Shown one piece after another: positions 1-45,082 of a stretch of 45,082 nucleotides of DNA. The stretch is from contig CANQEL010000020.1 of assembly GCA_947594855.1 (NCBI GenBank), positions 1-45,082 on the forward strand. The letters run 5' to 3'. Source of the stretch: an uncultured Lachnospiraceae bacterium (GTDB lineage: Bacteria > Bacillota > Clostridia > Lachnospirales > Lachnospiraceae). The position numbers and the translations under genes were made by a program. Below the pieces are notes generated by a model. It did not search any database. It was not told the DNA's origin and saw nothing but the letters and a program-made list of their open reading frames with translations. How positions within the stretch are numbered: the first letter of the stretch is position 1; the number at the start of each line of letters is the position of its first letter.

Positions 1-128
1 TTTGGTTAAAATCATTATACCTCAAGGAACCAATACTCTTTTTATTTTTTTTCAACTGACAATATCTTTACTCCAACTATCATTTCCTCATAAATTATTA
101 TATGCCATACAGCTTATTTAATATACGG

Positions 129-2597
129 TTATTTTGCCACAATTGATTTGATTTTACTGTAAGAACCATATATCTTTGTTCCGGATACATTTTTGTATGC
201 CCTTACCTTAAAGTAATAAGTCTTACCTTTGGAAAGTCCTGTCTTTGTATATTTAATCGTAGTTCCTTTTGATATCGTTTTGATATTCGAGAACTCACCG
301 CTTCCGGTCCTCATACATATCTCATATCCGTTTGCCCCATCTATCTTTTTCCATGAAAGGCTTGCCTGTCTTGTTCCCCTCGTGGCTTTTAACGTAACTT
401 TTTTAAGCCTTGTAGCGGTCTTATATTTTGTTGAATATTTACCATATTTATTCTCATTATTAACTTTGACAAATGCCCTTACACGGTATCTGTACTTTGT
501 TCCTGCAGTAAGTCCCGTATCGACATAACTGTTCTGGGCGCTTCCGTCAAGCTGTTTAAGGTAATTATATTTGCCTGTAAGTTCATTATATTTATATATT
601 CTGTAACCATCTACGCCCGGAATAGCCGTCCATGTAAGCGTAATCTGCATTTTCTTATTGCCCACTTTTACAAGATTCGTAACCTGCGGAACAATTATAT
701 TAAATGCCTGTATCTTGGTACCCAGGTAATCACCCTTTCCGTTAACAGTTACAATACCGGTTCCGATTGTGGTATTATTCATATAAGAAAGCGTATAATC
801 TATTCCGTTTTTAAGCGTATAGGTTCCGTTTTTAATTACCACATCAGGTTTTATTTCCGTACCTGTATATGTCTGGTCAGGAATTGCGTCTGCGTTAAGC
901 AGTCCTATATTATAGCAGATTTTGAAATTCTTACTTATGGTAAATGAATACTTTCCGCATCCCTTTACCGTAATAATTGCATTTCCAACGGCTGTATTGT
1001 TTTCATACGATACCGTATAATCCGTATCTTTAACAAGCGTATAATCCCCGTCCTTAACTATAGGCGCAGGAGTTACCGCTGCTCCCGTATAATACTGGTC
1101 AGGTATATCATCTATTTCTATATTTTCAACCTGATTATATACATTTACGGTGAATTCCGCAGATTCATAACCCTCTGCAGAAGCAGTAATAACTGCCGTT
1201 CCGGGTGCAACAGGAGTAACTTTTCCATCTTCCGATACTTTAGCCACTGTTATGTTGCTGCTCTCCCATTTAACTGCGGGAGATTCAAATATACTTACTG
1301 CGCTAAGCTGGTATTCGCTGTCTTTCGTCTCTTCATATATATATATTGAAATATCTGTTTTTGACGGAAGAAGTTTCTTTTTAAGCACAGGTATAAGTGT
1401 AAATTCCTGTTCCAGATTGTTACCCATATCGTAAGTATAAGTAATCTTTTCAGGAAGCGCTGCAGTATCAGCTACGGCAATTGACGCCTGCTCGTCTGAT
1501 GACAAAGTCGCTCCTGTCAGACCTTTTACTTTTGCAGTATCTATTCCAAGTCCGGTCAGATAAAGATTTTTATCCTCTCCCACATATACTTCTCTTACAT
1601 TTCCCCCTGCGCTTACATCTTTAGAAAGCTGTGTATTAGCCTCAATATTAATCGCTGCAAGATGATTTCCCGATACATCAAGGGAAGCAAGTTCCGTACA
1701 GGCGCTTAAATCAACAGAGTAAAGTTCATTGTTACTTACGTTAAGCTCCTTAAGATGCGTAAGGCCCTGAAGTTCTACTACATACAGCTGATTGTTGCTG
1801 CATAATAATGTTTCCACAGATTCAGGCAGGGCAAGTGAAATAAGCCCGTTATAAGAACACTCCACATATTTAAGGCCGGTATTCGACTGCAAATCCAGCG
1901 CTACAAGCCTGTTGCTTCTTATATTAAGCTCTGTAAGCGCAGTATTATTTTTAAGATTAACTGCCGTAATTTCATTATAATTAACATTTAATTTTTTAAG
2001 TAAGGTATTAGCATCAGTATTAATCTGTATAATCGCATTGTCTGATGCATTTAATGATGTAAGGCGTACGTTTTTCGATATATCAAAGGCTGCAAGTCTG
2101 TTGCCCGATACGTCAACCGTATCAAGCGCGGTATTTGCACTGATATCCAGATTTGACAAATTGTTGCCGCTGCAAAGCAGATTGCGTAACAGCACTGCTT
2201 TATCAAGCTTTAATACTGTAAGGTCATTATTTGAAACATTCAGATAAGTAAGCTCAGTATCAGCCGTCAAATCAAGCTCTTTAATCTTATTGCCGCTGGC
2301 ATTAAGCTCTTTAAGACCGGTAAAATACTCTATACCTTTAAGGTCCGATATGCCTCTTGTCCTGATATTCATATCAGTTACGGCTGATATTTCGGTATCA
2401 GTAAGGATATTATCTTTATCTTTATCTACATTAGCCGATATATAAGCCCTGAATGAACTATCCGGAAAATTACTTTCATTTACTGCAATTCCCGGTTTCG
2501 CCGTCTCGTCTGCTGCCTGACCCGTACATGTAAACATAAGTCCTGCAGCCATTATAATTCCTGCTTTGGTTGCTTTTTTTAAAATGTTTTTAATCAT
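129..2597 (-). CDS. Secreted leucine-rich-repeat protein with Big2 and fibronectin III domains
   Basis: An 822-residue exported protein, probably an adhesin or surface-binding protein. Residues 1-29 form a signal peptide (basic start, hydrophobic core, cleavage near GQA-AD). Residues 44-75 hold the FPDSSFR...DKDKDN segment that commonly precedes LRRs in Firmicutes and looks EF-hand/dockerin-like. About ten to twelve short LRRs of the form LxxLDxSxNxL fill residues 85-325. A Big2-like domain (VTPVAPGTAVITA) lies near 425-487. Two related modules begin with YTG at about 503 and 577. Two fibronectin III domains fill 640-822. I see no LPXTG motif, transmembrane anchor or SLH domain, so release or non-covalent wall binding is likely. 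The ATG is supported by GGGAGG nine bases upstream. The binding target cannot be told from sequence. Confidence 0.85.
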   Translation of the reverse strand: MIKNILKKATKAGIIMAAGLMFTCTGQAADETAKPGIAVNESNFPDSSFRAYISANVDKDKDNILTDTEISAVTDMNIRTRGISDLKGIEYFTGLKELNASGNKIKELDLTADTELTYLNVSNNDLTVLKLDKAVLLRNLLCSGNNLSNLDISANTALDTVDVSGNRLAAFDISKNVRLTSLNASDNAIIQINTDANTLLKKLNVNYNEITAVNLKNNTALTELNIRSNRLVALDLQSNTGLKYVECSYNGLISLALPESVETLLCSNNQLYVVELQGLTHLKELNVSNNELYSVDLSACTELASLDVSGNHLAAINIEANTQLSKDVSAGGNVREVYVGEDKNLYLTGLGIDTAKVKGLTGATLSSDEQASIAVADTAALPEKITYTYDMGNNLEQEFTLIPVLKKKLLPSKTDISIYIYEETKDSEYQLSAVSIFESPAVKWESSNITVAKVSEDGKVTPVAPGTAVITASAEGYESAEFTVNVYNQVENIEIDDIPDQYYTGAAVTPAPIVKDGDYTLVKDTDYTVSYENNTAVGNAIITVKGCGKYSFTISKNFKICYNIGLLNADAIPDQTYTGTEIKPDVVIKNGTYTLKNGIDYTLSYMNNTTIGTGIVTVNGKGDYLGTKIQAFNIIVPQVTNLVKVGNKKMQITLTWTAIPGVDGYRIYKYNELTGKYNYLKQLDGSAQNSYVDTGLTAGTKYRYRVRAFVKVNNENKYGKYSTKYKTATRLKKVTLKATRGTRQASLSWKKIDGANGYEICMRTGSGEFSNIKTISKGTTIKYTKTGLSKGKTYYFKVRAYKNVSGTKIYGSYSKIKSIVAK

Positions 2598-2708
2598 TAC
2601 GTTAATCCTCCCTGCTATATTTGGATATCGTAATGATATTCTCCTAATATGTCAGCAATATGACGATTTTCACAAAATAACTGCCATATTTTAGTCAAAT
2701 TTTTGTAT

Positions 2709-2921
2709 TCACTGCAGTTCATCAAGAAAATCTTCAATTACATCATCAAGGTGTATCGGATCAAGTTGTTGTGTATTTAGTGTTTTAACAAATTTATCAA
2801 TTTTGTTCCCATTAGTTGATATGTCTGACACCAGATAATTATTTTCCGTGCATTTTATTCCATATGCTATGTACCGGTTATTATCAACATCCGTAAGTAT
2901 TTCGCTAAACATCTTATACAC
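2709..2921 (-). CDS. Small DUF6514-like protein
   Basis: A 70-residue soluble protein with no signal peptide or membrane segment. The pattern YGI...DIST...ID.FV..LN...L.P.HL.DVIEDFL resembles the short clostridial DUF6514 family, whose function I do not know; the assignment is from memory of the family pattern. I chose the GTG start because GGAAGGAG lies about 12 bases upstream. The alternative ATG three codons inside would be about 21 bases from that site. It stands alone between the LRR gene and a membrane protein gene, all on the same strand. Confidence 0.6.
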   Translation of the reverse strand: MYKMFSEILTDVDNNRYIAYGIKCTENNYLVSDISTNGNKIDKFVKTLNTQQLDPIHLDDVIEDFLDELQ

Positions 2922-3033
2922 TGTTACTTAATGCTCCTTCCGTTGTCTTTTCTCCTATACCACTATATATATTAACACTATGCCTATTTAAATGCTATAT
3001 TTTGTGCCGTATTTCCAAAGACATATACTGACT

Positions 3034-3432
3034 TCATGTCTGTTTCTGCAGAATATTATCGAATACTTCATTCAATATAATTGCCGGATAACTGATTATA
3101 TACCACAAAAACATAAACGGTACGCATATCTGTCCCATAACCTGAAACGGCATTGTCGAATAATTCCATACATCCCAGCCAAGAAAGAGGTTGACTATAA
3201 TTCCGGCCGCTAATTCAAGAATCGTAATACCTATCATACACAATACCATCTGCTGCCATATAAGTATCTTACCCTCGGTTTTCTCATGTATAATTCCGCA
3301 CAGAAAAAAGCATGCCCCTCCTAAAAGCATCATTGTCCAGTGCGACCTTCCTCTTACAATCATTTCAAGAAGATAATATATCCCTCCGCCAATCGCAATC
3401 TTTATAAGAGCTCTCCTTATTTCCGCAAACAT
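3034..3432 (-). CDS. Membrane protein, putative ABC-transporter permease family (PF06541-like)
   Basis: About 132 residues with roughly four hydrophobic segments. The stretch RGRSHWTMMLLGGACFFLCG is typical of the small clostridial family labelled putative ABC-transporter type IV (CmpB, PF06541). No ATPase partner is adjacent, so a transport role is only a family label. The frame stays open upstream, but the ATG at 3432 has a good AGAAGGTG ribosome site six bases away, whereas the further upstream start has none, so I use 3432. It ends without a clear terminator. Confidence 0.6.
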   Translation of the reverse strand: MFAEIRRALIKIAIGGGIYYLLEMIVRGRSHWTMMLLGGACFFLCGIIHEKTEGKILIWQQMVLCMIGITILELAAGIIVNLFLGWDVWNYSTMPFQVMGQICVPFMFLWYIISYPAIILNEVFDNILQKQT

Positions 3433-3508
3433 TCTGCACCTTCTTTTAAAAAGATTTCCAAATATAAAATGCTCCAAAAATATATATTTTATTAACATTT
3501 ATCAGTAG

Positions 3509-7326
<3,818 letters not shown>

Positions 7327-7348
7327 ACTTACACCACCACCATATATT

Positions 7349-7357
7349 TTTATAGCA
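7349..7357 (-). promoter_or_regulatory. Extended -10 promoter for the PBP gene
   Basis: On the minus strand TGCTATAAA forms an extended -10 about 22 bases before the ATG. The -35 is not clear. It lies between the PBP start and the oppositely directed queT promoter. Confidence 0.35.
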
Positions 7358-7382
7358 TTATTAAAATATACTAACACCAACC

Positions 7383-7411
7383 TTGCATATATTCAAGAAA
7401 AAAGGTATTAT
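7383..7411 (+). promoter_or_regulatory. Sigma-A promoter of the preQ1 riboswitch-queT unit
   Basis: TTGCAT, a 17-base spacer and TATTAT. The expected start site is about 7418, immediately before the riboswitch stem, so the aptamer lies at the very 5' end of the transcript. Confidence 0.65.
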
Positions 7412-7420
7412 GTAGATTAA

Positions 7421-7462
7421 GTGAGTTCGAGACCTTCCTCACTATAAACAAAACTAAAGGAG
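7421..7462 (+). promoter_or_regulatory. PreQ1-I riboswitch
   Basis: Stem P1 is GTGAG (7421-7425) pairing with CTCAC (7438-7442). It encloses a pyrimidine-rich loop and is followed by an A-rich tail ending AAACTAAAGGAGA. This matches the compact class I preQ1 aptamer, in which the tail folds back into a pseudoknot. The tail runs straight into the AAAGGAG ribosome site of queT, so control is probably at translation initiation: preQ1 binding would hide the site. The neighbouring queT gene independently supports the call. Confidence 0.85.
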
Positions 7463-7470
7463 ATTTTATA

Positions 7471-7950
7471 ATGAACAAGAAAGTCAGATTTCTAACACAG
7501 GCTGCTATGATAGCAGCTCTCTACACAGCGCTTACCTTTATTGCGGCAGCTCTTGGCCTTGCAAACCAGGCAATACAGGTAAGATTCTCAGAGGCGCTTA
7601 CAATCCTTCCGGCATTTACGCCTGCAGCCATACCCGGTCTTTTTATCGGTTGTATTATTTCCAACCTTCTTACCGGCTGCGCAATATACGACATAATTTT
7701 CGGAAGTATTGCAACACTGCTTGGAGCTCTTGGTACATATGCCCTTAAAAAGCATAAATACCTTACTCCTATCCCTCCAATTGCTGCAAACACCATTATT
7801 ATTCCGTTTGTAATAAAATATGTTTACCAGTCCGACGGCGCCATTCCTTTCTTTATGCTTACTGTAGGTATAGGCGAAATTATATCCTGCGGCATACTCG
7901 GACTTATACTTTTTACTGCCCTGGAAAAACAAAAAAGGAATATTTTCTAG
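7471..7950 (+). CDS. queT: QueT-family queuosine precursor transporter
   Basis: A 159-residue integral membrane protein with about five hydrophobic segments, matching the QueT family of ECF-type substrate-binding components for queuosine precursors (preQ0/preQ1). Typical features are the start MNKKVRFLTQAAMIAALYTA and the RFSEALTILPAFTPAAIPGL stretch. It would work with the general ECF transporter and ATPases encoded elsewhere. No queuosine biosynthesis genes are nearby, so this locus suggests salvage of the precursor. Regulation by the preQ1 riboswitch directly upstream fits this substrate. Confidence 0.93.
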   Translation: MNKKVRFLTQAAMIAALYTALTFIAAALGLANQAIQVRFSEALTILPAFTPAAIPGLFIGCIISNLLTGCAIYDIIFGSIATLLGALGTYALKKHKYLTPIPPIAANTIIIPFVIKYVYQSDGAIPFFMLTVGIGEIISCGILGLILFTALEKQKRNIF

Positions 7951-7996
7951 TTTTTTAACTAAATTTCAATTTAATATATGCTTTTTCAACAATATA

Positions 7997-8005
7997 TGGT
8001 ATAAT
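7997..8005 (+). promoter_or_regulatory. Extended -10 promoter for the VanY-type gene
   Basis: TGGTATAAT is a consensus extended -10 placed 37 bases before the ATG. No good -35 is visible. It separates this gene transcriptionally from queT. Confidence 0.5.
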
Positions 8006-8042
8006 GGTTTATGTGATTGTTCAATATATTGAGGAGGCATAT

Positions 8043-8873
8043 ATGAAAAAGTTGGCTGCTGCCGTTACAGGCGTTTTATTTATAATACTTATAGCCAGTT
8101 TACAGGGTCTGTCAGAAAATCAAGTTCGGGCAGGCAATGAAACCGACGAATTTGAATATGAATATTATTATAATGATACTGATAACGAGGTTGATGTTAT
8201 GGATAATATTTCCCCTACCAATATCCCGGCAGCAGATAATGATACAAAAACAATTAATACAAGTCCTGACAGCATTATGGTGTTCGTTAATAAAGAATAT
8301 TCACTGCCTGAAGATTATGTTCCTGATAATCTTGTCATGCCGGACATAAAGTTTTATTCTTATGATGTGCCTGACAAAAGATATATGAGAAAAGAAGCTT
8401 CAGAGGCGCTTGAAAAAATGTTTAACGACGCCCTTAAAGACGGAATTACATTGTACGGCGTATCAGGATACCGTTCATATTCAAGGCAGAAAGAAATATA
8501 TAATAATAATGTGCTTGCCCGCGGCAAAGACGAAACCAACAAAGTTTCCGCTTCTCCCGGACACAGCGAACACCAGACGGGGCTCGCTATTGATATCTCT
8601 TCATCCGCACTAAACGGAACCCTTTCTGAAGAATTCGGCAAATCAGAAGAAGGTCTCTGGGTTGCCGGACACTGCGCAAAATACGGATTTATTATAAGAT
8701 ACCCTAAGAATAAAGAAAACATAACAGGATACTCTTATGAACCCTGGCATATAAGATATGTCGGCAAAAAAAATGCAAAGTATATCATGCGTAATAAAAT
8801 TACCCTTGAAGAATACTATGGATATATTCCATCAAAAGGCAGTAAAGATGAGATTATATCTGATGCAAATTAG
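8043..8873 (+). CDS. D-alanyl-D-alanine carboxypeptidase, VanY/M15B family
   Basis: A zinc peptidase that trims the terminal D-Ala from peptidoglycan stem peptides outside the membrane. It is 276 residues from the ATG chosen because TTGAGGAGG lies just upstream. Residues 1-30 are a signal peptide or N-terminal anchor, followed by an acidic Asn/Asp-rich linker to about 80. The M15B domain shows GYRSYSRQ, then SPGHSEHQTGLAIDI with zinc ligands His177 and Asp184, and EPWHIRYVG with Glu233 and ligand His236. No vancomycin-resistance genes are nearby, so this is a housekeeping carboxypeptidase rather than a resistance determinant. Confidence 0.9.
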   Translation: MKKLAAAVTGVLFIILIASLQGLSENQVRAGNETDEFEYEYYYNDTDNEVDVMDNISPTNIPAADNDTKTINTSPDSIMVFVNKEYSLPEDYVPDNLVMPDIKFYSYDVPDKRYMRKEASEALEKMFNDALKDGITLYGVSGYRSYSRQKEIYNNNVLARGKDETNKVSASPGHSEHQTGLAIDISSSALNGTLSEEFGKSEEGLWVAGHCAKYGFIIRYPKNKENITGYSYEPWHIRYVGKKNAKYIMRNKITLEEYYGYIPSKGSKDEIISDAN

Positions 8874-8876
8874 GAA

Positions 8877-9000
8877 GCAGGTTTCACATATCATCACAGG
8901 CACGCTCTCGCTGCCCTCGCCACGCAGCGATACTAAGCTCGAAAAACCTCGCTAAGTATCGGCGGGCTCACAGCACCTGTTTATGATATGTGAAACCTGC
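8877..9000. repeat. 124-nt imperfect palindrome (REP/MITE-like or structured 3' element)
   Basis: The outer arms GCAGGTTTCACATATCAT (8877-8894) and ATGATATGTGAAACCTGC (8983-9000) are perfect 18-bp complements. Inside them, ACAGG pairs with CCTGT, and a nested CGATACTAAGC pairs almost perfectly with GCTAAGTATCG. The core is more GC-rich than the surroundings. It begins three bases after the carboxypeptidase stop and ends just before the plsC ribosome site. It lacks a following T-run, so it is not a textbook terminator. A dispersed palindromic repeat or a processing/attenuation structure is possible. Confidence 0.7.
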
Positions 9001-9027
9001 ATAATAATTAATAGAGAGGAGTTTATT

Positions 9028-9753
9028 TTGAGAACCGTTTTAATTCTTATCACGCTTATAATCATTTCTATTCTTAGTATTCCTTTATATTTCTTAGAAT
9101 TTATAATAGGCATATTTAGTCCGCGTCTTAAACACGCATTTGCCCAGAATCTTGTGCGCATTGTGTTTAAGATGTGGTTATGGATGGCAGGAACAAAATA
9201 TACGGTATACGGTCTTGATAAGGTGCCGACGGACGAACCTGTCCTGTATATAACCAACCACCGTTCTTTTTTTGATATTGTCCTAAGCTATGCATATGTT
9301 CCTACGCTTACGACATATGTTTCTAAAGCCTCTATCAAAAAATTCCCATGCATAGCGCAGTGGATGCATTTTTTAAGCTGCATGTTTCTTGAGCGTGACG
9401 ATATAAAAAGCGGTATGCAGATGATAAAAGACAGCGTATCGCTCATAAAACGTGGCATATCCGTATATATTTCGCCTGAAGGCACCAGGAATCCTACCGA
9501 CACGCTTCTTCCTTTTAAAGAAGGAAGTTTTAAAATTGCCACAATAACCAATTGCAAAATTATTCCTGTGTGTTATACTAACACAGAGAATATTTTTGAA
9601 ACGCATTTTCCATGGATCAGAAAAACTACCGTAACAATTGAGTTTGGTGATCCTGTTGATATCACAGGCATGAGCCGCGAGGACAAAAAATCTCTTGGGG
9701 TAAAGTTACGTGAAATCATTCAGAAGATGTATGATGAAAGGAGACAATTATGA
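9028..9753 (+). CDS. plsC: 1-acyl-sn-glycerol-3-phosphate acyltransferase
   Basis: Transfers an acyl group to lysophosphatidic acid, giving phosphatidic acid at the membrane. 241 residues. The acyltransferase motifs are NHRSFFD (HX4D with His78 and Asp83) and PEGTRNP (about 150-156). A hydrophobic N-terminal helix covers about residues 3-28. I chose the TTG start because GAGAGGAG sits seven bases upstream. The in-frame ATG further upstream lies inside the right arm of the palindrome and has no ribosome site. The stop overlaps the next gene's start as ATGA, indicating translational coupling. Confidence 0.88.
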   Translation: MRTVLILITLIIISILSIPLYFLEFIIGIFSPRLKHAFAQNLVRIVFKMWLWMAGTKYTVYGLDKVPTDEPVLYITNHRSFFDIVLSYAYVPTLTTYVSKASIKKFPCIAQWMHFLSCMFLERDDIKSGMQMIKDSVSLIKRGISVYISPEGTRNPTDTLLPFKEGSFKIATITNCKIIPVCYTNTENIFETHFPWIRKTTVTIEFGDPVDITGMSREDKKSLGVKLREIIQKMYDERRQL

Positions 9754-10280
9754 TTAACGCAGCACCTATCCCGGTTTTACTCGCATGGAATACGGTTCTT
9801 ACTGTTCTGTGCATAATACTTGCAGTTGTTCTTGCAATATTTATTGCACTCAGCATATTAGGAAGAAAGATGCAGAAAAAGCAGGCTGACAACCAGGAAG
9901 CAATGCAACAGGCTTCACAGGTAATGTCGATGCTAATTATTGATAAAAAACGGATGCGTCTTAAAGAAGCCGGACTTCCGCAGATAGTTGTAGACCAGAC
10001 GCCCAAATATATGCGCAGGGCAAAACTTCCTATAGTAAAAGCAAAAGTAGGTCCAAAGATAATGTCGCTTATATGCGATGATAAAATCTTTCCGGTACTT
10101 CCGGTAAAAAAAGAAGTAAAAGCAGTCGTAAGCGGTATATACATCATGGATATAAAAGGCTCCAGGAACAATCTTGAAACCACAGGCAAAAAGATGGGAA
10201 GGCTTGCAAGAATGAGAATGAAAGCCGAAAAAACACTTCAGGAAAATCAGAATACAAAAAGCGGAAAGAAGAAATCCTAA
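9750..10280 (+). CDS. Conserved membrane-anchored protein, function unknown
   Basis: A 176-residue protein with one N-terminal transmembrane helix (about residues 8-37), then a basic, Lys/Arg-rich cytoplasmic part that ends in a lysine tail. A run after the helix (QKKQADNQEAMQQASQVM) looks coiled-coil-like. I do not recognise a named domain. The four-base ATGA overlap with plsC implies co-translation and perhaps a role in phospholipid or envelope work. Its stop codon overlaps the stop of the convergent ATPase gene. Confidence 0.7.
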   Translation: MINAAPIPVLLAWNTVLTVLCIILAVVLAIFIALSILGRKMQKKQADNQEAMQQASQVMSMLIIDKKRMRLKEAGLPQIVVDQTPKYMRRAKLPIVKAKVGPKIMSLICDDKIFPVLPVKKEVKAVVSGIYIMDIKGSRNNLETTGKKMGRLARMRMKAEKTLQENQNTKSGKKKS

Positions 10281-11569
10281 CCGCTTATACTGGCATCATC
10301 AAGCAGGAAATCATATATATTCAGCGTCAATATCCCGTGTTCATCATAGTGCTTTGGCACTATATCCTTAGTAATGATGATTTTCTTAAATGAATCATCA
10401 ATTTTACGAAACGGTCTGATTTCCTGCAATAATTTTTCTTCACTGGGAATGGAATAAGCAGACTGAATATAGTATCTGGCAGAACCCAGGTTACACACAA
10501 AATCAACTTCAAACTGCTTTCGCGCAGTCCTGCCATTTATCTTTTCAGCAATAGTCACAACGCCTACGTCAACGCTGTAGCCACGTCTGCGGAGTTCATT
10601 GTAAATTACATTTTCCATAGTATGCGTCTGCTCAAATTGACGGAAATTAATGCGTGCATTACGAAGCCCCAAATCCGAAAAGTAATATTTTTTGGGAGTT
10701 TCAATGTACGCCTTTCCTTTGATATCATATCTTTGCGCCGATTCGATAAGAAAAGAATCCTCAAAAAAATCAAGATATTTCTTAATCGTATTTGCGGTAA
10801 TTTTTGATTTTTTTACAGTTTTAAATGTATTTCTCAATTTTTCAGGATTAGTCAGAGAACCGATAGCCGAAGAAAGTATGTTTAATAAATCCTCAAGTTC
10901 TCCCTGATTCCGGACTCTGTGCCTCATATATATATCCCTGATATAGATTTCACTGAATAGATTTTCAAGAAATGCGGCTTTATCGCTGCTTCCCTGTCTC
11001 AGAACGACCAACGGTATACCGCCGTACAGCATATATTCAGACAGCCCTTCGTATTTGTCCCCTTTGTAAACTGACATAAACTCAGAGAAACTCAACGGAT
11101 ACATATGAACTTCGTCGCCGCGGCCTGCAAATTCTGTAATGATATCCTTTGATAAAAACCTTGCATTGCTTCCGGTCACGTACATATCCATATTCTCCTT
11201 ACGAAGATAGCCATTGAGCACTGATTCAAAGCAATCCAGCAGCTGTACTTCATCTAAAAGCAGATAGTACATCCCTTTATCTGTTAGTTCAGATTGGATA
11301 TACGCCATGAACTTTTCGGGGTCAACACGCCTTTTCTTTTTTTCAAGCTGAATAAGGTTCTCGCCAATCAATGAAAGATCATCGGCGGAATCAAATGCAA
11401 AGCGGATAATATGGCTTTCGTCTACACCGCTTTCAAGAAGGTGATGATAGAAAATAGTATTTAACAGATAAGACTTTCCACAGCGGCGTATTCCTGTGAT
11501 TACCTTAATCATACCGTTATGCTTCCGGTCTATCAGTTTATTCAGATAAAAATCACGTTTAATTTCCAT
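10277..11569 (-). CDS. AAA_14/DUF4143 family ATPase
   Basis: A 430-residue P-loop ATPase of the archaeal/bacterial orphan AAA_14 type with a C-terminal DUF4143 domain. Walker A is GIRRCGKS (26-33) and Walker B is YLLLDEVQ with Asp106-Glu107. A sensor-like VTGSNA follows near 130. The C-terminal part contains EVDFVC, which resembles the degenerate PD-(D/E)XK-like fold often predicted for DUF4143. Such genes are common, patchily distributed singletons of unknown role, suspected in mobile-element or conflict biology. The ATG has TAGGAGAA upstream. The frame runs on beyond it but overlaps the promoter. It lies immediately downstream of the pilus locus with its own promoter. Confidence 0.87.
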   Translation of the reverse strand: MEIKRDFYLNKLIDRKHNGMIKVITGIRRCGKSYLLNTIFYHHLLESGVDESHIIRFAFDSADDLSLIGENLIQLEKKKRRVDPEKFMAYIQSELTDKGMYYLLLDEVQLLDCFESVLNGYLRKENMDMYVTGSNARFLSKDIITEFAGRGDEVHMYPLSFSEFMSVYKGDKYEGLSEYMLYGGIPLVVLRQGSSDKAAFLENLFSEIYIRDIYMRHRVRNQGELEDLLNILSSAIGSLTNPEKLRNTFKTVKKSKITANTIKKYLDFFEDSFLIESAQRYDIKGKAYIETPKKYYFSDLGLRNARINFRQFEQTHTMENVIYNELRRRGYSVDVGVVTIAEKINGRTARKQFEVDFVCNLGSARYYIQSAYSIPSEEKLLQEIRPFRKIDDSFKKIIITKDIVPKHYDEHGILTLNIYDFLLDDASISG

Positions 11570-11621
11570 AAAAGTTCTCCTAAGCGAAGGATTTTTGCAA
11601 CCTTTAACAGTTTTCATTCCT

Positions 11622-11650
11622 ATTTTACCACTTTTCGGAGAAATTATCAA
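11622..11650 (-). promoter_or_regulatory. Promoter of the DUF4143 ATPase gene
   Basis: On the minus strand TTGATA, a 17-base spacer and TAAAAT. The -35 overlaps the stop codon of the upstream sortase gene, so the ATPase can be transcribed independently of the pilus operon. Confidence 0.6.
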
Positions 11651-12264
11651 CCGCTTATCCTGCACCTGACCGTAACGCGGGCGCTTCCGCCATAAGTACA
11701 TGTAAACAGACTCAGGTCATATTCAGGTGAAAGCATTTCGCTTACGGCTGTAGGTGCAAGCGTCTCCACCTTATCAACCCCGTAGTAAAATTCATTTCCC
11801 ACGGCGTCTGTAAAAATAACGGTATCGTCAGGATGAAGATTCCTGATATTACGGAAATGCGTACTGAAATTGTGCGCGCAGATTACCAGATCATTGCTGT
11901 ACGCCGAGCCTGAATAACGGCATGGCGACGTTTTCATCTGCGTATAATCCCAGTCTTTGGCAACCGGCAATTCAAGACTCAATGTCGGTATCTTTATCGT
12001 ACCAATATATTCTTTTCCTTTGATAGTAATTGTCGGCATGGGAGTATCAGGAGATATTGTTCCATCCATTTCTCCGGATATTCCCGCAGGAAGCTCATTT
12101 CCTGTACTGGATTTCATAGCATCATCAAGCTCCTTAAGGACTGATGAAGCGGCAGAAGATGCATTAAAATCCTCATGTATATTATACGCAGTCAAACCAA
12201 CTGCCGAGCACATAAGCAATGCGCCCGACAGCATAAGTGCAATCCTTTTATTCTTTTTCATCAT
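11647..12264 (-). CDS. Second pilus-locus sortase
   Basis: A transpeptidase of the sortase family, about 205 residues. A signal/anchor helix (about 6-28) is followed by a linker and the sortase barrel. Catalytic residues are His in LVICAHNFSTHF (about 131), Cys in LFTCTYGG (about 189) and Arg in GSARVTVRC (about 196). It lacks the C-terminal membrane helix seen in the class C sortase of this locus and is probably the housekeeping-type partner that attaches pili to the wall. I could not settle the class. The start is uncertain: a GTG (12270) and two ATGs (12264, 12261) are clustered without a clear ribosome site, overlapping the preceding gene's end, so coupling is likely. Confidence 0.85.
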   Translation of the reverse strand: MMKKNKRIALMLSGALLMCSAVGLTAYNIHEDFNASSAASSVLKELDDAMKSSTGNELPAGISGEMDGTISPDTPMPTITIKGKEYIGTIKIPTLSLELPVAKDWDYTQMKTSPCRYSGSAYSNDLVICAHNFSTHFRNIRNLHPDDTVIFTDAVGNEFYYGVDKVETLAPTAVSEMLSPEYDLSLFTCTYGGSARVTVRCRISG

Positions 12265-13261
12265 CTTCACTCAATCTATCTGTAATAAATCCGGTAAAGA
12301 ATAACAATGCGCCTGCGGCGAGCAGAACCGGAACCGGCCACCACAGCTGCCCCGTCTGCGGAAGCTTTTGTGAACTGCCATTTCCCGATGATTTGTCATT
12401 TCCTGACGGTTTATCTTCGTCTGTAGTATTATCTTTACCCGTCGGCTTTTTAGTATTTTTAGCCGGCGGAGCTGTTTCTTTATTTACGGGGTCTGTTCCG
12501 GATGGAGCGGTACTCGTATTTGTTATTGTGAACGTCTTATCGTTTAATGCGATAGAAACGGTATAACCTGCAGGAACTTCCTTTTCAATGACGTTCCATT
12601 CATCTGAAGAAGAAAGGTCATTCCACGTATGCGACCAGTTATTCTGTTCGGAAAGAATCTGTTCGTCGTATACTTCCCCGTTTCTAATCAGCTGCGCTGT
12701 AACTGACGCGGGACGCGATGCAGCTGAGCCATCCGTCCATACTTTCTTTACCGTATAATCCACAATCGCACCCTGCGTTATCGTATATTTGACGCTTGCG
12801 GTAACAGGTTCTTTTGCACCGCCCACAATCCTTATAAGAGCGGGTTTTGGAGTATACATATCCTTACCGATATATGCGGATGAACCTGTCACAAGGTATA
12901 TTCCGGAAGATAATCCATCAAAGCTCGCAATTCCAAGCGCGTCGGTCTTTTTTACTGCATCAGGCGTTCCTTTACCGCCTGCGGCATAAGAAGCAAGGGT
13001 ATATGCAAGGTTTCCAACATTCTCGCTGTCCGTCAGGTCTCCGACTTCTATATTAAGCTCTGCAAATTCACCGGTAAGCTTACCGTCCGGCGTCATAACG
13101 CGGTATATGCTGAATTCGGAATCCGTGACCGGTCCTGCCTCGGTAATGAATTTTACCTGAAGCGAAGCTTCTGAACTTTCCGCATAAGAAACCACATTAC
13201 CGCCAAACAGGCATAGAACTGAAAGCATAACGCTCAAATATTTAATTAATCGATGTTTCAT
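12248..13261 (-). CDS. LPXTG-anchored minor/basal pilin with Cna_B domain
   Basis: A 337-residue surface protein. It has a signal peptide (about 1-27) and an N-terminal pilin domain (about 30-160) with SGIYLVTGSSAYIG, typical of SpaA-type basal pilins. A Cna_B-type domain (about 165-245) with VDYTVKKVWTDG and an E-box-like NVIEKEVPAGYTV is likely to carry an isopeptide bond. A Pro/Lys/Thr-rich stalk (about 250-298) leads to LPQTG at 300-304, a membrane helix and an acidic tail. The proline-rich stalk before the sorting signal suits the basal, wall-attached subunit. It starts six bases after the class C sortase stop and overlaps the next sortase. Confidence 0.88.
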   Translation of the reverse strand: MKHRLIKYLSVMLSVLCLFGGNVVSYAESSEASLQVKFITEAGPVTDSEFSIYRVMTPDGKLTGEFAELNIEVGDLTDSENVGNLAYTLASYAAGGKGTPDAVKKTDALGIASFDGLSSGIYLVTGSSAYIGKDMYTPKPALIRIVGGAKEPVTASVKYTITQGAIVDYTVKKVWTDGSAASRPASVTAQLIRNGEVYDEQILSEQNNWSHTWNDLSSSDEWNVIEKEVPAGYTVSIALNDKTFTITNTSTAPSGTDPVNKETAPPAKNTKKPTGKDNTTDEDKPSGNDKSSGNGSSQKLPQTGQLWWPVPVLLAAGALLFFTGFITDRLSEDDEKE

Positions 13262-13267
13262 CGAAAA

Positions 13268-14089
13268 TCACCTCTTCTTCCGCGTCCGGCGTGTTGAAAT
13301 CAACACAGCAAGTATAACCGCAGGAATTTCAAAAATAATTATTATCTGATAAGCCGGGATGTACTGCGCGCCAGACTGGGCGACAAGTTCCCGCTCTGTT
13401 TCCGTTCTGTCCAAAAGCTCGCCGTGCAGCAGCAACCTGTGGGAATTGATGCCGTACGGAGTACACGTAACAAGCGTGCAGTAATTCTTTCCCTTCTCAA
13501 TCCCAAGCGAACTCACTTCCGTAGGCTCTACAGTCTCAATCGCCCTTATCCTGTACATATAGGCATTGTCCAAAACATAGATAACAAATGTCTGCCCTAC
13601 TTCAAGCTTATCCAGATTGGTAAACAATAACGCCGACGGCTGACCCCTGTGTCCGGAGATAACCGCATGGGCCGATTTGCCTTCGATAGGGAAGGAAGAA
13701 CCTTCAATATGTCCCGTTCCTTCCTGCAAAACGGCATCGCTCGCACCGTGGTATATGGGAAGCATGATATTCACATCCGGCACGTCAATATAGCCAATAA
13801 CTCCGTCTCCGTTGACGTCCAGCAAAGAATAATACTGCTCCCTAAGCCCTTCAGGCAGATTCATAAGCATATAGCCGCCTGAGGCAAGCTGCTTGTTGAA
13901 TTTCTTCGCCTGTTTGAGTATCTCCGAATAGTCCTCATCGGGCATGGTCTCCGCCGAGTAAATGTAATTGAAAATAGCTTTTCTCTGTTTCTGTGTATTA
14001 AAGTAATTACTGACTGTGGGGTACAGCAGTAAAGACAGACCCATAACCAGCATGATAAATGCCAAAAATGAAATGATACGCTGTTTCAT
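13268..14089 (-). CDS. Class C (pilus-polymerising) sortase
   Basis: Builds covalent pilin polymers outside the membrane. 273 residues with an N-terminal anchor (about 5-25) and a second membrane helix near the C-terminus (about 247-266), the class C arrangement. Catalytic residues are His147 in SGHRG, Cys209 in TLVTCTPYG and Arg218 in NSHRLLL. I see no obvious DPW/DPF lid motif in the segment before the barrel; the corresponding region instead reads VNGDGVIGYIDVPDVN. The start has AAGGAGAG upstream. It lies between the backbone and basal pilin genes, as expected for a SpaA-type locus. Confidence 0.92.
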   Translation of the reverse strand: MKQRIISFLAFIMLVMGLSLLLYPTVSNYFNTQKQRKAIFNYIYSAETMPDEDYSEILKQAKKFNKQLASGGYMLMNLPEGLREQYYSLLDVNGDGVIGYIDVPDVNIMLPIYHGASDAVLQEGTGHIEGSSFPIEGKSAHAVISGHRGQPSALLFTNLDKLEVGQTFVIYVLDNAYMYRIRAIETVEPTEVSSLGIEKGKNYCTLVTCTPYGINSHRLLLHGELLDRTETERELVAQSGAQYIPAYQIIIIFEIPAVILAVLISTRRTRKKR

Positions 14090-14111
14090 ACGAGTCTCTC
14101 CTTACTGCTGC

Positions 14112-14131
14112 GCTGAGAGCCGCCTCTCAGC
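14112..14131 (-). other. Intercistronic stem-loop between backbone pilin and sortase C
   Basis: A perfect 8-bp stem (GCTGAGAG, then CTCTCAGC) with a four-base loop lies between the pilin stop and the sortase ribosome site. There is no T-run. It could protect the pilin 3' end or partly attenuate downstream expression, giving more pilin than sortase. Confidence 0.55.
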
Positions 14132-14159
14132 ACAACAGAATAATAATAAGATTAATTTA

Positions 14160-16442
14160 TTATGCAGTCTTTTTTCTTCTTGAAAGTGCAAACAATATTA
14201 TTGAACCTGCAACTACGATTCCGCCGATTATGTAGAATGGATATATACCAATTCCACCAGTGGATGGGAGGTCAACATATTTGAAGTTGGCTACGAGCAT
14301 GCTTGCGCTGCCGTCGGCGTACGTATTAGGCTCAGTCAACTTTACGTATTTGGTATAGCTAAATGACTCTTTATCTGTTACTCCAGGAGTAACAGTAGCG
14401 CTTTCAAGTGTACCATCGTATTCTTTGGTAACATTGTCTTGCTTAGCTTTCAACGTAATATCGAATGGATCGATTCTTGCATAAATTTCTTTACCAGGAG
14501 AATCCGGATCTGTTGGAGTTTTTGTTTCAACCATGGTGTATTTTACTCCTGCGTCCAGACCGGTAATATTTATTTGACCGTTCTCATCAGATGTTACATG
14601 CCATTCGGTGCCTGTATGACTAGCCCCTGCCAAATAACTATCAACAACTGTTTGCAAATCAGCGGCACTTTCACTTGCTGGTTTTTCTATATTTGCCCAA
14701 TCATCAATTAAATACGACTTATCAGACTTCTCATAAACTTTGGCAATTTGATATTCTTCTGTAGTGCCCGGTTTCACACGAATAATAGCAAACTCTGCAT
14801 TTGATAATGCTGATTTTGTTTGATCGCCATTATTTTTTAGGAAATCAGCTGCATCTATCTTTACAATATCCAAACCAAATGTATATACTGTTGCCTTTTT
14901 TTCGTTTGTAGTATCTGTATTATCATACGCCTGTGGATCATTAGAATATGTAAGTTGTGCCGTATTTTTATTACCGGTTTTTATTACAGCATTTCTATTT
15001 ACCGTTGCAGAATAATCAACATAAATCCGTGAAGAGCCAATTTCTGTTATTGCGCCACTGGCATCTTTCGTATCTTCTTCAGAATAACCAAGGCGATATT
15101 TTGTGCTACCCTCTTGAAGTACTATCTCTTTCAAACAGGGGAATTCAACTGACAGTTTCTTCTTATCACTACTAATTGTAACCTCATAATTATAATTTTT
15201 AGCATCTTCTCCTAAATGGTGTGTATGATCATCAACAGGAGTTCCACTGACTATTAACGCAACATATTCTGCAGGAATTGGCAATTCTTTTGAAGCGTCC
15301 CACTCCCATGTTGTGCCGTCAGCATTCAACTTAAACAATCCCTCCGCAGTTACTTTAACATCGGCTGCTGACCCATTTAAATTCAACCCATCGCTAAGCG
15401 TGTCCGTAAATGTATACTGATATCCTCCAAGGTAGTTATCATAGTTGTTTGGAAGCGTACCTGTCAGTCTGAAATTAACAACATCTCCAACGCCTGCAAC
15501 TTCAGTATCATAATATTGATTATCGTCTCTTTTAATATCTTTATCCAAAGTAGGCACATCTTCTTTAAGTACCTGTTTGATATTACTTGCTACAAAGAGC
15601 ATACGTGCAGAATAAGCCTCATTACTTCCTAAATCACCTGTCGTAAGATCAATAATCATGTAATAACCGGCAGGTACTTTAATCTCGTATACATCATCTT
15701 TTTTTGTGCTAGCATAATATTGCTTTACATAGCTTTGATTTACATCCTCTTGCGAAGCGCTTTGAGTATAACCACCAAGAATATCAGAAAATGCCTGCAA
15801 CCATTCACGGTTGTCATGCTTTGCAATTTCCTCTGCAACTGCTACAGCAAGCTTATCATACCTTACTTTTGTAAGATCGTCACCTGAAGATTTTTTATTA
15901 ATAACAGTAGTATCAATAACGTATGTGGAAGAAAGGTTTCCATTTTCGTCTACCAATGGAGTTCCACCATCAGCGTTATATTCAAAGCCATTAAAATCTG
16001 TGAAAGCATAGCCATAATCACTTTTTTTAACTGTACCAAGGGCAATAGCAAATCTAACAATATTTTGTCTCCAGTCATCGTTATCTACCTCCCCAAACGC
16101 ATTACCCCATTTGATATCGGTGATAGGAAGTTTAGCATTTTCTTTTCCCGGGTCTTGATAAGCGTCATCTGTATATTCAGAACCTATAACACTTTTCGGT
16201 TTTTCTGGCACCTTACCTGTAAAAATCTGATATGCGCCATACTTTGCATTTGTGTCAACTGTAACACCAGCAGGTTTTGTCAGTGTAATGGTATAATCAC
16301 ATTCGCCCTTCTGGGTTGATGGTACTTCTTTATCTGTCTCATGACCGCCAGCCGCCATCACCGCCACATTCGGCATCGCAGTGCCCACTAAAAGCGCTGC
16401 GGCTACTACTACCCCCAAAAACCGATTTATTAATTTCTTCAT
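14160..16442 (-). CDS. Major (backbone) pilin, LPXTG-anchored
   Basis: A 760-residue shaft pilin. It has a signal peptide (about 1-31) and a long pilin backbone with GAYQIFTG and AGYYMIIDLTTGD segments typical of SpaA/FimA-like pilins. A middle region contains the conserved VYTFGLDIVKIDA strand. A last Cna_B-like domain has the E-box YTMVETKTPTD (about residue 640), the glutamate that usually catalyses Lys-Asn isopeptide formation. The sorting signal LPSTG (725-729) is followed by a membrane helix and RRKK tail. It is the substrate expected for the class C sortase encoded next. The start is supported by AAAGGGATG upstream. Confidence 0.92.
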   Translation of the reverse strand: MKKLINRFLGVVVAAALLVGTAMPNVAVMAAGGHETDKEVPSTQKGECDYTITLTKPAGVTVDTNAKYGAYQIFTGKVPEKPKSVIGSEYTDDAYQDPGKENAKLPITDIKWGNAFGEVDNDDWRQNIVRFAIALGTVKKSDYGYAFTDFNGFEYNADGGTPLVDENGNLSSTYVIDTTVINKKSSGDDLTKVRYDKLAVAVAEEIAKHDNREWLQAFSDILGGYTQSASQEDVNQSYVKQYYASTKKDDVYEIKVPAGYYMIIDLTTGDLGSNEAYSARMLFVASNIKQVLKEDVPTLDKDIKRDDNQYYDTEVAGVGDVVNFRLTGTLPNNYDNYLGGYQYTFTDTLSDGLNLNGSAADVKVTAEGLFKLNADGTTWEWDASKELPIPAEYVALIVSGTPVDDHTHHLGEDAKNYNYEVTISSDKKKLSVEFPCLKEIVLQEGSTKYRLGYSEEDTKDASGAITEIGSSRIYVDYSATVNRNAVIKTGNKNTAQLTYSNDPQAYDNTDTTNEKKATVYTFGLDIVKIDAADFLKNNGDQTKSALSNAEFAIIRVKPGTTEEYQIAKVYEKSDKSYLIDDWANIEKPASESAADLQTVVDSYLAGASHTGTEWHVTSDENGQINITGLDAGVKYTMVETKTPTDPDSPGKEIYARIDPFDITLKAKQDNVTKEYDGTLESATVTPGVTDKESFSYTKYVKLTEPNTYADGSASMLVANFKYVDLPSTGGIGIYPFYIIGGIVVAGSIILFALSRRKKTA

Positions 16443-16480
16443 GTTAAAATCATCCCTTTCATTTATCGTTTTTGAATACC

Positions 16481-17020
16481 CTACTCCAATATTTCAGGAG
16501 TCGGCAGAATACGCATAAATAGCTTTCCTTTTATCTGTCCGCTGTCAACGAAACCGACCGCGGTATTACGTGAATCTATGGACACCCGTCTGTTGTCTCC
16601 TATCACAAAATAACTATCTTCGGGAACCTTCGCCGGATACATTACCGTGCTGCTGCCAAGACTCACGCTGTTCAGATATGGTTCATCAAGCTTCGCGCCG
16701 TTGATATAAACCGTGCCGTTTTCATCAATACTCACTTCTTCACCGCTCATGCCAACTACACGCTTGCATTGAATACTGCCATTAATCTGAAATATACAAA
16801 TGTCACCCCTTTCAAGTGATTTTGTTTTATATGCGATAACGATATCTCCGTCAAATAAAGTAGAACTCATGGTATTGCCGTAGATACGCATCACGGGAAA
16901 TATATTAATTACAAGGAGCAGGATGACAATTGCGGTAATTGCCGCGCTCGCCGCCACTGCTGCCATTATTTTTAAAAGCCTCTTCCTGCGGGTGTGCTTT
17001 TTTGGTTCTTCATCGCTCAT
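16481..17020 (-). CDS. Pilus-locus type I signal peptidase with Thr at the catalytic Ser position
   Basis: A 179-residue signal peptidase I homologue with a basic cytoplasmic start and one membrane helix (about 18-42). The usual box (G-x-S-M-x-P-T-L) reads GNTMSSTL, so the nucleophile position is Thr50 and the proline is Ser. The general-base lysine is kept (Lys86 in CKRVVG), and the GDNRRVSIDSR box is intact. Pilus-locus SipA-type homologues in streptococci are known to lose catalytic residues yet remain needed for pilus assembly, which suits a chaperone-like or altered-activity role. It lies just upstream of the backbone pilin, 38 bases away, in the same operon. Confidence 0.85.
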   Translation of the reverse strand: MSDEEPKKHTRRKRLLKIMAAVAASAAITAIVILLLVINIFPVMRIYGNTMSSTLFDGDIVIAYKTKSLERGDICIFQINGSIQCKRVVGMSGEEVSIDENGTVYINGAKLDEPYLNSVSLGSSTVMYPAKVPEDSYFVIGDNRRVSIDSRNTAVGFVDSGQIKGKLFMRILPTPEILE

Positions 17021-17062
17021 AGCATACCCCCTCCTAAGGTTTGTCGCGGCTCCGTCCTTTTC

Positions 17063-17275
17063 TTAAAACCACATACCCTTTATCCGGCACTGCCCCCCCT
17101 TGCCGGCTAACGCCGTAGCAAGTTCAAAGGCTCTGCCGCATCCCCGGCTCGATTCCCCGAAACCGGCAGACAGCATACCTCTCAACCCACAAAAAAATGT
17201 ATCAAAAACAATCGCAGGAACAATATACGCTGCGACAAATATTTTGATAAACATTTTTCTAATGAGTTTATTCAT
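17063..17275 (-). CDS. Small ORF with signal-peptide-like start, possible gene remnant
   Basis: A 70-codon frame with a good GCGAGGTG ribosome site. The first 25 residues form a typical signal peptide or membrane anchor (MNKLIRKMFIKIF then hydrophobic). The rest (Gly/Ser/Cys/Arg-rich) matches nothing I know and contains no pilin or sortase motif. The leader and first codons (GAGGTGTACATA..ATGAATAAA) closely resemble those of the tip-adhesin gene upstream. It may therefore be a decayed copy of a surface-protein 5' end, or a genuine small exported peptide. Confidence 0.35.
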   Translation of the reverse strand: MNKLIRKMFIKIFVAAYIVPAIVFDTFFCGLRGMLSAGFGESSRGCGRAFELATALAGKGGQCRIKGMWF

Positions 17276-17632
17276 TGTATGTACACCTCGCTTTTAACCA
17301 ACTTGTTAATATCAATCATCAAATCATAAGCAATATATAACACACAATACAAAATAATTTATATCATAAAAATCAAAAAACTGCAAGTATTTTAGAAAGA
17401 AACGAGTGGATTTTACTGTCGATTTATGCAGAGTTTACCCAGTAATTATTTGAACTTTATGATTTAATTATATTATTGTGCTGAAATCTTACCTTTATCC
17501 CAATAAAATACGCGGCAGGAAGCCTTTTTATCATTTGTAGGAAACCATAAATTTTTACAGAAAACAAAACAATAATTCGATAAAATATCGTTTGCACCGC
17601 ATTTTATAAACAATAGCATTGCGTAATAATTG
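17276..17632. other. AT-rich spacer after the tip adhesin
   Basis: About 350 bases between the adhesin stop and the small ORF. I see no convincing gene, terminator or consensus promoter. The one open frame here overlaps the end of the adhesin and has no ribosome site. Confidence 0.4.
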
Positions 17633-18772
17633 TTAGTTAATTCTCCTGCGCTTTCTGCGTTTGTAATATGACGCAATAACCGTCAGGGCAACCGCAACCG
17701 TCGCCACCGTGCCGAAGAAGATAAACTGGTCAACGCCGATTCCTCCGGCTGAAGGAAGCTCATACGGGAATTCATTCACAAAATCAACGTGCGAAGCCGG
17801 ATTCAGCTGAATGTTCGGACTCGTCGCATCGGCCCTCTCATATTCCCATTCGCCATCACCCAATCCGTGGGCATTGTTGTGCGGTGAGTAGAAAAGGTCG
17901 CTGTTTTCTTCTTCCTTTACCTGCCATGTGCCTTCGGGGAGGCCGTTGATCCTTACTTTCTCGTTGTGCTTTAAGTAAACTGTGGCGGTGTAGGTGCCGT
18001 CGCCGTCGGGGTCGCTGAAGTGGATCGTTGATGGGTAAAAGTCGGTACCAGTTGGCGGATAATCAGAACCCATCACAGAAGCATCCCTAATATCATCGCC
18101 TTGATACCATTTCAATTCGACTTCGCTTTTACCCGCAAAATCGACTGCATCTTCCGGCTTAAAGTTAACAGTAAATTCCCAGAATGTATCCGTTTTATAA
18201 TGGTCTGTATCATCATTGGTATTCGTGATCTTTTTTGAAATGGTAAGCGCATTATTGTCTCTTGACAACAAGATAATTCCAAGACGATCCTTGGCGTAAT
18301 CCTGTCCACGATTTATTACGTCATTTCTGTCATAACCTTTGGAGTTACTCTCTTTATTTGTACCAAAGCAGAAAGTTAATTCCTGCGTACTTACGTCCTC
18401 TGTCCTACTGCAATCTGCAATGTTTTTCGTGGCATTATCCTTCGAACCATTCCAGATAAGATACTCGCCGTCGCCTGTGCTTGTCGGCGCTGATTTGCTT
18501 TCACTATAAACGTCAGCCGGGAATTTGTCATAAGTGTAGCTTGTAGAGGCGTTGTCGAGTTTCAGGTATTTGAAATATACAGGGGCACCATCTTCTCCGA
18601 TATAATATTGACTGCTTGTGCCACTGTTCATATCATCATTATTTACTGAAATCACATATGTGCCAATTGGAAGGGCGTCCACCTTGGCATAACCGAGGTA
18701 TGAATTGGTTGTTGTAGCATCTTTATCAATATCTATATAATTACTTGGACTATCACTATCTTCCACTTCCAA
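17633..18772 (-). pseudogene. C-terminal part of the pilus tip adhesin, separated by a frameshift
   Basis: About 379 codons that lack any signal peptide or ribosome site and read on directly from the preceding 1984-residue frame after a one-base shift. They contain a SpaA/Cna_B-like domain (about 185-335: TFWEFTVNF, GTYTATVYLKHNEKV, GTWQVKEEENSD). A sorting signal of the variant form ELPSAGG (about 336-342) follows, then a membrane helix and a KRRKRRR tail. Without it the large adhesin would have no wall anchor. Removing one G from the GTTGGAAG at about 18764-18771 would join the frames as ...KLIKVEVEDSD. It is either a true frameshift, a sequencing error, or less likely a programmed shift. 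Confidence 0.75.
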
Positions 18773-21700
18773 CTTTAATTAGTTTCGCCCAAACCGTGTA
18801 AAGTACATCGGGTTTTGCTTCTTTAGGTAGAGAACTCTCATCAACTGTGAATGTCAGCCGATAATTTTTGCCTTCTACTTTGCCAGTTGATGTGTCTGCT
18901 TTTCCCGTATCTGCATTCTTCGTTTCCCTATCACCATAAGGCAATGGGTCAATCGGATCATCATAGTAGCGAGTAGCTTCAAAGATGTATTTTTTGTCTG
19001 ATGTCATGATTGGTGAACCGTCTTGCAAATACTTTCCATCAACAACCAATTCCAACGCAAGCGCGCCATTAACAACATCTTTGACATAAGTGGTGTTGGC
19101 TACAAGGGAACACGCCTCACCTTTTCCTTCAATCAGATTGCCTGTTTCATCAGTGACAACTTCACCATTGACATCGACTAATTGAACGTTTTTCGGTGTG
19201 CCTGTATAGTAGTCTTTAATGTTCTCATTTTCTATCTGCTCGGTCCCCGCAGTTTTCTTGTAGTCACTATCCCAGTCATAAACGCCTTTGTCGGTAAGTT
19301 TATTTTCTTCTACTGCATTACTTGTTTGTCCTGTCGTATCTTCTTTTTTGTAATACTCAATCGCATTTTCAGGTGCAAAATCTGAACTAGGCGTATTTTT
19401 ATCTACAAGCACCCACTTGTTATTTTTTTTATCATACATAATATGCGGCTCGTAGGTTTTTTCCTCCTTTACCATAGCTCTCAGATACTCTGCACGCCCA
19501 TCTATGCTCCATTCACTAACATCTGTATCATTAAATTCACCATTCTTAACATTAAAGAATTTGTCACCGACTCCAGAACCGCTGCTAGTGGTAATGAAAT
19601 GATTATCTAACACAAAACCTTTTAATTTCTCTTTATCATCCTTTAGTGGTGTAAACTTCAATTGCAAATTGTATTTGATCTGTTCTGCATTCTTAACAAC
19701 ATATTCTCTAGTGATATCGTATTTATCATCTGTATAGCCTTCCATTTTCTGCTGTTCTTCCTGAGGATCCTCGCGTTTCCAAGTATAGGTGATAAATCCG
19801 GTAACATCACGAAGATTTAAATCGTTAAAAGCTTCTCCTTCGCTTAATCCGGAGTCCAATCCTGCACTGTTTTCAATAACAACTTTATCATCTTCCGTTG
19901 TTACAAGCTTACCATTATTATACTTCGGATCAGGCAAGTATATATAAGGGATGGTAAATGTTTTTTCTGCTTCCGCTTCTATATTGATTTTCAGCCACCG
20001 ATTCAGAAGTTCAATCAACGGCATTTGATCAGCTTTCGCGCCATACACCCTATACGCATACCGTTCTAAATACTCCAGATAATACGAACCGGTCATGTAA
20101 CCGTTTTCAAGGTCAGCAAGCATCATCGTCGGCGAAATCACTTCGCCCATATAGATCACATCGTTCAAATCTTTTGCATCAAGCGGTTTCAATCTAACGT
20201 CCACAACTACCCTTGGGAATCCGGAAGAAGGAATGTCGATTCCGTTGCCGTAAACCGCCTGTGAAACGCCGCCGGCATCAACCGCATTGATCTTTCGATT
20301 CGTGCCGGAAAGAGCTTCAAGTTTTTTGCGGTAAGGGATTTTTTTACTGGTGGTATCTAAATCGTCATCTTTAAAACCATATAATTTATAATTCTCGCCT
20401 TTATCCATGTTTTGAATAGTTGCTTCGCTGAATACAAGGTTTTCGCCCGCCTCGTTTCCATTGGTAAGAATGTCGTTTCCACCGATGAAATCGTCCTTTG
20501 CTTTCAATCGTATAGTTGCGCTCCAGACATTAAGTTCTTTGCCATCTTTGCTTGTATCAAATGTTTTATTTTCCATCGGTATGATCTGATCTGTCCAACG
20601 CAGATAATACATATCCTTTACATCGTCGTAGTAGATATAACCTGTACCAACACCGTCACCATCGGTGTAGCCGCCTCCACTTTTTGCACTTCGGTTCACC
20701 ATGTAATTTTTTTGTGGTATGTATTCAAGACCAAGATTTTTGCATTCAGCTTCTGTTATATCTGGATCGTCATTTATTTTTTTAATTACATTGCCAACTT
20801 TTGCAGACTCTGTTTCCCCGCTAGTTTTTTTGACTGTAATGTTGCCGCCTGCGCCAAGCTGGTACAAATTTCCGGCCTTGTCAACAAGGTTAAACCGCGG
20901 GTCAATGTAGTCTTGTACTGTGTAGTCATTACGCGGCTGCTGAATCTGTGTCAGAATCTGCTGAAATGCTTCAACAGTAGTATTTCCCTTACTTGATGGG
21001 TCTGCAACAATGACATATTTTTCAAATTCAGCTATTCGCTCTTTCAATTCATCTATTATTTTAGGATCTGTTGCGTCTGCTTCCGCATTTTTTAACTGTT
21101 GCTTTAAATCAGCTAACTCTTTGTCTGCCTCTGTACTTCCGGCAAGTGTTGTCAGGAAATCATGCGCTTTATCATATTCCTCCTTATTTGCCGTTTGAGA
21201 AATAGAACCAGTTGCCATCATAACGCAATAAATCGTATAACCTTCTTCTTTGAGTTTATCTGCCCATGCTTTGGCTAATTGTGAATCCGTTCCTAGAGTT
21301 CTTTGTTTCCCTTCACTATCAGTTGGCGCATAATTACCAACATTGTCTTCATCTACATATTTTTTACTGCTTGTATCACCAACAAGATTATCTCGACCAT
21401 CTGTAAATATGATCAGATACTTATCACGAGCATCATTAGCGATATCATAAACTCTGTCGCCGCTTCCCTTCTTTTCTGTATCTACCATATTATCATAGAA
21501 CGATTTCAAACCCGTCCATGTGTATGTACCTCCAGTCATAACATATGGATATTCTTTAATCTTTTGAGCGAGCGATGTAGTAGTATTCGTAGATGTTTCA
21601 CCCAGTTCCGGCACTAGGAGATTATTCAGGAAATCCTTATATTCCGGGTTTGTACTACGATTCTCCTGATAAAATTCCGACCAGTTCGTCCAATCCTGCA

Positions 21701-24700
21701 TTACAAGCATATCAAAATTCTCATTATTCGCTACATTATTTGTACTGTAACGAACAATTGCAGAATTCGTAAGATCAGAGTTTTGAGCCAATGCCGTATA
21801 GAACTGATTCAAAGCATAATTCAGTTGCTCATATTTAGTTGCATTGCCCTCACGGGAGCCATCAGGTTTTTCAACATACTGTTGTTTTTGGTACACAACG
21901 GAGCAGAAAGTACGGGGATTATAGTTCCATGTTGATCCTGATTTTTTCCATGATAAATCACCTGTACAGTAGAAGCAACGCAAATAACCCTGACTATCAA
22001 CATAAAACTGAATACTGCGTTCATTCTCCGAGCGTTCAAACGTTTTGCTTTCATCATTTCTTGCAACAAGCGATTCATAAAGCTCATGATAACGTTCTGC
22101 TTCTTTTTCACCCATTTCATCTAAGATTTTACGTTCTTCGTCAGTAAGCGTCCCCGCTTTCTCTTTTTCAATTAATGAATAACCTGTTACCCAACTACTC
22201 GGAGCAGTGGCAATGCTTTTATTATCGTTTTCTATATTTTCCTTTTTTACGCTGCCATCTACCTTATTAGTCGTTTTCTTACCCTCAAGTTGCTCTGCAG
22301 TAGGAATTACACCGAGAAATTCATCATTAACAATGCCTAAATATTGCTTACCACTTTCAAGACATCCGCTTATATCAGTCCATGCAGAGTGAGAGTTTAC
22401 ATAGTACCAACCACAGCGTTGGTCAGGCACCGGATTGTCATGCAAACTTGCAGTTACCTGTGCAATTTCCATACTCTCACCGTCAATGACAGATTTAGCG
22501 TGATAAATAGCTTTATCAATCGTACCATTTTCTTTATATGTTGTAGCATCGCAAAGTTCTTTTCCAAAGTAAATGTTTACTTCGCTAGCTGTTAAGGATT
22601 TATCGAAAACATAGAGGTCATCAATAAAGATATCTGCGCCATTATATTTATCTTTCAACCCAGCAATAATGATTTTTATGGTATCGGCTTTCAATTCGGT
22701 AATATCTCCGGAATATTTCTCCGTATCCGGCTTTCCGTCTTTATATGCATAAACTTTATCATTATCAACTACAAATGTAACATAGCACCATTCTGTATTC
22801 TCAAGAGCCGAGTTTATATGAGCAGCATCATTAGTGCCACTCTCGTTCTTATCAAAAAAACGCAAATGGCGGTCATCGTTTATTCCATCTGTATCCGTTT
22901 TCCAGTTTCGTGCTATATGGTAATAATCATTGTTTGATAAATTATTATCGCCAACATACATTATTTCAGCAACATTATCAAATTTTTTATGGTCATCATT
23001 CTCTTTTTTTATTGCAAATGAAATAGTAAAATTACTCTTATCTTTCGGAACAGCATCAAGCAAAACAGAGCCAAGTTTAGATGTTTTAGTTACATTTAAG
23101 GAATGCTCTCCGTTTTTATGTTCCGTTGAATAGGTTGGAGTTGCAGGGTCGGTGCTAATAAGAGGAGTATCAACAAACCCACTACCTGATGATGGCTGCG
23201 GTATATATGTAAGCCTACTGTTACCACTAACATTATTTACTAGGCTGTCAAATGAATCATCAAAATTATAATACGCAGTAACATTTTTATAGAACGAAAG
23301 ATCTGTAGGCGTTTTAATCTTTTTATTGCTGTTTAACTCTTCAAGCTCATCATTATTCAAAGCTTTATTAAAGACGCACACATCTGTCATCCATGTTTTA
23401 TCAGGAACTTTCAAAGTTCCGCCTTTAACATTTCCTCCTAAAATGATTTTATAATCACTGGGCAAGAAACTATAAGACGTTTTTGATGCAGTGGCATGTG
23501 TTTCTTCATCAGAATATACTAATTTTAATGTTTGTAAATCAGCATCATATACTATACTTAAATTGACCCATCTGTTTTTTCCAAAAACATGCTTGCTCTC
23601 AGTTAATTTATTTGAGCTTGTAGGCATATTTGACGTTGCTTCTTCATCTATCAACTCAACTTTTCTTATTTCTTTAGCACCACTTTTTTGACGCTGTAAC
23701 TGAATATAATCAGTACCCTCCATATTTCCAATGTATACCAACGGAAGTTCATCATAGCCACTTTTATCTCCATCCACTTCTGATTTTACACGTACAGAAA
23801 TCGTAAAACTTTCAGTACAATTTACATCTGATAGTAACGCTCCTTGATTAATCATTTGAGATATAATTAAATCACCAGAAGAAATTGGGGGCTCAATTAT
23901 TTGTGTTGGTTGTGTTTCATCAAAAATATTACCGTTATCCGCAGCATGTTTTATATATTTTGCTTCCTTGCCCGATAGAGCCGAATTCGCCAATGAATTT
24001 TCAAACGGATAATATCCAATCAAGTTCGCATCATCTATAGGTTTGGAAAGATCTTGCCCTCCATCCCAATATCCAAGTGGCACGAACTCCGAAACAGAAG
24101 AACGGGATTCGTATATATAATACATATAATCACTGTAGGAGAGCTTGCTGTTATCGGTGTTCTTTGGGTTTAAAATCAGATCAACAACATCCTGCGGAAG
24201 GTAGCCGTCTTCTTTCTTTTGGATTGCAGCTAATAATGTTGTTGTTTCATCTTTATAAGAAGAAAATTCTTCTAAATCATCAGAGGTAATTTCATATTTG
24301 CTTTGCAGTTCATTAATCACATCTTTCGTCAAAGAAATTTCAAGCGGATCAAGCGTATCCACCGTCCACGCCATAGAGCCGGAAGCATCAAGAATCGTCG
24401 CAACGTCCACCGGGTTCTCGCCTACATACCAAGACTCCAGATTGACGTCAAAAGTTCTGCCATCTGTTGTGCCATCTGCAACCCTGGCTGTCTTGTTCGT
24501 ATGTAATCCGTAGCCTGTGTTGTAATTGTCTCCCTCTGTATCCTGTTCAAGATTCGAAAATCCCGTTGATTTACCATTTTTGCCTTTTGAGCCGCTGTCG
24601 GCATATGATGTTTTCATAAAAGAATTTGTAAACGTGCCAACTCCGACCGCAGACACAAACATCACCGCCGCCGATACACCGGCGATTATTCTCTTTGCTG

Positions 24701-24710
24701 TTTTATTCAT
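18756..24710 (-). CDS. Giant pilus tip adhesin, N-terminal part (VWA domain with LamG-like insertion)
   Basis: A 1984-residue exported protein, the first gene of the pilus operon. A signal peptide covers about 1-37. A von Willebrand A domain begins with the MIDAS sequence DASGS (about 108-112), but its later parts, GGTYTWTGL (about 1061) and LIIFTDGRD (about 1100-1107), come nearly 1000 residues later. Two concanavalin/LamG-like lectin modules lie in between, at about 230-460 and 478-715. Each starts with a YYPFENS- or YYNFDDS-like strand and ends with a VFNKAL- or VFDKSL-like strand. After the VWA come several beta-rich domains of RrgA-like tip pilins. It stops at 18756 with no sorting signal because of a frameshift. 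I chose the ATG at 24710 because AAAGGGG lies ten bases upstream. Confidence 0.85.
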   Translation of the reverse strand: MNKTAKRIIAGVSAAVMFVSAVGVGTFTNSFMKTSYADSGSKGKNGKSTGFSNLEQDTEGDNYNTGYGLHTNKTARVADGTTDGRTFDVNLESWYVGENPVDVATILDASGSMAWTVDTLDPLEISLTKDVINELQSKYEITSDDLEEFSSYKDETTTLLAAIQKKEDGYLPQDVVDLILNPKNTDNSKLSYSDYMYYIYESRSSVSEFVPLGYWDGGQDLSKPIDDANLIGYYPFENSLANSALSGKEAKYIKHAADNGNIFDETQPTQIIEPPISSGDLIISQMINQGALLSDVNCTESFTISVRVKSEVDGDKSGYDELPLVYIGNMEGTDYIQLQRQKSGAKEIRKVELIDEEATSNMPTSSNKLTESKHVFGKNRWVNLSIVYDADLQTLKLVYSDEETHATASKTSYSFLPSDYKIILGGNVKGGTLKVPDKTWMTDVCVFNKALNNDELEELNSNKKIKTPTDLSFYKNVTAYYNFDDSFDSLVNNVSGNSRLTYIPQPSSGSGFVDTPLISTDPATPTYSTEHKNGEHSLNVTKTSKLGSVLLDAVPKDKSNFTISFAIKKENDDHKKFDNVAEIMYVGDNNLSNNDYYHIARNWKTDTDGINDDRHLRFFDKNESGTNDAAHINSALENTEWCYVTFVVDNDKVYAYKDGKPDTEKYSGDITELKADTIKIIIAGLKDKYNGADIFIDDLYVFDKSLTASEVNIYFGKELCDATTYKENGTIDKAIYHAKSVIDGESMEIAQVTASLHDNPVPDQRCGWYYVNSHSAWTDISGCLESGKQYLGIVNDEFLGVIPTAEQLEGKKTTNKVDGSVKKENIENDNKSIATAPSSWVTGYSLIEKEKAGTLTDEERKILDEMGEKEAERYHELYESLVARNDESKTFERSENERSIQFYVDSQGYLRCFYCTGDLSWKKSGSTWNYNPRTFCSVVYQKQQYVEKPDGSREGNATKYEQLNYALNQFYTALAQNSDLTNSAIVRYSTNNVANNENFDMLVMQDWTNWSEFYQENRSTNPEYKDFLNNLLVPELGETSTNTTTSLAQKIKEYPYVMTGGTYTWTGLKSFYDNMVDTEKKGSGDRVYDIANDARDKYLIIFTDGRDNLVGDTSSKKYVDEDNVGNYAPTDSEGKQRTLGTDSQLAKAWADKLKEEGYTIYCVMMATGSISQTANKEEYDKAHDFLTTLAGSTEADKELADLKQQLKNAEADATDPKIIDELKERIAEFEKYVIVADPSSKGNTTVEAFQQILTQIQQPRNDYTVQDYIDPRFNLVDKAGNLYQLGAGGNITVKKTSGETESAKVGNVIKKINDDPDITEAECKNLGLEYIPQKNYMVNRSAKSGGGYTDGDGVGTGYIYYDDVKDMYYLRWTDQIIPMENKTFDTSKDGKELNVWSATIRLKAKDDFIGGNDILTNGNEAGENLVFSEATIQNMDKGENYKLYGFKDDDLDTTSKKIPYRKKLEALSGTNRKINAVDAGGVSQAVYGNGIDIPSSGFPRVVVDVRLKPLDAKDLNDVIYMGEVISPTMMLADLENGYMTGSYYLEYLERYAYRVYGAKADQMPLIELLNRWLKINIEAEAEKTFTIPYIYLPDPKYNNGKLVTTEDDKVVIENSAGLDSGLSEGEAFNDLNLRDVTGFITYTWKREDPQEEQQKMEGYTDDKYDITREYVVKNAEQIKYNLQLKFTPLKDDKEKLKGFVLDNHFITTSSGSGVGDKFFNVKNGEFNDTDVSEWSIDGRAEYLRAMVKEEKTYEPHIMYDKKNNKWVLVDKNTPSSDFAPENAIEYYKKEDTTGQTSNAVEENKLTDKGVYDWDSDYKKTAGTEQIENENIKDYYTGTPKNVQLVDVNGEVVTDETGNLIEGKGEACSLVANTTYVKDVVNGALALELVVDGKYLQDGSPIMTSDKKYIFEATRYYDDPIDPLPYGDRETKNADTGKADTSTGKVEGKNYRLTFTVDESSLPKEAKPDVLYTVWAKLIKVGSGR

Positions 24711-24761
24711 AATATGCACACCCCTTTACAAGAAATTGCATTATGTATTTATTTTCGCTAT

Positions 24762-24791
24762 ATATAATCAGGATTTATCTCACTATTTCAA
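24762..24791 (-). promoter_or_regulatory. Probable promoter of the pilus operon
   Basis: Minus strand: TTGAAA (24786-24791), an 18-base spacer and TTATAT (24762-24767), about 52 bases before the tip-adhesin ATG. The match is moderate and the region is AT-rich, so other starts are possible. Confidence 0.4.
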
Positions 24792-24820
24792 TTATTTAGT
24801 AAGATTAGTAAGTATTTCAC

Positions 24821-24830
24821 TTTCGCGAAA
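24821..24830. promoter_or_regulatory. Palindromic possible operator upstream of the pilus promoter
   Basis: TTTCGCGAAA is a perfect 10-bp palindrome about 30 bases upstream of the proposed -35. CG-rich centres are rare in this AT-rich spacer. No regulator gene is adjacent, so the binding protein is unknown. Confidence 0.3.
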
Positions 24831-25187
24831 CAAGATAATTTAAGAATGGGCTCTTACATTGAGCAGATTCTATATATAATAGAGTTATAGCACAAATTGT
24901 ATGAAAATTCAAGCCGTATAAACTTTCAGTTTACGTAATTTTATCTGCAGTCATCTCTTTTAAGTATAATTTTAAAAACATCTTCCAAAAAGTCCCAAAA
25001 TATGGGGAAATTCTCTCCTTTTTTATACTAAAATTGCCCTGCCCGGACCGCAAAAACGCCTGTCGTCCCGTAATTCATTCGCATACACCCATTTCCCTAC
25101 AAATGCCATCGCTCCCGGTCTTATTGCTGCACACGCAGCGCGGATTTTTATTAATACAAAAATTTTTCAATTAGCAGTAAAAACTTC
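24831..25187. other. Divergent intergenic spacer
   Basis: Separates the pilus operon from the Rpn nuclease gene. I see no gene. The right part (about 25030-25145) is less AT-rich and may be the remnant of something, but no frame there is convincing. Confidence 0.35.
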
Positions 25188-25216
25188 TTGCATTACGTAA
25201 AATAGTGTGTTACAAT
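25188..25216 (+). promoter_or_regulatory. Sigma-A promoter of the Rpn nuclease gene
   Basis: TTGCAT, a 17-base spacer and TACAAT. It also rules out the in-frame ATG at 25205 as the start, because that ATG lies inside the promoter. The same promoter is repeated before the partial copy downstream. Confidence 0.65.
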
Positions 25217-25276
25217 AAGTGCATAAAGAATTTATGCACGGGATTCCCCAATTTCAAATATGAGGGGGCTGGTGTA

Positions 25277-26212
25277 TTGGCGGAAGAAAACAAAGACGAA
25301 AATAATACGAATGAAGAAGATAAGAAAAAGGCTTTTCAGGAACTTACAATAAAAGATAATTTTATGTTTACTGCCGTGATGTCAGACAAGGAGAACTGCC
25401 GCAGGCTGTTAGGTATGGCGCTTGGTTTCCCGGTAAAGGTTGTTTCTGTGGATTATGAGTACAGCATAATGTATAATCCGGATTACAAGGGGATACGTCT
25501 GGATGTGCTTGCAGTTGACGACGGAGGTTCGCAGTATAATGTTGAAATCCAGACAGTAAACCGAAAGATTGAAAAGAGGAGCAGGTACTATCACAGCCAG
25601 CTTGACATGAAGTTGCTTGGAAGTGGAAAAGAATATCGTATACTTCCGGATGCATATGTGATATTTATATGCGATTATGACCCTGTGGGCAGAAAAAAGT
25701 ATAAGTATACATTTGACCATATCTGCAGGGAAGTGCCCGGATATACGCTTGAAGACGGGAGCCATACGATATTTCTGAGTACCAGGGGTGAAAATGACGG
25801 CGAAGTACCGGAGGAACTTGTAAGATTCCTGAAATATGTTGCAGCAGACCTTGATGAAAGTCTGGAGGATTTTGAGGACGATTATGTAAGGAAGCTGCAG
25901 GAAAGTATTGTCGATATAAAAAAAGACAGAGGAATGGAGAGTGGATATATGCTGCTTGAAGAGATGTTAAACGATGAGAGAACTGCCGGAATAGAGAAAG
26001 GCAGAGCTATTGGCAGAGAAGAGGGCAGAAAAGCGATTGGGTCAGAATATATACTTGATTTGCTTTCAGACCTTGGCAGTGTATCTGATGATCTTAAGGA
26101 AAAGATCGAGTCTGAGGAGAACGAAATAACGCTTAAAGCCATGCACAGACTTGCAGCAAGGTCAGAATCCATTGAGATGTTTTTAAACGGGTTAAAGGAT
26201 ATGAATGATTAA
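25277..26212 (+). CDS. Rpn/PD-(D/E)XK nuclease-family transposase-like protein (full-length copy)
   Basis: 311 residues of the PDDEXK_2 (PF12784) / Rpn recombination-promoting nuclease family. The nuclease core shows Asp76 in GIRLDVLA and the E-x-Q pair Glu90/Gln92 in YNVEIQ. Residues about 225-311 form the charged helical C-terminus with the EKGRAIGREEGRK repeat typical of the family. The TTG start is chosen because GAGGGGG lies eight bases upstream. Members in E. coli are DNA endonucleases with anti-phage toxicity, and an internal start there makes a C-terminal inhibitor. Here codon 225 is an ATG (25949) preceded by GGAG at nine bases, so an 87-residue short form is plausible. Confidence 0.87.
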   Translation: MAEENKDENNTNEEDKKKAFQELTIKDNFMFTAVMSDKENCRRLLGMALGFPVKVVSVDYEYSIMYNPDYKGIRLDVLAVDDGGSQYNVEIQTVNRKIEKRSRYYHSQLDMKLLGSGKEYRILPDAYVIFICDYDPVGRKKYKYTFDHICREVPGYTLEDGSHTIFLSTRGENDGEVPEELVRFLKYVAADLDESLEDFEDDYVRKLQESIVDIKKDRGMESGYMLLEEMLNDERTAGIEKGRAIGREEGRKAIGSEYILDLLSDLGSVSDDLKEKIESEENEITLKAMHRLAARSESIEMFLNGLKDMND

Positions 26213-26245
26213 TTAAAAATCTTTGTGTTTTCGGTATTTTCAGAT

Positions 26246-26263
26246 AAGGCACAGCTGTGCCTT
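26246..26263. repeat. Palindrome after the Rpn gene (copy 1)
   Basis: AAGGCACAGCTGTGCCTT is a perfect 18-bp palindrome 33 bases after the stop and is followed by TCAG. It may act as a weak terminator. A second hairpin, GACCG-TAT-CGGTC, follows. Both are repeated after the partial copy. Confidence 0.5.
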
Positions 26264-26329
26264 TCAGAGTAACGCGGACCGTATCGGTCGAAACTAAAAT
26301 GACTTACAGGGGAATTCTGTGTAAAATTC

Positions 26330-26358
26330 TTGCATTACAAATTGATATGTGTTACAAT
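26330..26358 (+). promoter_or_regulatory. Promoter of the stand-alone Rpn C-terminal ORF
   Basis: TTGCAT, a 17-base spacer and TACAAT, duplicating the promoter of the full-length gene with identical boxes although the spacer sequence has diverged. Confidence 0.65.
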
Positions 26359-26405
26359 AATTATATGAAGAATTTATACAATACAGAGGAATGGAGGGTG
26401 GATAT

Positions 26406-26669
26406 ATGCTGCTTGAAGAGATGTTGAACGATGAAAGGACTGCCGGAATAGAGAAAGGCAGGACAGAGGGCATTGCCATTGGCAGAAAAGAAAGCAGGAC
26501 AGAAGATATATTGGATCTGCTTTCAGACCTTGGCAGTGTATCCGATGATCTTAAGGCAAAGATTAAGTCCGAGGATAGTGAGATAACGCTTAAAGTCATG
26601 CACAGACTTGCAGCAAGGTCAGAATCCATTGAGATGTTTTTAAACGGGTTAAAGGATATGAATGATTAA
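26406..26669 (+). CDS. Stand-alone Rpn C-terminal protein, candidate nuclease inhibitor
   Basis: 87 residues that correspond to the last 87 residues of the full-length Rpn protein upstream, with no nuclease domain. The ATG is preceded by GGAGGG at seven bases, a better ribosome site than the GGAGAG at the same place inside the full-length gene. An ATG at 26391 is also in frame but too close to its own upstream site. The frame is intact, and the differences from copy 1 are concentrated in the EKGR repeat region, with the last 20 residues identical. Rpn loci in E. coli express such a C-terminal short form as an intragenic antitoxin. Here it may have become a separate gene. Simple decay of a duplicate is the alternative. 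Confidence 0.6.
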   Translation: MLLEEMLNDERTAGIEKGRTEGIAIGRKESRTEDILDLLSDLGSVSDDLKAKIKSEDSEITLKVMHRLAARSESIEMFLNGLKDMND

Positions 26670-26704
26670 TTAAAAATCTTTGTGTTTTCGGTATTTTCAG
26701 ATAG

Positions 26705-26718
26705 GGCACAGCTGTGCC
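26705..26718. repeat. Palindrome after the Rpn C-terminal ORF (copy 2)
   Basis: GGCACAGCTGTGCC, the second copy of the palindrome found after the full-length gene, followed by TTTCAG. Weak terminator at best. Confidence 0.5.
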
Positions 26719-26877
26719 TTTCAGGGTAACGTGGACCATATCGGTCGCAGTCAGAATGATGATTTACAGAAACTTCTTTATAAAAAATATCCTTTCTTAT
26801 AAGAAAAATTTTATCATATTTTTTATTGATATGAGCTTAGATAATTTGAGCAGAAGATGTATTCTCCCTCCGATCAA

Positions 26878-26908
26878 ATATAGTTTCATTACAGGAATGA
26901 AACTATAT
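26878..26908. other. Stem-loop in AT-rich spacer
   Basis: A perfect 13-bp inverted repeat (ATATAGTTTCATT, then AATGAAACTATAT) around a five-base loop, not followed by a T-run. It marks the left part of the gene-poor 26.7-27.4 kb spacer, in which I find no convincing gene. Confidence 0.45.
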
Positions 26909-27108
26909 CCCAACCTCCATTAGGAGTATATTTCACTTTAGTGTGTGTTTACTCATATCTCTTACTATGGATAAATTCATCAAATTTTAATTCTTGATAC
27001 TATTTTGTCTGGGGGATTATATAATGTTGCCCAAACATCTCATAAGTTCCCTAAAACATTGTATTTTGTATAAAATATAATATATAATATAAAATCAAAA
27101 CTTTCTAT

Positions 27109-27157
27109 TTGCTCGCACTATAGAATTAGAACATGCTCATTGACTTATAGCGAGCAA
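27109..27157 (+). terminator. Possible terminator-like inverted repeat
   Basis: TTGCTCGC and GCGAGCAA (8 bp, extended by CTATA/TATA after a two-base bulge) enclose about 33 bases and are followed by GATGTTTTTCTTT. The large loop makes a simple intrinsic terminator doubtful. Confidence 0.3.
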
Positions 27158-27396
27158 GATGTTTTTCTTTATTGAATTTGTTGTCTGCCGTTCTTGACTT
27201 TTACATATAAAAATTTCTTTCTATAATGTATGTACCTCATTATTAGTATAGAATGCGACATATAAAAACCAGAAAACGGGCTTTTTAATCATGTCTTTCA
27301 AGACGTAATTGTTGATACGTTGCTATATTTTTTATCATCTTGCATATTTTAGTTCCCCACTTTGACATAAGTGTTTTTATGCCCTTTACAGTGCAA

Positions 27397-30105
27397 CTAA
27401 TCCTGTTTAAGCAAAACATCCCAATATTCCTGCATTTCTTTTTCTACGCAGTTAAATACGCTTTCTATGCTATTAAAATCCAACAGTGTCTTTATTGTAC
27501 GCCTTATTTTAGCAATCCCCTCTTTTTTTTCAAGAAAATCATATTTTAATAGAAACTCTTTCGTGACATGCAAGAGATAGCTGTACAAATCGCATAAAAC
27601 AAAATTGTAATCCTCCAAAGAAAAATATTTTTCATATTTTTCGTCATCATTTGTCATCAATTCAGTATCATCGCTAAAACTGATATGCTCGTCAATGTCG
27701 TTCTTGTATGTTTTTGAGATTTGTTGAATTTCATTCAACAAATCTACAATAATATTAGATTTTTCAACCTCGGCACAGGCCTCATCTACGTTTTTAAGCA
27801 GATTATTAATTTCATCTGACAGTCTTTCATCATTAAACTTAAGTTTATCAGTTTCCCAAAAGCCACATGCAGTCATGATTTTAAAAATAATACCCACACG
27901 GATAGCATCAGCTAAATTACATAGCAGGTTATCGAGAGAAACTCCTATTTTTTGTATAAACATGCTCAAGTAATCATATGGATTGACTGCCAAAACAAGA
28001 AGCATCTGCAGATCAGCATATGTTTCACGATAAATAGATTCAAGTAATTCTATAAAAAGTTTATAGTTACGTACATTTTCGTCATCATGGAGATGATCCA
28101 ATTTGTTAGATATCTCTTGACTTTTTTGCCTGCTATATTGTTCTTTGTAATAAATTCGATATTTTTGCTGATCATTTTGATTTATCAATCCAATTTGTTC
28201 CAAACCGTGGTCATAACAATTTTCGCTTCTAGTTTCTGTAACACTTTCCATTAAATATTCCGACAGTTTGTCGGAAGAATCTGTATCTAGCTCTTTAACG
28301 AATGAAATGCTGTCTTGTTGAAATTTAATAAAATAATTGAAATATTCATTGCACATTTCATCCATTGCATATTTTTTCAATTGCATTACAATATCTCTGT
28401 CGTTAATATCACACATAACAGCAATGAACTCTATTAATGAATTTATAACGCTCTGTTTCCTCTGTCTCCTACATCTTATTTCTTCGCCAATATAATGAGC
28501 CAATTCATGAATAAGCTGATAAGATACTACAGCAACATCGTAAAGTGTTTTTTCAGAAATCGATATCATTAAAATCCGTTCACATGGCGGCTCATCATTT
28601 GGTGAAATCATCTCGATGGACATTATAGGCGAAAAACTAGGGCATATGAAATAAGTAAATTCACCAATATTACCCTTATCACAAAGCAATTTTTTCATGT
28701 TATAAATGTATGCATTGTAAAATGCTAAAATCTTAGGAGGTATTGAGTAAAAAATTGCATTAAATGCTGTCGCCTGAACGAATTGTCTTTCATTATGCAT
28801 TGTGCTATTAACTATAGTATTTAATGCTGTAAAATACTGATTATAACAATAAGTAATTTCTTCTTCAATCTTAACTCTTTCATTTTCCTCATACGAAGCA
28901 AGAGTTTCGAATTTCTTAGTCATATATTTGATAAAATTAAGAAAAGATTCGTATACGCAGTAAACCAACTCTTCTGCAAAATTATTTTTTACAATACTGC
29001 AGATACAATCTCGAACTTCGTAAACAGGAAACATAAACCCACGCGCATCTGTCAATTCTGCATCTTCAATGCTATTTTTTAATTCCGAAATTCTCTCTTT
29101 TAATTTTGTACATATTTTATCATATTGTTTTTTCCTTTTATTATAAGTTTTGTCTTTTGATTTTCTAATTGTTTCATTGTGTGAATTTTTATTTGTTTCT
29201 TCCTGTGGATGAAAAATATTTGTCTTTATATATGTCTCAAATGTCCAAAACAATCTTTGGTTATTTTGATTATGCAGTTCTTGCATAATCTCCAATAACC
29301 ATTTTGTGTCGGCTTCATCTTTTATCAAGGAAATATCATGCCTTCCAAACATTTGACTTTTTTTAATGTTTTCATTGAAACAAGAAGAGTGATTGCTCAT
29401 CATATTAAAACCGTGACAATCATGGATGCTGAGATTAATGGTAGCACTGAAATTGTCATTACCATTATCATTTTGTAAATTTTGATTTTTTGCATTGATC
29501 GCATATTTGGGATAAAAACTTGCCAAAGAAAATGTATCAAAAATAACATCTTTTTTATATGGAACATTATCAAAAAGCTTTTGTATATTATACAAATACT
29601 GGGTCATATTTGTATTTTTTGCAAATAAAACAATGTCACAGTAATCAAATGAAATATATGCTAAATAATCCTTTTGAAATATTGTATTAATACCTTTCAA
29701 TGCCTTTTTTAAATTTCCAATATGGTTTATATGTATCATAGATAGAAACAAATATGGGCTGCTAGTATCGTTCCAAAAGCCATTTATTTGTTCTTTCGTA
29801 AATGAAGCCCCTGTATCATTTGGTTTGTCACATATGTCAATAAAAAGAAGTTGTTCTTGAGAACTAAAATCCACAAGACCAACCTTTTCTTTTTCTTTCC
29901 ATTCAACCATAGTCTTATATCCGCCAATAAAAGGATGCTCATCCCCGTATTTTTCTGATAATCCCTTAATTTGAACGGCATCAAAGTATCCTATCGCTAC
30001 GTAGCTTTGAATATCTGTGTCATTTTCTATATTTTCAAGTGAGACAGTTTTGGGAACATACCACTTGTTTAATTTTAATGCTCTTATGTCAATATTATGT
30101 TTCAT
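27397..30105 (-). CDS. Large cytoplasmic protein with HExxH zinc-peptidase motif, function unknown
   Basis: A 902-residue protein with no signal peptide or membrane helix. The central sequence YQLIHELAHYIGEE (HELAH at 533-537) is a zincin motif. A possible third ligand is Glu694 or Asp698 in YRETYADLQ, as in gluzincins. The first 210 or so residues alternate predicted strands and helices and do not match a family I know. Residues about 300-350 are strongly basic. The last 200 are helical and acidic. The ATG has AGGAGAG five bases upstream. It follows a 54-codon ORF and a DisA_N-like gene on the same strand, and base composition is very AT-rich. I infer a protease-like effector controlled by, or sensing with, the DAC-like partner. 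Substrate is unknown. Confidence 0.7.
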   Translation of the reverse strand: MKHNIDIRALKLNKWYVPKTVSLENIENDTDIQSYVAIGYFDAVQIKGLSEKYGDEHPFIGGYKTMVEWKEKEKVGLVDFSSQEQLLFIDICDKPNDTGASFTKEQINGFWNDTSSPYLFLSMIHINHIGNLKKALKGINTIFQKDYLAYISFDYCDIVLFAKNTNMTQYLYNIQKLFDNVPYKKDVIFDTFSLASFYPKYAINAKNQNLQNDNGNDNFSATINLSIHDCHGFNMMSNHSSCFNENIKKSQMFGRHDISLIKDEADTKWLLEIMQELHNQNNQRLFWTFETYIKTNIFHPQEETNKNSHNETIRKSKDKTYNKRKKQYDKICTKLKERISELKNSIEDAELTDARGFMFPVYEVRDCICSIVKNNFAEELVYCVYESFLNFIKYMTKKFETLASYEENERVKIEEEITYCYNQYFTALNTIVNSTMHNERQFVQATAFNAIFYSIPPKILAFYNAYIYNMKKLLCDKGNIGEFTYFICPSFSPIMSIEMISPNDEPPCERILMISISEKTLYDVAVVSYQLIHELAHYIGEEIRCRRQRKQSVINSLIEFIAVMCDINDRDIVMQLKKYAMDEMCNEYFNYFIKFQQDSISFVKELDTDSSDKLSEYLMESVTETRSENCYDHGLEQIGLINQNDQQKYRIYYKEQYSRQKSQEISNKLDHLHDDENVRNYKLFIELLESIYRETYADLQMLLVLAVNPYDYLSMFIQKIGVSLDNLLCNLADAIRVGIIFKIMTACGFWETDKLKFNDERLSDEINNLLKNVDEACAEVEKSNIIVDLLNEIQQISKTYKNDIDEHISFSDDTELMTNDDEKYEKYFSLEDYNFVLCDLYSYLLHVTKEFLLKYDFLEKKEGIAKIRRTIKTLLDFNSIESVFNCVEKEMQEYWDVLLKQD

Positions 30106-30146
30106 ATACTCTCCTGTATACAGATATTAAGCAATCTATCAAATGC

Positions 30147-30311
30147 TTAATTTTTTATTCTATGAACCTTGATCATATCAATCAAAGGGGAATAATCGCT
30201 TTTGTTTCTTTTGTGATAAGAACTGTTATTAGGCAATTTAGATTTGTTAAACTGCTCTGCCGCTGCCCAGCAACTCCTGTTCTTTGTATCCTTAGTCCCT
30301 GTTAATACCAT
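30147..30311 (-). CDS. Small 54-residue ORF between the DAC-like and HExxH genes
   Basis: Starts MVLTGTKDTKNRSCWAAAEQ and ends KVHRIKN. It is basic, soluble and unrelated to anything I recognise. It is supported by a perfect AGGAGG nine bases before the ATG and by a TTGACA promoter just upstream. The stop is 41 bases before the HExxH gene start, with a short hairpin (ATTAAGCA/TGCTTAAT) between. It may be a leader peptide, an accessory protein or a substrate/inhibitor of the peptidase-like protein. Its conservation in related loci would decide whether it is a real gene. Confidence 0.5.
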   Translation of the reverse strand: MVLTGTKDTKNRSCWAAAEQFNKSKLPNNSSYHKRNKSDYSPLIDMIKVHRIKN

Positions 30312-30344
30312 AAAACTATTCCTCCTAAAAAAAGTCCAAGTAAT

Positions 30345-30373
30345 ATGTTATCATATAATCTGCACGTTGTCAA
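30345..30373 (-). promoter_or_regulatory. Promoter for the small ORF and HExxH gene
   Basis: Minus strand: TTGACA (30368-30373), a 17-base spacer and TAACAT (30345-30350). It begins six bases after the DAC-like gene's stop, so the downstream pair can be expressed separately from the DAC-like gene. Confidence 0.5.
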
Positions 30374-30379
30374 GATTAT

Positions 30380-31732
30380 TTAATCAGGAATAAGCAGTTT
30401 TACATCCCCATCTTCGGAGACTATGAATATAAGCCCTTTTATTCCTTCGCTTTTTAAATAATTACAGTATTTGTATGCCGAATTATGCCGTGCTCCTTTT
30501 GCAATATCGCCGTTGGTATTAGTGTCTCCATCCAATATCATTCCAATTCCATAAACAACGCAATTTACATCCAAAATAATGCTACCGTCTATTGCGCTTA
30601 AATGAAAAATATCTAATGTAGATTTGGAATAATTGTTGATTATACCAAACCCTCTATCAGCAAGTCTTTCCGCCTCTTTACGAGCATCTTCTTCAGATAA
30701 TACCACAAGCATAGTCCCATGGGTTTGCTTCTTGGCTTCATTAATAGCTATGATTACTTTATTATAATTTTCTGTGTTGCAAAATGTTTTTTGACAAATT
30801 TCCTTCAAATATTCATTTGGGATTTGATATCTTATTCTATGGTTTCCATTACGATAAGAAAATATGTATGTGTTGCCAACAAACATGTCGAAATCCATGT
30901 GTTGCTTTATTTTGACGTTTAAATATGGTATTTTTTCTCCCTTTGCTTCAAGACGACGTAAAAATTTTTTATACGAACAAATTCCTGTCGCATAAAAATT
31001 CTCACTGCTATCTTCATGAAATAGCAAACAAAGATCATCCTGTGCAATCTGTGATAATTTTCTAATTACCCTTAGGTTCTCAAATGACAACGTCATTTTT
31101 ATTTGATCCTCTTTACGAAAGCCATATGAAAAAATTTCAGAGTATTTCTTTATGATGTCAATAGAACGTGGAATGAAAATCAAGTTAGCTTTGCAGCCAG
31201 TTTTTTCATAATATTCCCCCGAAAGACTGGTAATATATGCAAATCTAATAGGAGCATAAAAGTGTTCTATGCAATGGCATGTTTCTTTATATGCCCTGTT
31301 TAATACAAGCACGGCAAATGAATTGACATTGTCTATTTTTTCTACACTAATTCCAACTAAAGCGTTCTGTTTCAGTTTTCTATACCAATCTTGCATTGAA
31401 GCAAGCATTTCTCTAAAAACCATTGTCAGCAATAATCTACCATAATTATTTTCAAAACAAGGAGATACACAGGCGCAACAAAACATAAATAAAGATTCAT
31501 TGATATACAACTTATTGGTATCGTATACATATTGATACTCTGTATAGTTGTTATTTAGTATTTTTTTGAAAGTATCATTAGTTTCATAATCATAATTTTC
31601 CGAGTTATAACTATAACCATCCTTATCATTGCCATCATATACAAAATATGGTTGCTCCGAATCGTTTATGTCTTTATAAATGAATACTAATTTTGTCTCA
31701 TTACAAATCCATTCCTCTGTAAAAAGTTGCAT
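30380..31732 (-). CDS. Protein with C-terminal diadenylate-cyclase (DisA_N)-like domain
   Basis: A 450-residue soluble protein. Residues 1 to about 320 are unrecognised. The C-terminal region, about 320-450, looks like a DAC/DisA_N fold: HGTMLVVLSEEDARKEAERL, then IDGS (Asp382-Gly383-Ser384), GIGMILDG and GARHNSA (413-419). In known c-di-AMP synthases the matching motifs are DGA and RHR, so this protein keeps Asp-Gly and Arg-His but has Ser and Asn variants. It may be an active cyclase, a cyclase with another product, or a nucleotide sensor. It differs from housekeeping CdaA, having no membrane helices. The start is uncertain: the ATG has no ribosome site, and a TTG lies six codons upstream. 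Confidence 0.7.
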   Translation of the reverse strand: MQLFTEEWICNETKLVFIYKDINDSEQPYFVYDGNDKDGYSYNSENYDYETNDTFKKILNNNYTEYQYVYDTNKLYINESLFMFCCACVSPCFENNYGRLLLTMVFREMLASMQDWYRKLKQNALVGISVEKIDNVNSFAVLVLNRAYKETCHCIEHFYAPIRFAYITSLSGEYYEKTGCKANLIFIPRSIDIIKKYSEIFSYGFRKEDQIKMTLSFENLRVIRKLSQIAQDDLCLLFHEDSSENFYATGICSYKKFLRRLEAKGEKIPYLNVKIKQHMDFDMFVGNTYIFSYRNGNHRIRYQIPNEYLKEICQKTFCNTENYNKVIIAINEAKKQTHGTMLVVLSEEDARKEAERLADRGFGIINNYSKSTLDIFHLSAIDGSIILDVNCVVYGIGMILDGDTNTNGDIAKGARHNSAYKYCNYLKSEGIKGLIFIVSEDGDVKLLIPD

Positions 31733-32213
31733 TTTAATATTTTTAAACAATAAATTGATTTGGTCAAAAATTTGTTGTAAATATAAGGAGTCCGTCTTTT
31801 ATTCACCCTCCAAGTCATATGTATAATATTTTTATTTATGTGGCAACAATCGTTATTTGATGCGTTTTATCACCTTTTTATTCACAATATTCAGTAATGA
31901 TGTCACAAATAAATATTCAATATATTATATTATTATATATTAAAAATATACATTTTTCTACATATATTTTTATTTTTTTACTATTAAGTACGAAAAATGA
32001 TACTATTGATAGGAGACAAGGCTTGTATGATACTATAGAATTTGTGTGATTTTATAGCAGAAAATTTTAAGCATTTTCGCGGGCTATCGAAGATAAAGAA
32101 AGGATGTATGGAGGGGTACATTTCAGCCCTTATAACCTTATAAAAAAGTTTCGTATTTTATCCCTTTAAAATAACATCATAATCTGTAAATTTGTAATGA
32201 ATCCGACTTATCC
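31733..32213. other. Very AT-rich spacer with short direct repeats
   Basis: About 480 bases between the DAC-like gene and the MATE promoter. It contains two copies of ATGATACTAT (31997-32006 and 32027-32036), start to start 30 bases apart, which could be operator sites. I see no convincing gene. A 40-odd-codon frame overlapping the DAC-like start (ATG in TATGACTTGGAGGGTG) is too weak to call. Confidence 0.35.
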
Positions 32214-32242
32214 TTGACATCCGGCATACTCTAATTTATTAT
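32214..32242 (+). promoter_or_regulatory. Sigma-A promoter of the MATE transporter gene
   Basis: TTGACA, a 17-base spacer and TATTAT, 38 bases before the ATG. A near-consensus match. Confidence 0.7.
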
Positions 32243-32280
32243 TTTATAAGCAACATTATAACAGAAAGAAGACATGCAAA

Positions 32281-33621
32281 ATGAAACGCTCAAATATAGA
32301 TATGCTGCATGGAGGCATTGCCGGCAAACTCCTTTTATTCGCGCTGCCGCTTGCTGCTACAGGTATGCTCCAACAATTGTTTAACGCCGCAGATGTAGCG
32401 GTTGTAGGCCGGTTCGCAGGTAAAAATGCAATGGCTGCCGTAGGAAGCAACAGTCCGGTCATAGGACTCCTTGTAAACGGTTTCGTCGGCATATCTCTTG
32501 GCGCCAATGTTGTCATATCCAGATTCACGGGACAGGATAATAAAGATGGAATCTCCAAAACCGTACATACTTCTGTTCTCTTTTCTGTCCTTGGAGGTCT
32601 GTTCATTACATTGCTTGGTGAACTGGTTGCTCCGCTTATCCTGAATCTCCTTTCAGTGCCTGCTGAGGTATTCCCAATGGCTTTAGCGTACCTGCGCATA
32701 TACCTTCTCGGACTTCCGGTAATCTTTCTGTACAATTTTGAATCGGCAATATTCCGAAGCCAGGGCGATACCCGCACCCCGCTTATATGTCTTGTAATCT
32801 CAGGTATAATCAATGTGATACTGAATCTGTTTTTCGTATGTATAGTCGGAATGACGGCAGACGGCGTAGCTCTCGCAACAGTAATCTCTAACGCTGTCAG
32901 TGCGCTGTTACTGTTTATTCTGCTGTGCCGCAGAAACGATTATATCAAAATTACAGTTTCCAAAATAAAAATTCATTCAAACGTACTTAAGTCGATGATA
33001 AAGATTGGGCTGCCCGCAGGACTTCAGGGCATGGTATTTTCTCTGTCCAATCTGTGCATACAGTCGGCGGTAAACAGCCTTGGCGCAGATGTAATGGCTG
33101 CTTCTTCAGCCGCTTTCAATATAGAGATTCTTGCCTATTATGTAATCAATTCCTTCGGACAGGCATGTACAACTTTTGTCGGCCAGAATTACGGTGCGGA
33201 AAATATCGGGCGCTGCCGAAGGGTTGCGCGCATAAGCCTGATAATGGATATTGGGATAACAGCGGCTGCATCGCTTATTATGCTTGCTTTCGGAACCAGG
33301 CTCCTTGGAATATTTAACAGCGATCCTGCTATAGCTTCTATAGGAATCGTAAGGCTCAGATTCATTCTTGCGGCAGAAGTGGTAAATGCAGTTATGGAAG
33401 TTATGTCCGGCGCAATGAGAGGTTACGGATATTCCGTCGTTCCCGCGGTAATTACCTTTATAGGAGTATGCGGAGTCCGCATCGTATGGGTATACAGTAT
33501 ATTTAAAGTCTCACAGACATTCTTCACGCTTATGATGGTATATCCTGTAAGCTGGATAATAACTGCCGCTGCGCTTACAATTGCCTATATGCGGTTTATG
33601 CGGAGGTTTCTTCCGACATAA
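32281..33621 (+). CDS. MATE family efflux transporter
   Basis: A 446-residue, 12-helix transporter of the multidrug and toxin extrusion family, exporting cationic compounds by Na+ or H+ antiport. The N-terminal FALPLAATGMLQQLFNAADV and GRFAGKNAMAAVG segments, and the matching second-half LPAGLQGMVFSLSN, are typical of the DinF/NorM-like clostridial branch. Length is normal. The substrate cannot be predicted. The ribosome site is weak (GAAAGAAG). It has its own promoter, and its 3' end overlaps the convergent DUF1934 gene by 26 bases. Confidence 0.93.
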   Translation: MKRSNIDMLHGGIAGKLLLFALPLAATGMLQQLFNAADVAVVGRFAGKNAMAAVGSNSPVIGLLVNGFVGISLGANVVISRFTGQDNKDGISKTVHTSVLFSVLGGLFITLLGELVAPLILNLLSVPAEVFPMALAYLRIYLLGLPVIFLYNFESAIFRSQGDTRTPLICLVISGIINVILNLFFVCIVGMTADGVALATVISNAVSALLLFILLCRRNDYIKITVSKIKIHSNVLKSMIKIGLPAGLQGMVFSLSNLCIQSAVNSLGADVMAASSAAFNIEILAYYVINSFGQACTTFVGQNYGAENIGRCRRVARISLIMDIGITAAASLIMLAFGTRLLGIFNSDPAIASIGIVRLRFILAAEVVNAVMEVMSGAMRGYGYSVVPAVITFIGVCGVRIVWVYSIFKVSQTFFTLMMVYPVSWIITAAALTIAYMRFMRRFLPT

Positions 33622-34024
33622 TCCGTATATCCACACAGCAATCTGACATATACATATAATTAACGTCAAGCGTATATTCTATATGTATCTCAATGAAATC
33701 CTTACTTTCTCTTATGCTAAGCTCTGATGTGGTTGTTCCCATAAGCATACGTCCATAAGGCATCTCATATACCGCAAGACAGTTTTTCCCCTGCTCAAAC
33801 AGCATATGTACTCTTCCTTCATCACCGTATCTTCTTACCTCAACAGAATCTTCACCGTATATTATCATGCATTTTGATATATTGTTATATGCATCTGCCT
33901 GTTCATATTTTATAAATGTTTTTCCACCCCGGCGGTAAAACTGTCCTCTTGAAATAACTTCAACGGGCTGCTCTATTTCATCATTCTGAAGACCGTTTAT
34001 TGATATTATTACATCTTTGTTCAT
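33596..34024 (-). CDS. DUF1934 domain protein
   Basis: A 142-residue soluble, beta-rich protein of the DUF1934 family (calycin-like barrel; the YwiB type in Bacillus). Recognisable elements are ISINGLQ near the start, YRRGGKTFIKYEQ and LDVNYMYMSDCCVDI near the end. Function is unknown. It is the last gene of a four-gene run with spoIIR, ddl and murI, 14 bases after murI, which suggests an envelope-related role. AAAGGG precedes the ATG. Confidence 0.85.
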   Translation of the reverse strand: MNKDVIISINGLQNDEIEQPVEVISRGQFYRRGGKTFIKYEQADAYNNISKCMIIYGEDSVEVRRYGDEGRVHMLFEQGKNCLAVYEMPYGRMLMGTTTSELSIRESKDFIEIHIEYTLDVNYMYMSDCCVDIRIMSEETSA

Positions 34025-34038
34025 TATAAACCCTTTCG

Positions 34039-34845
34039 TTAATTATATTGTTCCATATTTACACACTCTACCGGACCAATTTCACATGGAAGTATTGTTC
34101 CGGCAAAATTACGGAATTTCTCTACGCTGTCGCTTACATAAAAATGATGTTCAGCTTTATTGTCACATGCGCGGACATCTTTTTCGGCAAGTATTTTTTC
34201 AAGCTCCTTAGCGGTCTCATATGCCGGGCTTACAAGTGTAATGTTATCGCCCACAACCTTCTGTATTGTACGTCTTATCAACGGATAATGCGTACAGCCA
34301 AGCACCAGTGTATCAATATCATAAGACATTATATCGTACAGATATCTGTCTGCAATCTCATATGTAATGGAATCATACTGCCAGCCTTCCTCCACAAGAG
34401 GCACAAACAGCGGACACGCCTTTGAAAACACCTGTATATCCGGATTAATCGCCTTAATTATTTTTGGATATGTATTGCTCTTTATTGTACCTTCTGTTGC
34501 AATAACGCCTATTCTTCCATTAGAGGTAGCTTCGTTTGCAGCCTTTGCGCCGGGCTCAATCACCCCTATTACAGGTACATCTGCTTCCTTTGCAATTGTA
34601 TCAAGCGCATATGCGCTTGCAGTATTGCATGCAATAACAATGGCTTTAACTTTCTTTGTTATAAGAAACTTCATTATCTGTCTTGAAAACGATATTATAG
34701 TATCTCTTGATTTGCTTCCATATGGAACTCTTGCCGTATCTCCAAAATAAACAGTGCTTTCATCCGGAAGCTGTCTCATAATTTCTCTTGCTACGGTAAG
34801 ACCTCCGATACCTGAATCAAATATTCCTATCGGTGAATTATTCAT
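34039..34845 (-). CDS. murI: Glutamate racemase
   Basis: Makes D-glutamate for peptidoglycan by cofactor-independent two-base catalysis. 268 residues. The substrate motif FDSGIGGLTV (Asp10, Ser11) and the two catalytic cysteines, Cys73 in IACNTASA and Cys184 in LGCTHYPL, are present. GDTARVPYGSKS is also intact. AGAGG precedes the ATG. It lies between ddl and the DUF1934 gene, so two cytoplasmic steps supplying D-amino acids for the wall are co-transcribed. Confidence 0.96.
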   Translation of the reverse strand: MNNSPIGIFDSGIGGLTVAREIMRQLPDESTVYFGDTARVPYGSKSRDTIISFSRQIMKFLITKKVKAIVIACNTASAYALDTIAKEADVPVIGVIEPGAKAANEATSNGRIGVIATEGTIKSNTYPKIIKAINPDIQVFSKACPLFVPLVEEGWQYDSITYEIADRYLYDIMSYDIDTLVLGCTHYPLIRRTIQKVVGDNITLVSPAYETAKELEKILAEKDVRACDNKAEHHFYVSDSVEKFRNFAGTILPCEIGPVECVNMEQYN

Positions 34846-34875
34846 ACAAACCTCTTTTCTGCAATCCCGATATAG

Positions 34876-35934
34876 TTACATACGGCACTTTGCTGAATTT
34901 ATAAGCCTGGTTATCAGCTGCATTTTATTAATTCCCTTTGCCTCCCAAAGCATAGGGTACATACTTATTTCAGTAAATCCCGGCATGGTATTGATTTCAT
35001 TAAATACCACCTCTCCGCTTCCATTTTCAACAAAAAAGTCAACTCTTGAAAGTCCGGCGCCGTCAATTGCGGTAAATATGTTCACTGCATCCTCTCTTAT
35101 TTCCTCTACAGTACCTCTGTCCAGGTCAGGGTCAATTACCGTTCTTGATTCTGAATTATTATATTTTGCATCATAGTCATAAAATTCCGCCGCTGCAAGA
35201 ATCTCTCCAACTCCTGATGCTTTAACCTCACCGTCATACTGTAAAATCGCACATTCAATCTCCCTGCCGCATATAGTTTCCTCAACAAGTATACGGCTGT
35301 CATATAATGCAGCCTCATTCAGCGCGACGCAAAGCCCGTCTCTGTCAGACGCTTTGGACACCCCTCTTGAGGAACCTGCATTGGAAGGCTTTACAAATAC
35401 AGGATATGTAAGTTTATTTTCAACTTTTTCAACTGCCTTATCAATATCTGACAGCTCTTCTTTCATTACAGGCACATATTCCGCCTGCCTTATTCCAAGC
35501 GACTCTACAATTTTCTTTGTAGACAGTTTATCCATTCCTGCAGAAGATGCAAGCACGCCGCATCCCACATACGGTATTCCTGCCATTTCAAGAATTCCCT
35601 GAATAGTTCCGTCTTCGCCGTACAATCCGTGAAGCACCGGAAATACTACGTCTACATGTTCAATATATATTTTTCCCTCATCGTTTATAAGTACTCCATG
35701 ACTATATTTATCCGGAAGTATTACCGCTGTTTTGTTTTTTTCTTTCCAGGTTTTGTCTGCTATCTCCGAAACATTATCTACTAAAATCCATTTTCCCTCT
35801 TTTGTAATACCTATTATAATTATATCATATAAATTCCTGTCTATGTTATTAATCACTGTAGTTCCTGATATACAGGAAATTTCATGTTCTGAAGATTCTC
35901 CTCCGAATATGACACATACAACTTTTTTACTCAA
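34876..35934 (-). CDS. ddl: D-alanine--D-alanine ligase
   Basis: Joins two D-Ala with ATP for the peptidoglycan precursor. 352 residues, ATP-grasp fold. Motifs include FGGESSEHEISC at the start, HGLYGEDGTIQG, PVFVKPSNAGSSRGVSKA (ATP-binding loop) and VFNEINTMPGFTEISMYP near the end. The Tyr-Gly pair in HGLYGEDG region and absence of van genes are consistent with an ordinary ligase. I chose a TTG start (MSKKVVCV) because AGGAGGGG lies five bases upstream. The TTG further upstream overlaps that site. It is followed by murI 30 bases on. Confidence 0.95.
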   Translation of the reverse strand: MSKKVVCVIFGGESSEHEISCISGTTVINNIDRNLYDIIIIGITKEGKWILVDNVSEIADKTWKEKNKTAVILPDKYSHGVLINDEGKIYIEHVDVVFPVLHGLYGEDGTIQGILEMAGIPYVGCGVLASSAGMDKLSTKKIVESLGIRQAEYVPVMKEELSDIDKAVEKVENKLTYPVFVKPSNAGSSRGVSKASDRDGLCVALNEAALYDSRILVEETICGREIECAILQYDGEVKASGVGEILAAAEFYDYDAKYNNSESRTVIDPDLDRGTVEEIREDAVNIFTAIDGAGLSRVDFFVENGSGEVVFNEINTMPGFTEISMYPMLWEAKGINKMQLITRLINSAKCRM

Positions 35935-35965
35935 AAAATCCCCTCCTGTCAAATATTATGTCATT

Positions 35966-36559
35966 TTACCACATATCTTGTATCCATTCAACAATACGAA
36001 GCCTAAATTTAACATTTTCCCTGTCACAGTCTTTTTGCAGGGTGTCCGCTTCTCTCCCTTCTGTTATCTGATATGACTCATCTACCATGCAAAGCGACGG
36101 GAAAAGTACACACCACCAGTTTTTCCCCTCCGCTTTTCCTATAGACAGCCTGAATGCATCATATTCGCCCTCAGGAAATATGTAATTTCCATATATTTTC
36201 ACCGGAAACCAGCTCTTTCCAATACTTCCTTCCGCCGTATATGAGTATCCTTCACTTCGTATAACCTGCCTGGCCTCATCAGTATATTTATCAATATTAT
36301 TTTTTATATAATCCTGGGCCTCCTCTTTAGATTGTATTCCCATATTTTTCATATCATGCGCAACAGTCTTTGCAACTGAATCTCTCACCTTCAATTTCAA
36401 TTGCTGGTCACTTTCGTCATCACTGTTTGCAATTATATGAAATCTGAACACAGACTCTGCAATATTACTGTCAAGCGTTACCAGTGTATCCTTTTTTGTA
36501 TTGTTAAGGCTGATTATGGAAATGAGCACTGCAATAGTTGTTATAAATATTTTTTTCAT
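35966..36559 (-). CDS. spoIIR: Stage II sporulation protein R
   Basis: Secreted signalling protein that, in spore formers, triggers SpoIIGA to process pro-sigma-E in the mother cell. 197 residues with an N-terminal signal peptide/anchor (about 1-20). The family pattern FRFHIIANSDDESDQQLKLKVRD and the C-terminal NWWCVLFPSLC are clear. GGGAGAG precedes the ATG. It heads the spoIIR-ddl-murI-DUF1934 run. Its presence with spmA and spmB indicates a sporulating lineage, although it does not prove that this strain sporulates. Confidence 0.94.
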   Translation of the reverse strand: MKKIFITTIAVLISIISLNNTKKDTLVTLDSNIAESVFRFHIIANSDDESDQQLKLKVRDSVAKTVAHDMKNMGIQSKEEAQDYIKNNIDKYTDEARQVIRSEGYSYTAEGSIGKSWFPVKIYGNYIFPEGEYDAFRLSIGKAEGKNWWCVLFPSLCMVDESYQITEGREADTLQKDCDRENVKFRLRIVEWIQDMW

Positions 36560-36642
36560 TCTGTCACTCTCCCTGATATTTGTTTTGATATTTTCATTGT
36601 TGACAGAATTTTTTCATCTATACAGTATTCTCATACCACTGA

Positions 36643-36671
36643 TTGAACCTTTTATATATATATGTTAAAAT
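36643..36671 (+). promoter_or_regulatory. Promoter of ispE
   Basis: TTGAAC, a 17-base spacer and TAAAAT, 27 bases before the ATG and divergent from spoIIR. Confidence 0.6.
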
Positions 36672-36698
36672 ATCGGTAATTTCAGGAGGTACATAAAA

Positions 36699-37559
36699 AT
36701 GAGTTATACGATTAAGGCTCCGGCAAAAATAAATATAGGGCTTGACGTCATACGAAGAAGAGACGATGGTTATCATGACCTGAAAATGATTATGCAGACT
36801 GTAAATCTTTTTGACATACTTACGTTTGAACCCTCAACCGGCGATAAACATATACTTACAGGTGCAAAAACCACAGTTCCGCTTAATAATGACAATCTTA
36901 TTCTCAGGGCCGCCAATCTGCTTACAGAAGAATTCCATATAACCGATGCCCTGAAAATATCGCTTGAAAAAAATATACCTGTCGCCGCAGGAATGGCAGG
37001 CGGAAGCGCCGATGCTGCTGCTACTATGATTGCCTTTAATAATATATTCGGTCTTAACCTCAGCGCCAAAGAACTCATGGAACGCGGCGTACAGCTTGGC
37101 GCAGATGTCCCTTACTGTATTATGAAGGGCACAGCTCTGTCTGAGGGGATTGGCGATATACTGACTCCTCTTCCTGCATTTGAAGGCATAACTCTTTTAA
37201 TTGTAAAACCACCCGTAAATGTATCTACGGCGCATGTATACCGCAGCCTGAAGCTTACTCCCGATATTGTCCACCCGGATATAGACGCAATTATCGCAGC
37301 AATGAAAGACAAAAACCTGCCCTTAATGGGTTCGCTCTGCGCTAATATACTTGAAACCGTAACCATACCTGAATATCCGGTCATAAATACCATAAAAGAA
37401 ACCATGCTTTCATGCGGCGCGGATGTTTCCCTTATGAGCGGAAGCGGTCCGACGGTATTCGGTATATTTAAGAATGAAACCCTTGCCGATGCTGCAAAGG
37501 AAAAATGCCTTAACATATCAAAAGATATGTTTGCCATTGTTACAACCACATATAACTAA
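36699..37559 (+). CDS. ispE: 4-diphosphocytidyl-2-C-methyl-D-erythritol kinase
   Basis: Phosphorylates CDP-ME in the methylerythritol phosphate route to isoprenoids. 286 residues, GHMP kinase fold. Lys10 in IKAPAKIN, the ATP loop PVAAGMAGGSADAA (94-107) and Asp136 in LGADVPYC are all present, as is the C-terminal MSGSGPTVFGIF. AGGAGG precedes the ATG. It is monocistronic. Its stop overlaps that of the convergent spmB by four bases. The ispE-spoIIR neighbourhood is common in clostridia. Confidence 0.96.
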   Translation: MSYTIKAPAKINIGLDVIRRRDDGYHDLKMIMQTVNLFDILTFEPSTGDKHILTGAKTTVPLNNDNLILRAANLLTEEFHITDALKISLEKNIPVAAGMAGGSADAAATMIAFNNIFGLNLSAKELMERGVQLGADVPYCIMKGTALSEGIGDILTPLPAFEGITLLIVKPPVNVSTAHVYRSLKLTPDIVHPDIDAIIAAMKDKNLPLMGSLCANILETVTIPEYPVINTIKETMLSCGADVSLMSGSGPTVFGIFKNETLADAAKEKCLNISKDMFAIVTTTYN

Positions 37560-38071
37560 ACAATAATCATTGAAGCCGCTATCCCGGCTGCGCCTGCAAT
37601 CAGCGCGCCAATAAGCGTATATCTTGTTTTTGTTACTTTTGCAGTTACAAAATATATACTCATTGTATAAAATATGGTTTCCGAGCAGCTCATTATTACC
37701 GAGGCCAGCGTTCCAAGATAACTGTCGGGTCCTGCCTGTTTATATATATCTATGAGAAGACTTGTGGCTGCTGACGAAGAAAACATTTTTACAACTACTA
37801 AAGGCAAAAGCTCTGACGGAAATCCCGTAATTCTGCTCACAGGTTTCATAAATGCCACGAGATAATCAAGACACCCCGATACCCTTAATATCCCTACCAT
37901 AACCATAAGTCCGATAAGTGTAGGCAGTATCTTATATACAGTTTTAAATCCATCTACCGCTCCCTCTATAAATACATCAAATATATTAATTTTATTTAAC
38001 AGCCCATACCCTACAATAATTATAAATATAAATGGTATTATACCGTCTGACAGATAATATAAAAATCTCAT
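37556..38071 (-). CDS. spmB: Spore maturation protein B
   Basis: A 171-residue integral membrane protein with about four helices, of the Gate/nucleoside-recognition family. It is needed with SpmA for dehydration of the spore core in Bacillus. Typical sequence: LPLVVVKMFSSSAATSLLIDIY and GPDSYLGTLASVIMSCSETIFYT. The start overlaps the spmA stop as ATGA, so the two are translationally coupled. The transported molecule is not known. Confidence 0.94.
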   Translation of the reverse strand: MRFLYYLSDGIIPFIFIIIVGYGLLNKINIFDVFIEGAVDGFKTVYKILPTLIGLMVMVGILRVSGCLDYLVAFMKPVSRITGFPSELLPLVVVKMFSSSAATSLLIDIYKQAGPDSYLGTLASVIMSCSETIFYTMSIYFVTAKVTKTRYTLIGALIAGAAGIAASMIIV

Positions 38072-38661
38072 CTTTCATCCTTTTTTTTTACGAAATTTCT
38101 GGCGCAAACAGAAAATATGACCCCTGCAAGAGTAGATACAGTAGTTGCGGCAAGCCCCATACCTATAATTTCTGTCGGCGATACTGAGCCATACTGGGTT
38201 CTATATGCAATTATATTAACCGGTATAAGCTGCAGCGAAGATATATTAACTATAAGAAACGTACACATGTCCGTGCTGGCTGTACTGCTTTGATTATTAA
38301 GCTCTTTCAGCTCCTTCATTGCTTTAAGTCCTGCAGGCGTAGCAGCCCATCCAAGTCCAAGCATATTACTTATCATATTAGACGCTATGTACTCATTGGC
38401 CCTGTGCCCCTCCGGCACGCCAGGAAATAAGAACTTTAAGACCGGCATCATTGCCCTTGTCAGAAAATCTATAATGCCGGCTTTTTTTGCTATATTCATA
38501 AGTCCTGTCCACAAAGACATGATGCCAAGCATTGTTATGCACAATGACACAGCCTCCCTGGAGGAATCTATTACTGCCGTGCTTATATTTCCAATACGCC
38601 CGTTTAATGCAGCGACACATATTCCAAGCACAATAAGAAATCCCCATATTTTGTTAAGCAT
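38068..38661 (-). CDS. spmA: Spore maturation protein A
   Basis: A 197-residue membrane protein, partner of SpmB in spore-core dehydration. It begins with a helix (about 4-22) and includes LMNIAKKAGIIDFLTRAM, the NMISNMLGLGWAATPAGLKAM stretch, and helices to the C-terminal KKKDER. The ribosome site is weak (AAAAGGC). It is divergent from the abrB-type gene. No sigma-G-type promoter was called with confidence, although that is the expected control. Confidence 0.94.
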   Translation of the reverse strand: MLNKIWGFLIVLGICVAALNGRIGNISTAVIDSSREAVSLCITMLGIMSLWTGLMNIAKKAGIIDFLTRAMMPVLKFLFPGVPEGHRANEYIASNMISNMLGLGWAATPAGLKAMKELKELNNQSSTASTDMCTFLIVNISSLQLIPVNIIAYRTQYGSVSPTEIIGMGLAATTVSTLAGVIFSVCARNFVKKKDER

Positions 38662-38729
38662 AAATAAGCCTTTTTTTTTATTTTATGAAATTATTACCAT
38701 ATTATTACAATAACAAATTAATTTATTTG

Positions 38730-38758
38730 TTGACATATTTTTCCATAAATGTTATAAT
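38730..38758 (+). promoter_or_regulatory. Consensus sigma-A promoter of the AbrB-family gene
   Basis: TTGACA, exactly 17 bases and TATAAT, 44 bases before the ATG. Both boxes are perfect consensus, so strong constitutive expression is expected unless it is repressed. Confidence 0.8.
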
Positions 38759-38802
38759 AATTACACAAAATCCATTTATTCGCAGATAGGAGGAATACAG
38801 TT

Positions 38803-39057
38803 ATGAGAACTACCGGTATCGTCAGAAATCTTGACCCGCTTGGAAGAATAGTTATCCCAAAAGAAATGAGAAGGATTCTCGGTATAGCAGAAAGAGATCC
38901 TCTTGAAATCTTAATCGAAGATGATAATATAATTTTAAGGAAATATGCGCCTTGCGATATTTTTACCGGAGATACTGAAGAACTTATTGATTATCACGGA
39001 AAACTTGTTTCCAAAAAATCAATTGAAGAAATGGCATCTCTTGCCGGAATTATTTGA
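38803..39057 (+). CDS. abrB: AbrB/SpoVT-type transition-state regulator
   Basis: An 84-residue DNA-binding protein with the swapped-hairpin AbrB fold: RTTGIVRNLDPLGRIVIPKEMRRIL is the DNA-binding N-terminus, followed by EILIEDDNIILRKY. In Bacillus AbrB represses stationary-phase and sporulation genes. The C-terminal half here is shorter and diverged, so the regulon cannot be transferred. AGGAGG precedes the ATG. Its position at the end of the yaaO-rsmI cluster is the same as abrB beside yabC in Bacillus, which supports orthology. Confidence 0.9.
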   Translation: MRTTGIVRNLDPLGRIVIPKEMRRILGIAERDPLEILIEDDNIILRKYAPCDIFTGDTEELIDYHGKLVSKKSIEEMASLAGII

Positions 39058-39076
39058 ATGTCATCTGAAAAATTAT

Positions 39077-39123
39077 AAAACCTCCGGACTTTTGTAAATT
39101 CATTTACCGGTTCCGGAGGTTTT
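39077..39123. terminator. Bidirectional terminator between abrB and rsmI
   Basis: A 12-bp stem, AAAACCTCCGGA (39077-39088) with TCCGGAGGTTTT (39112-39123). It is followed by TTTTGTATATTT on the plus strand and by TTTTATAATTTTTC on the minus strand, so it serves both convergent genes. Confidence 0.85.
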
Positions 39124-39129
39124 GTATAT

Positions 39130-39972
39130 TTATCTACCTAACAGGGTATCATATATTTCCCTTTTTGATACTCCCCTGTCTTTTGCAACAAGCTTCATAG
39201 CTTCTTTTTTGCCGTTTCCCTCTGATATATACATATCCATATGTTCTTCTATCGAAAGGCCTTCATATTTTTTGCGGTTCATATCGTCTATATCTTCATG
39301 CCTTAGCCCTTCAATCACAAGGGCATATTCTCCTCTAGGCCCGCTTTCCGCATACATTGTAATTGCATTTTCAATTGTTGTATATATATTTTCTTCATGC
39401 TTTTTTGTCATTTCACGGCAAATCGTAAGGTTTCTGTCACCCAGCGTATCTCTGAGCTCTTTCAGGGTTGACAAAAGATGGTGAGGCGATTCATACAGCA
39501 CGATTGTGCGCGTTTCCGTTTTTAATTCATCAAGAATCTTCTTCCTGTCTTTCTTTGCAGACGGAAGAAATGCTTCAAAAGCAAATCTTCTCGTACTCAG
39601 GCCTGACATTGTAAGTGCGGTTATACACGCGCATGCTCCGGGCAGCGATACTACCTCTATTCCCGCTCTTACCGCCTGTCGTACAAGTTCTTCTCCAGGA
39701 TCCGATACTGCAGGTGTCCCCGCGTCAGTAACCAGCGCTACATTAAGCCCTTCAAGCATTTTATCCACAAGCTGCTCCGCCTTTTCTATTCTGTTATGCT
39801 CATGGTAGCTTGTAAGCGGCGTATGTATGTCAAAATGGCTCATAAGTTTCATGCTGTGCCTTGTATCTTCCGCCGCAATCAAATCCACTTCCTTAAGCGT
39901 ATCAATAACCCTGTACGTAATATCACGGAGATTGCCTATCGGCGTTGCGCATATATATAATTTACCAGGCAT
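39130..39972 (-). CDS. rsmI: 16S rRNA 2'-O-ribose C1402 methyltransferase
   Basis: Methylates the ribose of C1402 in the ribosomal decoding centre. 280 residues from the ATG of MPGKLYICATPIGNLRDIT, which has AAAGGAG eight bases upstream. The in-frame extension above it has no such site. Tetrapyrrole-methylase fold motifs: CATPIGNL, AAEDTRHS, VTDAGTPAVSDPG and SLPGACA. It is the last gene of the six-gene minus-strand operon, and its Bacillus counterpart is yabC next to abrB. Confidence 0.95.
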   Translation of the reverse strand: MPGKLYICATPIGNLRDITYRVIDTLKEVDLIAAEDTRHSMKLMSHFDIHTPLTSYHEHNRIEKAEQLVDKMLEGLNVALVTDAGTPAVSDPGEELVRQAVRAGIEVVSLPGACACITALTMSGLSTRRFAFEAFLPSAKKDRKKILDELKTETRTIVLYESPHHLLSTLKELRDTLGDRNLTICREMTKKHEENIYTTIENAITMYAESGPRGEYALVIEGLRHEDIDDMNRKKYEGLSIEEHMDMYISEGNGKKEAMKLVAKDRGVSKREIYDTLLGR

Positions 39973-39995
39973 AATAATGCTCCTTTTATAACATA

Positions 39996-40733
39996 TCAAT
40001 ATCCATATATAGTACGGATTTCCTCGGTATACTTACCACTTTCATCGTATATTATTACCGGCTTTTCAACTGTCAGCCTACGTTTTCCGCCCTTTATGGC
40101 TTCAATAAGTATCATCGCCGGCTCCTTATCGATATATGGGTGAACCATTTTAAGGGTTTTAGGCTCCAATGAATACCTGACAAACAATTCTGTTATGTCC
40201 ACCAGCCTGAATGGCCTGTGCACCATATAAAATCTGCCATTCGGTTTCAGAACCCTGCTTCCCTCGCGAATTACGTCTTCAAGCGTACAGAGTATCTCAT
40301 GACGCGCTATCGCCTTCGCACTGTCCGGATTAAGTATTCCATGATTTTCCGTCATATACGGAGGATTGGATACCACTACATCAAATGAGGAATTTCCAAA
40401 TATCTCCGATGCGCATTTTATATCTCCGGTAACTATATCAATCTTATCCTGCTGCCCGTTAAGAAGTATGCTGCGCCTTGCCATATCGGCGCTTTTTTCC
40501 TGAATTTCAAGCCCGGTAAAATGGCTGCCTTCCGTTTTGGCTTCCAAAAGAATTGGAATAATGCCATTGCCACAGCCCAAATCCAGTACATTTTCATTTT
40601 TCCTGACTCTTGCAAATCCTGAAAGCAAAACCGAGTCCATACCAAAACAGAATCCGGCGGGGTTCTGTATAATATGGCAGTTATTTCTCTCAAGGTCATC
40701 AAGCCTTTCGCCTTCACGCAGTAAATTATTCAT
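39996..40733 (-). CDS. trmN6: tRNA1(Val) (adenine-N6)-methyltransferase family protein
   Basis: A 245-residue Rossmann-fold SAM methyltransferase of the TrmN6/YfiC (Bacillus YabB) family. SAM motif VLDLGCGNGIIP (49-60) and the N6-adenine catalytic motif NPPY (123-126) are clear, as is QNPAGFCFGMDSVLLSGF near the start. In E. coli the enzyme methylates A37 of tRNA-Val, and the substrate here is by family only. Its start overlaps the ricT stop by eight bases, and it is followed by rsmI after 23 bases. Confidence 0.9.
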   Translation of the reverse strand: MNNLLREGERLDDLERNNCHIIQNPAGFCFGMDSVLLSGFARVRKNENVLDLGCGNGIIPILLEAKTEGSHFTGLEIQEKSADMARRSILLNGQQDKIDIVTGDIKCASEIFGNSSFDVVVSNPPYMTENHGILNPDSAKAIARHEILCTLEDVIREGSRVLKPNGRFYMVHRPFRLVDITELFVRYSLEPKTLKMVHPYIDKEPAMILIEAIKGGKRRLTVEKPVIIYDESGKYTEEIRTIYGY

Positions 40734-41631
40734 TTAGCTTGGATTTTCCTTCCTGCTTTTCGAGCATTTCAAGCTGCTTTAACTCATCATCAATATCTAC
40801 ATTTTCTTTCCGCTTTCTTTGACGGAATTTAAGTTCACTGACATGATACTCACGAATATCTTTTTCATCGTTTTCAAGCTCTACTATTACCTTAACCTTC
40901 TGCTTCAGAACGCTTACGCCTGCAACTTCACCTTTCAGGTTATCTATGGTCCTTACCGTATCCCCTACATTAGGAAGCGTCTTGTTAAGCTCCTCGTATG
41001 CTTCCTCTTCATTTTTAAGGCAGCACATAAGCCTTCCGCATATACCTGATATCTTAGTAGGATTCAGCGAAAGATTCTGCTCTTTTGCCATCTTAATTGA
41101 TACCGGTGCAAATTCCGAAAGAAAGCTGTGACAGCAAAGCTCCCTGCCGCATATTCCGATACCTCCGAGAATCTTGGTTTCATCCCTTACACCTATCTGC
41201 CTGAGCTCTATCCTTGTACGGAATACCGCTGCAAGTGATTTAACAAGTTCCCTGAAATCAATTCTGCCGTCTGCAGTAAAATAAAACAGCACCTTATTGT
41301 TATCAAATGTATATTCCGCATCAATAAGTTTCATTTCAAGACCAAACTGTCTTATTTTTTCAAGGCAGATAGCAAACGCTTCTTTTTCCTTTTCCCTGTT
41401 CTTTGCGTCTATCTGCGCATCCTCTGCGGTTGCTATTCTTATAACAGGTTTAAGAGGCTGTACAACCTTGTCTTCCTCTATTTCCTTTATGCCGAGTACA
41501 ACCCTGCCATACTCCACGCCTCTTGCCGTTTCAACGATAACATTATCGTCTTTTTTGATATCCAGTTCGCCCGGCGCAAAATAATACACTTTTCCGGCAC
41601 GCCTGAACTGTACTCCAATAACACTAATCAT
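40726..41631 (-). CDS. ricT: RicT/YaaT, PSP1 domain protein
   Basis: A 301-residue PSP1-domain protein. Bacillus RicT (YaaT) forms the Fe-S RicA-RicF-RicT complex that stimulates RNase Y-dependent mRNA processing and influences the sporulation phosphorelay. The cysteine clusters CGRELCC and CGRLMCC, expected Fe-S ligands, are conserved, and the opening VIGVQFRRAGKVYYF is typical. The C-terminus is a charged helical tail. AAAGGAG precedes the ATG. It starts one base after the holB stop. Confidence 0.94.
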   Translation of the reverse strand: MISVIGVQFRRAGKVYYFAPGELDIKKDDNVIVETARGVEYGRVVLGIKEIEEDKVVQPLKPVIRIATAEDAQIDAKNREKEKEAFAICLEKIRQFGLEMKLIDAEYTFDNNKVLFYFTADGRIDFRELVKSLAAVFRTRIELRQIGVRDETKILGGIGICGRELCCHSFLSEFAPVSIKMAKEQNLSLNPTKISGICGRLMCCLKNEEEAYEELNKTLPNVGDTVRTIDNLKGEVAGVSVLKQKVKVIVELENDEKDIREYHVSELKFRQRKRKENVDIDDELKQLEMLEKQEGKSKLNE

Positions 41632-41632
41632 T

Positions 41633-42625
41633 TTACCAAATCTCCTTTAAAGTAATAAGCAGCAGTTCAATGGTTATGTCAAAATTTACATTTGCATTAA
41701 GCCTTACCTTTGCTTTATCTATTGCCGCTATACATGCTTCCAGATTTCCATAGCTTCTAAGCTTCGCATCTTTTGCAATTCCTTTTGACTCTTCACTGAA
41801 AATAAGCATATTGTTATCTTTAACTGCCTTATATAAAAGCACATCTCTGTACCACAGAATCATAATGTCAAGATAATCGCTGATATCATAATTATTATCT
41901 TTTATATTTCTTATTATGGCTGAAAGTTCATCTATCCTTTTTGTATCTATATTCCTTAACAGCCTCAGTACCTCATTTAAAATCTGCGAAAAATCACCGT
42001 CAGAGGCATATCTTACTGCTTTTCCTATATTCCCCTGCGCAAATACCGCACATGTATGCGCAGCATAATCAGGGAGCTTAAGAGTATCCATAAGGTATTC
42101 CATTATTACAGCTTCACTGACAGGTTTAAGATTAAGTATAACACATCTTGATAAAATAGTAGGAAGAAACATATCTATATTTTCCGCAATAAGAAGCAGT
42201 ACAGCATATCCCGGCGGCTCTTCTATAGTTTTAAGAAGCGCATTCTGCGCCTGCTCAGTCATCTTATCAGCGTCAGGGATTATATATACCTTATATGGTC
42301 CTTCATATGGCTTTATCAGCACCGAATTATTGACCTGTCTGCGTATCTCATCAACACCTATGCCTTTTTTTTCATGGTTCACAACAATAACATCCGGCTG
42401 ATTCCCTCCTGCCATCTGCTTACATGATTTACATACTCCGCACGGCTTTACAGTATCATCTCCCGCACTGCACTGAAGCGTGGCAGCAAACATCTCTGCA
42501 AGCGCACGTCTTCCGGTGCCACGCTCACCGCATAAAATATACGCATGGGACACTTTATTTCTCTGTACGGATTTCTGTATAAATTCTTTAATCTGCTCCT
42601 GACCTACTACCTGTTCATTTCCCAT
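41633..42625 (-). CDS. holB: DNA polymerase III delta' subunit
   Basis: A 330-residue clamp-loader subunit. The AAA+ domain begins GQEQIKEFIQ and has a Walker A-like GERGTGRRA (33-41) in which the usual Lys-Thr is Arg-Arg, in keeping with the non-hydrolysing role of delta'. A zinc-binding module has Cys52, Cys62, Cys65 and Cys68. The sensor-like TEQAQNALLKTIEEPP and the SRC motif (ILSRC) are present. GAGGAG precedes the ATG. Its position before ricT is the classic Firmicute order. Confidence 0.94.
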   Translation of the reverse strand: MGNEQVVGQEQIKEFIQKSVQRNKVSHAYILCGERGTGRRALAEMFAATLQCSAGDDTVKPCGVCKSCKQMAGGNQPDVIVVNHEKKGIGVDEIRRQVNNSVLIKPYEGPYKVYIIPDADKMTEQAQNALLKTIEEPPGYAVLLLIAENIDMFLPTILSRCVILNLKPVSEAVIMEYLMDTLKLPDYAAHTCAVFAQGNIGKAVRYASDGDFSQILNEVLRLLRNIDTKRIDELSAIIRNIKDNNYDISDYLDIMILWYRDVLLYKAVKDNNMLIFSEESKGIAKDAKLRSYGNLEACIAAIDKAKVRLNANVNFDITIELLLITLKEIW

Positions 42626-42689
42626 ATTTTATTACTCCTCTTAATGCTCCTGAATTTCATTATAGCACAAATATAACAATTCGGTATTA

Positions 42690-43274
42690 CTAATTTCTGC
42701 CTGCAAGAATATCCCTTTTTATACACTTGATGCAGTCTTCAATATCAGCATTATTGTATCGTTTTTCAATGCCTGCATGCGATAGGTTTTCTTCTGAAAA
42801 ATCATGCTGGTCTGCAATATACCTTCTGCACACCTCTTCGTAGCTTGGCAATTCCTGCCTGCTCTCCCTGTCCATTGCGCGTCTCAGCCTCTCATAATCA
42901 TCCACTTCAATATATATAGGAGTTACCAGGCCCGCCCCATAATAATCCCTGAGCTTATTAAATGCTTCCAGGGTTGTTATCATAGCAAAATCCTGTCCTC
43001 CCTTTATATACTCATTATCATCCACGGTAAAATAATTCCACACTCCATGAACCGTATTATACTGCCGCCTTTCAATCACTTTTCCTTCACTGATATACTT
43101 TTCAAGCTGCTCTTCATCAACAAAATAATATTCTTCCCCATTTGTTTCACCGGCTCTTATAGGTCTTGTAGTATAAGGAATTATACGTGTAAGATTAAGC
43201 TCTTTATCCTTAATAAGCCTCGCAAATATAGTATCTTTACCCGTAGCGCTTTTTCCCATTATAATATATATCAT
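42690..43274 (-). CDS. Guanylate-kinase-like P-loop protein
   Basis: 194 residues with a P-loop, MGKSATGKDT, and a guanylate-kinase-like body (IPYTTRPIRAGETNGEEYYFVDEEQ, then VIERRQYN). The usual GMP-binding SxTTR.PR.GE pattern is recognisable but altered, so nucleotide specificity could differ from canonical Gmk. It may be a second copy rather than the essential enzyme. I chose the inner ATG because GAGGGA lies six bases upstream, while the outer ATG has no site. It occupies the place that thymidylate kinase holds in the Bacillus holB cluster. Confidence 0.85.
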   Translation of the reverse strand: MIYIIMGKSATGKDTIFARLIKDKELNLTRIIPYTTRPIRAGETNGEEYYFVDEEQLEKYISEGKVIERRQYNTVHGVWNYFTVDDNEYIKGGQDFAMITTLEAFNKLRDYYGAGLVTPIYIEVDDYERLRRAMDRESRQELPSYEEVCRRYIADQHDFSEENLSHAGIEKRYNNADIEDCIKCIKRDILAGRN

Positions 43275-43325
43275 AATATCCCTCACAGTACATTCCATTA
43301 TATAATAACATATATTTCAGGTATT

Positions 43326-44714
43326 TTAAATATCTTTGCATACCCTGATTTTCTTACCCTGCTCATCAGCCATACCGTATAGTTCATAACCATATTCCGG
43401 ATACAGCTGCATAAGCCTTATCATACTTTCTGATATTCTTTCCCCCGCAGCGACAAATGGAATTCCCGGAGGATATACATATATCATTTCTGCCGATACT
43501 TTCCCTGCTGCAAGTGAAAGTTCTATATCTTCAGTCTCCGATACTAATGCCTGATAAGGCGTAATAACACGCTCACACCTGTCTGCTTTCGGAATGTTTT
43601 CTTTCACGCCTTTACCGCAGCTGCGGTCTATATCCTTTAATGCATACACCAGCCTGTCATATGCTTCCCTGTTATCCCATACGCCTGTCATAAGGATTAC
43701 ATACTCCGGCGCCGACATTTCAGGCTGTATATTATACTTTTCCCTTAACAGCCGGTAACACTCTTTACCGCTTATTCCTGACCTTTCAGTGCATACTACT
43801 ATCTTTGACGCATCCCGCATCTTTCTGTACGGAAGTACGTAAAGATTTCTAAGCGATTCCAGTTTATTGTATATATCTCTCAGGTTTTCTTCGTATAGGG
43901 CAAAATCTTTTTCTCCATCTTGCTCAATATATGACATACTGTAATCAATAGCCCCCATAAGAACATAAGACGGGCTGCTGCTCTGGTATACCGCAAGATA
44001 TTTCTCAATCATTTTTACATCTGCAATATCTCCGTTCACATGAAGAAGCGCCGTCTGCGTAAGAGAAGGAATCGTTTTATGTATTCCGTGGATAACTATA
44101 TCCGCTCCGCAGTCCAATGCGCTTTCCGGAAATATTTCCGAAAATTTCATATGCGCGCCATGGGCTTCATCTACAATAAGCGGTTTTCCATACGAATGAA
44201 CCACATCCGCAATCCTCCTGATATCCGATACAGTGCCTTCGTATGTAGGCGACGTTATAAATACACAGGAAATATCATCATTTCCCTTTAACATATCATC
44301 AATGTCACTGTCAGTAACAGTACCTTTTTTATCCGGCCATACATACAGCGGTTCAAGCCTGTTTATAAGTACTGCATTATATGCGGACTTATGTGAATTC
44401 CTTGCAAGAAGAATCTTTCCGCCCTTAACTGCGCATGCGGATATGGCGGCAAGTATTCCCCCTGTACAGCCATTTATAAGAAAATACGTTTTTTGCGAAT
44501 TATATAGTTCTGCCGCCCTTTTTTCAGCATATGCTATACACCCCGTCGGATGGTGCAGGTCATCAAAACCGTCTATCTCCGTGATGTCAATCGTATACGG
44601 ATTAATATCAGGCATCTTTTCTTTATTTCTTTTATGCCCCGGCATGTGAAACGGTTTTATTCCGTTTCTGTCATGCTCTTTAAGCCTTTCAAATAATGTA
44701 TCGTTATATGCCAC
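43326..44714 (-). CDS. Orn/Lys/Arg decarboxylase family PLP enzyme (YaaO type)
   Basis: A 462-residue fold-type I PLP enzyme. The Schiff-base lysine is Lys213 in IHGIHKTIPSLTQ. The PLP-phosphate and ring contacts are in INGCTGGILA and VDEAHGAH (Asp182). FHMPGHKR near the start is the family signature. It lacks the N-terminal wing domain of the large inducible decarboxylases, like Bacillus YaaO and SpeA. The product could be a polyamine precursor, and arginine versus lysine cannot be decided. The start is GTG, with AAGGGGTG upstream. It is the first gene of the yaaO-gmk-holB-ricT-trmN6-rsmI run. Confidence 0.88.
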   Translation of the reverse strand: MAYNDTLFERLKEHDRNGIKPFHMPGHKRNKEKMPDINPYTIDITEIDGFDDLHHPTGCIAYAEKRAAELYNSQKTYFLINGCTGGILAAISACAVKGGKILLARNSHKSAYNAVLINRLEPLYVWPDKKGTVTDSDIDDMLKGNDDISCVFITSPTYEGTVSDIRRIADVVHSYGKPLIVDEAHGAHMKFSEIFPESALDCGADIVIHGIHKTIPSLTQTALLHVNGDIADVKMIEKYLAVYQSSSPSYVLMGAIDYSMSYIEQDGEKDFALYEENLRDIYNKLESLRNLYVLPYRKMRDASKIVVCTERSGISGKECYRLLREKYNIQPEMSAPEYVILMTGVWDNREAYDRLVYALKDIDRSCGKGVKENIPKADRCERVITPYQALVSETEDIELSLAAGKVSAEMIYVYPPGIPFVAAGERISESMIRLMQLYPEYGYELYGMADEQGKKIRVCKDI

Positions 44715-44834
44715 GGTGTCACCCCTTATGGTAATTTCTTATCCTTTTATTATTGTAACATACAATCCGTATATTCGCTAACATGCTTTTGTTGAGTTTC
44801 CGCAAAATGTAATTTCAAAATGCATAAACTTCCC

Positions 44835-44898
44835 AAAGTGCCAATCTGTCGCTTTTTTGCGAGATTCAGAATAGTAGTACCGAGAATAGAGGCACTTT
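44835..44898. repeat. Inverted repeat near the right edge
   Basis: AAAGTGCC (44835-44842) and GGCACTTT (44891-44898) are perfect complements enclosing 48 bases that include a small CGCTTTTTTGCG hairpin. It lies between the yaaO-type gene and the partial ORF at the edge. It could be a terminator for that ORF, or the end of a mobile element. Confidence 0.4.
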
Positions 44899-44931
44899 AA
44901 TAAGCCCCGCCAAAACCGGACTTTAGAAGAA

Positions 44932-45082
44932 TTATTCATTTATTTGTTTAAGTGACCAGCTTAAGGCATAGTTGACGGTATGCCGGACGTTTTGTCCGGA
45001 ACCATAGCCTGACGCCCTCTTTTGCATAAGAAAGTATGCCCGAGATGCCTTTTGCCAACCTGTAATAGAAGAAAGATACTTT
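44932..45082 (-). CDS. C-terminal end of an unrecognised protein (partial, runs off the window)
   Basis: A minus-strand frame open from the window edge to a TAA at 44932, 49 residues ending ALSWSLKQINE. The composition is protein-like (Trp, Tyr and Arg-rich, RASGYGSGQNVRHTVNYA) but I do not recognise a family. Two short palindromes, CCGGAC-GTTTT-GTCCGG and GGCATA...TATGCC, lie inside it. With the inverted repeats after the stop, it might be the end of a transposase or other mobile gene. The sequence beyond the window would settle it. Confidence 0.35.
   Translation of the reverse strand, partial: KYLSSITGWQKASRAYFLMQKRASGYGSGQNVRHTVNYALSWSLKQINE

What the first reader, a model, noticed from the sequence alone, without database searches (positions are those of the whole stretch)
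27397..31732. Candidate new system: DisA_N-like protein, 54-residue ORF and large HExxH protein
Three same-strand frames sit together in an AT-rich accessory segment between a pilus locus and core genes. One protein has a C-terminal diadenylate-cyclase-like domain without membrane helices. The last has a central HELAH zinc-peptidase motif in 902 otherwise unrecognised residues. A nucleotide-making or nucleotide-sensing domain beside a large soluble protease-like protein resembles the signal-effector layout of nucleotide-based conflict systems. I know of no described system with this exact pairing. The function is inference; the motifs and gene order are seen directly.
Basis: partly seen in the sequence, partly recalled or inferred. 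Interest (0 to 1): 0.8.

Follow-up and report, generated by a model that had tools for sequence, protein, structure and literature searches.

The report
Metalloprotease family with exchangeable immune partners
In gut-type bacteria a large, undescribed zinc-protease-like protein is repeatedly encoded beside a c-di-AMP-synthase-like protein, and in its relatives beside other cell-killing-type proteins instead, which points to a modular, probably anti-phage, alarm system whose function still has to be tested.

Summary
The 456-aa protein ends in a diadenylate-cyclase (DAC) domain (Pfam; fold match to DisA/CdaA). It is a distant relative of the DAC of DS-2, a validated anti-phage system; the genome's housekeeping cyclase, the control, does not match that model. 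The 902-aa protein ('BIG') has HExxH plus ExxxD, kept in 23 of 23 relatives; no library used names it. The 54-aa ORF is a real gene, found in 6 of 6 loci of this branch. The pair is conserved: 12 of 23 BIG loci have a full DAC, 2 more a DAC-like gene without its cyclase domain; distances co-vary (r 0.90).

The reading changes. In 3 loci BIG's partner is a SIR2 (NADase-type) protein, in 4 a multi-TM protein, and one DAC-BIG pair has a SLATT pore-type gene. So BIG also occurs without a cyclase, and 'DAC signals, protease executes' is the weaker reading. I propose BIG as a sensor-protease that releases exchangeable outputs. The locus is AT-rich, in a 23-kb stretch missing from a same-genus genome. 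Defence is inferred; nothing was tested against phage. The zincin fold was not confirmed.

The parts
30380..31750 (-). Soluble DAC protein, 456 aa: N-terminal part (1-~310; DS2_3-like from ~159) plus C-terminal diadenylate-cyclase domain (~311-456; IDGS at 387, GARHN at 419)
30147..30311 (-). SM54: small conserved gene, 54 aa, with a shared [DN]-Y-S motif near the C-terminus
   Evidence: Same place and length (53-57 aa) in 6 of 6 loci of the branch, two of them near-identical; leave-one-out test 4 of 4
30312..30379 (-). Stretch after the DAC stop with a promoter-like site (TTGACA, 17 nt, TAACAT; 30373-30345) and AGGAGG before SM54: SM54-BIG may be transcribed apart from DAC
   Evidence: Consensus match only; 42 such sites found in the region against 35 expected; sequence
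27397..30105 (-). BIG: 902-aa predicted gluzincin-type metallopeptidase with a ferredoxin-like N-terminal region (residues ~1-300), helical middle and C-terminus
   Evidence: HExxH (533-537) and ExxxD (694-698) in 23 of 23 relatives; AlphaFold model pLDDT 73; N-terminal fold rows
10281..33595 (.). Accessory stretch (pilus/adhesin genes, PDDEXK gene, DAC-SM54-BIG, MATE) between two genes that are neighbours in a same-genus genome
   Evidence: G270 locus L085: homologues of window 9750-10280 and 33596-34024 lie 97 bp apart; insertion here or loss there was not told apart

Best explanation
A mobile, modular conflict (most likely anti-phage) system. One part is BIG, a cytosolic metallopeptidase-like protein with a ligand-binding-type N-terminal region. 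The other is the neighbouring gene, which varies between relatives: here a soluble diadenylate cyclase of the DS-2 type. Proposed mechanism: BIG's N-terminal region senses an infection cue or metabolite; BIG's zincin site then cleaves and releases its partner, here the DAC, which makes a nucleotide (probably c-di-AMP) that harms or alarms the cell through a pore or another effector; in relatives the output is NAD+ loss (SIR2) or membrane damage (TM protein). SM54, between the two genes in this branch only, would be a BIG inhibitor or a peptide substrate. Shown by computation: gene conservation, motifs, DAC fold, different partners, co-variation, accessory position. Inferred: anti-phage role, cleavage of the partner, the product, the role of SM54.
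For: DAC beside BIG in 12 of 23 loci, a DAC-like gene without its cyclase domain in 2 more. DAC and BIG distances correlate, r 0.90, 0 of 9999 permutations as high, 12 loci. Different partners on the BIG tree: the SIR2 partner is one clade of 3 (99/98); the DAC label needs at least 3 changes, one of them due to the L028/L030 pair that I labelled apart. SIR2 partners: Pfam SIR2_2 6e-17, 4e-15, 3e-16; 2 of 3 match PADLOC ThsA/SIR2 models. SLATT_5 gene overlapping the end of BIG in L012, above the NCBIfam cut-off. The 6 full DACs tried match the DS-2 model at 2e-30 to 1e-45, the housekeeping CdaA does not; DS-2's DAC is needed for defence (PMC13092281, passages read). HExxH and ExxxD in 23 of 23 BIGs. 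GC lower than flanks in 15 of 16 other loci measured, and in the window. Recombinase-like genes before the L061 pair, named by eye. 23-kb stretch absent in G270.
Against: All 23 loci were collected with BIG, so that BIG is the constant part of this set is by construction; DS-2-type DACs in turn occur with other partners. Co-variation of two genes is also expected from plain shared descent. PADLOC hits neither the BIGs tried (4) nor the DACs tried (2). No zincin row in the fold searches. L028/L030 lost the cyclase domain yet keep the rest. No SLATT-like or other TM gene was seen after BIG in the window by ORF listing. No match to BIG in phages, plasmids or viral contigs, unlike many defence genes. 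The DAC loop reads R[HYF]N where CdaA has RHR, so product and activity are uncertain. Two loci in one genome (G324) have no recognised partner. Of 17 window proteins scanned with Pfam, none but the DAC looked like a defence gene to me.
Confidence: 0.45

Rival explanations
1. One reading: the DAC is the sensor and signal maker, BIG is the effector. The nucleotide binds BIG's ferredoxin-like N-terminal region and switches on a destructive protease.
For: The DAC-type gene comes first in 12 of 14 loci; Pfam's 'probable sensor domain' DACNH is found in the L012 DAC (2.2e-10) and, below the cut-off, in L016, though not in the window DAC at E 1; BIG's N-terminal region gives ferredoxin-like rows, a fold type that also occurs in c-di-AMP receptors such as RCK_C and PII-like PstA (recalled).
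Against: BIG with intact motifs also sits beside SIR2 (3) or TM (4) proteins with no DAC-profile match in the fetched stretch; L028/L030 lack the cyclase domain; another membrane-type output (SLATT) accompanies one DAC-BIG pair.
Confidence: 0.25
2. Peptide-processing unit: BIG cleaves the small, rapidly changing protein SM54 and the freed C-terminal peptide is a signal or toxin, as proposed for the zincin plus small-precursor units of VMAP/FtsH ternary conflict systems.
For: SM54 is short and variable with a more conserved C-terminal part, as described for those precursors; it lies directly before the peptidase gene, after a promoter-like site.
Against: SM54 is found in 6 of 23 loci, one clade; a profile search found no copy in the other fetched loci. 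I did not search the loci for radical-SAM or AP-ATPase genes.
Confidence: 0.12
3. Non-immune accessory function: a stress or nutrient regulator that tunes c-di-AMP, carried in a variable region together with surface (pilus) genes.
For: The locus lies in an accessory stretch with pilus/adhesin genes; ferredoxin-like ACT/RAM-type domains usually sense metabolites (recalled).
Against: SIR2_2, SLATT_5 and DS-2-type DAC partners are typical of conflict systems (the typing is partly recalled); patchy distribution (13 of 397 family genomes); a separate housekeeping CdaA is present.
Confidence: 0.18

Closest known systems
DS-2 (DefensePredictor; phospholipase + cGAS-like cyclase + DAC, CBASS-type)
   Same: Soluble DAC with a related upstream region: NF053872 covers residues 159-453 of the window protein; same variant loop, GSRYN in the Citrobacter member. 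DAC essential for defence there (PMC13092281, passages).
   Different: No cGAS-like cyclase or phospholipase here; the partner is a metallopeptidase-like protein; 128.8 bits against an equivalog cut-off of 630.
CdaA / DisA housekeeping diadenylate cyclases
   Same: Catalytic domain fold.
   Different: No membrane helix by hydropathy, no DisA C-terminal domain by Pfam, RHN instead of RHR; the genome has its own CdaA elsewhere.
Zincin plus small-precursor peptide-processing units of VMAP/FtsH ternary systems (PMC7159879, section 24 read)
   Same: Metallopeptidase gene next to a short, variable gene whose C-terminus is more conserved.
   Different: Partner genes here are DAC, SIR2 or TM; the peptide motif differs; VMAP, FtsH and radical-SAM genes were not searched for.
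SIR2 anti-phage NADases (Thoeris ThsA, DSR2)
   Same: The partner in 3 relatives is a SIR2_2 protein; L018 and L024 match ThsA models.
   Different: There the partner gene is BIG; the window locus itself has no SIR2.
Protease-activated effectors (nuclease-protease pairs; PMC12799240, search listing only)
   Same: General layout of a protease beside an effector.
   Different: Those use a trypsin-like protease; cleavage is not shown here.

Membership tests
Diadenylate cyclase (DAC domain) | Sequence match to PF02457 over the cut-off | tested here: met
   35.7 bits against 27
Diadenylate cyclase (DAC domain) | DAC fold | tested here: met
Diadenylate cyclase (DAC domain) | Active-site DGA and RHR motifs | tested here: inconclusive
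   DG[AS] in 12 of 12 full DACs, but the second motif reads R[HYF]N in 12 of 12 (L059 and L060 DG read); the DS-2-type Citrobacter DAC has the same variant
Diadenylate cyclase (DAC domain) | Makes c-di-AMP | not testable with these tools
   Needs a product assay
DS-2 defence system | DAC is an equivalog of DS2_3 (NF053872, 630 bits) | tested here: not met
   128.8 bits; the Citrobacter protein scores 803.8
DS-2 defence system | cGAS-like nucleotidyltransferase and phospholipase in the operon | tested here: not met
   Same-strand neighbours are SM54 and BIG; Pfam on 17 window proteins shows neither
Zinc metallopeptidase, gluzincin type | HExxH plus downstream glutamate, conserved in the family | tested here: met
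   HExxH and ExxxD in 23 of 23 (the matching ExxxD picked by eye among pattern hits, aligned in 15 rows); assignment of ExxxD to gluzincins is recalled
Zinc metallopeptidase, gluzincin type | Zincin fold | tested here: inconclusive
   Predicted order of three strands, a helix with HExxH and later a helix with ExxxD fits, but no zincin row in the fold lists, which the N-terminal domain filled
Zinc metallopeptidase, gluzincin type | Zinc binding and proteolysis | not testable with these tools
   Needs biochemistry
Anti-phage defence system | Protects against phage | not tested
   Laboratory experiment
Anti-phage defence system | Match to known defence models | tested here: inconclusive
   PADLOC none for the window proteins; distant DS2_3 match for the DAC; SIR2 partners (2 of 3) and the SLATT gene of relatives match

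The most novel reading that the evidence does not exclude
BIG is the core of an undescribed family of immune systems in which one sensor-metalloprotease drives interchangeable outputs. In the DAC form the protease gates a dedicated c-di-AMP-type alarm, separate from the cell's housekeeping c-di-AMP and without any CBASS cyclase, with SM54 as the safety catch.
Probability: 0.25. Interest if true: 0.85.

Novelty: new variant of a known kind. Interest (0 to 1): 0.66.

Why it matters
The DefensePredictor paper presents DS-2 as the first validated use of a diadenylate cyclase in phage defence, there together with CBASS. A second, CBASS-free setting with a metallopeptidase-like protein, and relatives in which the same protein sits beside SIR2 or membrane partners, would give a new sensor family with several known killing outputs. 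It also makes the role of defence DACs testable: the variant R[HYF]N loop and the loci that lost the cyclase domain are natural test cases.

Tried and rejected

Rows dropped before the count of 23: duplicates of one locus (L033 of L012, L036 of L013, L042 and L058 of L034), a fragment with a stop in G588 (L022/L027), and G991 (L041), whose match (1.1e-4) my own profile search did not confirm at E 1. L014, L017 and L026 are partial or split BIG genes, read as separate pieces and not joined. The 23 rows come from overlapping searches with BIG and are not a random sample; most come from the window's own family, and 1 of 299 phylum-level genomes (the window's own) matched.

Literature: among the papers listed by searches (5 to 15 each, titles and abstract starts seen) I saw none that describes BIG or a DAC-metallopeptidase pair. 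Galperin 2023 on DAC architectures and the paper 10.1093/nar/gkv1267 were not held, so a mention there is possible.
Full report
What is there. Three genes on the - strand: a 456-aa protein with a C-terminal DAC domain (30380-31750), a 54-aa ORF (30147-30311) and a 902-aa protein with HELAH (27397-30105). Pfam finds DAC in the first (7.4e-9, over the cut-off) and nothing over a cut-off in the others. PADLOC finds nothing. NCBIfam gives the first protein a distant match to DS2_3_antiphage (2e-37, 128.8 bits, cut-off 630) over residues 159-453, so it includes about 170 residues upstream of the Pfam DAC stretch.

What DS-2 is. The DefensePredictor paper (PMC13092281; passages read) describes DS-2 as phospholipase, cGAS-like cyclase and DAC; mutation of either of two predicted DAC catalytic residues removed defence, and 15 of 30 DAC homologues lay beside a CBASS. 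A Citrobacter plasmid found with the window DAC has that layout, and its DAC scores 803.8 bits, over the cut-off. The window genome's housekeeping cyclase is a CdaA (248 bits, over its cut-off of 188.8) and is not listed against the DS-2 model even at E 10, while the full DACs of L059, L060, L016 and L061 match it at 1e-39 to 2e-30 and that of L012 at 1e-45; the cut-down L028 protein does not. So the window DAC is specifically related to the DS-2 type, but is not a DS-2 member.

The 902-aa family (BIG). Relatives were found in 8 of 299 genomes of the family with the protein, 13 of 397 with a 15-row profile, 5 of 392 of the order with a 6-row profile, 3 of 391 of the class and 1 of 299 of the phylum, the window's own. 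These samples overlap and each counts the window's own genome. A scan of genome contigs gave 9 loci, titled Lachnospiraceae, Clostridium or Blautia. After removal of duplicates and unconfirmed fragments there are 23 loci (rows; dropped rows are listed under Tried and rejected). In all 23, HExxH is kept, followed by ExxxD (the matching ExxxD was picked by eye among pattern hits). In the 15-row alignment (identity to the window row 15-44%) the invariant columns include G39, D42, G254, E518, H533, E534, H537, E694 and D698.

Partners. Full DAC: 12 loci. DAC-like gene whose cyclase domain is missing: 2 near-identical loci, L028 and L030. SIR2_2 protein: 3 loci (L018, L024, L040; Pfam 6e-17, 4e-15, 3e-16). 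Multi-TM protein (3 to 5 by hydropathy): 4 loci (L014, L015, L017, L062). No recognised partner: 2 loci in one genome. (Contexts.) All loci were collected with BIG, so BIG is present in each by construction; what the set shows is that BIG occurs with and without a cyclase. The DAC-type gene comes first in 12 of 14 loci; in L016 and L060 BIG comes first; gaps run from -35 to 364 nt. In L012 a SLATT_5 gene overlaps the end of BIG (over the NCBIfam cut-off). On the BIG tree the SIR2 partner is one clade (99/98). The DAC label needs at least three changes: one comes from the L028/L030 pair, which I labelled apart, and another from L016/L060, which group with a TM-linked BIG (96/94). Long branches make deep joins unsure. 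DAC and BIG distance matrices correlate at r 0.90, with 0 of 9999 permutations as high (12 loci); this fits joint inheritance but does not by itself show function. From the DAC side, 3 of the 4 family genomes with a DAC-profile match have BIG beside it, and the fourth match is a stray (215 genomes).

The small gene. In the 6 loci of the window's branch (window, L028, L029, L030, L031, L034; L028 and L030 are near-identical) a 53-57 aa frame lies between DAC and BIG, with a shared [DN]-Y-S motif near the C-terminus. Profiles built without each lineage still rank that lineage's copy first outside the training loci, in 4 of 4 tests over 14,827 six-frame stretches (E 7.5e-7 for the window, 0.069 for L028/L030, 0.0054 for L029, 1.6e-4 for L031/L034). 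No copy was found in the other loci fetched by then. A promoter-like site and an AGGAGG lie between the DAC stop and SM54; the scan as a whole found 42 sites against 35 expected, so the site is weak evidence.

Setting. The locus is 30.7% GC against 39.8% for the rest of the window. In 15 of the 16 other loci measured it is poorer in GC than its flanks, L031 being the exception. In a same-genus genome without a BIG match, G270, homologues of window genes 9750-10280 and 33596-34024 are direct neighbours 97 bp apart, so 10281-33595, which holds the pilus genes, a PDDEXK gene, DAC-SM54-BIG and MATE, is accessory. MATE-type relatives lie elsewhere in G270, at 23-30% identity. Insertion in the window's lineage and loss in G270 were not told apart. 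Two recombinase-like genes precede the DAC of L061 (named by eye).

How it most likely works. BIG, with its sensor-type N-terminal region and catalytic motifs, occurs with several outputs known from other conflict systems. That pattern suits a sensor-protease with exchangeable effectors. The peptide-processing units described in PMC7159879 (section 24 read) are a real parallel for SM54. None of this is experimentally shown.

Novelty. I saw no description of this family or pairing among the papers listed by searches; two likely sources were not held. I file it as a new variant of a known kind (modular nucleotide/NAD/membrane conflict systems) rather than categorically new, because defence is not shown.

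Noticed in passing
L028:6734-7720 and L030:6728-7720: The DAC gene of these near-identical loci keeps its N-terminal part but has no cyclase domain; SM54 and BIG remain.
   Followed up: partly
L012:12117-12773: A SLATT_5 2TM gene overlaps the end of BIG by 4 nt: a possible three-gene DAC-BIG-SLATT operon.
   Followed up: partly
window 14160-24719: Pilus/adhesin locus with a 1987-aa VWA/laminin-G protein, absent from the matching site of the same-genus genome G270.
   Followed up: partly
window 25205-26669 (+): A PDDEXK_2 transposase-family gene followed by a second copy of its C-terminal part (26391-26669).
   Followed up: no
window 31732-31810: DAC start unclear: TTG 31750 or ATG 31732; the stretch upstream in frame still resembles relatives by eye, and a Shine-Dalgarno-like GGAGGG lies farther up.
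   Followed up: no
L063-L069 (plasmids): DACs related to the window's on plasmids of Priestia (3), Dyadobacter, Gluconobacter, Phycisphaera and Citrobacter, some near nucleotidyltransferase, phospholipase or restriction genes.
   Followed up: partly
L025:10172-11836: An AAA_35 protein with a weak PDDEXK tail lies upstream of a BIG that has no known partner, near an integrase-like gene (named by eye).
   Followed up: no
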